Source of the DNA: Spisula solida
Lineage: Eukaryota; Mollusca; Bivalvia; Venerida; Mactridae
Length of the DNA: 64,000 bases
Assembly: GCA_947247005.1 (NCBI GenBank)
Contig: OX365953.1
Span: 28,270,784 to 28,334,783 of the forward strand
Direction: 5' to 3'
In this document: positions 1 to 64,000 of the stretch, piece by piece
Layout of the letters: each line of letters starts with the position of its first letter
Position numbering within the stretch: the stretch's first letter is position 1
Made by a program: the position numbers and the translations under genes
Notes under the pieces: generated by a model
Seen by the model: only the letters and a program-made list of their open reading frames with translations
Databases searched by the model: none
Told to the model about the DNA's origin: nothing

Positions 1-699
1 TCAATAAAGTCATACCGGATATAACGAGCTTATTTCGTAGAAACAAGTCTTGCACAATGCCAAAATAAACGATCATGACTGAGTTGAGTATAACAACTTT
101 ACTTCACGCCTAGAAGTGTCTAAGGTGCCAATAATAGTGTTACAAATCTTGAAAGAAGATATTAAGAGAGAGACGTATACTGATGTATACAGTGGATAGA
201 ACTTTAAGAAGACATCGCAAACAAACGAGAATATGTGTGGAGTTGGTACAAGTATCTCAGAAGACCGTTTTCATAGTATGTTGTTATTGAATACAATAGT
301 TAGGGTATGTACGTGGTAAAAGAGAATCGTGTTGTCTTGTTCAGAAATTAGAAGGTTACCATAACGTTTGGTATCGCATTCGACTTGGAAATTTCATGTA
401 AGAAAGGGTTACGAATATCATTTGCAAAGTTTTCACTCAAAGAGGTAACGGTAGGAACTTTCTACCATGCTACATCAATTGACATAAGGGCTTGTATGCA
501 CGTGTATGTAATTTATAATGTTTTCAGTTGTCTTCATAGAAATAGATGTGAGTGTGTGTTTTATTTAAGTTATGTCTGAAATATGGTAGGGTTTTAGCGT
601 TATAACGAAGAGAAGGGCTTCAATTAGGTCATTCCCTCATGACTGTATTAAGACTTAGTAAGATTAGAGAATTGTTCTAGCATTACATGTAATACATGT

Positions 700-1420
700 A
701 CCTCGGATGTCGTCGAAATTATATCATACTTCCACTGTACTTGGTATAAGAGAGGATAAATAAGTTGAGCATAGGTAAACGTTCATTGTAAAAAAGGTGA
801 TGACTATCTGCGTATTTCGTAAAGATTGTTTTATGAGCTTTTCGCTCAAGAGACAATGTTTACAAAATTTACCCTTTTCCACGCTTTTTGTGCAACCTAA
901 AACGAGTGCAACAAAGAGAAGCCTGAGTTCAGAGACTTTTGTTAGTACGTGTTTGGTGTTCATTTGTATAGTTGAATGTTGCTGGACATGTTTACGGGTA
1001 ACTAAAAGCGTTTCAAATTTTGAGGGATTAAAGACATCAGACAATGTTTTGCCCAAGCCTAGATCGTTTTGAATATGTGTCAGGGACATCGACTTCTATA
1101 TAGAGGATAGATGCTTGTATCGTCGCCAAATGTATTGTGTGACTTAATTTTGTTGACAATGTCATTGATAAATATCAGAAATAAATGGGATTCATATAAA
1201 TGATATAATTTTGGTACGCCTGATTTAACTAAGACCCAGTCTGATTCAGCTCTTGGAAGAACAACACGCTGTTATTTGTCAGACGGATCACTTTGAAACC
1301 ACCGGTGAAGAGACCCGACGATGTCAGCTTGTTTCTACTTAGCAAGATTATCCCAGTGACAAACTTTGTCAATTGCTTTAAGTTTCTAATATCGAACAAG
1401 ATAACTTTAACTACAAGTAC
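700..1420 (-). pseudogene. Decayed LINE reverse transcriptase
   Basis: Minus-strand frames spell KAFDKVCHWDNLAK, RVVLPRAESDWVLVKSGVP, LLFLIFINDIVNKI, GDDTSIYPLY (ADD box altered to GDD) and FNPSKFETLLVTRK, the order expected in a CR1/Jockey-like RT palm and thumb. Stops and frame changes throughout. No ends recognised. Confidence 0.75.
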
Positions 1421-1715
1421 ATTATTCAGAGCATAATAAGGTGTGTCATTATTAGTGAAGATCGGTGTTATGTAGTGACTCTTTACTCCTCATTTAGTAT
1501 TTGAACATGTATTTAAATTTTGTAAAATATGTTTGAATTTGGACCCAAGATTCAAAAACGTGCAAGACGGCGGTTATAAATACTCCATACTTTGATCTCA
1601 GTGGTTAAACATTATATTATTATTTTCAATTCGATCTTAATGACCGTCTCTGTAGTAAAATTTATATTTTGTGAAACGTCTTTGTCGGTTTGAACTGATA
1701 ATTTACTTTTTTGGG

Positions 1716-2185
1716 TTATACATTAATACGTTCAATTGCAGAATACACTTTAAAGTTGAAACTTATACATTAATGCGATCAATTGCAGAATACACTTTAA
1801 AGTTGAAACTTATACATTAATACGATCAATTGCAGAATACACTTTAAAGTTGAAACTTATACATTAATGCGATCAATTGCAGAATACACTTTAAAGTTGA
1901 AACTTATACATTAATGCGATCAATTGCAGAATACACTTTAAAGTTGAAACTTATACATTAATGCGATCAATTGCAGAATACACTTTAAAGTTGAAACTTA
2001 TACATTAATGCGATCAATTGCAGAATACACTTTAAAGTTGAAACTTATACATTAATGCGATCAATTGCAGAATACACTTTAAAGTTGAAACTTATACATT
2101 AATGCGATCAATTGCAGAATACACTTTAAAGTTGAAACTTATACATTAATGCGATCAATTGCAGAATACACTTTAAAGTTGAAAC
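1716..2185 (+). repeat. 47-bp satellite, 10 copies
   Basis: Ten head-to-tail 47-bp units beginning TTATACATTAATGCGATCAA; only a few positions vary (ACG for GCG, TTC for ATC in early units). High identity points to recent expansion or ongoing homogenisation. No ORF crosses it. Confidence 0.95.
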
Positions 2186-3330
2186 ACATTGTGTTAAAGC
2201 TTTCATATGTACACCCATTTATCATAATTTGAAACGATTATCTGATAAAAAGACCTGTATTCAATTCCATACGTGTTTATACAGTTGGCATAAAATTACC
2301 AATAATAGATTTACTGTTCAGTGTTTTATAATTGGAAACATTGAAACATTAAAATTTCAGTACCTATTACACGAATTACGAATTAGCCGGAATGAGTCGG
2401 AATGAAGATAAAATTCGAAAAAAGATTCCGAATAATAATTCCAATTGACGAAAATTGTTACAGCTTGGTAAAAATGCCGTTCAGCTACTTCGAATACAAT
2501 TCGAATATACTTCGAATACAATTCGAATTCGCCTGGAATTATAGCGGAGAACGTGCACGCATATGTTTTCACATGACGGTACACACGCTTATTGGACCGT
2601 TTTACACGGGGAGGGTTTAATAACGTCAATATAAATACTAGTTTAATGTATGTTGCGAATGCAGTGATATAGCCGTACATGTATGAATATATAAATTGTT
2701 ATTATAATGTAATTAGAATACACGTCAAGTGGCGTTCGCTATTTCATCCGACTTCGAATGCATATCAAAAGTTTTGAACATGCGCAAAAAATAAGAATTC
2801 ACATTCTAAAATAGCACGCGGGATTTGCCTTCTTTGCGTATATTGAGCTTACCATTTTTATTACCGCGATAAAACATAGTTGATTGATGACGTCACGTTT
2901 GATGGCATATTCTATGACAAATGACGTAACGGTGACGGTAACGTTCCTAGGAAAGAAAGTAGTTTGACGTAAACCTGTCTTTTTGTGCTATTAATTTCAG
3001 AGCATTGGCGATGTAAGAATCGAAATAATAAATAAATTTTCGATTGTTCGATTGTATAAAGAAAATATATAATCTATGTTTCACATCAGTACGTTTGTAC
3101 AATGAGAACCTTATAAATACTTTGTTTAATGACCATCTATCTATATACTATAAATAGTACTACTTACTACTACATGTATAAGATATACACTGAATTTTCA
3201 AGATGCCAAGTGCCGTCACAGACGGGTGAATGTCCGTCCCCATGGGTGTTTGTCACAGAAACAATACTCAAGTTCTATAAAGAGATTTATGCTTCTTTTC
3301 CACGGCAGTATAACTTAATGAGATTCATTT
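2186..3330. other. No gene seen; AT-rich with TTCGAAT clusters
   Basis: 2375-2560 is rich in TTCGAA and AATTCGAAT, partly palindromic. Small overlapping open frames on both strands here look like composition effects. Confidence 0.4.
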
Positions 3331-3845
3331 AAACATGAAGTTTCAAATTGATATATCAAATACTGTATGAGTTATGGCATGGACATGAATGAAGTATGAA
3401 AAAGTACCAAGGGGAATAACTAAAAAATATTCAATCGGTTTTTAGCATAACATATCCTCTAATTGATATATATTCACCATTGCAGTTTCAAATTGATATC
3501 TTTAATACTGTTTGCGTTATGGCCCGGACAGAAATTAATTATGCAAAATGAAAAAGGGAATAACTCCCAAAATATGCAATGGTTCTTGGGTACTGCACAT
3601 TCTCTCAATGAGATATCTTTACCTATGAAGTTTCAAAATGACAACTCTAATTTACTGTTTGAATTAAGACCCGGACAAGAATGAACGGAAACATAACAAA
3701 GTGGATTAACTCCAAAAATATACATTAAAGAGCTCTTGTGCACTGCACTTCCCCTTAATAAGATATATACACATACAAAGTTTCAAATCAATAGGTGTTA
3801 TAGATTTTGAGTTATGGCCTGGACAATAACTCGTTCGGATGCATC
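3330..3845 (+). repeat. About four ~145-bp diverged tandem units
   Basis: Units marked by AGTTTCAAATTGATAT, AATACTGTTTGCGTTATGGC, CGGACA and GGGAATAACTCC. Non-coding; ends at the GGACAATAACTCG near 3830. Confidence 0.7.
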
Positions 3846-5330
3846 CGCGGAACTCCTGCCCATGTTTTATTTACCGACAAAATACGCGAACAGATTGTTA
3901 TTTCTTAATTTAAACATGTTTAGTTGTCAATAGAAAGTTGTTTAACTTTTAGTTATGTTTTAGTTCGTTAAAATACCACTATAACAATCAAGTCTAAGAC
4001 CGTACATTTTAACGACTGACAAGGGCAACAGTAGTTGTAAGGTAAATATTTGATTGTTGAATCGTTGCAAGACATATTTCATTTATATTTCATTTGCTTA
4101 TTTTGTCTCTCGTCACGTTAGAACTACATTATTCTATTACTCGACTGTGCTACCACAGTGCTTCTTGGCCTTAAATGTCATTTTCTTAAGACATGACACA
4201 TGAAACTCGTATATCTGGATACAATACAAACTTGCACGCTATATAGTCATATATTTAAACTGGAACAAAATGTCTAAATTTTCTTCTAGAAACACTGGGA
4301 AAACGTTTTGGTAAATGCACGTACATATTGTTGTAAAGCATTTGCGTAGTTTAGGATTCAGACAACTCGATACTAATTCAGATGTTGACGGATTGTTTTG
4401 CTTGTTTTGCCTTAGACGAGGAAGAAATAATGGATACAGAATACCTTAGACGAGTCACATAACCGCATTGACAGAGCTACAAATTTAAACAGATTATGGG
4501 TCTGACCATGTTGTCTTCTTTGGAAATGATAATTGAAACTTATTTGACCTAAACAATATAGATCATATTTGACCTAAACAATATAGATCAGAGGAGTATG
4601 GCAGATAAATGCCATCGTAATTATTGAATGCACTATGATGGTAGTTATATAATTGTTCATAATTTTGATTGGTTTAAGCAAAGTGGTCGAAATTGTCAAT
4701 ATTTGGGCTGAATGAAAACAAGTTGTATCAATTCACCATGCCGGGTCGTGGTAAAGGACAAAAAACGGCGAGCGGGAGAGGAAATGGGGCCTATAACGAG
4801 GGTCAATTCAAAGAAAACGAAACTGGCGTTAGACGACGGGGCCGAGCCTAGCACAGGTAATACTAGTATTCACTTAAACGAAACTAGAATTATCACTGTC
4901 GTGCACAGGGCCCCGTGGTAGCATGTCGTAAGAGGGGGGGAGGGGAGGAGTGTAGAAGTATAGTGGGGTTGCATAATTATCAGCGCTATAAGTTTATGTA
5001 CTCAGACCCAATAACAATTTCATATCTCTAACTTTCATGTGTTGATGCCTGAAATAAAGTAATTCACTCCCTTCTAAAATTCAATTAAAGTTGTTTGACA
5101 AGCACAGGTTTAATTTGCTACATAGAAACCATGATGAACTTTGACTTTTATAAAGTTTGGAAATATCTTTGACAGACTAAACTTGCACACTGAATTCATG
5201 AAATCATGACATTGGTTTCATTGACATTGCCCTGTTCCTGATCGGCCAATATTGTCTGCAAGATGGAAATACACACAACAGAACTACATTAATCTGTTTG
5301 TTTTGGTGCAAGTGTTAAGGGGATTCAGTC
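3846..5330. other. No supported gene; one short unrecognised open frame
   Basis: A direct duplication CATATTTGACCTAAACAATA lies at 4539-4590. A 38-codon frame at 4738 starting MPGRGKGQKTASGRGNGAYN resembles a basic histone-like start only superficially and stops after GRA; a longer overlapping frame from 4712 competes with it. I make no gene call. Confidence 0.3.
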
Positions 5331-6000
5331 AAAAATTATTAAAGTTTTAAAGAGTTGTCGCCCTTTGCTTAAAATGTGTATATTGTTTTTGCTCCACATA
5401 CATGTACTTATTGTCGTAGTCAATAGAAGTAAGTATAGCAAGTTTCATTTGAATATCTTGAAACATTTTTTAACTTTGACCAATGTTATAGTTTTTGAAG
5501 CTGAAAAGGGGCATAAGTCAAAATTTATCAAAGCAAGAGTTGTTGCCCTTTGCTAAAGATAAGCGTATTATCACTGGCAATAATTATAGCAAGTTTCATT
5601 TGAATATCTACTATCGTTGTGAAGTTACGAAGAAAAAAGATGAAAAATGAGTAAATTTGAATTTAACAAAGGACCATAATTCTTCCAATATTGTAGCTAG
5701 AGTAATGTAACTTGTCATAAAATAGTGTTTTGTTGTTGTGAGCTTATGTTTAAAATCTCAAGTTGATATCTTCAATGGTTTTCAAGTCATCAAGAAAATA
5801 AGCTGAAAATTGATGAAAACTTGAATTTTACTAAGGGCCATAACTTTTCCAATATTGTAGCGAGAGTTATATAACTTGCTATAAAATAGCGTACTGTTGT
5901 TATGAGCTTATGTTTGAAGTTTGAAGTAAATACCTATAATGGTTTTCAAGTTATTAAGAAAAAACTTGAAAAATGTGGACGGACGGACAGACGGACGTTC
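5330..6000 (+). repeat. Dispersed repeat, ~200-bp units, GGACGGACGGAC end
   Basis: Units marked by AGCAAGTTTCATTTGAATAT, GGCCATAA and ATGAAAACTTGAATTT; terminates in GTGGACGGACGGACAGACGG. Non-coding. Confidence 0.65.
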
Positions 6001-6219
6001 CAACATTTGGGGTTTACGGGGCTTTTCCTTTGATCTTTATGTGTTTTTTTTTTCACATAAACCGACTTTATGCAAAATGATAATAACACAACAAATACAC
6101 AACGAACAGGACACGAAATACCCAAACAGACCATTTAGATTACAAGTATAAGACACATAGACATACATAAAATTTAACAAAATAAAAAAGAACACACGTA
6201 CACTATACCGAGCGTTCAA

Positions 6220-6430
6220 ATTCAGTAGAATGAGCTAACTTGATCGCTTGTGTCTTTCATTTTGTTAGCACAGGGTACGGGATTCCATTTTAGAGGGAAA
6301 AGGCGTTGCGTACCTTCAGTATTATATATACGTATAGCGTCATTTGTTATGGACCGACTTGTATAATATTTTATTGGTAGAACTTCAAATTTCTGTGGTC
6401 AAATCAAAGAAAACCTCGTGTAGAAACTAA
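6220..6430 (+). repeat. Decayed CTACGGGATTCC MITE relative
   Basis: TACGGGATTCCATTTTAGAG and TTGTATAATATTTTATTGGT match the complete copy at 21471-21650; the right inverted end is absent. Upstream flank matches 32335. Confidence 0.7.
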
Positions 6431-6669
6431 AGGTAATTATATGGGTTATCTGGTGCAAAATAACAAGGTCGATGGTTTGGACAATATATGATATATGACA
6501 TCCCTGTACATGCAATCGAGTCTGTCTTTACTTGATTCTTTGGAGTAGTATATGATTTCTTAGTTCAGCATTATTTCCTTCATGATCTATTACGACAGAT
6601 GAGCGACATATGGCGCTTATTTATAGTGGTTTTGTTAAATACCATCAATAAATTTATTGTGCGGTTGTA

Positions 6670-7095
6670 GAGATTTTTGTTTAGTTGGGACATTCAGCTT
6701 TTTGAAGCTAGATCGTTCAGCTGTTGCGCTCGGCTTGTTCATGAGGTTGGGCAATTCAGCTTAGGAATTAAACTTGTTGAAACTACCTGTCTTTTGGCTG
6801 GGGCTTTCAGTTGTTATTTCTTGCTTAAACTTGGTCATTCAGCCAAAACCATGACATTGTTGAGCTGGGCCATTGAGTTTAGGCATAAAACTTGTTGAAT
6901 CTAGGTAATCCGGCTGGGGCTTTCATCCGTTTTACTGTTAAAACTATTCAGCTTGGGCATTCAGCTTTTTGACAGCTGGGACTTGGGTGGATCATTTTCT
7001 GGTTCGGTTGTGTGTTAGGCTCTGGGCTTTGTATGATCTAACGTTTTCTGAGCGCGGCTGGTTAAGTTGAGTGCTGCCTTTCTTGTTCGACTTAA
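6670..7095 (-). repeat. GTCAGACAGGG repeat, inverted copy
   Basis: Many CATTCAGCTT-type sub-units and the complement of CTCAACTTAACCAGCCG near 7050. Same family as 10316, 49392, 52140 and 53070. Confidence 0.7.
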
Positions 7096-7099
7096 TATT

Positions 7100-8780
7100 A
7101 TCTTTCTCACTGATGTGTAAACGTTAAGTCTTAGCAACTCAGAATGCAGGCATTTCCTGACTTTGGAATTATATACATGTATTTCCCAAATAATATAAAG
7201 TTTACATACAATTAAATATACAATGTCAAAAATTAACGGAACATGATAAGAATAAAAGACTAGTCTTATTAAATTCTTCATTGGCTAGTGGGGTCAAATT
7301 AAGCCACTTTTCAGAAATTGTATGTATCTATTTTTGCTCGATTATATTAAGCTGGCAGGAAACATAGACTTCCATGGAGTGTCTATGTCTAGGTTGAAAA
7401 TAAAAGTTTATTATTTTTATTTCAGAAACGATTACATTATTCTCATGTATAATAAACCTCAAGATGCATTCATTTAATCTCCTTAAGACGGCAGGTGTGT
7501 TTGCTTGGTAAGAAAGTTCTATTATGCAAGACATGGAGAAACACAATAATTCATTTAGATGTAACATGCAATACAAATACGAATCCAAGAAAAAAATTAA
7601 AGATTCAGCTGTGGTAATGCTATAAGCAGGTCTGGATGTATGACATATTTATTTTATTTTATACTATTACGAAGATTCGCTCTTGGCGAGAGTACGCACA
7701 CATAAATTGTAGATCAGCGTTTTATTGCATTTCTGAGAATAATGTAGTCTGGCGTACAGGAAATACCGTCCATGCACATCTCACATTTAGTGAACAATGG
7801 ATTGCATGTCGCTAAATCCTGTTTAGAGATAAACATTTGTTTTGCAATTTATCGTTATCTTCTCAACGTAAATACTGCTAAATGTTCTGGAGCATTAAAC
7901 ACTGGAATTAGACGTTCCCCTAGGAATTCTAGATTTAAAAGGAGTTACATTTTGAAAAAAGAACAAACTTTCTTTGCCAGTCGCAATTATTTTGTCAATG
8001 TTTCCTTCATGGCTATGCTATCCAAATCATAGGGGTCTGTGTCGACTCACTGGTCTCTCATTCACTAGATATAGTTATCAGGGAAAGAACTTATACCGAA
8101 ATCGCGACACCGCCAATTTTACAAACAGTCCTGTAGTTTTTACAAAATATAAATTAATCATATACTGTTTTCTCCTTCGAAATACAACCAGTATTATGAC
8201 AAAATATATCGCACTCTAGCCCGGCGTAGCAAATGCGTACATGTTGAACATATACTGAAAAATATATCTCGAACGAGCAGGCGCTTACCATACTAAGGGG
8301 TGACGGCAAAAACAAGGACATGGCTGGATGAGTGAATAACAACTAAAACTCTAACCATAAACTTACATCTGAAATGTAACATGAACGCTAGTAAGGTCAT
8401 TCTGTTATTTTCAAAAATGTTGACCAGACTTCCATGTATGTAAAGCCGAACACCCCATGATACAAGCCATTTTACAGGATGAACTTAAAAACAAGAGATC
8501 ACCGCAAACAGATGTACTATAATCCAGTTAGGATCTGGTGACAGTGACGTAGCCGTTTATGTGTACACATAAGAATACAACCATTGTCTGAATAAGTAGT
8601 GCAAATATAGTTTGTTAGTTTAGCATTGAAATTATGGCTGTCTGTTTAAGCCTTAATAATTGGTTTTACACCGTAATATTTAGTGGACCCGACCGCTGCG
8701 TCACTGTATTCTTACCCTGACTGGACTATATCTTGAATGTTGTTGGTGCGTTTTGATATACATATACTCTAGCGCAGGTA
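7100..8780. other. No gene seen
   Basis: Only short, unrelated open frames on both strands and AT-rich sequence up to the LINE. Confidence 0.4.
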
Positions 8781-9839
8781 ATATACGTATTGGATGCACA
8801 ACCGGGATCAAGTTGCTTGTGACGATTGCAGTATTTGGTACCATGAATCTTGTTTACCCTTATGTATTAATGACCTCAAGGAACTTGAAAGACCCAGTGT
8901 TAACTGGAAATGTTGTAAATGTGACTGTGTAAATTGCGATAGCTTCACATTTAAAAGTTATGAACTTCAATTATCGAATACGTTTGATCCACTTATCTCA
9001 TTGGATATAACAGTTTGACTCTGTTAGGTCTGATGTATTCTCTCCACTGAATACCAGCATTCCAACGGACTTCTTTTATAGTCGTAATAGTTGTTCCAGC
9101 ACACATACTGGAAAGACAGCTAGTAAATCTTCTGTAAATGAACATTCATTTAACTAGTCTTCAAAACAAAATCTAAGGATCTTGAATGTCAACTGTAGAA
9201 GCATCCGCGATAAAACGTCGTAATTCAAAGTAGCAACTGATTATATAAAACCAAACATTATCTGTGGAATAGAGTCACGGCTACGTGGAGTCAAACCGGG
9301 TTAAGCGCCATCTCCAAATGCTATCAAATCTGCTGAGTTTTTCAGAAGGATATACTATTTATAGGAAAGATCGTAGCACCCGAGGGGACGGAGTATTCAT
9401 CGCCATTTTGACTAGTATAAAATCTATCGAGTGCATTGTATTTATCACGGACTGTGAACTTGAACTAGCAAAAATATCACTGAAATGGAATAAAACCCTC
9501 TTCATAGGGACCTTCTATATGCCAAAGAGAAATACAAAGGACCGTGATAACTTTAACAGATCGCTTGAATGATTAAACAATGGCTATTCTAAGCAACTCA
9601 TACTATGTGATGACTTTAATTGCCCGGATAGTGACAGGGAAACCCTATGTGTAAGCTCCAATGATCCACAAGATAATTCTATTCAACAACGCCTTATATA
9701 CATTACATTAGAGCACAGAGACCCAACACGGCAGGGAATCTACTTGACCTTACATTCACAACAAATCCGTCAATTATCAAATCTACATCAAATGTACAAG
9801 GCATCTCAGACCATGACATGGTTGTTGCAATAGAGAACA

Positions 9840-10749
9840 GACAAGGTCAATTTCACATTTATTTTGGTAATTATAGGGCTATAACCTAAGATGGTCTATA
9901 TCGATTTGGCTTTTAATTGAACTTGGCCTAGGTAGTATACTCATAAACACTGTCACCACTTTTAAAGACGATCGAATGAAAACTGTTTAAACTAAAGTAC
10001 AGACAAGGCCATTTTCACCCTTTTTTGGTAATTAAAGGACCATAACCCAATAAGGCCTAGGCCGATTTGGCCAATAATCGAAAAAAATGAAAAAATAAAA
10101 AATGTATATAATTGAACTTTGCCTAGATATTATGCCCGTAAGCATTGTCACTAAGTTTGAAGACGATCAAATGAAAACTGTTTGCGTAAGAGCACAGACA
10201 AGGTCAGTGTTATACTAATTTGGACATTAAAGGCCCATAACCAAATAAGGTCTATGCCGATTTGGCCAATAATCAATATTGGAATAGATAGTATGCCCAT
10301 AAGCATTGTCATAAAGAGAGTATATTAAGTCAGACAGGGAAGGCAGCACTCAACTTAACCAGCCGAGCACACAAAAAGCACACAAAGCACAATGCCCAAC
10401 TAAACAAGCGCAGATCCGCCCAAGTCCAAGCTGTCGAAAAGTATAATAAGTTATAACTAGCTGAATGACCCAGTAGAAAAGATACAGCAACCAAAAGGCG
10501 GAATGCCTACGCTGAATGACCTAGTAACAACAGTAAAACGGCTGAACTACATAGTTATAGCAGCCTTTAGTCTAAAAAGTTAAATAACAGTATTAAAACG
10601 TTGAAAGGCCCGTATATACAAAGACGAAGACGATCAGATGAAAACTGTTTGCGTTAGAGTACAGACAAACTTCTGAACGCCACCACCCGAAGCCAAGGGT
10701 GATCCCATAATACGTCCCGTTTTTTTCAAACGGGCGTATAAAATACGAA
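9840..10749 (-). repeat. Inverted ACGCCCGTTT repeat inserted in the LINE, itself carrying a second repeat
   Basis: Minus-strand copy of the element at 48678-49298: the ACGGGCGTATAA-type start is at 10725-10749 on this strand, and ~150-bp units with GAAAACTGTTT and GGCCCATAACC follow. From 10316 to about 10600 it is interrupted by the GTCAGACAGGG repeat. Confidence 0.75.
10316..10600 (+). repeat. GTCAGACAGGGAAGGCAGCA repeat, innermost nested copy
   Basis: Shares TTAAGTCAGACAGGGAAGGC and the GCTGAATGACC-type interior with copies at 53070-53300 and 49392-49495 (+) and at 6670-7090 and 52140-52445 (-). Non-coding. Confidence 0.75.
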
Positions 10750-11306
10750 AATATGGACGTGGCGCCTCTGAACAAAATGGAACTTTACTGTCGGATGCAG
10801 CAAGCAAAGCCGAAATTTTAGTTGATCAATTCCAATCCGAGTTCACAAAAGATACAAATCAACAGAACCCTCAACCTCCAGGGGAAGTATATCCTGAAGC
10901 ACCACACACACACATTAGTATACCAGAAGTTTTCAAACAACTGAAAAACATTAACACTTCTAAAGCTATTGGACCTGATGCTATCCCTAGCATAGTTATT
11001 ATACTATATGTATTTCAGTATTTATAGGACCATGGCGAGCTTCCAAGCGATTGGAGGGATGCAAACGTTGCACCGGTGTTAAAGAAAGGAGATATACACT
11101 TGGCCGCGAATTACAGACCAGTAAGTCTTACGTCAGTAACATCCAAATTATTGGAACATATTATGTGTAGTCCTCTACTGAAACATTTTGATAAACATAA
11201 TAGTTTATCTTCATTAAATCATGGCTTTCGTTCAGGATACTCCACGGAGACCCAGCTCATATTCACAATGCATGACCTTCTATCTACATTTGACAAGATA
11301 GAACAG

Positions 11307-11452
11307 GGGTGGTATTCAGTATTGATCTTATTTAATTTGAGAATAAGGATAGCCAACCATAGTGCCTGTTACTGACCAAGAGTTAAATATTGTGTGATCT
11401 GATTGGTTGTCCTTATCCTTAAGTCGAGTAAGATCAATATTGAATACCACCC
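11307..11452. mobile_element. 146-bp hairpin MITE inside LINE RT, CAG target duplication
   Basis: Inverted ends GGGTGGTATTCAGTATTGAT and GGGTGGTATTCAATATTGAT; the second pair of arms (AAGGATAGCCAACCA against AAGGACAACCAATCA) extends the stem. Flanked by CAG at 11304-11306 and 11453-11455. Taking the element and one CAG away rejoins the RT frame across LSTFDKIEQ/ADVAILDF. A 3-bp duplication suggests PIF/Harbinger-like mobilisation (inference). Confidence 0.88.
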
Positions 11453-12399
11453 CAGGCTGACGTCGCCATTCTAGACTTTTCGAAGGCCTTCGATACAGTG
11501 CCTCGTGGTGTACTCTCATCTAAAATGTCCAACTACGGGGTCAGTGGAAATCTACTGCGGTGGCTATCATCTTTCTTAAAGAACGGATCCATGAATGTTG
11601 TGTTTGGCGGTGAACATTCAAGGAGCGTAAACGTTGACTCCGGAGTACCGCAGGGCACGGTGTTGGACCCACTTATGTTTCTAAGTCATATAAACGATTC
11701 GCCTCTTAGTGTAAAATCATTGGTTATTCTTTTTGCTGATGATTGCTTACTATATCGCACTATACGCAGTCTACAAGACCATATAGAAATGACTTACATC
11801 CTCTAGAAACCTGGTCTGAAACCTGGGGCATGAAATTTAATGCTAAAATGCTATATTTTGAGCATCAGGAATAAATCGTCGGACTTTTATGAGCTCAACA
11901 AAACATCCTGAACAGTACGGACTCGATCCCATACCTCGGACTTCTTATTTCAGAGAACCTTGCATGGTCGAATCATATTACACATATCTGCAAGGGAGCT
12001 AACGCATCATTAGGATCCCTTTAGAAGAAATTTGAAACATTTTCCACAGTATGTCATTAAACCGCATATATTGCCCTAGTTAGATCCAAATTGGAATATG
12101 CATCCATAATATGGGATCCTTTTTTGAACAAAGACATCGACAAAATAGAACGGATCCAGAGACAAGGTGCCAGATTTATATTAAACGACTACAAGAGCAG
12201 AGAAGAAGGCTGCGTATCTAACTGAAGATGACAAACCTCCAAGAACGACGTACACATAATCGACTGGTGATGCTCTACAAAATAGCAGGAGTTTTGGTGC
12301 CAGCAGTGGATCCTAATACCTGTAACCACGGAACTTTGGTGATTTCGTAGTGTCAAATATACTAGACAGTTGATAGGTTTGGGAAGGTATTAAATATAG

Positions 12400-12446
12400 C
12401 TAAATAAGCGAGTTTTCGCTATAATAGCGAAAAATCGCTATTATTT
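12400..12446. repeat. Short palindrome with AATAGCGA motif
   Basis: AATAAGCGAGTTTTCGCTAT and AATAGCGAAAAATCGCTATT form overlapping hairpins just after the LINE end. Confidence 0.6.
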
Positions 12447-13049
12447 TATGAATAAAAAGTGTAAATATCAAGCTGCGCCATTGAACGGTTCATTCGCGCA
12501 TGCCAAATACTATCCGAAATCACGTACACTTACTTCCTTTACAGTTTTCATCTTACAGTTTGTATTTGTACCCAGGCGTTTGTTGCTGAGGCTGGCATTT
12601 TATGGTTTCATTAAAATGGTGTGAAATATGCAATAAATAAGGCTTTTATTACGTTTAAAACACTGAAATTACCACAAAAATGTTGTCGTTTTCTCTTGCA
12701 AAATGAAATACATTCCAGGCCGTATCCAGAGACATAAAAACAATGACTTAAGCTATTATAAAATGAGTTATAAAAATAAATACCACAGCTTGTTATTTTT
12801 AGTTGACGCATTACTTATGGTGTTATAAATTAACAATATGCGGTTGCTAATACGTATAATTGCAGCTGAAAACTGAATATCTCCAAATAAATGCTATAGA
12901 TCTACACGTATCTCAGCTCCTCGTATGAGGGCCTACACTTGGAAATTCGTGTTTTAAAAGTAACAGGCGTGTTTATAATTAATCCTTTGGGGTAATATAC
13001 TAATTTAGTACCGTCTGTATACAGGAAATCTGTTTGTATTGTTTACGTC

Positions 13050-15373
13050 TACGTGTATAGTAGAAGGGTGAGCTTCGAAAAGAAGTGCGGTTGTGCTAAG
13101 CACATAGAAATTTCCGAGACCAGCAGCGAGCGTGTTTCCTTGAAAGATTTACGACAGAGGCCTTTTAAGAAACCCCTTGTATAATTTCTTAAAACGGAGA
13201 ATTTACTCTCAGGGACAGCTAGGTATCTTTGTACAGAATGTGTATCACATTTTTGTTATAAAAGTGCCAGTAATGAAATGTGTCCTTCCCAGCCGTCGGT
13301 TAACGGAAAAAAACGGAAAATTGGTACGAATGATAGTGTTGAAGTAAATACTATACATGTAGTTAATAATATTGAAATGGGAATACTTCACAAGAACTGA
13401 AGCAAATAACTGATGTCATAAGCAAATCTCAGTCCAAAGATTTAAGACATTATTTCGATAGCAAGTTAGGAACTTATAAAAACGATTTGGATGATTTTGA
13501 CATTGAAAGGTCTTTGTTAGAACAGAATGAAGTATTAATGATCTTTTTAGTGGGATAACAGGCTACAAAGGAACATTAAAGGTAAAGTTGCCCTGTTGGC
13601 GGCGATAAATTGCTTGATGTCAGTGGTAAACAGTTACACAATTACTTTTCTGTGTGAACCTTGTGTGTTACTTTTTTGGAGGCAGTAAAAGTATTACTCA
13701 GGTGATGTCTTCTGTTATGCCATTGTATAATATACTTTTGTATAAGAACGTTTTTCCAAGAACTTTAAAATACGCCAGTACCTTGTCCAAATCCGAGAAA
13801 TGATCTTATCACATATTTTGATAACGAACAGATTATGTCAAGGAACTGGAGAGTCAGGTACGATTATAAGGTAAACGTTAGCGTCATTACTTCTGTTATA
13901 CACATTAAACCACCAAAGTGTACTACACTTCAGTTTAATGGTGATCTCCATCCTAGCAGATGTGTATATGTTAATGACAATGCGATTGAGCCCATAAAAG
14001 ATTTCATAGACAGTATATCACGTAAATTTAAAAAGCATAGGGATGCCTACATCTTCCAGTTATTTAATGAGGTATTTGAAGAAATTCATCCGATATCAAC
14101 ATTATTCAGGAACATAATTCAGGTAAAGAAGGTACATCAACGGACCCTTATAAGTTTGTTGAACATTTTCACAATGCATCAACCCGGAGGTTACGGTTGG
14201 TGAACCTTGTATGAAAAATCCATGTTGAACTCAGGCTGTCAAGAGTGTACTGGAACAAATAATGAACAGTATGGGTGTAGGTAATGCAAAGAAATGGACT
14301 GTTTTTGGGATGTGATGGGCTCGCTTACATTTTAGCCCAACACATAATTCCTGATCACGAACATTTACACGCCATTCTTTTACAACCAGGTTTGGGCCAT
14401 TACGAAATAAATATGACAAAAAGCATGTTCAAGCTGTTATGGACAGTGTGCCTAAGTGACATAGCAAATATGCTAGGATATACATCTACATGGGCACAAA
14501 CCTGCTGTAGCAAAGCCACCGACCACCACAAATCATGACAAATATTAAACTTATTCTTATTTGGGACTGGTAAAGAGTTACTAATTCATTTCATAACCGA
14601 GTGTCAGAAAAACAATACAGTGCCGCCTTTGAATAAGTATTACACCTGGTTAAACGAAATGAGAGATCCTAATTACAAATTTATGCTGGAAACAGTCTTC
14701 ACACATATGTTTGCGTTTTGTCTGTTTCGTGCAGCAATCAGACGTAATAACAGTGAAGTCATGTTAATTGCGAGGACAAAGTTTACAAATTTATTTTATG
14801 GATTTAATCAAATCAATTACAAGGAAATTGATAACCTAGACCTAAGAACACGTTGCATAGCACCTGAAACAGTAAAACCATGTATACAATGTAATGAAGC
14901 ATTCTCGGTATCCTAGCAAATGTGAAGGCGCCGATTTTGTCTTGGAAGCAGTGAACAGAAGGTTAAAGATGATGATGCCACCTGGTATAGCGACTGAAAT
15001 GCGCTGGTAGACTGCTTGTAGAAGCTTCAATACAATTGACAAGGTAAAAATTAAATACAACAATCTAATTTGCTAATTTACAAATGTTGTTTCAATGCTG
15101 GACTCTGTGTGCTGGACAATAAAACTTTATTCCATTTAATTGAGGTTCATTCGTACAAAAGAATCCAAGGGCACTTTGCCTCTGCCCAGTACTCACAGGA
15201 AGGTTGCGAACAAATGTTGTGCCACACGTGGCCTCAGATGCACATCTCTTACTGCTCTTTCTGGTAACTAGTATTTAACACAGTCACTGATGGTTCTGCA
15301 TTCCTTGTCGGCTGGGGTGATGGAAAGCCGACACTGCTGGTCAAAGGTTCAGGCTCATCAAATAACGTCACCT
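13050..15373 (+). pseudogene. Degenerate copy of an unnamed, probably multicopy protein
   Basis: Across all three plus frames a continuous protein-like track can be followed: a Cys-rich start (KKCGCAKH ... YLCTECVSHFC), a middle part, then well-kept blocks WTVFGCDGLAYILAQHIIPD, ILLQPGLGHYEINMTKSMFK, KATDHHKS, LFGTGKELLIHF and TVFTHMFAFCLFRAAIRRNN, and a late TDGSAFLVGWGDGKPTLL. Many stops and frame changes (for example after DHHKS and EAFSVS) show it is dead. I associate such blocks with repeated uncharacterised proteins of cnidarian and lophotrochozoan genomes, possibly transposon-borne (DUF6589-like); that is memory-based and unverified. Confidence 0.6.
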
Positions 15374-17389
15374 AAATATGTATAATGGCATTAATTGGTT
15401 GATAACATTTTAGGTGGTGTTGGTTCAGCAGCTGTTTAAAACGTGCCATCTCGAGAAAATGCATCGGTGCAATTGTTATTTTTTTAATGGTGAATGTCAG
15501 TAATGGTGTAAACAGTCGCAATTTTCACTTACCATTTTGCTCGAAACAACCGGAAATCAAATTTTGACTGATTTCGTTTATTCTATTGTGTTTTATTTGG
15601 CAGTAACTGACCAAATAAGCGAAAAGTCGGAAATTTAAAAGTTCCTTCTTCGTTAACGTTCATCCTACCCCTTGAAAATGGCAATACAATAAATTACAGG
15701 AAATTAAGAAACTGCGGCTGATAAACATGGACTACAGTTAATATCTTCCAGTGTTCAGAGACGTTCCGTATAAATTTGTATAAGTAAAAGCCGCGATTTT
15801 AAGAAAATTCAAGTGTTTCATTGTGTTAATGTCAAGTGTGATTATATTATTCAGGAATACGATACTATAGACAATATAGTCCGGTCAATTATGAAAAAGA
15901 CCCGGCATTGGACTGTATAGTAAATATTTTTTGGTATTCTGTTAGGGAATATGTTGTTATTGAAGAATCTGAATGATGCCCAGCTGGCACCATTGAGCAT
16001 TTTGAAAAATTCAAGATGGCGTCCAAGATGGCCGCTAAAATTTGAAAAAATGCCATGGTTGCATGAAATAAGTTACAAATTGCTATTTTTGCTCATCAGT
16101 TGTACTTTAAATGTTTTAAACATAAGTATTAATATATATTTATCATTATTCATTGATTCAGTTAATATAAGATGACATCCGGGACAGCTAAAATCAAAAT
16201 GGCGGCTACGTTGGCCGCAATAATTGCCCAAGTTGGTAAATTGTATTAAAAATAATCTATTTTAATCCTATTTGTTTATATCAGTACTGTAATATGTAAT
16301 TATTATTCAAAATTAAACTTTCTTTCATTTCGAAACTATTGACTTATTAGCTGATTCAAAATGGCACCCAAGATGGCGAACAAAACCAGTAAAAATATGC
16401 CGATGACGCAAGAAGTAAGTTACAAATTGCTATTTTTGCTGATGGGCCGTTCTTAAGATGTATTTGACGTATTTATTTATATCATTATTTATTGTTTGAG
16501 TTTATTTGCGATAACATCCATGAAGGCTGAAATCAAAATGGCGGCTACAATGGCCGTCATAATTGACGAATTGGCATATTTTCTTAAAAAAACATTACTA
16601 ATTGCTAATAATAATATTATCAGTACTGCAATATGTTGTAAATACTCTAATTGAAGCTTTAATTAAAAGCAATTGACCCGATAACTGATTCAAAATGGCA
16701 TCCAAGATGGCTTCCAAACGTGAACGAAGTGGTTAACCATACAGTCATTGCCATTGGTCGGTTGGTAAATTTAGTGTGAATCATCAAGTATTTATTCTAA
16801 ATAAACTAATTTATGTTGATCAATTTTACAAAAATCAATGTACATGCTGTATAATATGGGACCCCGCGCAATTGTTAGGTAGCATTTAAAGTTCAACCAA
16901 TCAGGTGTATTCTGTCCCCATCAAAACATGGGTTTTGTCCAAATTCCAGTGAGTCACGGTTGTGTAATAATTAATGCCCAGACGAATCCAGATAGTTAAA
17001 AGGTAATAACTCGTAATTGTTCAAACCCCTGAAAAAAAGAGTTTATCACTTTCATTGGTGATACAAATGCCACCACTAGTAAAGAAATGATCATTGATAA
17101 CGAAGGTCTAGGCGAAAAAAACCGGTATATTCTATGCTGCCATGTGATGCTTGTGTGTTAAGTTAATATTGAATGAAACAGATTCCAACACCCAGGAATC
17201 TACGAGGCCACATGGAGGTCATCTGATATGGTCGCTTTAAACCAAATATTATGTAGCGATCTCCAGAGGATGGGGAAGACCTCTGCATGACATAATAGTT
17301 TATATACGTGCAAAAATATGACCAGACCAGACCAGACATGGTAATAATAATAGTAATACATGTAATAATAATGATAACGACTTTATCTA

Positions 17390-17875
17390 TTGTGGATTAC
17401 ATATTTGACAGTTATAAAATTACTTGCTAGAGTAAGGAACGACCATTCTTGGGTTCTCTTTAAGCTTTGCACAGATATAGAATGTAATAATAAAATTATT
17501 TCTAAAGATCAATTGGGATACAAGAAGAGAATGTACAAAACTTGGCTTACTGATGAGATGATAAACATCAGACAGACTGTTGCAAACAAGGACCAGATAT
17601 CTAAAACACCAAGTTTAATAGAGAACTATGGGAAGAAGGTAAAGAAAGCGCCTGAATGAACATGAGGGTTGTGAAAAATTTATTAATAAAAGAAGAGGTT
17701 AAGGATTACATGATGACACTTGTCATAAAAGATCTTGTCAGAAGGAGAGAAAATGAACTATACATTGATCCTACCAGAAGTGATGCTACTTAGCGACCCA
17801 TTATTAGGCTGATTGCAAGAAAAGCCTCCATAATTAACCAAGATCAAGTGTTGAAAGCTCATACACCAACCTTAG
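17390..17875 (+). other. Interior of the 4.4-kb element with weak protein-like signal
   Basis: An 89-codon frame (GYKKRMYKTWLTDEMINIRQ) and continuing fragments VKDYMMTLVIKDLV and RRENELYIDPTRSDA could be transposase or LINE linker remains. No diagnostic motif; low confidence. Confidence 0.2.
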
Positions 17876-17884
17876 CATAATTAT

Positions 17885-18162
17885 AACTAGAGCTGTCGCC
17901 ATTCGGCAGACTAATATACCCCCGTCGACAAAGGGCCACAATTCTGCTAAAATTCATCGCAGCGCAAATTCCTTTCTTCATGCACATCTATATGTTGAGG
18001 TTGTTCATCTGTAAAAGTTTGAGCGAAATCCTGCCAAAACTGTAGGAGGAGTTGTGTCCACAAGAATGCGTCTACGGACAGACTGAAGGACTGACAGACA
18101 GACAGACAAGCTGAATCCAGCATAACCCCTTACAACTCGTTGTGCGGGGGTATAATAAGTTG
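17885..18162 (+). repeat. Dispersed repeat with GTCGCCATTCGGC start and GGGGGTATAAT end
   Basis: Starts AGAGCTGTCGCCATTCGGCA with ATACCCCCG nearby, has AAGGGCCACAATTCTG, a GACAGACAGACAGACAAG run, and ends GTGCGGGGGTATAAT (inverse of the start). A relative with the GGGCCATAATTCTGG block lies near 20990-21450. Confidence 0.7.
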
Positions 18163-20653
18163 TTGAGTGATATGTGGGAGACATAATAATTTTTGCATAG
18201 TGAAAGGAATGCCGCATGGTCAAGGTGGTTTGGTTACTTCCAGGATTGGAGAGGAATACAACCTAGTTGTCACATAAAAGGATAATACGTATGTGACCGA
18301 TAATAACATCAATGAACTGAGTCAGAGATATAAAATATGCTGAATATATTGGCCTAGTGTATCACACAGACTTTTAATGTGTACCGTTGACTAGTAGTAG
18401 TATATCTTCAGATTGGATGTAGTGAACTGCAACATCTTCTGTACGTAGGTTGCTGACATCTCCCAACAGCTTTGCCTCTTGCTAAACACTGTACATTGTC
18501 TTGACAACAAAACCAAAGACAATGGTCATTGTCAAGGAGATAAAACAGTTGGCGATGCAACATTATGCGCAATGCTCTAATCATGCAAGATGCCTTGTGG
18601 ATCATCAAAACATTGATAATGAGACCTTCATCTTCTTGAGACGTGTTGGAACTGACAGGGGAGGATTTAAATTTGAAGATTATTATAGGTAAAGCTTGCA
18701 ATGCTTCCAATACATTTAAACCACAGTGGAACACAAGCAACAACTTGATCGAATCAGACATCAAGCTATTCATCTCAATGCCAAGACAATATAGTTGTAT
18801 ATTTCAAAGACCTGGTACCTTACTGAGCAGATACTGAAGACTCCACGTAGACAGATGATGGCTCTGCATGTATTCCTCAACCATAATGTCCATGCAGAAT
18901 TGAGAAAATATACGACCAAGACATAATTAACTGTACGCCTTAACAGGGGATGAAGCAGAAATCCACCACCAACACCATACACGGACGAAAATGGCGTCAG
19001 TGTTGGCACAGGACGAAGCATGAACACACAACCCCAACCATAAAACGACGAACATGGAAGGGACATGGCATCTACATTATGAGAACAGTCTTACATCACT
19101 CACTAAGACCAGATAATCCTACTAGATATTACCTGATGAACATTTCTTGTCATAGCTTTCGTTTTGTGTGGCAAAAGTTGCGACCCAGGTCCGAAAATGA
19201 TTAAAAGCTGTTAACAATGCCTATTGCCAAACTACAGGAGAAGTGGATAAAATCAAGTGCAAATGTATATAAAATGTTGTTTGTCAAATAAACAAACGTG
19301 CAAATAAAACATAATTATATACATATACTAGTATTTACAATACCATATACATATACTAGTATACCAACCGACCACTGTGGTCTAAGATATATAATTAGCT
19401 TGGTTTAAACTTTCATGTTTGACATCAACTTGGAAGCCAATTTGAATAAGCTAAACATAAAGTGTTTTCAATTGTAGTTTTATTAGATCATTTATTACCT
19501 ATAGCAGTACTTATATTAAAAATTAACAATTTCTATTATGTTACATGCTATTGAATGCTAATTTTCAGTTTGACATATGTGGCAGCCATTTTTGCCGCCA
19601 TTTTGATTTCAGTCGTTATTGATGCCATCTAAAATTGGCTTAATCAATAAATAATGATATATTTATGCAGTGTATTACAGAAGTAATTATGTTTGAGACA
19701 CTTACACTACAATCAATCAGCAAAATATCAATATGTAACTTCTTGATGATCCACTAACATATTGTTTTTATTATAGCGGCCATCTTGGATGCCATTTTGA
19801 ATCAGCTAATGGGTCAACTGTTTTGAATTGAAGTTTTCTTTGAGTTTTTATCATATATTACACTACTGGTACACATATAATTAAAACAATTGAGTTTTAG
19901 TACAATTTGGCAATTATGGCGGCCATTATAGCCGTGATTTGGATTCCAGCTGCCATGGGTGCCATCTAAGATTCACTAAATCAATAACTAATGATAAATT
20001 TATATTAATGATAATGTTTTTAACATTTAAAATACAATCAACCCGCAAAAATAGCAATTTGTAATTTATTTCATGCACCCATGGCATTTTTTCTAATTTT
20101 AGCGGCCATCTTGGACGCCATCTTGAATTTTTCAAAATGCTCAATGGTGCCAGCTGGGCATCATTCAGATTCTTCAATAACAACATATTCCCTAACAGAA
20201 TACCAAAAAATATTTACTATACAGTCCAATGCCGGGTCTTACCTAAACATCCCATTTATAGACCGGACTAATATCAAGCAAAATTATGATAAGAAATAGG
20301 AACATATGTATCTTATTAATTTTGTTACATCAAAATGTATTGTTAACATTGATCAGCTTGAGATTCGTATGCGTCTTATATTTTTAGGTGCGATATTTAT
20401 ATGTGACTATAAATCATGTATTTCCTTGTATAAGTTGCTACTTACACGATTTATAGTCTGGTAGATTATAACCAGTGTTTCCTTATGTTATATAAACTAG
20501 GTTCCCTTGGCCACATTAACGCGTCTAATACTAATAATATCATACTTAACATTGACCCACTACCAACTTGTCAAGTCGAAACTAACATAACTGTTACACG
20601 TGTACGCTGCACCTGTGCACTTGGGATATGCTCCTAGGCCATAGTCACTGTGT

Positions 20654-20866
20654 GGAACCCACGTGACCAGATGCTAATGTTCGGAGCCAATTTTGTGGAC
20701 AAACCGCCTCGATTCAGGTAACATTTTTGCTTGTAACTTTCTTATAATTGATCGATCTGGATGAAATATAGACGAGCGCCGTCTCCTTTCAAAAATGTTA
20801 CCTGAATTGAGGCGGTTTGTTGACAAAATTGGCTCCGAACATTAGCATCTGGTCACGTGGGTTCCC
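20654..20866. mobile_element. 213-bp hairpin MITE with 8-bp duplication
   Basis: Near-perfect arms: GGAACCCACGTGACCAGATG at one end and its inverse at the other, continuing inward about 85 bp. Flanks CACTGTGT (20646-20653) and CACCGTGT (20867-20874) match 7 of 8, consistent with hAT-type insertion. Confidence 0.82.
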
Positions 20867-20989
20867 CACCGTGTAGTGGTAATACCAATTCCTCAGCCTG
20901 TCCGAATTGGCAGACGGCCAAATCCAAATTCTCAAAACTGTTAAGCGAGTTGAGGTTACATCATTATTAAATTTCTCTAGCCTCGTGTG

Positions 20990-21450
20990 CTACAAGTATC
21001 AAACGTCCACCAATCAGGTACAAAAAGAAAGCAAAAAGTCCATCCTTTACTGTCATCAATACATTGAGGTCGCTAAACTGTGAAGGTTTGAAAAAATTTA
21101 CCCATTGGTAAGTTCAACACACAAGCTGTTTCATCATTGGATATAAAGTAAAAAGAACAAAGGGCCATAATTCTGGTAAAAATTGACGCAACGTAATTTT
21201 CAATATTTACAGTCATCCTGTGAAAGTTTAAAGAACTTCCACAAAATAGTGAGGAGTTAAACACACAATAACTATGGGATACATAGTATAAGTAACTAAG
21301 TACAAATGGACACAGCAAAAATTCCATCCGTTACGGTCATCTATACATTGGGGTTGTTTATCCAGCAGTTTATGAACAGTTCAGCACAGGAGTTCCGTAA
21401 CAGACAGACGTACGTATAGACGGACGGACGGAAAGCACCGATGCTATATG
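20990..21450 (+). repeat. Dispersed repeat ending in a GGACGGACGGA run
   Basis: Internal phrases AAAGTCCATCC, TCATCAATACATTGAGGTCG and GGGCCATAATTCTGG recur in degenerate form, then ACGGACGGACGG and a C-run near 21451. Non-coding. Confidence 0.6.
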
Positions 21451-21470
21451 CCCCCCACTTGAAAATAAAT

Positions 21471-21650
21471 GGCTACGGGATTCCATTTTAGAGGGGAAAA
21501 GGCGTTGCGTTCCTTGTATTATATATATGAATGTAGAGTGATTTGTGATGGGCCGACTTGTATAATATTTTATTGGTAGAACTTCAAATTCCTGTGATTA
21601 TACTGAAGGAATACAGCGCCTTCTCCCCTCCAAAATGGAATCCCGTAGCC
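21471..21650. mobile_element. 180-bp MITE, complete copy (GGCTACGGGATTCC ends)
   Basis: Inverted termini GGCTACGGGATTCCATTTTA and GGCTACGGGATTCCATTTTG. Relatives lacking one end are at 6220-6430 and 32335-32515. No clear target duplication. Confidence 0.8.
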
Positions 21651-21689
21651 ACAAGGCAGTCCAAAGGACGATTATAATCCCCCGCCGCA

Positions 21690-22290
21690 TTAATAACAGT
21701 GAAATTGTCCAATAAGTTACACATTTGCTATGAGTTCATGCAATTTGGCCCAGGCATTAACAAATTAAGGAGTGGACAAGAAAAATAAGATTTAAACTTT
21801 TGAACTGTGACCTTGACCCAGCATGGTTGGAATGTGGGTTCTACTCGTCGCCATCATTAGTTATACGTTTGGTATCAGTTTCATGCAATTCGGCTCAGGC
21901 ATTAAAAAGTTATGGAGTAGACACGGAATGCAAGATTCAAACTTTTGACCTGAAATAGTGACCTTGCCCTTGAACCGGCATGGTTGGAATGTGGGTCTGC
22001 GCGTCATTCGGTATGAGTTTCATGCAATTCAGCCAAGGCATTAAAAAGTTATCGAACGGACACGAACTGTAAGATTCAAATCTTTGACCTTGAATTGAGA
22101 CCTTCACCTTGAACCGGCATTGTTGGAATCTTGTTGGAAGTTACACATTTGGTATTAGTTTCATGTAATTCGGCCCTGGCATTAAACAGTTATTGAACGG
22201 ACACGAATGTAAGATTCAAACCTTTGACCTTGAATTGTGACCATGACCTTGAACCGGCATGGTTGGGATATGGGTTCTGTGCGTCATTTT
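21690..22290 (+). repeat. Four ~150-bp tandem units (GACCTTGAACCGGCATGGTT)
   Basis: Units marked by TTTCATGCAATTCGGC, AAAAGTTATGGAGTAGACAC, GACCTTGAACCGGCATGGTT and TGGGTTCTGCGCGTCAT-like text. Non-coding, diverged. Confidence 0.8.
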
Positions 22291-22900
22291 TATAGTAACA
22301 CATTTGATTTTATTAGAGCATTTCTTGTCCGGAGCATAACTTTGTGACCTTAAGTTCAAATGACTCAAGATTTAATGTGCATGTTTCTTGCAATAAGCCG
22401 AAGTACATGCGCAAGAACCATAACTCTACCTGTCATAGTTTTTGAATTATTTCCCTTTGATTGATTTTATTAGAGCATTTCTTGACCGGAGCATAACTTT
22501 GTCACCTTAAGTTCAAATGACTCAAGATTTGGTATGCGTGTTTCTTGCAATAAGCCGAAGTGCAGTGCGCAAGAACCATAACTCTGCCTTGCACCGTTTT
22601 TGAATTATTTCCCTTAGATTGATTTAATTTGAGCATTTCTTGTCCGGCGGATAACTCGTCACCAAGAGGTTGAATGACTTGAAATTTGGTATGCATGTTT
22701 CTTACCAAAAGTCCAAGTGCAGTACACAAGAATTGTAACTCTACCTTGTGCCATTTTTGATTTTTGTCCCTTTGATTGATTTTATAAGCATTTCTTGTCC
22801 GTGGCATAACTTTGTCACCATAAGTATTAATGACTCCAAGATAGGTATGCATGTTTCTTGCTGTGACATTTTTTTGTCCAGAGCATCACTTTGTCGTTTT
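22290..22900 (+). repeat. Four ~150-bp tandem units (TCCGGAGCATAACTTTGT)
   Basis: Units marked by TTGATTTTATTAGAGCATTT, TCCGGAGCATAACTTTGT, AAATGACTCAAGATTT and CAAGAACCATAACTCT. A minus-strand open frame of 116 codons (22502-22852) is a repeat by-product. Confidence 0.8.
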
Positions 22901-23037
22901 TAGTTCAGATGACTAGAGAACTCTTGTGAGTCGATATGTAGCCCAATAGTGGATAGTTTTTCATGACTAATGTGCATGTCGTCAGGCGACACATGCGACT
23001 CGCGGAGCTTTTATTTATAGTACATCGTCGATGCCGT

Positions 23038-23303
23038 TGTTAGTCCCCTACCGGTTGTTGACCGGAGGGGACTATAGGTTTGCCCTCCGTCCGCCAGTCC
23101 GTCCGTCAGTCCGTCCGTCAAACAATCTGGATCCTGCCATAACTCAAACAGTTTCCAAGCTAGGTTTATGAAACTTGATATGTAGATAGGGGGCAATAAG
23201 GGGATTATGCACGTCTAAAAATATGTTGATTCTGACAAAAATGTGGTTGCTATGGCAACAGAAACATTGAAAATGGCCTCAAACCGGTAGGGGACTTCTG
23301 TAT
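23038..23303 (+). repeat. Short element with CCCTACCGGTT inverted ends
   Basis: GTCCCCTACCGGTTGTTGAC at the left and AAACCGGTAGGGGAC at the right face each other. A GTCCGTCAGTCCGTCCGTC leader follows the left end. Non-coding. Confidence 0.7.
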
Positions 23304-23814
23304 TGCTTGCAATTCTTAATTACTTGTTGTCTAAACCACACCCCCAATCTGAGTTTTTGTATGGGAAACCCTATATTTTTAACTTACGGTCAGTTCAACA
23401 CATCGGCTCACGATTAGCGCACAATAAACTCGTGCGCCGATCCAAGTGAGTAGCTATTCGTTAATATTACTGATTTGCCACGAGGAAAGCGTGCAAATGG
23501 TTGGGGATAAATTTAAAATGATCAATTTGAAATGCTATAGTAACTCCAATTTTGTATAAACACTTACATTTAAGAACATTCTATAGTGCGATAGGGCATG
23601 TTATAAAAAAACATTGTTTTCTTATAATTGAACTTTGGTAGACATAACAAACATAATATTACTATCCGACCAGGAAATTTTCGAATGTTTTAATCACAGC
23701 CATTTTAATTAAATCTGATAAAGATGAAGAAACAGGTAAACATTTTTTGTATATATACATACCTAGGGTGTTATCTTGTTGAAGGCGTTTTGAATCATGG
23801 AAACCATATTAGTC

Positions 23815-24808
23815 GCCTAAAAGGTATTGTTTGGCATCGCCACTGAACGCTTGACTTGTATCCAGATCAGCTCAATCGCATTCAACTCCGCGTGGTAAGG
23901 AGGTAGTCGGATATAGGAGTGACCATGGACTTCCATGACCGTATTGCGGGAGCGGTCGGTTGGTCTTGTAGAGGTGAAGTAACTCTTCCTTCAGCATAGT
24001 GTCGCCGTACTCTTATGTTGTTGCGTTGGAGCCAGGCTTTGATGTCAGTCTTGTTGTTGGTGGTTGTCGGGCACTTGTCCTCTTGTATCTTGTGATAAGG
24101 GGCATTGTCCACAACGAGAACGGTCCTGGTATTAAGATTTGGTATCAGCTTGTTCTGAAGCCATCTCATTAAGTTGTCCGAAGTCACCTCGATGTGGTAA
24201 TCCCCTGTTGTAGTTTTCGCCTTGAAGATAAATTAGCACCGTCCACAAACCCATCTTCAGCTCCTGTGTGTAAAATTATGTACCGAATACCCCTTCCAAA
24301 TGGCACCGCAACGGCAAAGTCGTCAATCTGTCAGAATCTCCGAGCACTACGGGGTGTGTGTACAAATTTCTCGTCCGTGTACACGATTGGACGACCTTTC
24401 TCCCAAAACCGTCGGATCTGGCGCAGATACGAGAATCTTGCCACTACGACGTCTGTTTTCTCCATAAGTAGCCTTCTATTAGTCTGTGTCGCCTTCCATC
24501 TGAAGCCTATGGGTTGGAGAATTGTCCTCAGCGTCTCTCGACCTCCGTTGAAGTCTATCCGAGACTGTAGCTCCTTCGGGATGTCGGCAAGCGCAGGTAC
24601 GATTTTCCTAAATATGACAATATCCTGGTCAGAAGAATCAAGCTCAATCCTTCTCGAGTACTGCTTTCGCTGAAAACAAGGTGTGTCATCTCGTTGCAGC
24701 CAGTAGTGTCGAATCCGATACCCTAGTAAGATTAGCCACTCTCTCAAACACCGACTCCAATGACACCGGTAGCTTATCGGCATCCTTCTCCTGTCTACAG
24801 ACCTGAGG
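23815..24808 (-). pseudogene. Broken DDE transposase, Tc1/mariner-IS630 type
   Basis: Minus-strand reading over several frames shows an N-terminal helix-turn-helix-like segment (RVANLTRVSDSTLLAA), then VYTDEKFVH (first Asp), VVDNAPYHK (second Asp) and ELNAIELIW (catalytic Glu). Order and wording fit the IS630/Tc1/mariner DDE fold. The distance from second Asp to Glu is about 79 residues across a frameshift, much longer than DD34E or DD37D and closer to the DD82E (Sailor) type. At least one in-frame stop (after TPRSARRF) and three frame changes make it non-functional. Terminal repeats were not located. Confidence 0.85.
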
Positions 24809-26292
24809 CAGTGTAGCAATACCACGTGACTAAATACTACAGTCCCAAGAAGAAAATTGTATACAAAACCTCCACTTTGCGAAGGAAATGGGCGTAAGTA
24901 TTTTATTTCTATACCAATTTCTATGAAATGTAGACAACGCTAAGGGAAAGCATGTAAGGTTTCCACCATATATAGTATAATTCTCCGTAGTTTGACCGTT
25001 TTTAGCTCACCTGTCACAAAGTGAGCTTTTGTGATCACTCTTCGTCCGTCGTCCGTCCGTCCCCGTCCGTCCGTCTGTCCGTCCGTACGAATGCACCGGT
25101 AGTTGCGGGGTGTGGAACAATAGGCTATTTTTAGATTCCATTCATTCCGTCACTTGTGGGGTGCAAAATGCTACTTGTGGGTTGCAACCAAACAAAATAA
25201 AGAACAGAAGAAAACCCCACAAGTACCGCCTCGTGAGTACGTCCGTCCGTCAACAATTTGGTTGTGTCCTCTCTAGAGGTCACAATTTTGGCCTAATGTT
25301 TATGAAACTTGGTCACAATGATCATCTCAACAAAATCGAGGTCAAGTTCGATATTGGGTCATCTGAGGTCAAAAACAAGGTCACTAGGTCAAATTATAGA
25401 AAAACCTTGTGTAGTCACTGGAGGTCATATTTTTAATAAATCTTAAAGAAACTTGGTCACAATGATCATGTCAACAAAATCTAGGTCAAGTTTGATTTTG
25501 GGTCATCTTGGATCAAAAACAAGGTCACAATGTTAATTATAAAAATCACAATGTCAATTGACATTTTCCTGAGGGTCGTTGGTTCAACCCCCACTGGAAC
25601 CATAATTTTTTAAATATTTTTTTGGGTGTTTAGGTATTGTTTTGTCTTTATAGCATGTATTTGTACAGTTATATGGAGGAAAATATTCTATTTAAATTAT
25701 AGGTCAAATCATAGAAAAACCCTGTGTAGTCACCGGAGGTCACAATTTCGACTTAATCTTTATGAAATTTGGTCCTAATGATCATCTCAACACAATCTAG
25801 GTTAAGTTTGATATTAATTAAGTCATCTGGTATCAAAAGCTAGGTCACATGGTGAAATCATACAAAAAATTGCAATAGAGGCTGAATTTCCTTAAATTAT
25901 ATTCAGAAAATGTGTATGGTCACCATAGGGGTGTACATGCACTAGTACGACAGGTAAGCGATCTAGGGCCTTTGGGCCCTCTTGTTTCAATTACCCTGAG
26001 AAACCTTGGAAAAAAGTTGTGTGCGAGCGGACTACAGTATCAAGCCTTTTCGTTTTCCTGGTATTATCTACTCCATGCGTGATTGAAGAGTCATGTTTAC
26101 ACCTTCCGGGAACACTGGAGGTAATTTCGCAACAAATAAAATACATATTATAACAATGCATGGCACTAATATGCAATTTTCTTTTAATTTGCAACAAAAT
26201 ACTAACGCCCATTTTCCTTCGCGAAGTGGAGGTTTTGTTTACAATTTTCTTCTTTGGACTGTAGTATTTAGTCACGTGGTATTGCTACACTG
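24809..26292. mobile_element. Second member of the CAGTGTAGC MITE family, with nested insert
   Basis: Termini are CAGTGTAGCAATACCACGTG at 24809 and its inverse ending at 26292. Subterminal arms of about 95 bp match each other and the family member at 27591. Flanks TGAGG and CGAGG are a 5-bp target duplication with one mismatch. About 980 bp of an unrelated internally tandem repeat (25001-25988) is nested inside. The element abuts, and probably interrupts, the 5' part of the minus-strand transposase pseudogene. Confidence 0.8.
25001..25988 (+). repeat. Nested internally tandem repeat with GTCCGTCC leader and CTCTTGTTT end
   Basis: Starts TTTAGCTCACCTGTC, followed by the stem GCTCAC...GTGAGC, a GTCCGTCC run, then degenerate units of about 120 bp reading CTTGGTCACAATGATCAT and AGGTCAAGTT. 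Ends GACAGGTAAGCGATC, a GGGCC-rich hairpin and CTCTTGTTTC. No coding capacity. The layout recurs elsewhere in the window with different bodies. Confidence 0.75.
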
Positions 26293-26399
26293 CGAGGGTA
26301 AAATTGAATACAAACTGTTTTTACGCTTACTTCATCTTCATGATACACGAAAAAATCAAGGTAAGTGGGCAAACAAAATCCGTATAATATAGTCATACA

Positions 26400-27291
26400 T
26401 TAAGGTGATTCCCAACTCTTATTTTGTTCTGTACAAGAGGTATCAAATACCTGATTTTTATGAAGAACACACTCTGATAGTGATTGTGCAAACCCATAAC
26501 AGTTTTGCTCGGCTAGTTTTCGAGATATTTTTAGATTTTGGGGAACCCCATAAAAAACTGATATTTGCATTTCACCGAAAAAGTTTGACAGTTAATTACA
26601 TGAAACTTGGCATGCACAAATTTTCGTATATACGGAAGCACACGATAACGTTTGTTTGAGACTACGCATGTTATATGTATCTGTAAATGATATTTTAAAA
26701 TATGTGATTTTTCATTTTTAAGTTATACGAAAAAAATAGTTGAGCAACATACTGTTTACGTACATGCAACCAGTAGAGTAACTATTAAAGAAGTTTTTTC
26801 CCAAATATCCTGGCAGTTACTCGGCTAGATTTTTTTATTGACACTTTAGTGATTTCGGAAATATCGAAAATCCAGGAAAGTTTACAAAATACATCAACGT
26901 TTTGAATACGTTGTATACAGTTTTCGCGATAATTTGTTTTTGAAAAATGTGTATATTTAAAGATGAGCCCAAGCTCTTTTGCATTAGCTAGTCTATATTC
27001 TTACGAAATAAATGCAAAAGAACCTTCCTCTAAAGTAATCGGAATACTTGCTAAACAAATATTAAAACTTGGATAACATTTTGTGTGGGCGCATTATATT
27101 ACGTTTCACATACGTTGTAGCTAGTATTCGTGAGTGTTGGTGTTTCAACGTTTGGAATAAATGGCACATACACTATCAGCTATAGCTTTATTCTGCAAGC
27201 TTATTATAGTATAATATAGTAATAACTATACAGTAAATTCGCGATTTTAAGACATGAGAACATGCTGACACATCAATTTTAAGTTGTTCGT
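26400..27291 (+). mobile_element. TTAA-flanked element, copy 1 (right end missing)
   Basis: Begins TTAAGGTGATTCCCAACTCT and matches copy 3 (38825-39822) until about 27291, where similarity stops before the right terminus. Non-coding. With copy 2 on the opposite strand it brackets P450 exon 1 and its promoter. The TTAA duplication fits piggyBac- or Kolobok-type transposition. Confidence 0.85.
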
Positions 27292-27590
27292 ACACACAGG
27301 TGGGTTAATTAGATGTGCACGATTTATCGATGATGTTTTGAGTACAATACTGATCTTATCAGTTTAATTTAGTAATTTGTAAAGGCTAAAACATTTGATA
27401 TGTCACTAATTAATCCTCGTGTGTTTTCTTTATTGTACCGTTAGAATGTTTTGATTAGTAAAAATAACAACTCTGATAGGACAACGGTTAAACACGGTCA
27501 TTCAAGGATGACAAGTCAATTGTGCTAGGCAATAAAACCAATTTTGCAACAGTTGAAAAAACCGATTTATAGTTGTAAATATCACATTAT

Positions 27591-28000
27591 CAGGGTAGCA
27601 ATACCACGTGGCTTTTGACTACAGTTACAAGTAGAATTTTCGAACACAAATATAGCCATAAGTATTTTATTTCTTCATCGATTTCTGTAAAATGTACGCC
27701 ACGCTAAGAAGAAAATTATTTGCTTTCCGTGAAATAAAAGATCTTTTTCAACAGCTTTACCGATTTTTCCATTACCCTGTGAAACCTTCACGTTCCACGG
27801 TTTCACAAGGTAATGGACAAAACTGGACAGCCGCTGAAAAAGATTTAATATTTCATGGAAAGCAAATAATTGTCCCCTTAGCGTGGCGTATATTTCATAG
27901 AAATCGATGTAGAAATAAAATATTTATGGCTAATTTATTTTCCAATGTATACATTTCTACTTGTAACTGTAGTCAAAAATCACGTGGTATTGCTACACTG
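27591..28000. mobile_element. 410-bp hairpin MITE with 5-bp target duplication, next to P450 promoter
   Basis: Ends are CAGGGTAGCAATACCACGTG and the inverted CAGTGTAGCAATACCACGTG. Both flanks carry ATTAT (27586-27590 and 28001-28005), a clean 5-bp target duplication. The arms are nearly complementary to a centre around 27795, so the whole unit is one long imperfect palindrome. A longer relative lies at 24809-26292. Superfamily is not assigned: the 5-bp duplication is uncommon and the termini match no family I can name surely. Confidence 0.88.
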
Positions 28001-28016
28001 ATTATCCTGGGCGCAC

Positions 28017-28025
28017 TATATATAA
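28017..28025 (+). promoter_or_regulatory. TATA box of the P450 gene
   Basis: TATATATAA lies 53 bp before the preferred ATG and 12 bp after the target duplication of the hairpin MITE at 27591-28000. It is the only clear TATA-like site between that MITE and exon 1, so the core promoter and 5'UTR would sit in a gap of under 80 bp. Functional use is inferred from position. Confidence 0.5.
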
Positions 28026-28077
28026 CCGTATGACAAACAAACTTTCTTATCAGTTGTCAACTTATCGCGACACAGAC

Positions 28078-28254
28078 ATGTCATTTATTGCCCAGTTATG
28101 CAGCGTTTTATACACATTAGTGTTTGGAGTATTGGGTTTGTTATTTTGGAAAGCTAGTAGGTTTGTAAGTCGCTCACTGACTCTTCGTAAGAAACTCAGT
28201 TCAGTACCAAGTTTGCCTAGACATTGGTTGTTCGGTAACACCCAGAAAGGACAG
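28078..28254 (+). CDS. P450 exon 1: membrane anchor and hinge
   Basis: Codes for residues 1-59 and ends in phase 0 at ACAG|GTAATA. It holds a hydrophobic helix, a basic stretch and the proline-rich hinge. An in-frame ATG also exists at 28030. I prefer 28078 because a TATA box at 28017-28025 would put the transcription start near 28047-28055, past the earlier ATG, and because CYP4 proteins usually have a short N-terminus. Confidence 0.85.
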
Positions 28255-31200
28255 GTAATATGTTTTTTTTATAAATTCAAATAATATTTTGCTATCTTTG
28301 TCACAGTCACGGCTGTTTGTATTTAAGACATCGCAGGTTTAGAATTAAAGGGACTGCCTCACATATTGATGTATTGCAAAAATAAAATAAAATTGTCAAA
28401 TATTCGCGTAATTGATGTTGGTATAGTTGCCTGTATATCCAATAAACAACCACACTGGCATCTAAAAAAACTTGAAAAACTTTGTGTATTGTGTAGTTAT
28501 TTAGTAGTTTTACATCAAAAAATCAATAGGGTATTAATACCCTATAGAATTAACACTACTATTACTTAAATTGTCTGCAATTTGTTCGCATTAGATGAAA
28601 ACGAATAAAAAACGACATATACCACACTGATGTTAACGCTGCAGTTTGTTGATGTTACATTTCAATCACATGTGAATAACATAGTTCACAAAGCATGTTG
28701 GAACGAGACGTAGCACGTTTTTTCAAGAAAAAAATACTCAGTGGCTGATATGTAGAGTGGTTAAAATTGCTTTTTTGCACCAAATCGTTCATGAAGCAAC
28801 AGTCAGTAGCTTTCTATTACATTAATACTTGGTTAGGTTGGAAAATTACGATATACAAAAAGTTTAACCAAATCTGTGAGGCAGCCCCTTTAAGGACATG
28901 GAGTATGATCTTTAGTGGGTGGGTGCATGCTTTTTTTCAAATGCATTTTGTTCTTCAAATTGATATTTGATGGGTACAGTAAGCATAGCAATATGGTGCA
29001 CTACATATACCCTTGAAGTTAAGGTGATTCCCAACTCTTTACTTGAGCGGAAGTTTAGAAATCGGTGTAAATAAGACGTATTGAAAGCGCCTGACTACCA
29101 TGATGAAATAGTACGAAAAACTTAAAATTGATGTGTTAGCATGTTCTCATGTCTTAAAATCGCGAATTTACTGTAAAGTTATTACTATATTATACTATAA
29201 TAAACTTGCAGATTAAAGCTATAGCTGAAATTTTATGTGCCATTTATTCCAAACGTTGAAACACCAACACTCGCGACTACTAGCTGGATACAACGTATTC
29301 AAAACGTTTTATGTATTTTGTATACTCTCCTTGTTTTCGACATTTCCGAAATCACTTAAGTGTCAATTAAAAACATCTAGCCGAGCAACTGCCATGAAAT
29401 TTGGGATAAAACTTCTATAATAGTTACTCAATTGGTTGCATGTACGAAAACAGCATGTTGTTCAACTATTTTTTTCGTATAACTTAAAAATGATAAATCA
29501 CATATTTTTAAATATCATTTAAAAGTACATATAACATGCATAGTCTTAAACCAACGTTAACGTGTGATTCCGTATATACGAAATTTCGCGCATGCCAAGT
29601 TTCATGTAATTAAATGTTTTCGGTGATATGCAAATATCAGTTTTTAGGGGGGTTCCCCAAGATCTAAAAATATCTTAAAAACCAGCCGAGCAAAACTCTT
29701 ATGGGTTTGCACAATCACTATCACGAGTGTGTTCTTTATAAAAAATCAGGTGTTTGATACCTCTTGTACAGAAAAAACTAAGAGTTGGGAATTACCTTAA
29801 ACAAAACATAAATATTAATAAAGTGAATTTATTGAAGTATGACAGCATTTTCATTGTAAATCTTGCTCGTTTGCAATACTTAGTTTAAGACTGAAAAATG
29901 TATACTTTCAAAGATATTCAAGAAACATTGCCATTTTTCTACTTTCAGTTTGCAAGGACATTGATGATCATTGATTTGTTGCATGATACAAATTCATGAA
30001 TTTGTTTCATAATTATTTCTTTGTAAGAGTTTGTTCCTTATACTATTGGCTATGTCCCCGACAACAAACTTTGATTCTTAATGCCATGTAAACCTTGTTT
30101 GTGAATGAGTAGGATTTGCAATAAACATGCTGTCATGCTTCAATAAATTCACTTTATCAATGTTTATTTTGGGTTGAACTTCAAAAGTACATGTAGTGCA
30201 TTATAAAACAATGTTTATTTTATTCAACAACTTTAATTTGTAGACAAAAAATTAAAGATAAGACTATACTCCCTTAAAAAGTCGTAAGTTCATAATCACT
30301 ATTTTGAGAAAACTGTCTGAAAACTATTCTTTACTAATGGTAAAACAAGCTTTTTCAACTTCAGTTTGGTCAACATATCCACTTCTGATTTTCATGACAA
30401 TAGGCTCACAGGAAGCGCATTTGGGTGCATATTTTAACTATTTAAATAGATTGTTTTCAAGTTCCCCACGAGTTTTTCTATGGACATTTTTTTCTAGAGC
30501 GTATACATGTGAATGTGAAAGCCAGTTAAACTTGGTATAATTCAGTTCGGCGGATATAAATATGTCATTATCCTTACGCATACAAACATTATAAAAGATG
30601 ACAGCAAATCTGGTATTTGTTCAACGCAGACATATATTTGTCGAGGTTGTCAAATACGTGTAACGGCACGATAACAGGACATGGACACTTTAACTTTTAT
30701 ACGCTTAACTGTTTCAAGTCCCCCCCCCTGCCGAAGTCGAAGGCATAATAGTAATAGTGTGCGTCCGTCCGTCCGTCCGTCCGTCATTCCGTTCTTCAGT
30801 CTGTCAGTCCCATATTTTGTCCAGAGCATAACTCTAAAACTATTTGATGTATTGACTTGAAACATGTTATATGACTAGATGGAATCTAGGTAGGAGAAGT
30901 GCAGTGATGAAGAACCAAAACTCTATATTGGCCAGTTTTGAAATTATGTCCCCTTTTTAATTATTTTTTTAAAAAATGTCCGGAGCATAACTTTAAAACA
31001 AGTTTAGGTATTCACTTGAAACTTGATATGTAAATAGATAGCAACTAGGAGAAGTCCAGTGACAAAGAACCATAACTCCATATTGCCAAGTTTTTCAATT
31101 ATCTCCCTTTCTTTAATTTTGAAAAAGTTGTTTGTCCAGAGCATAACTTGATAACTATTTGAGGTATTGACTTTAAACTTTATAAATTATATAAATAGAT

Positions 31201-34200
31201 GGCAACTAGGAGAAGTGCAGTGACCAAGGACCATAACTCTATGTTGCCCAGTTTTGAAATTATATCCCTTCCTTAATTTGAAGATAACTTTTTGTCCAGA
31301 GCATAACTCTAAACCCATTTGAGGTATTGACTTTAAACTTGATATATGCATAGATGGCAACACGGAGAATAGCAGTGACCAAGAATCATAACTATATGGA
31401 GCCCAATTTTAAAATTATCTCCCTTCGTTGAATTTTAGGATGTTTTTTGCCCAGAGAATAACTTCAAAAGTATTCATTTGATTGACTTGAAACTTTACAT
31501 ATAAGTAGATGGCAACTAGGAGAAGTGAAGTGACCAAGGATCTAAAATTTATATAGTCCGTTTTGAAAATATATCCCTTAAACAGCTGTTAGTTAACAAA
31601 CATTTACTTCGGGAGGTGGCCATGTGAACGTGACTCTTGTTTTACGTTATACTTAGAACATATTAAGTAAATTTTAATGATTAAAAAGGGCGGAGCGAGC
31701 GAAGCGAAGCGAGTCCTTTTTAGTCATTAAAATTTACTTAATATGTTCTAACTGGCTTAGAATATAACATCCTGCTTCTTGATTGGCCGATAGAAATTAG
31801 CGCCATCGCATGACGTCAAGTAACTATGTTAAGAGACAATTTTAATGATTAAATTTTCATTTAACCACCAAAATGCGGCGTTGTGATTGGCTCATAATGT
31901 AGGTTATATTCTAATTCAAATTAAACTTTGGTAGATATAATAAACATAGTATTACATTCTCTATTTACCCTCGGAGTTAATAAGGCGACTTAATAAAAGC
32001 ATTTCCAATATCAGTGAAAATGTTTATGTGCTAACATCAATTCACTATAAATTTAATGTTACCATACGACAATTTTTAAAATACGTTTATCAAAGCAGGG
32101 CAGCACTTTCAATGCGAATCGTGCTCGTCCACCATATTCTATTATTATATAATAAGTGTTTTTATCTTTGTTCAAAGGCGTTGTTTCGTGACGACAATGA
32201 ATCAATCGTGACGACAATGAATTTAACCGGCTATGTAATAGATATTGACATATCGTGACGAAAATAAGGAATATATCTTGTTATATCAGGCGAAAGTGAA
32301 ATATCGTCGATTGTATGAGATACATATATTAGATTTCGTCGAATGCGCTAACTTGGTCGCTTGTATCTGATATCATGTTAACACTTGCGACAGGATTCCA
32401 ATTGGAGGTGGGGGGGGGGGGGGGTAGCGTTGCAATTTCCTTTCAGTAAAATTAATGTATAATGCTGTGATATTTTTGGATAGAATTTCAAACTCCTGTG
32501 GTGAAACTGCTCGTGTTACGCATTCTTGATTTTTAGCTCCACTATTCGTATAATAAGGAGAGCTATTGCAGTTACCCGAGCGTCGGCGTTGGCGTCGGCG
32601 TAATGCCAGCCTAGCATGGCACTGCAACTAGTGGAGCGCACTGTTCGTTGACAGCTCTTGTTGTCGAGACCGCATGCGGTGAGCGAGACTTAATCGCCAC
32701 TTTTGGTGCATGTGCGTGCGTAAGTGCATGGGTCCGTCCGATTTTGTCTGGACCATAACTTTTTCATACATTGACCAATCTTTCTTTCATTTGGCATTAA
32801 TGTTAACCTCCATGAGTGCCATGGCCAACCTTTAGGTTCCTATCGCAAAGATCATGGTCACAGTTGGAGGTCAAACATTAAGTTGAAGTTATACCTTTTC
32901 TTTGTCATGCATTGACCAATCATTCTTATAATTGGCATGAATGTTAACCTCCATGAGGCGGAGTGTCGTGCCCAACTCCAAGGTTCCTATCTCAAGGTCA
33001 CAGTTGGAGGTCAAGGGTCAAATTGAAGGCTTAGTGAAGTTGTAGCCTTTTTTCAATGTGTGCTTGGGCTCGACATAATTTGCTCGCATCCGAATATATT
33101 CTTTATTTCTTAAACGCACGTACTTACAACGGCATCCGTACCACAGGGTCACTAGGGGGGGGGGGGGGGGGGGGTCCCAGCCAACATGCCGAATACCTGT
33201 GATAACGATGACAATCGCACAGACACCGTTAGCTGTTAGCACGTTGTCAGCAGAAACAGCTCGCCTGTCATGTGCACGAAGTACGATGGACACAGTCACT
33301 CTTTCCAGCGGAAACGGTGCGTCGACGTAGTCCCTCTGTACTTCATTTTCCTAGTATTTAAAAAACAACTTAGCGCTCGTAGCCTCCTAAAACACGTACG
33401 TTTGGTGTTTGGTCTTATAGGTGCTGAATATTCGCTGTGTTATCTTACAAAACAATTAGGTCCACATCCCAAAATAATTTATTGAACACAATACTCTATT
33501 CTTTATAATTATTCTACCTACAGGTACAGTCAAGTTTTTTTTATTACTATTCGACTTACAGGTATAGTCAAGTTCTTTAGTACTATTCGACTTACAGGTA
33601 TACTAGTAGCCAGGTTCATTATTACCATTCTACTTACACGTATAGTCAAGTTCTTTATAACTATTCTACTTACAGGTATAGTCAAGTTCTTTATTACTAT
33701 TCTACTTACAGGTATAGTCTAGTTATGTACAAGTGTTCTACTTACAGATAGAAGATTCTAAAAGTTATCTAGATATATTGGTCAAGCAGGCAAATGCTGG
33801 GAACAAACTATTTTGTGCATGGATTGGACCAATCCCTGTTGTATCCGTCCTTCATGCAGACACATTCAAATCACTCATTAAACAGACGAATGAAAAGTGC
33901 AAAGGCGCAACGGATGGCTACGATTACTTCGATGCTTGGCTAGGTAAGTACAAAGGCGCAACGGATGGCTACGACTACTTCGATGCTTGGCTAGGTAAGT
34001 GCAAAGGCGCAACGGATGGCTACGACTACTTCGATGCTTGGCTAGGTAAGTGCAAAGGCGCAACTGATGGCTACGATTACTTCGATGCTTGGCTAGGTAA
34101 GTGTAAAGGCATAACTACGATTACTTCGATGATTGGCTAGGTAAATGTAAAGGGGCAACTGATGGCTACGATTACTTCGATGCTTGGCTAGGTAAGTACA

Positions 34201-37200
34201 AAGGCGCAACGGATGGCTACGACTACTTCGATGCTTGGCTAGGTAAGTGCAAAGGCGCAACGGATGGCTACGACTACTTCGATGCTTGGCTAGGTAAGTG
34301 CAAAGGCGCAACTGATGGCTACGATTACTTCGATGCTTGGCTAGGTAAGTGTAAAGGCATCACTACGATTACTTCGATGATTGGCTAGGTAAATGTAAAG
34401 GGGCAACTGGTGGCTACGATTACTTCGATGCTTGGCTAGGTAAGTACAAAGGCGCAACGGATGGCTACGACTACTTCGATGCTTGGCTAGGTAAGTGCAA
34501 AGGCGCAACGGATGGCTACGACTACTTCGATGCTTGGCTATGTAAGTGCAAAGGCGCAACGGATGGCTACGACTACTTCGATGCTTGGCTAGGTAAGTGT
34601 AAAGGCACAACTACGATTACTTCGATGATTAGCTAGGTAAGTGTAAAGGCACAACTACGATTACTTCGATGATTGGCTAGGTAAGTGTAAAGGGGCAACT
34701 AATGGCTACGATTACTTCGATGCTTGGCTAGGTAAGTGTAAAGGCATAACTACGATTACTTCGATGATTGGCTAGGTAAGTGTAAAGGGGCAACTGATGG
34801 CTACGAATACTTCGATGATTGGCTAGGTAAGTACAAAGGGGCAACTGGTGGCTACGAATACTTCGATGCTTGGCTAGGTAAGTGAAAAGGCGCAACTGAT
34901 GGCTACGACTACCTCGATGCTTGGCTAGGTAAGTGCAAAGGCGCAACTGATGGCTACGAATGCTTCGATGCTTGGCTAGGTAAGTGTAAAGGCACAACTA
35001 CGATTATTTCGATGATTGGCTAGGTAAGTGTAAAGGGGCAACTAGTGGCTACGATTACTTCGATGCTTGGCTAGGTTAGAGCAAAGGCGCAACTGATGGC
35101 TACGAATACTTCGATGATTGGCTAGGTAAGTACAAAGGGGAAACTGGTGGCTACGAATACTTCGATGCTTGGCTAGGTAATTGAAAAGGCGCAACTGATG
35201 GCTACTACTACCTCGATGCTTGGCTAGGTAAGTGCAAAGGCGCAACTGATGGCTATGAATGCTTCGATGCTTGGCTAGGTAAGTGCAAAGGCGCAACTGA
35301 TGGCTACGACTACTTCGGTGCTTGGCTAGGTAAGTGCAAAGGCGCAACTGATGCCTACGAATACTTCGATGATTTGCTAGGTAAGTGTAAAGGGGCAACT
35401 GGTGGCTACGAATACTTCGATGATTGGCTAGGTACAATTTAAGTGTAAAGGGGCAACTGGTGGCTACGATTACTTCGATGATTGGCTGGGTAAGGGTAAA
35501 GGGCAACTGATGGCTACGATTAACTCGATGATTGGCTAGGTAGGTGTAAAGGGGGCAACTTGTGGTTAAGATTACTTAGATGTTTGGCTAGGTAAGTGTA
35601 AAGGGGCAGCTGGTGGCTGCGATTACCTTGATGATTGGCTAGGTAAGTGTAAAGAGCAACGGATGGCTACGACTACTTCGATGCTTGGCTAGGTAAGTGC
35701 AAGGAGCAATGGATGGCTACGACCACTTCGATGATTAGATATTCAACATGTGTTCGTTGTGAATAAAACAACTTGCAATCGACTAGTAAAACGCACTCAG
35801 GAATTTGCATAAGATAAATGGGTATACGAAGAGGTACATGCCATTTACGTTACGTTTGAAAAAATAGTACCCAGTAGCGCAAATGATGTAAATAGCGCAA
35901 ATGATGTAAAGTCTTAACGTTCTCACCTTTACGTGTGCATTGTGTTCACAAGGTAACTGCTGTATATTACTGTATCCAATATCCATATGGCATGACTGGC
36001 AGAGATAAAGTGCTGTTCTGTTCAGCATGACAGCTCATTTGCTTAATTCGTGTGAAGCAAAAACAAACATATTTAGTTTGCCTGGAAATAAACCCCTACT
36101 TTCCTGAAGACCATCTCTCTAATATAAAAGTTGCATAAACATTCGAGAGGTTCAAGAAGAAATTGAGTTGAACATGAAAACGGTTATACAGACTCGGGCA
36201 CTGATAGTGCAAAATATGAATTCTAAATTGAATTTTAATGAGTATGCTAGTGTTTGTGTTAAACATTAAAGTAGGTGTTAGTTTACATTTTATTAATGTA
36301 TGGTCACGACATAGGCGGACTACGTGAGGCGACATTGAATACTATTTATTATGTTAAATATCACAACCTAGTCGATCACGATATATTGTATTTGCTTGAT
36401 GTAATGTGAGACCTATTTAACGTACAGGAGACCTGTAAGAATTATGGTGGCAAAGCTCGTATCTAAATTCAACGCAAATATTCAACTCAAGATTCTATCA
36501 TACATGTAGGGTCTATAGTCAGGCCTACGAACGAGATATTAGGGTAAAACCCGGCATCGGATTGGATAGTAGGTTTAAATATTTTTGGCATTCTGATGGG
36601 GAAATATCAAACAATATTTACTACACAATCCAATGTCTGGTCATTTTTATGACTGACCGAACTGTAGATAGGTATTTTGTTGTTATTTTATTCTATATTA
36701 ATATAAACGTATTAAAACAAAATCGAATTTCATTGCAAGGTGATGGGCTCCTCGTCAGTGAAGGGCGAAAATGGGAGAGAAACCGGAAGTTGTTAACACC
36801 AGCGTTCCATTTTGACATTCTCAACGGATATATACACATTATGAATGAAAGTTCCAATGTGCTTCTGGTAACCGCTTATTACCTCCTTATATTTAGTTAC
36901 AATTATATTACAACCTCTGTAGACCAACACGCTTCTGAAGCTGCAAATATTGCCTATTGCTTACAGGTAGTTGCTATACAGAGGTTAAATTTATAGTCAA
37001 TATCTACAGAGGTTGTACTGTAGTCTAAAACTCGAGCAGCACCTGTTTGTAGATTACCTGACTATCATTTTAAGTTTCAAGATTACATCGTCTATTAGTT
37101 GTAAATTATACACCAGCTATTTTCCATATATTTACTCAAACATAAATCGCCAACTCATTTCATATTTCATTAATTTGATATGATATCATTCGCCGATATT

Positions 37201-40200
37201 TTAGATCTACTTGAATGTTTGTGTAATTTTGCGATACAAAATAGAGACGAATGAATACATCGCTGGCTTAGAATTAGAAGGTCGTAAGACTTAAGTACAA
37301 AATCATATTTTGATAAAACAAGAAAAGCTGTCTAAAAACTACTCTTTACGTATGGGAAAACAAGTTTTTCAACTGCAGTTCGGTCAACATGTCCGATTGT
37401 CATGAAAAAAGGCTCATAAGAAGCACCTTGTGATGCAGATTTCAAATATGCATGAGTCTTATAATGTCGTAAGTAGTACTTACGACCTTCTCATTCTAAG
37501 TCAGCGATTTGTATGCATACCTTATTTTACAAAAAACCTTACAGAAGGACGAAGTTCTATTTAATCATACGAGTAAACGTTTTGTAGGACAAATTGGCTA
37601 CTGACACATCCGGTGGAAAGTATGTGGACGTGTTTCCATATATCTGCGAGACGACACTGGACTCTATGTTGAAATGTTCGTTGTCTTATCAAGGGAGTAT
37701 TCAAACGAACGCATCAGAAAGGTACGATACAACCTCAACAGGGATTTATATACACACTAGCTTTGTTTTTAAATGCCCTGTCCCAACACGACGTACAGTA
37801 ACGTACCTGGCTGTGTGCAGGGAGGAGTATAGGATAGAACATGAGTAGCTGTTGTATATGGGACTATAACTCCGAGCGAAGTGTTATACCCACTACACTA
37901 ATTGGATAGGTTTCCTGGATAGGCAGTATGCATAGTTAAAACGCATTTAATATAAAATGGCAATGTGAAAATGTAGGTGACTAAAATGACTAAGCAATGC
38001 CAACAACTCAACAACTCAACAAAATATATCAAAGTTTAAATTATCACAAAATGATAAAATTTGAAGTTAGATTTTGATCTAATATTTATGTATGAATCAT
38101 TACTATCAGTTTGTTGCATTTTGTATTAAAATATGTAAAGGTACGTCACCTTCAATGAAGTCATCGGTTTTTAGAGACTGCAATTGATATCATTGTATCC
38201 ATGCATTCGGTAACTGCAGCTAGTTAACACTTTCGCTGCCAGGCACCCTTTATAAACAGTTCTGCCCTGTGCCAGACATTTTTGGAATTATTCCTGGGAA
38301 TGGTATGTCCTTACAGGATTGTATCATGTGGAGTTATTTATCAATGTATCTTCAAGTTGATGAAACTTTACATTCATGATAGGGATACTATCTGGTACAA
38401 ATTCTTGATTTGATTTTACCCTTGCATTACAGTGAGAAAGGCTACATTCGAGCTATCAAACGTATATCAGAATTGATGTGGGCACGATCTATGTAAGTAT
38501 AGTCTTAATATTGTAAACTAAATGATACCAAACGTTTATAGTATGCAGCAGTGCCACTTTTGTTTAAACGACAAAACTTAAAGTCGCATTGGATATAATT
38601 ATTATAGTTAGGATGGGTTATCATGCAACACTGGAATATTTTAAAATACAAATAAATGCAATATTTAATGTAACTTTTGTATAAATTATTGTATTCAAGT
38701 ATGTACAATAATAACAGTTTTATAAATCGGTTAGCGAATGGACAGTGTACAGAATTACATTTTCGGCGGACGCCCGACGTAAACCAATAAACCAACTAAT
38801 CATCGGACGGCGATGTGATTGGATTTAAGGTGATTCCCAACTCTTTTTTCTGTACAAGAGGTATCAAACACCTGATTTTTATGAAGAACAGACTCATGAT
38901 AGTGATTGTGCAAACCCATAACAGTTTTGCTAGGCTAGTTTTTAAGATATTTTTTAATTTTGGGGAAACCCCCTAAAAACTGATATTTGCATTTTACCGA
39001 AAAGGTTGAACATTTTATTTCTTGAAACTTGGCATGCACGAAATTTCGTATATACGGAATCACACATTAACGTTTGTTTTAGAATATGCATGTTATATGT
39101 ATTTTTAAATGATATTTTAAAATTATGTGATTTTTCATTTTTAAGTTATACGAAACAAATAGTTGAACAACATACTGTTTTCTTACATGCAACCAGTAGA
39201 GTAACTATTATAGAAGTTGTAAACCAAATTTCATGGCAGTTGCTCGGCTAGATTTTTTTGATTGACTCATTAGTGATTTCGGAAATGTCGAAACCAGGAG
39301 AGTTTACAAAATACATCAACGTTTTGAATACGTTGTATCCAGTTTTCGCGATAATTTGTTTTTGAAAAATGTGTATATTTAAAGAAGAGCCCAGTTTTAG
39401 CTATATGCTCTTTTGCATACGCTAGTCTATATTCTTACGAAATAAATGCAAAGAACCTTCCTCTTAAGTAGTCGGGATGCTTGCTAAACAAATACTAAAA
39501 CTTAGATAAAATTTGGTGTGGGCGCATTATAAAACGTTTCACATACATTGTAGCTAGTATTCGTGAGTGTTGGTGTTTCAACGTTAACTTTGGAATAAAT
39601 GGCACATAAAATTGATGCTATATTTTTATTCTGCAAGCTTATTGTAGTATAATATAGTAATAACTATACAGTAAATCGCGATTTTAAGACATGAGAACAT
39701 GCTGACGAATCAATTTTTAATTTTTCGGACTTTTTCATCATGGTAGTCAGACGCTTTTAATACGTCTTATTTACACCGATGTCCAGACTTCCGCTCAAAT
39801 GAAGAGTTTGCAATCACCTTAAATACAACACAATAACAAATGAGGAAATATCTCAGTCAGTAAAGCGCAAGGTTCAGTCGCAACAAGGTTATGTTTTTAT
39901 GATGCGCGAGGTCGCATCCAACTCATTCTGGTATTTCTAAAAGAATATACCTTGTTTATTTAGTTTTTCTTCTTCTTTTTTCGTTTGGTCTTTTCTTTAT
40001 CGATTTTGTAATTTAAAAGTGTTGAGAAAATGAAAAAAGACAGAAATATAAGAATAGACAATAAATGGATTTTAACCTGCCTACAAAAATAGCATACCTG
40101 GTAAATCATATATAGGCTGACGCGTTACCATTGAGCAACTGGGGCTATTGGAGAAATGATTGCCCCATTATGATGTCTACCAAATTTTCCGGTTAATTAG

Positions 40201-43200
40201 ATGTGAAGGTCACTGTTGCGTTTATTTACTATTGCTAAATTTAGCCCGGGCAATTTATGTTTGTCCAACTATACAGTTACCCATGGTACAATTTTTAGAG
40301 AAAATAAAAATAAACAAGCTTTTTACCAGTTTATGATCAATAAAATAATGTATGAAAAATAAAAGAGCTCTGGCCCCTCGAACCCCCAATTCATCTCAAA
40401 TAGAAAATCTCAACTCAAATTGAAATTTTGCGAAAATCAGCGTTGGAATTAGAGATAAATCTGAAGCTTCAGCTCTTGATTTTTTTCTGTAAAAACTCAG
40501 AATAACATTCTGTTTAGTGATGCAGATTTTGAGTCAAGCCTAGCATAGAAATTAACATGAGACATGCCAATATTTGAGATGAAATCTTGCTCAGATTGAG
40601 ATGCTTAGGGAGATTGGGGCCTGGCATTAGGTCTCACATAAAAAGTTTTTATACCAAAGTTCGATTAAAATAATTCACTTACATTTCACTTGATATATAA
40701 ATATATGTGTTTTTACAGTCAGCCAATGTTAACCATAAAACCAATCTTCAACATGCACCCAATGGGTAGAGAGTACCAACGGCTCTGTGATCAAGTCCAC
40801 AAATTCACCGGAAATATTATACAATCGAGGACAAACGAGCTTGTATGTACACATATACTGAGTGCATGTACCACATGACCTTTCTGCTATTCACAGGCAC
40901 AAAAACATGGCTGATTCATTCAATTAATCCATCTAAATAATGGCACAAGACAGATGAGAGCTGTCTCATAAAAAAGAAAAACGCTCTGGTGTATCTTTTA
41001 TGTAATTTTTAATTGTCTCGTTTTTGATTTAAAACTTTAAACGCGCATTTGAGTATCAAAATGTGAAGCAGGTTAGCAGGCGTATTTTCTAACCAATCAC
41101 GCCATAAACTACTTTTAAATTAGAATTCGTGAACTCCATGGCCGTCTAGAATTTACGTTAGTTTTGTAATTTTAGTTTTGTCCCCACCATAGTCAAGCTG
41201 GTGTGATTTGCTTTACAATAGAGACACTATACGCACATAAAACATACATCAGAGCGCGTTTCTTTTTAATGAGACGGCTCCCACCTGTCATGTGTTCTTA
41301 TTTAGAAGGATTAGCACAAGACTGAAGAAAATTGACATCGAAAATGCATTTAATTTTTATTTGTAAACAAGGGCTAGTGTTATCATCGGTGGATTATATT
41401 AGGAGTTTGTGAAATGATTTTTCAAGAAGTGGTAACATAAAGGAACGAAGTTACTGTTGTTATAATAATATCTGTTCATATGGAATTTATTGACTTGGTT
41501 TGAATGATCTAATGCAAAAGTGCACCGTAACTAATTCATTTTAATTATGCTTCAATATTATCATGTTCCCATTTTTTACTGGGGATATGTCGCTTTGTAT
41601 ATGTCGGTCGGGTGATAGACCAAATAGTTTCCGTACGAAAACTCAAGGACTCTTGACCCTAGAATTCCCATACTATACACTGAGTTTGGCCATCACAAGT
41701 TGATTTTCAGGTCAAAGGTCAAGGTCGTAATGACTTGTAACATGAATGAATATACATAATGGTTCCAATCAATAACTCAAGAACAGTTGGGCATAGGATC
41801 TTCAAATATACCAAGAAGGTTGGCCGTCCATTGTAGATGTCTCATATTGATTTTAACCTCTGTATGCCAAAGGTCGGGGTAAATGTGGCCGTAAGATGGT
41901 CAATTGGATTAATTTGTTTCCGATCAATAACTAAAGAACGCTTGATCCCAGGTCATGCAAACTTGGCATAGGGGTTCGACTGCAAAAGCAAAGTACCCCT
42001 TTTGATGTTGAGGTCAAATGTGATGCCATGATGTGACCTTAAACATGAAAATAACTAGAGAAATGGTTTCCGGTCAATTGCACAATGACTCATGTTACAG
42101 AAGGCGAGCGAATCAGATGTTACGAATGGTACCAAGCGTCGCCTTGATTTTCTAGACATTCTTCTGACTGCAAAAGACTCAGAAGGCCATGGGTTATCTG
42201 CGAAAGAGATTCAAGACGAAGTGGATACGTTTACGTTTGAAGGTATGGTGGTATTGTGTTGGTAATATTCTGTGGTATTTGTTTGGGGCGTGGAACTGCG
42301 AAGGAACATATACCAGGTTATGCCACTGTTTGTTACCAAATACCACGGTATATATACTATGATACACCTGCAATTTTATTATAAAAGTTACAGTTATGAT
42401 AAAGTGGTCAGAGTAAAACGGACAATCACAGTCAGACTAATTGTAAGTTGAGAAAAACACTTGATTTTAGCCTGTACCGGAAGAAACAAAAAGGGTTTCA
42501 TTGGGAAAAGTACATATGATATACTTTGCTGATACGGCAGATAACTTCAAAATAATTAGAAGCAGGATTGAAATACACCTAAGGGATTAAGCCATTCAAT
42601 AAGTCTCCATTATTTTTCAGGAATGGAGACTTTATTAACAATAACTCTCCATTACTTTGTTTACACATTTGAATGAATGTGTAACAAAATAATGGAGTGT
42701 TATCCACTCTGTGTATACACACACATATGTAGTACTAAATGTACTTTTTGTGCAATATAACATAACATATTCGCACTGTACAATAGGATACGAGATAAAT
42801 ACAGACAAAAAAAGTTCCATGAATCCATCGATTTTGAATTACCGACATATTTATGCAAAAGAACACAAACTTCGGTTTGATCATGCAGCGCCTTTGAATT
42901 TGACTATCTGTATTGCGACACAAGGACATATATGTATACGATGACGAAAACGCGAGATGGCGAAAGCACGAACGTGTGATGACGAAAATGCGAGCAAAAA
43001 GTATGATAATATGCTATAATAATACCGTACTTTAAAAAATCGTGTTTTCGTCATCGTACATTTGCGTTTTCGTCATCATATTCACGAAAATGCAGCGACT
43101 TTATCATAAACATATATATGTCCACCATGTTTCATCAAGTTTTAAATATCCAGTCATTGTTTATTCACGGAAATATATTCACTGAACTATTAGAACACTG

Positions 43201-46200
43201 GTTTCATCATAAACATTTAAATAAGTCCATCATGTTATTTCATCCAGTGACACTGAATAAGTAACCACATGGCTTGATCATGTGACTACACAATCATGCT
43301 TCATGGACTACACTCCATTACTGTAGTAATGGAGAGTTATTGTATTATTCCACTGGTTTCACGAAAAAGCATAGTCTACTCGGTCTGGCATGGTCAAGTT
43401 TTGTGTTTTGATTATCTATAAGAGGTACATGAGGGACGACTTGTTTTAGTAAACATATACTAGTATTTTATAACAATTTTGAAATTTACTCCATATCTAC
43501 AAAAAATAAAATTACATTTGACAATATGGTGTATTTTAAGTCAGAGAACGTCCGCGTATCTGTCCATTCCTGATAAATAATGGAAACTCGGCCCCTCCGG
43601 GGCCTCGTCTCCATTATTTCTCAGGAATGGACAGATACTTGTACTTTCTCCCTAACATAATGTTGATAAAATACCGGTATTTCGAATGGTACCACGGTAA
43701 CCGGCATACCTGTAATTAATGTACGGGTCGTCGTGTACATCAAATTGTATATTTAACCGGTAAATGTATTTGTGTAGCTCGACGCAAAATGCGTACATAA
43801 GCAACTAGTATTAATTATAAGATTTAACGATCCTAAATACATAGCGTAATTGAGTTCATGTTGCTTTTACTGTATGTTGTGTACATTAAAGAAGGGCTCT
43901 AACTCTAGATCAGCAAATGCAATGTGTACAAACAACCAAACAGTAGATCAATGTACCTACTGTCGGTTCAAGAAGTAATACTAATGAGGGAACTATCCCA
44001 TTCAAAAGAATGGGGGGGGGGGCTTATGTTTTATATAATAAAATAGATACTTTCAATCAATAGTATAATACTTGAAAATCAGTGTTCACACCGTCTCGTT
44101 AGTCCAGTGGATAAGCATGCCGCTATTATACCAGTAATTTTGTTGAGATTTTGTTCAATATCGCCACTACTAGTTCGACACCCATCCAAGTTACACGAAT
44201 TTGAAAGTTTTTATCTTTTACAAATACCTTATTTTTTATTTGTTAGTTATATAATAAAATACACGAAGTAAGTTATGTGGATGAATGTTGTGTTATGTTT
44301 TCATACTTTAACTATCAAGTCATATATTTTCAATTACTTTATTTATATCAACAGTACAATATCACACAATTGTAAATATATTCACTACACCAAGAACATT
44401 TTATCATTTGAAGTAAGGGTTCAATAAAGCAACAGCATAATATAAGATTTATAACATGGATACATGCTTATTAATAAAACAGTTGATCGAAGTGGGGATC
44501 GATCCTACAACTCACACTAAAATAGAAACATGTTGGAAGTGTGCGCTTACCCACTACACTACATGATATATGTGTGAGATTTGCACACTATTTGATATCG
44601 AACCCATTTAAAGTTTACCTAACGAAAGAGTTTATGTTTATAACGTTTCTCATTTGACTTTGAACATACTGTATTGTAAAAAGAGCACGATATTCACATA
44701 ACAAGTTGTAGGGTGGACACTAGTGTTAAGGGCTACTGACTGCTGATCTGGAGGTTGTGGATTTGATCCCTACTCCAGACGGTCAAAAACAGAAATACTT
44801 TTCAGTGTTTGCCACCTAACACAACTAAAATTACTATCAATCTTTGGACGAGACGTTACACGAGGTCCCTTGCATGATGCTTTACATCGGCACGTAAAAG
44901 AACAAGGGATGTTTCTGGAACTGGGGCACCTTCTGAATCATGCACTATCCCACAAAAACTAAAGTGACTAGCCTCTTCTGGGCGGGCTCGCCCATATGGA
45001 TTTCCGGTGGCGAGGATAAATAAAAGCAAATAAAAAATAAAAAAAATCATCTAATTTTTGTACTTACAGGACATGATACAACGGCTTCTGCAATCAGTTG
45101 GGCAATATATGCTCTAGGGAAATACCCGGAGTTACAACAGAAAGTGTATAAAGATGTATGTGATGTGCTTGGAGACAGTGATACCGTCACAAAGTAGGTG
45201 GAGATGACATGCAATCTCATTGAAATCAGTCCCTAACATTTCCTACATTCCTTAATACGCTGTTCATTAAATCACAGGCCTAAGAAATTATATCACAAAA
45301 TACAGAGTTTTGAAATTCCAAATCATCCGGTCATTACTATATATAAGAGAACAGGTTGGAAACGTATTTTTCTGGTCGCTGCATGAATCCACTATTTAAC
45401 GCCTTATCGGACCGGGAAACGGTTGCAATCGAGTCTAGATGTGAAATACTACACACACAAAACAATCAATTTATCTAGACTATTTAACGTGTCTTAAGTT
45501 ATATTTCAGGTATTTCGCCGACGAGTCGTTCTTTTGGATTTTATGACTGTCATTGTTTACAAATTATTCTAGTCTAGTCCGGCAGGAGGTATCGGAAGAT
45601 ATCGGGAGAACATCGCCGATGAGGAATTCTTCTATGGGACATAGGCTTCATAAAATGGTTATGCATTCCTTTACATTTCAGAGACCATCTTGGCAAATTC
45701 ACCTTCCTACCGATATTCATCAAGGAAGTATTGCGTTACTTCTCCCCTGTGCCAATCATTGGAAGGGCCAACTACACATCTCCGATCGTTTTAGATGGAA
45801 TAGAAATACCAGCCAATGTATCTGTATGGGTACAGATATATGCTATACACCACAACGAGGACACTTGGCCAAATAACATGGTACTATTTCCGGTTTTTAT
45901 AAACAATGGAAAACTTTTTCACTCATTTGCTACCCATTTCGTCATTCCGTCTTTATTTAGTTTCTGCTGATAATCAAAATCATTACATTGACATTGGATT
46001 TTACATTTGGAAATATGTTCATTTTGTACATCATACATGAAAGAAGCACTACACGTATAGACCCTAATTTCAAGGTCAATGTCACAATACTAAATACTGG
46101 TTTCTACCAATATCTGATGAAAGATTTAACCAAGGATCTTTAAACTTTATGTGTATATGTGGACATGTTGATGGCCCTCATTGCTTTTGAGGTCACTATG

Positions 46201-49200
46201 TTTTAGGTCAAGGGAATTGACATGGGTAGCGTATTTTCGCCATCTATATGGCTCTACATATCAATAGCAGACGAATTAGTATTGTTGTAATAACTTGTAG
46301 CCCGATCCTTTTGTAATGATTGCGATATTATAAAACTTTCTCTGGTTTACTTTGATGTTATGCTTCTATTCTTTCTTAAAAGTATTATGTTGTAACAATT
46401 CATGCAATAAATTAAGATTAAACTAATGAGTAATGCATTTCATATGTAATGAAGTCATGAAAACGTTGGGTCGGTGAAGCCATAGTGACGTTACTGTACA
46501 GTATTTATGATTATTCGATCAAATACTTTATATCTATATTGATTATGTTCATAGTTTAGTATTTGTATAGTTCGCCGGGGATAACTCTAGCCTTATCAAT
46601 AAACAAACAAAGCAAATTATAAACACTGCGCGGTCGAATGGCTGCCAGTTATCAGTGTAGATTTAAAGAGTATATCATTAAAAGTGTATATGCACAAGAT
46701 TGAACAAAAATGTATATCGAAAATGTATTTAATTTTCATTTTTATTTGTAAACAAAGGCAGGTGTTATCTCCGGCGAACTATAGCACATGTGTAACACCA
46801 TGTGGTGTATTTGTTTTTATAGAAGTTTGACCCGGAGAGATTCAATGTTAATCACCGTGACGAAACAGATGTGTATGGTTTTGTGCCATTTTCAGCTGGA
46901 TCTCGGTAACTTCTCTTTCTTGTTTGTTAATTTTGTCTTTACTTGGTTTTAAAGTAGCCTCTATTCCTATAACTTCGTGCATTCCTACAAGTTCGTGCAT
47001 TTTAGTAAAACGTAGATTGCTTTGCTAATAATCTCATTTCCAAGCCAAAATTAATTTTAAATTACTAACAAAACATTTATCCAGCCGAACAATGCAAAAA
47101 AATCGACAAAACAGGGTTCGTTACGTTTACGGCGAGTTTTATCCGAGGAGGGATTTTATTGTTTACATAATCACCGGTTCCGGTCGTGAAATCTGGAGAC
47201 ATTTGTTAATCTCATAATTTGCATTAGATGCGATATATTTACGAACGGGAAAATGTGCTAATTTACTGACAAAAGATCAAACTTTATGTTACAATACTTT
47301 TTATTAGCAAAATCTTTCCCGTGCGTTTTTAATGACGTCATCAGTTTATGTGCACGAACTTACAGGTCACAAATGTTTATCTTAAGACTGCAGACTGCAT
47401 CTAACATTGAGGCCGATTTTTCAACTTTTTGCAGTTTGGCATTCAATTTGTGTTTGAATTTTGTTAATAGACAGATAATTGATATTGTTTATCACATGGT
47501 TGGTCCCAGTGTATTTGTTTTTGTGCAGATGCGCCAATTTTCAATCTAAGATGCACGAACTTGTAGGTGTAGAGGCTAAATCCACGAATTATAAACGTAA
47601 ATTGTTATTCGGCGGTTTAGTAATTAGTCATGTGATAGCACATAGTCCAGCAATTAATAAGATTATGCTAGTTTCATCGAACGTACGGAAATTATTTTTG
47701 TTATTATATCTGCATCTTACAAACAAAACACTCATGCACCCCTTACCCTTCAAAATGCTGACTTCCAGTTTTCCGCAACAGAACAACCCTTCGAGTACAT
47801 ATTGATAACCATCTTAACTTCAACACACATATTGAACAGACTCTTAAAAGATGCAACTCTCTTTTCTTTCTTCTCCTTATCATAAAATACTATATTGACC
47901 AAAACAAACAAACAAACAAACAAACAAACAAACGGGAAACTGTTTTTCAGATTCTATATTCTTCCCCATCTTGACTACTCTATCACAATATGAGGAAATT
48001 CAACTTACCTTCTACCTGATAGACTATTCAAATTTCAAAACCGTCCTTCAAGTATTATTCTAAAACAATGACTTTGATTCACCTGCAGAGCTTTTTCAAA
48101 GCTTGAGATGGATGACTATCTATGAAATAATTGATAATAAAAAGGCCTTTCTAGTGTATAAAAATCTTACCCAATACGGTTCCAAAATAACTTCATTCAA
48201 AATTTCAAGTTACAAATTACAAATTACCAGTAACTGTTTGGCAATGTTTCGAATCCCACTATTGATGCAAACTTTTCATTGCACAACTGCGCTATTTGTG
48301 CTTCACATTGCTCGTCTATGGCGTCGTAAAGTATAAATTGGAACCCAAGTTATAAATGTAAAACATTGATATTCGAGTGTCTTATTTTACCACACAGAAA
48401 CTGCATTGGGCAAGTGTTTGCAACCAACGAAATCAAAATCAACGTGGCAAAAATGGTCAAGAGGTAATATAATACTTCTATCTTATCCTTATAAAGTTAT
48501 AAGTACATGTAAGTATATTTCTATTGGATAAGCACGGATAATTTGACCTGATCCTAACCTTTATGCATGGATATTATACAAGGTTCTTGCATTGAATATA
48601 TTAATTTCCGCGATCAAATCGTGCAATATATGCAATATATGGATAAATGACTTTAAATTAAATCTATAGATATGTCATTTTTATACGCCCGTTTGAAAAA
48701 CGGGACGTATTATTGGAACACCCTTTTCGGGCGGGAGGACGGGCGTCCGGACGGGCGGCGATGTCCGGCAGTTTGTCTGTACACTAACGCTCAGAGTTTT
48801 CATCTGATCGTCTTCAAACTTTGTGACAATGGTTATGGGCATAATATCTAGGCCAAGTTCGATTATATGCCAAATCGGCTTAGGCCTTATTTGGTTATGG
48901 GCCTTTAATTACCAATTAAGTATGAAATAGGCCTTGTCTGTGCTCTAACGCAAACAGTTTTCATCCGATCGTCTTCAAACTTGGTGTCAACGCTTATGGG
49001 CATACATGTAATATCTAGGCCAAGTTCGATTATAGGCCCAATCTGCCCAGACCTTATTTGGTTATGGGCCTTTAATTAACAAATAATTATGAAATAGGCC
49101 TTGCCTGTGCTCTAACGCAAACAGTTTTCATCCGACCATCTTCAAACTGTGTGACAATGCTTATGGGCATAATATCAAGGCCAAGTTTGATTATATATAT

Positions 49201-49715
49201 GTTTCTTCTTTATTTTTTCTTTATATTTTTTTTTATTTTGCCCTGAGACTCACCATGCCTCGAGACGGGCGTATTTTTTTACATTTGGCTCTTGTTTTTT
49301 TATTTGAAAGTTGTTTTAAAACCTTGTTACATGCAGTAATTACATAATGTTAATATAGCAGGTTTTCCTGGAGACTGGCTCATATATAAAAACAAAATAG
49401 TATTAAGTCGGACAGGGAAGGCAGCACTCAACTTTACCAGTCGAGCACAGAAAACAAAAAATTATACAAGGCACAATGCCCTATCAGGTCGAGGTATGGA
49501 ATTTCTGTTAATCATTCTACACATCTCCTCTCGGAATATAACTCATATAGTGGTATTCATGTTTGAACGGGGTATTGTTTATGACATTATAAGCAATATT
49601 TGTGTTTTTCAGGTTTGAAGTATCGCTTGACCCAGCCAAAGAAGCCATATTGCTGCCGGATGTTGTCATGAGAGCCGAGAAAGGAATCAATGTACGATTT
49701 AAGGCCAGGCAATAG
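28078..49715 (+). CDS. CYP4-family cytochrome P450, complete 12-exon gene
   Basis: Haem-thiolate monooxygenase of the CYP4 clan; family members hydroxylate fatty acids or eicosanoids in the ER using NADPH-P450 reductase. Exons: 28078-28254, 33748-33943, 36740-36867, 37588-37721, 38433-38492, 40719-40842, 42101-42242, 45070-45193, 45682-45880, 46823-46905, 48398-48463, 49613-49715. All introns are GT-AG and phases agree; the sum is 1536 nt, giving 511 residues plus TAG, the usual CYP4 length. Motifs: N-terminal membrane helix (about 6-24), proline hinge VPSLPRHW (43-50), C-helix WERNR (136-140), I-helix FEGHDTT (319-325) including the Glu that in many CYP4s links covalently to haem, K-helix EVLR (377-380), FDPERF (430-435), haem loop FSAGSRNCIG (451-460) with Cys458. 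The substrate is unknown. The exon-2 donor is embedded in a minisatellite, so longer isoforms are possible. Confidence 0.95.
29019..29800 (-). mobile_element. TTAA-flanked element, copy 2 (inverted, in P450 intron 1)
   Basis: Both ends carry GGTGATTCCCAACTCTT-type inverted termini next to TTAA (29019-29022 and 29797-29800; the right copy reads GGTAATTCCCAACTCTT). 782 bp and shorter than copy 3 by internal deletion. No transposase seen. Confidence 0.88.
29802..30176. repeat. Small inverted-repeat element after TTAA copy 2
   Basis: Arms of about 45 bp near 29810-29855 and 30128-30170 share AAAGTGAATTTATTGAAG and GACAGCAT in inverted orientation. Interior AT-rich and non-coding. Probably a MITE; no clear target duplication found. 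Confidence 0.6.
30285..30430 (+). repeat. Dispersed repeat also at 37300-37440
   Basis: AAACTGTCTGAAAACTATTC ... TCAGTTTGGTCAACAT matches 37300-37440 in P450 intron 4. Same orientation in two introns of one gene. No coding sequence or clear ends. Confidence 0.65.
30710..31643 (+). repeat. GTCCGTCC-leader repeat with ~160-bp tandem units (P450 intron 1)
   Basis: Starts near a C-run and CCGAAGTCGAAGG, then GTCCGTCCGTCC, then about five units marked by GTCCAGAGCATAACT, AGATGGCAACTAGGAGAAG and CCATAACTCTAT. Ends GTGACTCTTGTTTTA. Non-coding. Confidence 0.75.
31653..31751. repeat. 99-bp near-perfect palindrome
   Basis: TTAGAACATATTAAGTAAAT and its inverse flank a GC-rich centre GGGCGGAGCGAGCGAAGCG. 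Likely a small hairpin MITE. Confidence 0.75.
32335..32515 (+). repeat. Decayed relative of the CTACGGGATTCC MITE, with poly-G
   Basis: Shares AACTTGGTCGCTTGTATCTG and the GGATTCCA...AATTTCAAACTCCTGTGGT body with 6220-6430 and 21471-21650. A G-run interrupts it at 32409-32424. Confidence 0.6.
32650..33040 (+). repeat. Internally tandem repeat (two ~150-bp units) in P450 intron 1
   Basis: Marked by CATTGACCAATC, ATGTTAACCTCCATGAG and GGTCACAGTTGGAGGTCAA, twice. Non-coding dispersed repeat. Confidence 0.65.
33155..33175 (+). repeat. Poly-G tract of about 20 bases
   Basis: Uninterrupted G-run in P450 intron 1, one of four long G or C runs in the window (also near 30720, 32409 and 44010). Confidence 0.85.
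33512..33747 (+). repeat. Tandem array of 3' splice-site-like units upstream of P450 exon 2
   Basis: About seven 35-42 bp units, each with a pyrimidine-rich run then CTTACAG or a close variant. CAG ends near 33523, 33561, 33597, 33639 (mutated to CAC), 33674, 33711 and 33747; the last is the real acceptor. Most other units read CTTACAGGTATAGTCAAG, so each also holds a CAG|GTATAG donor-like site. The array ends exactly at the exon boundary. Confidence 0.9.
33748..33943 (+). CDS. P450 exon 2: beta-1 region to B-C loop, inside splice-site arrays
   Basis: Codes for residues 60-124 and the first base of Gly125. The acceptor is CTTACAG|ATAGAA; the first usable donor is CTAG|GTAAGT. Phase is 0 in and 1 out. 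The last 49 nt (from 33895) form the first unit of a tandem array, so the donor recurs every 51 or 44 bp downstream. Using donors at 33994, 34045 or 34096 would add 17, 34 or 51 in-frame residues. The first donor gives standard family length and is my main model. Confidence 0.88.
33895..35740 (+). repeat. 51/44-bp minisatellite carrying P450 exon-2 end plus 5' splice site
   Basis: About 36 units. The full unit is 51 bp (17 codons) and encodes [17 protein letters not shown] followed by the donor CTAG|GTAAGT. Shorter 44-bp units lack 7 bp of the GGCGCAACGGATGG segment and shift frame. The first 49 nt are exon 2; the rest is formally intron 2. About 29 units keep perfect GTAAGT; variants include GTAAAT, GTTAGA, GTACAA and GTAGGT. 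The first fifteen units form a higher-order pattern of four 51-bp units plus one 44-bp unit (248 bp). Similar open frames on both strands here are by-products of the repeat. Confidence 0.95.
35745..36510. other. P450 intron 2 remainder, no feature recognised
   Basis: From the end of the minisatellite to the MITE near exon 3 I see only AT-rich non-coding sequence. Short minus-strand open frames here have no family resemblance. Confidence 0.5.
36512..36666. mobile_element. Short MITE related to the 4.4-kb inverted-arm element
   Basis: The left arm reads ACCCGGCATCGGATTGGATAG and the right arm is the inverse of similar sequence, both matching the outer ends of the element at 15878-20270. Arms lie nearly back to back, as in an internally deleted derivative. 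It ends about 75 bp before P450 exon 3. Confidence 0.75.
36740..36867 (+). CDS. P450 exon 3: C-helix WxxxR
   Basis: Residues 125 (end) to 167. Acceptor TTGCAAG|GTGATG, donor CTTCTG|GTAACC. Contains GDGLLVSEG, the C-helix WERNR motif and the CYP4-typical [12 protein letters not shown] palindromic MITE relic ends about 75 bp before the acceptor. Confidence 0.93.
37588..37721 (+). CDS. P450 exon 4
   Basis: Residues 168-211 plus two bases. Acceptor TTTGTAG|GACAAA, donor GAAAG|GTACGA. Encodes [14 protein letters not shown], matching the CYP4 pattern (E/H)xxLxxxxxCxFS. Confidence 0.92.
38433..38492 (+). CDS. P450 exon 5
   Basis: A 60-bp exon, residues 212-231 plus two bases. Acceptor GCATTACAG|TGAGAA, donor CTAT|GTAAGT. 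Reads [19 protein letters not shown], in phase with exons 4 and 6. Too short to stand out as an ORF; found by phase and CYP4 pattern. Confidence 0.88.
38825..39822 (+). mobile_element. TTAA-flanked element, copy 3 (full length, P450 intron 5)
   Basis: 998 bp including TTAA target duplications at 38825-38828 and 39819-39822. Left terminus GGTGATTCCCAACTCTT; right terminus is the inverse of GGTGATTGCAAACTCTTC. Non-coding; best reference copy for the family in this window. Confidence 0.88.
40719..40842 (+). CDS. P450 exon 6
   Basis: Residues 232-273. Acceptor TTTTTACAG|TCAGCC, donor GAGCTT|GTATGT. Includes [20 protein letters not shown], equivalent to the CYP4 segment SxxGrxfrraCdxVHxFT. Confidence 0.93.
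41560..42090 (+). repeat. Dispersed repeat with ~130-bp internal units (P450 intron 6)
   Basis: Degenerate units marked by ATCAATAACTCAAGAAC, AGGTCAAAGGTC and variants. Non-coding; it runs to within about 10 bp of the exon 7 acceptor, leaving a poor pyrimidine tract there. Confidence 0.65.
42101..42242 (+). CDS. P450 exon 7: I-helix, first half
   Basis: Residues 274-320 plus one base. Acceptor TGTTACAG|AAGGCG, donor GAAG|GTATGG. Contains [14 protein letters not shown] and [10 protein letters not shown], the start of the CYP4 I-helix, including Glu320. A dispersed repeat occupies the intron nearly up to this acceptor. Confidence 0.94.
42598..43340. repeat. Inverted-repeat region around TCTCCATTA motifs (P450 intron 7)
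   Basis: AATAACTCTCCATTACTTTG (42648) and the inverse AATGGAGAGTTATTG (near 43328) face each other. GTCTCCATT...AATGGAGAC at 42605-42637 is a local hairpin. A second imperfect inverted pair, GATGACGAAAACGCGA against its complement, lies at 42940-43090. Possibly one decayed foldback element. Confidence 0.5.
43556..43638. repeat. 83-bp palindrome
   Basis: GTATCTGTCCATTCCTGA and its inverse flank TAATGGAAACTCGGCCCC and its partner. A compact stem-loop with GC-rich tip in P450 intron 7. Confidence 0.75.
44098..44570. repeat. Pair of converging tRNA-like heads
   Basis: At 44098-44200 (+) the sequence TTAGTCCAGTGGATAAGC with a later GTTCGACACCC resembles A and B boxes. At 44485-44570 (-) AGTGTAGTGGGTAAGCGC and GGATCGATCCCC do the same. 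Neither folds into a complete tRNA by eye (interrupted arms, no matching acceptor stem), so I read them as SINE heads in opposite orientation. Confidence 0.45.
44707..45048 (+). mobile_element. tRNA-headed SINE, copy 1 (P450 intron 7)
   Basis: Head resembles a tRNA with a B-box-like GGATTTGATCCC at about 44759. The body (CTTTGGACGAGACGTTACAC, TTTACATCGGCACGTAAAAG) recurs inverted at 62375-62690. Tail is A-rich (AAATAAAAAATAAAAAAA). The tail stops about 20 bp before the exon 8 acceptor. Confidence 0.8.
45070..45193 (+). CDS. P450 exon 8: I-helix HDTT
   Basis: Residues 321-361 plus two bases. Acceptor TACTTACAG|GACATG; donor CACAAA|GTAGGT is chosen over a GT four bases later because it keeps phase with exon 9. 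Encodes [20 protein letters not shown], the oxygen-activating I-helix and J-helix start. The A-rich tail of a SINE ends about 20 bp before this exon. Confidence 0.92.
45682..45880 (+). CDS. P450 exon 9: K-helix ExxR
   Basis: Residues 362-428. Acceptor CATTTCAG|AGACCA, donor AACATG|GTACTA. Encodes [18 protein letters not shown], then the SRS5 segment and [13 protein letters not shown], standard CYP4 features. A longer open frame overlapping this exon from 45553 is in a different frame and is spurious. Confidence 0.94.
46823..46905 (+). CDS. P450 exon 10: PERF and haem loop start
   Basis: Residues 429-455 plus two bases. Acceptor TTTTTATAG|AAGTTT, donor TCTCG|GTAACT. Encodes FDPERF and FVPFSAGSR; the intron interrupts the haem loop just before the Cys. 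Confidence 0.93.
47740..48345 (+). pseudogene. LINE reverse-transcriptase C-terminal fragment (P450 intron 10)
   Basis: Decayed tail of a CR1/Jockey-like RT: LDRLFKFQ-type residues near 48015-48060 and [19 protein letters not shown] with [13 protein letters not shown] at 48068-48170, the typical C-terminal thumb region. Several frame changes and a CAAA microsatellite (47903-47933) interrupt it. 5'-truncated, as is common for LINE copies. Confidence 0.8.
47903..47933 (+). repeat. (CAAA)n microsatellite
   Basis: About eight AAAC/CAAA units inside the LINE fragment. Confidence 0.9.
48398..48463 (+). CDS. P450 exon 11: haem-ligand cysteine
   Basis: A 66-bp exon, residues 456-477 plus two bases. 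Acceptor CCACACAG|AAACTG, donor AAGAG|GTAATA. Encodes [20 protein letters not shown]; Cys458 is the axial haem ligand. It lies about 57 bp after a LINE fragment. Confidence 0.92.
48678..49298 (+). repeat. ACGCCCGTTT internally tandem repeat (P450 intron 11)
   Basis: Starts TATACGCCCGTTTGAAAAAC followed by its complement (a small hairpin), a GGGCGGGAGGACGGGCG leader, then about three units of roughly 150 bp (AACAGTTTTCATCCGATCG ... GGTTATGGGCCTTTAAT), and ends in GGCTCTTGTTTTT. An inverted copy lies inside the LINE at 9840-10749. Confidence 0.8.
49392..49495 (+). repeat. GTCAGACAGGG repeat, fragment in P450 intron 11
   Basis: TATTAAGTCGGACAGGGAAG then AGCACTCAACTTTACCAGTC; truncated. Ends about 118 bp before exon 12. 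Confidence 0.7.
49613..49715 (+). CDS. P450 exon 12: C-terminus
   Basis: Residues 478-511 and TAG. Acceptor TTTTTCAG|GTTTGA. Encodes [11 protein letters not shown] and the C-terminal beta-sheet ending in VRFKARQ. No convincing polyadenylation signal was assigned; ATTAAA occurs near 50150. Confidence 0.92.
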
Positions 49716-51380
49716 TATTTCGCAGATATTGGACTACTTACAAACATTCTGATGTTAATGGTGTATATAACACTGATATGACTATGATATAAATACTTCA
49801 TTTATGTATTAATACTATTATTGTGTATTCCTTTGCTTTAACAATATGATTGCACTTTGACGAAACAGTTATTGTATGATGATGGAACATATTTTTATTT
49901 CAAAATTATAGAATGACCGCACTAGAGCTTGTAAAAAAAGAATTTTAAATTCGGATAGTTCGACAAAACCTATACACCTATCCATGTTTTCCCCCAGGGG
50001 GGAGCGGCGGGCATACACGGGACTTTTGACAGAAGGCTGTTCCCGATAGGTGGGAATTTGACAGACAGAATATACATTTGTATTGCTTTATCCAATACTA
50101 TTCAGGCCAAGCAAATTAAGCCAGCAAAGTCGGGTAATCTTTATTAAAACAAAATCCACTGCCAGCTAGGTGTGTTGTAACAATGATCTAAGGCATGAAC
50201 AATAATTTGTTAAACACTGCTCTGCCAGTGAAGAAATTGACTATATTTTAATTTCTGATCTTTTTGTAATTAAATCAACACACCTAAATAGTTCACTTTA
50301 TGTGCAAAATGTAAATTTGTTTTTGTTCTGGTACTATTTATAGCCTGGTCAATTTATCTTCGTCCGATTATACCTTGATTTAATTACGTGAACGGCCATT
50401 GTAAACAGTTTGAGTTCATTGTTTGTGCAATGTACACTCGGCAAAACTTATAAGTACACACTTGTTTATTTGCCCATAACTCGGTCAATGCGTGTTTGAT
50501 CGTGCTGAAAAGTTTAACATATGTAGATTGGATATGTAGAATTACAATACAATCGATGTTTTTAACATCTGATTTAAATTGTCACAAACAGAATAAATTA
50601 ATGATGCCAACAGCAGAATCTAAAAAAACACAATACTGCCGTGTGTTCATCGGGCGATTGTCAGGTTGCTAATGCACATATGGCCCCGCTGCGCTGATAC
50701 AGTACGGTTTCAAGTCTATGTTTCTATCATGGACACAGTAATAAAGAAAACAATGATAGGAACAAGCCCAATTTAGGTTTAGAAATATCGACTTCTGATA
50801 AAAAATGCAATTTGAAACATGGTTAACTCCCCTTGACCATAACAATAAAAAATAGTTTTAAAAGTAAAAAAACACCATGTTGTTATTTGAAAAATCGAAT
50901 TATTTTGTGTTTTTTTAATTTGACAATAAATCTTAAATTCAAATTTACCTTACATAAAAATAATTTGCACATACGCGTCAATTTCACGGCCATTTTACGG
51001 TTTTTGACGTTTCATGGTTCAATGAACCGCTGTATTTAATTTTGAAGAAAAAAAATGTATTTATCCAGTCCTTTGATAGTCAATACCATGTACACAAAAT
51101 TTCATGCAAAAATAATAAAAAATAAAAAACGTTATAGCGAAAAAACGACGTGTGTACTTATAAGTATTCAGTTGTCAATAAATGTGCAAAATGTAGCTGA
51201 TCAACTAACAATTTTAGCTTTGGTCTAAGTCAGATAGATCTCCGTAGGTATTGTATACGCTCGATGTTAAGTTTCATATGTACAACACCTACTTCTGTTC
51301 TATATATGTTCCTACAAATTGCAAACTCTAATTATATCGACGAATATCATGCTACCAACAGAGATAACTAGCAAATACAC
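49716..51380. other. P450 3' flank, no feature recognised
   Basis: AT-rich sequence after the P450 stop; includes its presumed 3'UTR of unknown length. No coding similarity seen. Confidence 0.4.
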
Positions 51381-51385
51381 GACAC

Positions 51386-51494
51386 AGCCTGGCCGGAATT
51401 TGATAATCCGCCTGGAAAATGAATAATCACCTCGAGTGCTTCAGCCCGAGGGTGATTATTCATACCGGGCGGATTATCAAATTCCGGCCAGGCT
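51386..51494. repeat. 109-bp palindrome
   Basis: AGCCTGGCCGGAATTTGATA and its inverse, with GAATAATCACC stems inside. A strong hairpin. Confidence 0.8.
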
Positions 51495-52139
51495 CTGAAG
51501 TGTATTAAAGTCTTTAATACAATTGTTCGATTTCAGAATATCTATGAAGAACAAATAACGTAAATATTACTGATGTAGATATACACTAATATTGTAACCA
51601 ATAAAATGCACTTAGTGTGAATAAAATTTGCAAAGAAATCTGGCATTTGAGCAACGTAACGTCATTTTGGCTCCAACGTGACGTCATGTTTACATGGATA
51701 ACGTAACGTGCGCTCGTTCAACCGGTCCGATTATGATTATGAGATTGCGGACCGGGCGGATAGCCGATAATCAATCACGTGATGGCCATAATCAGCCGCA
51801 AATAGTCTAATTTGTGTTACTATATATAGTAACAAGTGTATTAATAAACAGAAATCTCGGCATCCGTGCTGTGTCTGTTTGTCTTCGTCTGGTATTTGTA
51901 GTAGGAAACACATCTACCTGCAAATTATACGAAGCAACAACATATTTGGATAAATCCTCAGGGAAATAAAAACATGTCTAGCACAGTGGTGTATATACGA
52001 GTCGTTAATAGCATAATATGTACAGTCTACGTCACATACCTCACATTTCAGACACGGACTATGGGGTCACAACAACACGTCCCTATAGTGAGTACTCACA
52101 GCGACGGGTCTCGTTCACGCATACGTTCAGCTGAAACCT

Positions 52140-52445
52140 CGACATTCAGCTTTTTAATACCGTTATTTTTTTAGGGCTTCTGACAGCTAAAACTGGTATT
52201 TCAGGCGTTTTACTGTTGGAACATGGTAATTCAGCTTGAGCATTCATCTAGTTCATTCAGATATTCGTCAGTTTGGACTTGAGTATATCATAAATAGTTC
52301 AGTTGGACATTGTGCCTTACATGTGTTTTTATGTTCTCTGTGCTCGGCTTGGTTCAGTTGAGCTGTGTGCCTTGTACGTTCTTTTTTGTTTTCTGTGATC
52401 GGCGCGTTAAGGTGAGTGCTGCCTTCCATTTCTGACTTAATATAA
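52140..52445 (-). repeat. GTCAGACAGGG repeat, inverted copy
   Basis: CATTCAGCTT sub-units and the complement of GGCAGCACTCA near 52415 end with TTCTGACTTAATATA. Confidence 0.7.
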
Positions 52446-52983
52446 TTTTCTGATGTTCCCTAGACAAACATTAATCTTATAACAGACAAGGTTTATTATA
52501 CTTTTTCTCAGAGCAAACAGAATTATCTTTTTGTTCATTTGATAAAATGCGCAATCGGGGTTCATAGACTGTCGCAAATAATTTCCGCATTATTCAAACA
52601 TACAAATTGATTTTAAGATTAGCTCGCTGTGTGTTTATGTTGTTTTTTTAGACAGTATAGCACGGAGAATTTGACATCATCCTGACCTATGTGTAACATG
52701 GTTCTTGCCTTAAATATGCATGTATAAATTTCTGCAAGCTAATCGTGCAATATCGGTTCTTTTGATTTGTTTTTGCATTACACCCCGGGCGTCTCTGTGA
52801 TACTCCCCGCTTATGAAAACATACAACCGGAATTATAAATATAGACAAGACTTAAACTGTTTAATTATGCTAATAGAAGGTCAAGGATCGTGTCAAATTC
52901 TCTGCACTATATCCACATTGTAACGGTATTATGTCTATGTACGCATTTGGCTAAATGTTCAATGGGTTTTTCCCTTGCAGCGA

Positions 52984-53008
52984 GATATATATATATATAT
53001 ATATATAT
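52984..53008 (+). repeat. (TA)n microsatellite
   Basis: About 12 TA repeats. Confidence 0.9.
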
Positions 53009-53069
53009 CTATATTGATGAATTTTCTCTTCTTCTTTTCACCACGAGGCTTTTTCTGATAACAAAAATG

Positions 53070-53300
53070 GTTATATTAAGTCAGACAGGGAAGGCAGCAC
53101 TCAACTTAACCAGCCGAGAACAGAAAACATAAAATAACACACAAAGCACAATGCCCAACTGAACCAACCGAGCACAGAAAACATAAAACACATACAAGGC
53201 ACAATGCCCAACTAAACAAGCACAGATCCGCCCAAGTCCAAGCTGTCGAAAAGTGTATTTAAATTATTACTAGCTGAATGACCCAGTTTCCACAAAAGGT
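53070..53300 (+). repeat. GTCAGACAGGG repeat
   Basis: TTAAGTCAGACAGGGAAGGC, two CACAATGCCCAACT blocks, then AGCTGAATGACC. Close to the LINE-nested copy at 10316. Confidence 0.75.
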
Positions 53301-54400
53301 CACATAAATGTTTAACTACCCCCATAAAAATGTACTGCTTTTATCATCCCACATTTTTTTCACGATCTGCCTGACGAAAAGTCCTGTTAGAGCAAGCACC
53401 TGCTACGATAACAAAATTCGGCGGGGGAACGCCTTGTGAACATGCCTCATGTAAAGTTTAGAAATACGCATCTGGTTGAAAGACCTTCTAAATCAATACT
53501 GTATACAATTATATGTTATATGAAAAAACAAAAACAGCATTTATTGAAAATATAATGTATTGGTTTAACACAGTTGGAATTGCGAAATGTACATTAAATA
53601 TCTTAATATTTTTGAAGTCTGAAAATATACAAAAAAATCATTTACTATTCTTACACATTTTATTTTAGTATGTGTTTTATATTCGAAATTAGTAACTTGT
53701 ACACAAAAGTAATATAAAACATACATATAGTAGTACGACTATAGTTAAAATATGCTCAGACAATAGTTCATAAAAATCAAAGTCAGCTTAAAGAAAAATC
53801 GAGTTATTGAGTAGATATTCAATCAGAACTCCCATGTCCTTCAGCATATGTGTCAAAACATTGGTGATTTTAATTTAATGCTGGACCAAAAAGGCGTAGT
53901 TATTGCCAACTAACTTGTTTGGAAACTTATCAGATCAACATTACAAACCAAAATATTGAATGTATTGACAGAGGTCAAGAAACCATATCCTTGTAAGTTA
54001 AAACAAATGAAAAAACAATCAATTAAGTGTTGTACTAGACTATAAAGAATTCTGATGATCAATTACAACGCGCATATGTGATGATTACTATAGATAGCAT
54101 GATTGTTATTATTGGCGAAAAACGTTACGTGGATTATACCCGAATAGCAGAGGTATCAGCAGAAAGCATCACACTTGCATATATACACGTTCTCGGTGTA
54201 GGCAGCAGTGAAGGCAGCAATTGACAGAAACAGCCGAGCAACGTAATTTTAACAATACGCTTTGAAATCAACAATCAGAAAACGTAGTAGATTGATACAA
54301 ATACACGCTTTTTAAACAAAGGAATAACATAGTTTCAAACAATGAGACTTAGTTGACTGTACATACATTTAAACACTGCGTTAGTAAAGAAGTTTTTTTT

Positions 54401-54406
54401 TTTATT
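54401..54406 (-). terminator. Candidate polyadenylation signal of the membrane protein gene
   Basis: AATAAA on the minus strand 51 bp after the stop codon. Further AATAAA-type sites lie near 53660 and 53560, so the true 3' end is uncertain. Confidence 0.35.
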
Positions 54407-54456
54407 TAGGATTCGTTGCAGCATTTACGCTGTGGATTTGCATAATTATCAAATAT

Positions 54457-54659
54457 TCAGTGCAGATAACTGGAGTTGGTGAAGCCGGCTTTAGATCCTC
54501 TACCAACTACTCTGCGCATGCGACAAAACATCCAGGCGCTTATGCCCATGCAGATAACCAACGAAAATGCCATTCCAATGATCGCCCCAGTTAAAGGTGT
54601 TTTGGCTATGCAGACCTTGTCAAAGACAACTGCGTCAGTGTCACCAAGTGCATTTGTGC
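54457..54659 (-). CDS. Membrane protein terminal exon: TM helix and tail
   Basis: Acceptor ACATTACAG|GCACAA, stop TGA at 54457-54459. 66 residues after a split Gly: ectodomain end, 20-plus-residue hydrophobic helix, basic cytoplasmic tail of about 22 residues. Confidence 0.72.
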
Positions 54660-57600
54660 CTGTAATGTAACAAGAGGGGCATGATGATAATACTTTTCAT
54701 ATTAAATCTCTATGCATTGAGAACAAACCTGATCCCAAGCAGTCATACACCAGGTGTAGTTTTTGAGAAATGGCACATTAATTTTCAGGGCCTTCTTAAC
54801 CCGGATGACACTATGCTAAGCAGAGATGGTATAAATGTAGACTCAAAAGATAGTACTCTATTTGGTTCTATTTTAATCGCATGATACATATCGATGAAAT
54901 AATTAAATGTATTTCATCGTCAAAATCTGTGAAATCAAGACGTCTTGTTTTGACGAAATCTCCAATTATGAATTACTTATCATTTACGTAGCAATTGCAA
55001 TGTTACTTAGTGTTTGCACGACTTTTCCGACTAAACAACAGGCTAGATTTCCGTCGTCTAATCCCTGAAGAACGTTTTATTTTTCAAAATAAAGCGTCAT
55101 CACCAAGAAGTAATTTGTAGTCACTGCACATGCGCGCCTAGACCGCGCCTCTTCGTGAACTTCGTGCAAACTATTAATGGGTGGTATCAGTAAAGAAAAC
55201 AAAACATCATTACACGCGTTATATTGTCGGACACCCTCTCCCCATAAAGTGTGACCTGACCGTCCATTTGAACATTAACCGAGATTATTTCGCGCCGATT
55301 TGCAATGCGCTACCCATGTAGAGGCCAATAAAAATGGTGTTTCTTGTGGTTATAATTTTAACAATTGTGAATGGGACAAACTCTAAGTACATGTATAATA
55401 ATAATATAATAAAAATAAAGATAATACAGAGTGACTTTATTTATAGAGGCAACATAGTTCGGCGTCTAATTAGTATAGAGTTTAAAACGTTTTCTTCAAT
55501 ATAATAAACCACGCTTCGCTTTCGCTTGATGGTTTATAACAAGTAAAGTTGCAAACAATTGGTCGAAAGGTATTTTTGTCCGTTACCAAAATCATCTACA
55601 TCTAATTCTAGAGACTCTTTGTCACTCCGTGGTAGTACCCTAGCACCCATAATGTATTAAATATATTGTAATACTTTAAACCATCGCATTACAAAAGGGT
55701 GTTGTGATGAACATGTTATTAAAGATTATCAAAATGGGTAAGAGTACAAGCATTGACAAATGTTATTGAATTAGAAATTTGAAGCAATTATATAACATTC
55801 ACTGCATGTTTTGATTATCGCCAGGCATACGTCACGATCGATAGAACCCTTTTATCTGAAAAATTAAGACGAGATGGACTACAGGGTCGTCTGTACAGTA
55901 ATGTGAAATAGTGTGTGACATTAATCGGTTTTAACACTGACTGGTTTGACGCAAAGTGTGGCTTGAAACAGGGTTCTTCGCTCTTCCACGTACTCTTTAA
56001 TCTACATAATATATAAATGGTCTTATGACATAGATGTTCTAGGATAACCTGGATATAGGTATCGATATATATGATAGGAAAGTGTACAATGTGTTATTTG
56101 CCGATGATACAGTTTTTCTGACAGATTCGGCTTAGGACTTACATACTCTGTTAGACGCATTGAATGTTTGGCGTTCACAGAATAAAATGCAATTTTTAAT
56201 AATGATAAATTAAAATATTGCATTTTAGGCCTAATAGCATTGACTATTTCACAAGGCAAATGCTCACAATACACATATCTTAAGTGTTGTTTTAGATAAA
56301 TTTTAGATTACCATGAAATAGCAAAAGGTGTTGCAATATCAGTTTTGGGAGCTTTAGGGACTTATATCCAAAAACAAGGCTTATAGTGTTTTCCTTTGTT
56401 TAACTTTCACAGAACTGTATGCTACCTGTGTCTGTCCGTCAACAAAATACAGTACACCTATTTGGGGAAATAAGTAAGTCATATTCTTGTATATATGCCG
56501 TTCAGAACCAGGCAATGCGCTTTCGGCTTGGTTTTGGAAAGTACAAATGTATACGTATTGTCCGAGTGGAATAAGTGCTCCATTATAATAATGGGTTCAA
56601 CTGTATTTTAACATTGTTTAGATGATTTCATGCCTGTACTGTGCAGGTTCAGCATATTTTCTAACCAATCTAATAGACAAAAATAAAAGTTTTCTTTATT
56701 TTAAGCCACATTTCAAAAAGTAATAACTTAGTAACATATTTGAAGAGCCATGAATTTTGAGCACTTTAGTTGCGTCCTAAATGTTGAAAACACAATAAGA
56801 TGGAAGACAACGAAATACAACCTCCAGTTGGTTTGTTTACAAAATAATGAATTATACACAAAACATGCACAATTTATAATCTAAGGGAAGTAACTCTTGC
56901 AAAATTAGGATTTTGTAATCCATACATTTTACTTCAATGTGATTTTTTGCATACTATTTCAACAGATACATTTTACATTCTGTCGTCCATCATTGATCAT
57001 TTGTGAACATATCCTAATTCCCTGTAATAAGTCTATTAAAAGGATGGTCGAAAAAAGGTCTTGGGAGAGTGTGGCTTTTAATAGTGTAATTACTATACCT
57101 GGTGGATATACGCGGATGGTTGTAGATATCTCAGTACTCGTGTTGTTGGAAGGTGATACATCTCTACGACGACGTCTAACACAAGTGACCTAACAATAGT
57201 ATACAGTATGTAATAATAATAATAATAATACATGTATTGATAACACAAAGTCTAAAATGTTCAATGACTGTTCATACATTTTGGTTCTATCTTTAGAAAT
57301 ACATTTTTGTAAGCATTGAGGCCCACATAGAATATTGGAAAAACAACTAATAAGTAGCCTCGTTTAAATAAAGGCTTTACGTACTTACTTACTTACAAAA
57401 TTACAAACTTTTACGAAAAGAAATACCAGCAGATATTCTCTGACAGTTCTAAACAACAGCCTAATGGTCGTCTTTCAGCATACAATACATGGGTAAGTTG
57501 AATTTTAGGTGGCTACTCGTTGCAAAATAAAAAAGTTTCTAAAAATAAATGAAATGTGCAATATACACAATAAACGAGTGTTACGCTTGAAGGTATACGG

Positions 57601-59540
57601 GGGATAACATATCATCTCTCTGTCGGACATTACAAGAGTAATATTCGAAATATCGCATATCACGTGGTGTGTTCTCGGCAAATCAAAACATCCAGATTGC
57701 TCATGAATATTAATGCGGTAAAATAATAATAAGTACCGCAGTACACGTTGTGGCGCAGAAATCCACAGTTGCAGTGAATGTAACATCAACTGCCGCTGAT
57801 CTAGTTGTGTCATCCCAAGGAATAAACATAGGAAACTGCAGTGTTACTGATGTACCACTTGTTGGATTGGAGATAATCGAGCTATACTGGGAGCATCTGA
57901 AAAAAAAAGACTCTCTAAAATCATATTTGAATTATTAGGGTATTACCACTACAATCTCGGGTTAATATATTCGCGTACGTCGAATGTTTGCGGCAACAAA
58001 TACGTGAAATGTAATAGGAGAATAAACTCAATTACTCATCCTAAACACAGTATTCCCATAAAATCGTCTGCGTACATTGGATGCGTGTGCAAAGTAACAG
58101 CTTTTAAGATCAGGTTAGAGTAAATACAGGTTTCCCATCATGTAATGTCCCTTAACAAAATAGCCATAGTGATTGGTAATAAAAGAATATGAAGCATTAT
58201 ATAAACAACATCCATCGAGTAGCACAGAAGTCAGAGAAACAAGGGAGAAAATATTTAAGAGTAAACAAGAGAAACAAAATGGCGAGCAGTAAATGAACCC
58301 ACCACTTAGCATGCCGTCTTATGTCAAATTAAAGGATCATATCCCCTACTCAGAAAACGTTTTAGTCTCGATAAACATATCATGAACATAGTTTTGACCC
58401 AAAATCTTACAAAACCTTTTTACACGAAATCACATTCCCCGATCTTCATATAAGATTCGCAAACAAATTCCAAAAGCGCATAATCACGTTTGTAAAATTG
58501 TCGACGCTTAAGCGCAACATTGAAAATGTCTCCAGCGACCTTTCTTAACATCACATTTAAGAAGTGATGCTGGTGTCTAGCATGTGTGGGATACGTTCAT
58601 TGCGTAAAATAGAAACATCTTACCCCGATGTAATGAGACTAATTGTTGCAGAATCGGTCTCGGCTGTAAGACTAAGGACTTCAATATTCATTGCTGTAAA
58701 CAATGAGAATAAAATAAAAATATACAAATCTTGGCGTTCTAAATGATTGTACCAACAAATCCAGCTTCAGCCATCGATAAAAAAATGTTTGATCAAAGTT
58801 ATGTAAAACGGATATCAAACAAATTCAACAGTTACGGTACAAAACGGAAAAGACACTTTAATTGTTTGTGGGTTCACTAAGTGGTAACATGGCACAATCA
58901 CGGAAATGAACAATTATTGGCAAGTTACAAGTAACAATGTAATATGGTGGAAAATGACATTTTTATAAAAAAAAAATATATTCGTTTGTTGTCATAGCAA
59001 CAAGAATTTTCAATCAATCTATTCGTCAGTTTGGAAAGTAAATGCGATATGCAGACAAAATAACACCATGTTGATGAAACCTGCTAAATGTCATCGTAGT
59101 GTCAGCTTTACGTCACTTTATTTCGTTTTTTGTTTGCATATGCCGACCTTCAACATTTCGGGTCTGCTCGAAGATCTTCAATTTCTTAATTTCTACGGGC
59201 ATGCTTCGACAACAGAAACCATAGGCATGGTTATTATATACAATATGAGCCAAAAATTATCTAAGTATACCCTACATAGGATAAAATCAGATATTTTGAG
59301 TAGAAAACAACCGAAATGAAATGAAGCTTACTAGTATGCAGTCCATCTCAAAACTTTACGTAAGTAGAAACAAACAGTGTCACAAAATACTTACAATTTT
59401 CATTGAGCGTCACGGTTAATTTTACGGTTTCGCCCACATTAGCCGTAGTCACGGCAACGTCACTGCCATCTGTTATTCCCATTGATATTGAAGGAATCAC
59501 CGTCGCTACTTCGGTTGTTAATGTTGGCAGGGACGTCGCT
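54457..59540 (-). CDS. Unrecognised single-pass membrane protein, five 3' exons (5' end not found)
   Basis: Exons in transcription order: 59540-59395, 58693-58624, 57896-57737, 57189-57099, 54659-54457; all introns GT-AG and phases agree (1, 2, 0, 1). Together they encode about 222 residues: beta-rich segments such as ANVGETVKLTVTLNEN and TSGTSVTLQF, a CATTCTAVTC cysteine cluster, an Arg run, glycosylation candidate NNTS, then GTNALGDTDAVVFDK, a membrane helix (about PLTGAIIGMAFSLVICMGIS) with a basic stop-transfer CRMRR, and a short tail ending SSYLH. I infer a type I surface protein with beta-sandwich ectodomain repeats; I cannot name the family. The donor of the third exon is weak (GCG|GTACTT); an alternative pair (57747 with 57180) also keeps phase. 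Confidence 0.65.
55800..56610 (+). pseudogene. Decayed LINE reverse transcriptase, second lineage
   Basis: Frames spell AYVTIDRTLLSEKLRRDGLQ, TDWFDAKCGLKQGSSLFHVL, YNVLFADDTVFLTDSA and later QNQAMRFRLGFGKYK, matching the palm (GLKQG, FADD) and C-terminal region of a different non-LTR type from the 8.8-kb LINE. Many stops. It lies in the intron of the minus-strand membrane protein gene, on the opposite strand. Confidence 0.85.
57099..57189 (-). CDS. Membrane protein penultimate exon
   Basis: Acceptor ATTGTTAG|GTCACT, donor CCACCAG|GTATAG. Encodes VTCVRRRRRDVSPSNNTSTE then ISTTIRVYPP. Five consecutive Arg are unusual in an ectodomain and might form a processing site (speculative). Confidence 0.6.
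57213..57233 (+). repeat. (AAT)n microsatellite
   Basis: About six ATA/TAA units. Confidence 0.8.
57737..57896 (-). CDS. Membrane protein ectodomain exon
   Basis: Acceptor TTTTTTTTTCAG|ATGCTC is strong. Encodes CSQYSSIISNPTSGTSVTLQ and VDVTFTATVDFCATTC, beta-strand-like. The donor is uncertain (57737 or 57747). Confidence 0.58.
58624..58693 (-). CDS. Membrane protein 70-bp exon
   Basis: Acceptor TGTTTACAG|CAATGA, donor TCGGG|GTAAGA. Encodes MNIEVLSLTAETDSATISLI plus TS. Phase fits both neighbours, which is the main support. Confidence 0.6.
59395..59540 (-). CDS. Membrane protein ectodomain exon (most 5' found)
   Basis: Acceptor TTTTTACAG|AGCGAC, donor AAAATT|GTAAGT. Encodes 48 residues including ITDGSDVAVTTANVGETVKL. 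It enters in phase 2, so at least one upstream exon exists; none was convincing in 59.6-64 kb. Confidence 0.62.
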
Positions 59541-60379
59541 CTGTAAAAATCATTATACAGTTATATTTCCCATGTGTTTTGGTAACAGTCAAATTTATTT
59601 TCGGATTTTCGGTCAACTGTTTCATCATTATTAATACGACCATCCTATATCACTTTCAGGTTATTTTAATCTGTACAATAACAATTTAAAGTTAACCCTA
59701 CTTTTTGTCTGATCAACAGCCAGGGATTTTCAAATGTTTGGACCTCTAATCCATTATATAGTTTACCCTACTTTTTTGTCCAATCGAAAGCCAGGGATTT
59801 TTAATTTTTTGGACCATTTATTCATATACTTATCGGCACAATATCTTATAAGTGGTTCATGAAGTAAATCCATTTATATGGACAATCTGGAAAACAATAC
59901 CCACCTATCCTGTCAAGTGTACTGTTATTCTATCAATAACTATCAGCTAATAAACAGGGTGATTTAAAACGCATGTCCCACAAACAATGCGTGATAAAAT
60001 TTACTGATTAAAATATTCATTTTTTAACTTTACACAATTAAAGCACATATAATGTATTATTCATGTAAGATTTTCTCAAACAACAATTTTACCGTAGTTT
60101 TAACATACAAATTCATAAAAGATGCACGAAGTGACCACCACATTTTCCAATACCAGCGTGACGACATGGAAAGTTCTGAATTACGTCACTGTACACGCTC
60201 GTAGAATGATCATACACATTTGTCTCCTAATTGATTCTTTAAAATCAAGTAAAGTGGTTGGGTTTTGGCATAACACACTTTCGCCTTTAAGGAACTCCCT
60301 AAGAAGAAGTTTAATGGACTGTGAATACCATGCATGTGTTGTCTTAAGAGCAATCACTGATTGAGTAGTGTAAACATTA

Positions 60380-60570
60380 TACCGTATAGCGGGTTATTTC
60401 TGCGGGTAGAAAATTTTGCGATTTGGGCCTAAAATGGGTAGGTTTTATTTCTGCGGTTTTTATTTCTGCGACCTACCAGAAAATCGGGATTTAATTTCTT
60501 TTTTACGGGACAGCCTCAAACCGCAAAAACGCAGAAATAAAAATCCGCAGAAATTACCCGCTATACGGTA
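60380..60570. mobile_element. ~190-bp MITE with TACCGTATAGCGGGT ends
   Basis: Inverted termini TACCGTATAGCGGGTTATTT and TACCGTATAGCGGGTAATTT. The outermost TA may be a target duplication. Interior has GCGG and ATTTCTGCG stems. Confidence 0.82.
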
Positions 60571-61001
60571 GTAGTTGAGACTGACATTAAGAAAACATAG
60601 GCATATAAAATAAAGACTAATGTTTAACAAGTGCGTCATTAAAACATTCATTTTCAACAATGGAAGCTGTAATCAAATTCTGAGTCGATAATGCCTCTAA
60701 ATTTGAGTGACTGTCGATTTATGTTCCCCAAATCAACCCACATGCCCAAATCTATTTTGAAACTGTTACAGTAAATGCTTTCAAAATTTGAATGACCGTT
60801 AGTGATTTTAGTAATACACCCAAAACAAAATAAAAACGTATAGTCAATAAATTTCAATCAAAGTTCAAATTGCGGAATATTGACCAACAAAACAGTGGAA
60901 GAGAACATATCTAATAAAGAATATATACATTTGTATATATATCTGACGATACGCATGGTGATATTACATGTACACCATATGCACATACCTCAAATAAGAC
61001 G

Positions 61002-61505
61002 TACGAGGGTCGTTCATTTGATACCCGGACGATCGATATTGCTGGAAAACTGACATACTGATACATTCACACCAATCCCTAATTTACATACAAAATTTCA
61101 ACTTGTTGCGACAAAGGGTTAACATGATATTAGTGTTTTGATGTATATGTAACGCAAGTGTGCCCACATCAACGTCAACATATTGTGACGTTCCTAAAAC
61201 GTGACCTTTTTTCTCTGTTTGATCTTCGTTGTGCAGCCATGTATTCCGTTGAAAATAGGCAAATATACAACGCACCCTGCCATATCAACACTCTACATTT
61301 CACTGAAAACTTGGGTTGGCCCAGGTAGCCCTTAATCTGGTTACTATAGTAACCACAGTTTGTGTTCTGTTGAATAACATTATACCAAGTTTTTTCAAAT
61401 TATCAAGTTGGTGAGTAAGACTTGTTCAACGAAAATTTATTACATTTGTATGTTTCAATCAAGTGCTATGGCGATCGTCCGGGTATCCAATGAACGACCC
61501 TCGTA
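61002..61505. mobile_element. 504-bp non-autonomous mariner-like element
   Basis: Ends TACGAGGGTCGTTCATTTGA and TACGAGGGTCGTTCATTGGA in inverted orientation, continuing TACCCGGACGATCG. TACGAGGGT..TTCA is typical of mariner-class termini with TA duplication. The interior has no transposase. Confidence 0.85.
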
Positions 61506-61973
61506 TATGTCATGGCAGTTACAGTAACAATGCTGAAGGTGTTATTCTTCGATAACTCAACTGCACTGGGTGCTTATTTAAAACGTCAAGTAAAAAAACT
61601 TCCAAATTTAAATAAGGCTCGTCGTCCCGGTGTCTCATAAAAAACACAAGTTCTATTAATTTGACAAGTTTAACGAGGTGCGCATGCGCATAGGTTGCGC
61701 GTCTTGCGTCATGAAAAATACAAGTTGAACGATAATGACGGATCGATGTTTACAACTTCCTAGGCAGCCACTATAAACAACGCCGCGCAGTATTCTAACG
61801 TGCATATTCACTCAGCTCATCATTAACTGGTCCGGAATAGACAAAATACCAGTGCAAGTGATAGACTTCGATCAAGACGACCGAATGACACAGCACGTCG
61901 ATCGTCATCTAATGACGTCATTCTGGTGTAATTCTTCAATAAATCAGATATTTGGCTTGTTCGTTGTTCTAGA

Positions 61974-62112
61974 AATGACAACATATACCGTTGACATTGA
62001 ATTTCGTAAGAAGTTAGTTCCGCAGCCCGAGGACGACGATGCATCGCTTTTGATCGGAGTTATGAAGGATACTATAGATCCTGATAAGCTTCAGAATGTT
62101 GTTTTCGCCCCT
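61974..62112 (+). CDS. Possible orphan exon, unrecognised
   Basis: Open frame after TTGTTCTAG|AA with ATG at 61975, ending at GCCCCT|GTATGT. Reads MTTYTVDIEFRKKLVPQPED then a DDD-rich stretch and MKDTIDPDKLQNVVFAP. The composition looks coding (alternating strand pattern, acidic turn) and the frame stays open upstream to about 61850. A SEA-like or first-exon origin is possible, but no partner exon was found. Confidence 0.25.
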
Positions 62113-62374
62113 GTATGTGTTTAATGGTGTCATTTTGTGATTAAACGTGAAATCCTACTGGCTAAACATCTCGTTTTCAGTATATCAAATCCATGAAATG
62201 CAAAGTAAACCCAATACATCTACAAAAATGCAGTTTGTTACATGTACTTGTGAGTATACCCATATACCTGAGTACGCGTGGAAATGTGTGATAAACTTAC
62301 CTTGGTCAAATATATTTTACAATAACAAGTCTACAAAAGCGCAGTATTACACTGTTCAACTTCGATTTATACGC

Positions 62375-62690
62375 TTTTATTTATCCTCGCCACCGGAAGT
62401 CCATATGAGCGAGGCCCAAAGAAGATGTCAGTCACTTTAGTTGTTGGGGGATTGTGCATATTACAGAAGATGCCCTGGTTCCAGAAGCATCTCTGGTTCT
62501 TTTACGTGCCGATGTAAAACATCATACACGGGTCCTCGCTTAACGTCTCGTCCGAAAGACTGTTAGTAATTCTAGTTATGTTAGGTTCCCACATTGAAAA
62601 TATTTCTGTTTTTGATCCGGCTGGAGTAGGGATCGAATCCACAACATTCAGATCAGCAGTCAGTAGCTTTCACCACTGGACCATTTGTCA
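62375..62690 (-). mobile_element. tRNA-headed SINE, copy 2
   Basis: Minus-strand copy of the SINE at 44707-45048. The head on the minus strand has GGTCCAGTGGTGAAAGC and the B-box-like GGATTCGATCCC; the TTTTATTTATCC end on the plus strand is the A-rich tail. The better-preserved B box suggests it is the less decayed copy. Confidence 0.8.
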
Positions 62691-62699
62691 CGTTAACGT

Positions 62700-64000
62700 G
62701 CGAGAATAACGATACATAATTATGCATATTAGTCAGTTACGTGGTTTTAGCCGGATAAAGTTGGCTGTCTTAATCTCATTACCAGCAATACGCGTAGTAT
62801 ATATGGACATTTAAAGACGCAACCCACCAATGGATAGTTACTTTTTGTGTACTATAGTATGAGATTCAGGAAGGGTGTTGAGACAGTTTTGGGGTCATGT
62901 GTCATAGAACTGTTATGTTTAAAGGGTATCATCGTCATGTAGTCGGTACATGCCAACTGTAGCATTCAAAACACTGAATTTTATTAAATGTCACCTTAGT
63001 AAGTTGCAATTGCAGTTGGTATTATACAGGAAGTATATATGAATCAATCGAAGTGAAGAACATGATTATAAGTTGTAAAGTTATAACAGTGAATACATGA
63101 TAGTTGATCATCAAAGGAATGCTAGATTGCCGCCATGCCTTTTTATGTCAAACATTCTTGTTGACTTGCCAACATATCATGGATGTTGACTTGTCTAAAC
63201 ACTGTTTTTATGTAAATTGAACAGTGGTGTTATCATGTCGAATTATGGTGTTGTTATGTCAAAACACTATCTTATCATGTCACAACAAGGTCTGGTCTAA
63301 ACACCGCCGTTTTGTGTGTTAAACAGTAGCGTTTGGTCTTGATACGTCTACATACTTTAAACCGTTTCATTATGTTAAACAGTAGTCACCCTATCTAAGC
63401 GTATTTTCGAGCGTGGAGATCGAATACGACGGAGCAATGCGAAAATGAGGGATCGTTAAGTGTATCAAGGTAATGTTTTGCTTTACAATTATTTTAATTT
63501 TAAAACTATGAATATGACCTACAATAAATATCCCTTGTGCTTTTTCTAACATTCGGGAAAACCCCATCGAAATTAGTCTGTTTTGCTACCGTCCCGTTGT
63601 TTTCTCGCCGTAAATGGATCATATATCCCAAATAATCCTTATTTCATCGTCATACATATAAAATGCATCATGTTTAACAAATACCTCGCCGCTCAAGCAG
63701 TTTAAAACTTACTGAACCCTCAAATACCCGGTTGAACCGTGGACATAGGTAATACTTAACTACTCGTATGATATCATGTCGTGTTTCTTAAATGGGTACC
63801 GCCAATGTAACTTAATCGCTTTCTTATAACGATGTTTTCCTTCGTGAGCACATGCCTCTCGACATCGTTAGCCCATTTGTAATAATCCTACAACTTCTCT
63901 TACATACCATTTCTGATGATATGTATATCACGAAGGTTTTTCCCGCCGAAACATCTCACTATTTTGGGCACGTTTTGAAATGGGCGTCTATCCTTACGAT
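62700..64000. other. No gene seen; short ATGTC/AAACA repeats
   Basis: 63180-63390 has loosely repeated TGTCTAAACA, GTTAAACAGTAG and TTATCATGTC phrases. Nothing coding recognised to the window end. Confidence 0.35.

Follow-up and report, generated by a model that had tools for sequence, protein, structure and literature searches.

A 37-unit minisatellite spanning the end of exon 2 and its splice donor in a CYP4-type P450 gene of the clam Spisula solida

The window, a stretch of 64,000 nucleotides of Spisula solida DNA, carries an intact CYP4-type P450 gene, which we modelled by tblastn with five homologues, splice-site inspection and translation. In this homology-based model the gene has 12 exons, GT-AG introns and a CDS of 1536 nt encoding 511 aa, with the translation open through exons 4-12 up to the stop. 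The protein matches PF00067 and CYP4B1 (E 6e-33), and its translation contains FSAGSRNCIG, which we take to be the heme-binding Cys motif; among the best 120 of 400 homologues the nearest proteins come from the bivalve Mactra antiquata. The features were located as follows, exons by the gene model, arrays by TRF and segmentation, donors by translation.

28078..28254, plus strand, exon 1
33487..33747, plus strand, acceptor array of 7 tandem units (36-42 nt each) at the 3' end of intron 1 (33499-33747 in TRF)
33748..33943, plus strand, exon 2 as spliced from donor 1, ending in phase 1 at WLG/DGLL
33895..35736, plus strand, donor array of 37 tandem units, the first of which is the coding end of exon 2
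33944..33949, plus strand, donor 1 (GTAAGT), 511-aa product, +0
33995..34000, plus strand, donor 2, in frame, +17 aa
34046..34051, plus strand, donor 3, in frame, +34 aa
34097..34102, plus strand, donor 4, in frame, +51 aa
34099..34142, plus strand, unit 5, the first 44-nt unit, which closes the open frame of the array (segmentation and translation)
36740..36867, plus strand, exon 3, its acceptor common to all donors in the model
37588-37721, plus strand, exon 4
38433-38492, plus strand, exon 5
40719-40842, plus strand, exon 6
42101-42242, plus strand, exon 7
45070-45193, plus strand, exon 8
45682-45880, plus strand, exon 9
46823-46905, plus strand, exon 10
48398-48463, plus strand, exon 11
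49613-49715, plus strand, exon 12 with the stop

A previous sequence-only reading had described the tail of exon 2 and its donor as tandemly repeated within a P450 gene, and both TRF and segmentation bear this out. Each unit joins the final ~49 nt of exon 2 to the donor and is mostly 51 nt long; TRF places a 51-bp repeat with a copy number of 36.8 at 33895-35733, and segmentation yields 37 units, the last ending at 35736 (26 of 51 nt, six of 44 nt and five of other lengths). CTAG/GT occurs 34 times over the 37 units. The motif CTAGGTAAGT was found 28 times on the plus strand of the whole window and never on its minus strand, all 28 copies lying inside the array. The array junctions comprise 28 CTAG/GTAAGT and one CTAT/GTAAGT (CTATGTAAGT), so that the earlier count of about 29 GTAAGT holds, whereas CTAG precedes only 28 of them.

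The 26 full-length units comprise 21 distinct DNA sequences and encode 17 peptides, 14 of them without a stop. Exon-side units match the consensus best and intron-side units are the most diverged (Spearman 0.64, p 0.0005, over 26 full-length units that are mutually non-independent). TRF also revealed a higher-order repeat of 248 bp nested in the donor array, which points to past turnover. Long tandem arrays are often misassembled, and the array might be an assembly artefact or a collapsed or expanded repeat. For one haplotype of an amphioxus mirage, the kind of array with which we compare ours below, the draft genome has an aberrant assembly (excerpts of PMC3087553). However, the sequence diversity among full-length units, their graded divergence, the nested 248-bp order and the occurrence of the same kind of array, built from other units, elsewhere in the genome all argue against an artefact, which we regard as most improbable.

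Exon 2 is multiplied at both ends, with the acceptor array upstream and the donor array downstream. Each acceptor unit closes with a TTCTACTTACAG-like acceptor, CAG being kept in six of the seven, and in the gene model exon 2 takes its acceptor from the seventh unit. The acceptor array, the 248-bp higher-order repeat and the restriction of productive splicing to four donors go beyond what had been claimed for this locus. A common origin of the two unit types (36 and 51 bp) was considered and rejected, their similarity being at chance level (34% of shuffles were equally good).

AG/GTA stands at five of the six junctions within the acceptor array, and this, together with the 34 CTAG/GT of the donor array, would suit a recursive or Rogers-type intron factory, in which AG/GTAAGT units are removed scarlessly in multiples of 51 nt or serve as ratchet points. 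Direct reading of the units, however, shows a poor pyrimidine tract at their CTAG, and at 44-51 nt the units would make short introns by animal standards. Such a factory gains support from the Rogers model and from fission-yeast cases in which introns span several AGGT repeats (excerpts of PMC4974935), but we hold it to be very improbable in the clam.

The acceptor of exon 3, placed directly before 36740 by the sequence-only reading, agrees with the gene model. Dozens of donors facing one acceptor are present as sequence, but translation through the model kept the frame for only four of the 34 donor-like sites (donors 1-4), the other 30 running into a premature stop. With donor 1 the product aligns with its relatives and matches their length. 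The 28 CTAG/GTAAGT sites match the U1 consensus at 8/9 positions, as compared to 4-7/9 at the donors of the other ten introns. The suggestion that the array acts as a U1 sink had nothing in its favour apart from the number of sites (28 on one transcript) and was set aside.

A splice-choice cassette, likewise suggested before, may have a limited role, given the open frame of donors 1-4 and the strong U1 matches of the 28 CTAG/GTAAGT sites. Elaborated as an IFI6-like device, it would use donors 1-4 in regulated proportions, giving isoforms with +0, 17, 34 or 51 residues in the B-C loop, and later donors for unproductive mRNA, tuning dosage; a division into four in-frame and 30 other sites would fit this. 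Judging by the AlphaFold model of P0002, a Mactra relative, the extra residues would be placed after helix B (96-105) and before helix C (133-143), in a loop that is presumably substrate recognition site 1, although this model depicts a relative without the insert. Human IFI6, in which downstream repeat donors give three mRNA species (excerpts of PMC4526556), provides a precedent.

The homologues argue against the device. Among the best 120 of 400, none of the 117 spanning residues 100-140 has an insert of more than 2 residues there (three do not span the region). The junction motif is kept in 116 of these 120, but, as a repeat insert would end in that motif too, this count alone does not speak against an insert; repeated 8-mers occur in P0021 only, whose repeat TPAFHFDI sits in the peptide of the next exon. 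A query of exon 2 plus four units yielded 935 candidates, none with E ≤0.01, a weak null, as only proteins of ~70-230 aa were reachable, and one further weakened by there being no Spisula solida protein among the best 120 of 400 homologues. Within the array, conservation in donor columns does not significantly exceed that in other columns (p 0.099 over units, p 0.57 over distinct variants); the 9 departures in donor columns, against an average of 25, rank 6 of 51, short of significance. Nor did the 17-aa frame reveal purifying selection, 8 of 27 distinct variants being synonymous at an expected share of 0.235 (p 0.50). We consider a splice-choice device unlikely. An RNA structure exposing the donors was also tried and rejected, the donor 9-mer having a mean unpaired probability of 0.007 against an array background with mean 0.018 and median 0.009.

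The remaining earlier suggestion, a harmless VNTR, fits best because the donor columns are not significantly conserved and the changes between units look neutral in the one assembly analysed. Judged from its sequence, the array is probably a mirage-type minisatellite in a bivalve CYP4 gene, spliced out from donor 1 or its neighbours and largely neutral. GTAAGT recurs at every junction because the exon tail starts with AAGT, directly after the GT of the intron. The array may have started by slippage or by unequal exchange involving short AAGT repeats, and repeated exchange would have expanded it, with the latest rounds near the exon; the first duplication is reconstructed rather than observed because unit 37 ends without a donor, the ancestral single-copy donor thus not being seen. 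The spliceosome would choose donor 1 and perhaps some of donors 2-4, and splicing would remove the array within intron 2, of which it forms the initial 1.8 kb. Being removed with this intron, it would normally leave the protein unchanged and would therefore be mainly tolerated, with low-level isoform noise: donors 2-4, if used, would lengthen the B-C loop by 17-51 residues, and splicing from later donors would leave a premature stop in the mRNA. Equal competition among donors would, contrary to simple tolerance, result in mostly non-productive mRNA, and of the 28 best donors, 24 come after donor 4.

Elsewhere, 11 other tandem donor arrays lie in the initial 32.16 Mb of contig C1, as compared to three places with the mirror pattern. 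One of the arrays starts at a MICU1-like exon end, and the architecture of an exon-like tail plus GTAAGT recurs at L040 (39 bp) and L048 (52 bp); no convincing exon homology was found for eight of the other ten C1 arrays (L039, L040, L041, L045, L046, L047, L048 and L049). Genome-wide (932 Mb), triple-donor matches number 6403 against 709 for the mirror pattern. Outside arrays, in 143 kb that were chosen around them and are thereby biased, GTAAGT occurs 93 times and its mirror 130 times. In the same biased sample the single 8-mer AGGTAAGT itself occurs 15 times against 5 for its mirror, leaving an excess of donor arrays beyond donor frequency unsupported. That splice-site-born minisatellites form a genome-wide class in Spisula solida and that the P450 array is also an evolvable cassette appears, as a joint claim, distinctly doubtful. 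In such a cassette, unequal exchange could alter the number of in-frame donors and, as the array includes unit 1, also the expressed end of exon 2, and 17 unit peptides of the substrate-recognition loop could enter the enzyme via exchange or donor choice. If arrays are common, the clam would offer many replicate loci for studying splice-site seeding of minisatellites, intron gain and protein length variation.

Among known arrays, the amphioxus mirages come closest, and human IFI6 serves as functional precedent. As excerpts of PMC3087553 and PMC3902484 describe them, mirages (Adh3, the globins BflGb6 and BflGb9, TnC) are minisatellite-like tandem duplications across an exon/intron boundary, affecting its 5' or 3' side, that keep AG/GT in many units and reportedly leave regular splicing undisturbed; PGBD5 is compared with them there. 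Like these, the clam units span the boundary, as placed by the homology-based gene model, and many of them keep the AG/GT signals. Unlike them, they occur in a mollusc rather than a lancelet, number 37 as compared to 3 and 6 for the two BflGb6 haplotypes, and adjoin an exon whose donor and acceptor are both multiplied, by unrelated units. In IFI6 (6-16, G1P3) an exon-end minisatellite carries multiple donors (title of Turri 1995; excerpts of PMC4526556), two downstream repeat units acting as splice donors. The clam minisatellite similarly lies at an exon end and offers several donors. It differs in the gene and in its 51-bp unit, that of IFI6 being 12 bp, and downstream donor use, reported in IFI6, is putative in the clam array. 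Tandem AGGT exon copies that leave the protein unchanged once spliced out recall the Rogers 1989 duplication model (excerpts of PMC4974935), but the clam repeats open an intron, and gain of a new intron there is only hypothetical. Human internal tandem repeats, minisatellites of ~30 bp that can switch on cryptic splice sites and that alter gene structure, also sit at exon-intron boundaries, but in segmental duplications and with four copies on average (excerpts of PMC2812944). With its dozens of near-identical donors, the clam array provides a natural test of splice-site choice by the spliceosome. It also extends splice-site-born repeats from lancelets, where they were known, to molluscs, in higher copy number and flanking one exon on both sides.

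Tandem repeat analysis with TRF placed the donor array, in which the tail of exon 2 of the CYP4-type P450 gene is repeated together with its 5' splice site, at 33895-35733 with a 51-bp unit in 36.8 copies, the position claimed in the sequence-only reading, with a 248-bp period at 7.4 copies as its alternative solution. Segmentation against the consensus yielded 37 units ending at 35736, with lengths of 51 nt (26 units), 44 nt (six units) or other values (five units):

33895-35736, donor array: 37 units of exon 2 tail plus donor
Units 5, 10, 15, 16, 18 and 23 of the donor array: 44 nt each
33487-33747, acceptor array: seven units of 36-42 nt, directly upstream of exon 2

The motif CTAGGTAAGT occurs 28 times on the plus strand of the 64-kb window, every time within the donor array, and is absent from the minus strand of the window; CTATGTAAGT occurs once, bringing the total of GTAAGT in the array to 29. 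The 248-bp period is a higher-order repeat, units 2-6 differing from units 7-11 at 0, 0, 0, 1 and 1 positions. A 20-nt unit core was found 15 times in the 932-Mb, 36-contig genome (the window lies on contig C11), never outside this array. The repeated donor seen in the sequence-only reading is real, and its anatomy is richer than stated there.

The array lies in an intact gene. We built a homology-based model from tblastn alignments with five homologues, inspection of exon boundaries and translation, giving a complete P450 gene at 28078-49715 with 12 exons, a coding sequence of 1536 nt (511 aa) and GT-AG ends at every intron. Among five exon pieces submitted to Pfam, two matched p450 clearly (E 2e-12 and 4e-12), one weakly (0.09) and two short ones not at all; the joined exons matched CYP4B1 in the PDB (E 6e-33). 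Among the best 120 of 400 homologues, Mactra antiquata supplies the closest ones (57% across 82% of the query) and other bivalves come next, which points to a bivalve source; none of the 120 is identical.

We then joined each of 34 donor-like sites in turn to exon 3 and translated the products. The frame is kept by four donors (33944, 33995, 34046 and 34097, yielding 511, 528, 545 and 562 aa), and the remaining 30 lead to a stop at about codon 190, the frame being lost first at the 44-nt unit 5. The product of donor 1 (33944) aligns with its relatives: residues 100-140 are spanned by 117 of the 120 listed homologues (best 120 of 400; P0013, P0014 and P0042 do not span them), and none of these 117 alignments carries an insert of more than two residues there. 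AlphaFold modelling of the Mactra relative P0002 (mean pLDDT 89.8, 36-sequence alignment) puts the counterpart of the unit between helix B (96-105) and helix C (133-143), with the junction at G125|D126; the loop between these helices corresponds to substrate recognition site 1. Scored against the U1 consensus, the 28 array sites match at 8/9 positions, as compared to 4-7/9 for the donors of the ten other introns. We infer that donor 1 is used. The bolder proposal that the array acts as a splice-choice cassette or a U1 sink was not supported, though a limited role in splice choice keeps a small probability.

The nine donor columns of the units show nine departures, as compared to a mean of 25 per nine-column stretch (rank 6 of 51), and random nine-column sets were equally low in 9.9% of draws. 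The count of distinct variants did not differ between donor and other columns (p 0.57), and among full-length units there was no synonymous excess (8 of 27 distinct changes against an expected share of 0.235, p 0.50). Between them, these 26 units specify 17 peptides, of which 14 lack a stop. Closeness to the consensus is highest in the exon-side units (Spearman 0.64, p 0.0005, the units not being independent), a gradient that turnover concentrated near the exon would produce. Together, the selection tests and this gradient suggest that the array is close to neutral, with recent growth at its exon side.

Direct reading of the sequence points to a way in which the array may have arisen. The exon 2 tail starts with AAGT, the tetranucleotide that also closes the GTAAGT donor. 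The copied stretch therefore bears a short direct repeat at either end, and joining of GT to the AAGT of the exon in the copy re-forms a strong donor at every junction. Slippage between the AAGT repeats was probably the starting event. Unit 37 ends abruptly at GATGATT, and no trace of the ancestral donor can be seen any more at the distal end of the array.

The other end of exon 2 carries the acceptor array, each unit of which ends in a TTCTACTTACAG-like acceptor, with CAG kept by six of the seven. The last unit provides the exon 2 acceptor of the gene model, and four upstream AG-keeping copies, at 33561, 33597, 33675 and 33711, would each bring in a stop (codon 61 or 62); the first copy of the array stands at 33523. 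The unit types of the two arrays show no similarity beyond chance. When both arrays were placed randomly in the gene, the observed arrangement was obtained in 2 of 200000 trials, in a test devised post hoc.

Further features of the window were recorded:

1716-2185: tandem repeat with 10 copies of a 47-bp unit at 99% matches, probably of very recent origin or homogenised
11028-11803, plus strand: reverse transcriptase (PF00078) in two pieces in separate frames, one scoring under the curated cut-off; probably the remnant of a retroelement
23885-24232, minus strand, upstream of the P450 gene: DDE_3 transposase match, weak and under the curated cut-off
37259-37508, intron 3: inverted repeat, 49-nt arms, 80% complementary

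As about 20 nt of an arm of this inverted repeat recur downstream of the donor-array locus L043, it is perhaps a small dispersed element.

We searched the genome for three AGGTAAGT spaced by gaps of 25-55 nt, using the mirror pattern as control. Genome-wide there were 6403 matches versus 709 for the mirror, overlapping matches of one array being counted repeatedly; among the matches listed, the first 32.16 Mb of contig C1 hold 11 triple-donor places versus three mirror places, one of the latter being a dispersed element. The single 8-mer also outnumbers its own mirror (15 versus 5 in 143 kb of biased sequence), and since the two ratios are close, donor-site frequency by itself may account for the number of arrays. 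The units of the 11 places, all of which we read, look unrelated to one another. One locus has a recognisable host exon:

C1:13964000-13973000, minus strand (L044): 37 GGTAAGT donors, mostly 20 bp apart

Its first donor directly abuts an open stretch encoding 28 residues, with a likely acceptor in front of it. Within this peptide, residues 2-27 align with mitochondrial calcium uptake protein 1 (MICU1-like, E 6e-11), and EF-hand models also match this peptide. On visual inspection, loci L040, L046, L047 and L048 resemble exon ends, for which homology searches gave no support; the units of L040 and L048 consist of an exon-like tail plus GTAAGT, as in the P450 gene.

Downstream of its exon-like stretch, L047 (C1:25998500-26007500, minus strand) carries a donor array of 48-bp units, and past this array follow more 48-nt units that are open over long stretches. 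L049 (C1:32156500-32165500) contains 124 GGTAAGT in a 36-37-bp array reaching almost to the end of the stretch. A dispersed element starting with TGAATGGAATTGAGTTAAGTTGAACTG is present at several listed places, e.g. C1:14886524, C1:33577593 and C2:24339391.

Titles and abstract starts in the open-licence literature yielded no molluscan or P450 example, which is not proof of absence. Related published work deals with AGGT intron gain (PMC4974935), human boundary repeats (PMC2812944) and the competition between donors at ratchet points (PMC8605326), and human IFI6 is the known case of repeat donors in actual use (PMC4526556). In lancelet mirages an exon/intron boundary, which can be the one on either side of the exon, is duplicated in tandem; they are reported to leave splicing intact and to be unstable in length and somatically (PMC3087553, PMC3902484). 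The P450 donor array is of the mirage kind; compared with the lancelet mirages, the clam array is unusual in its size, in its host group and in that both ends of one exon are affected.
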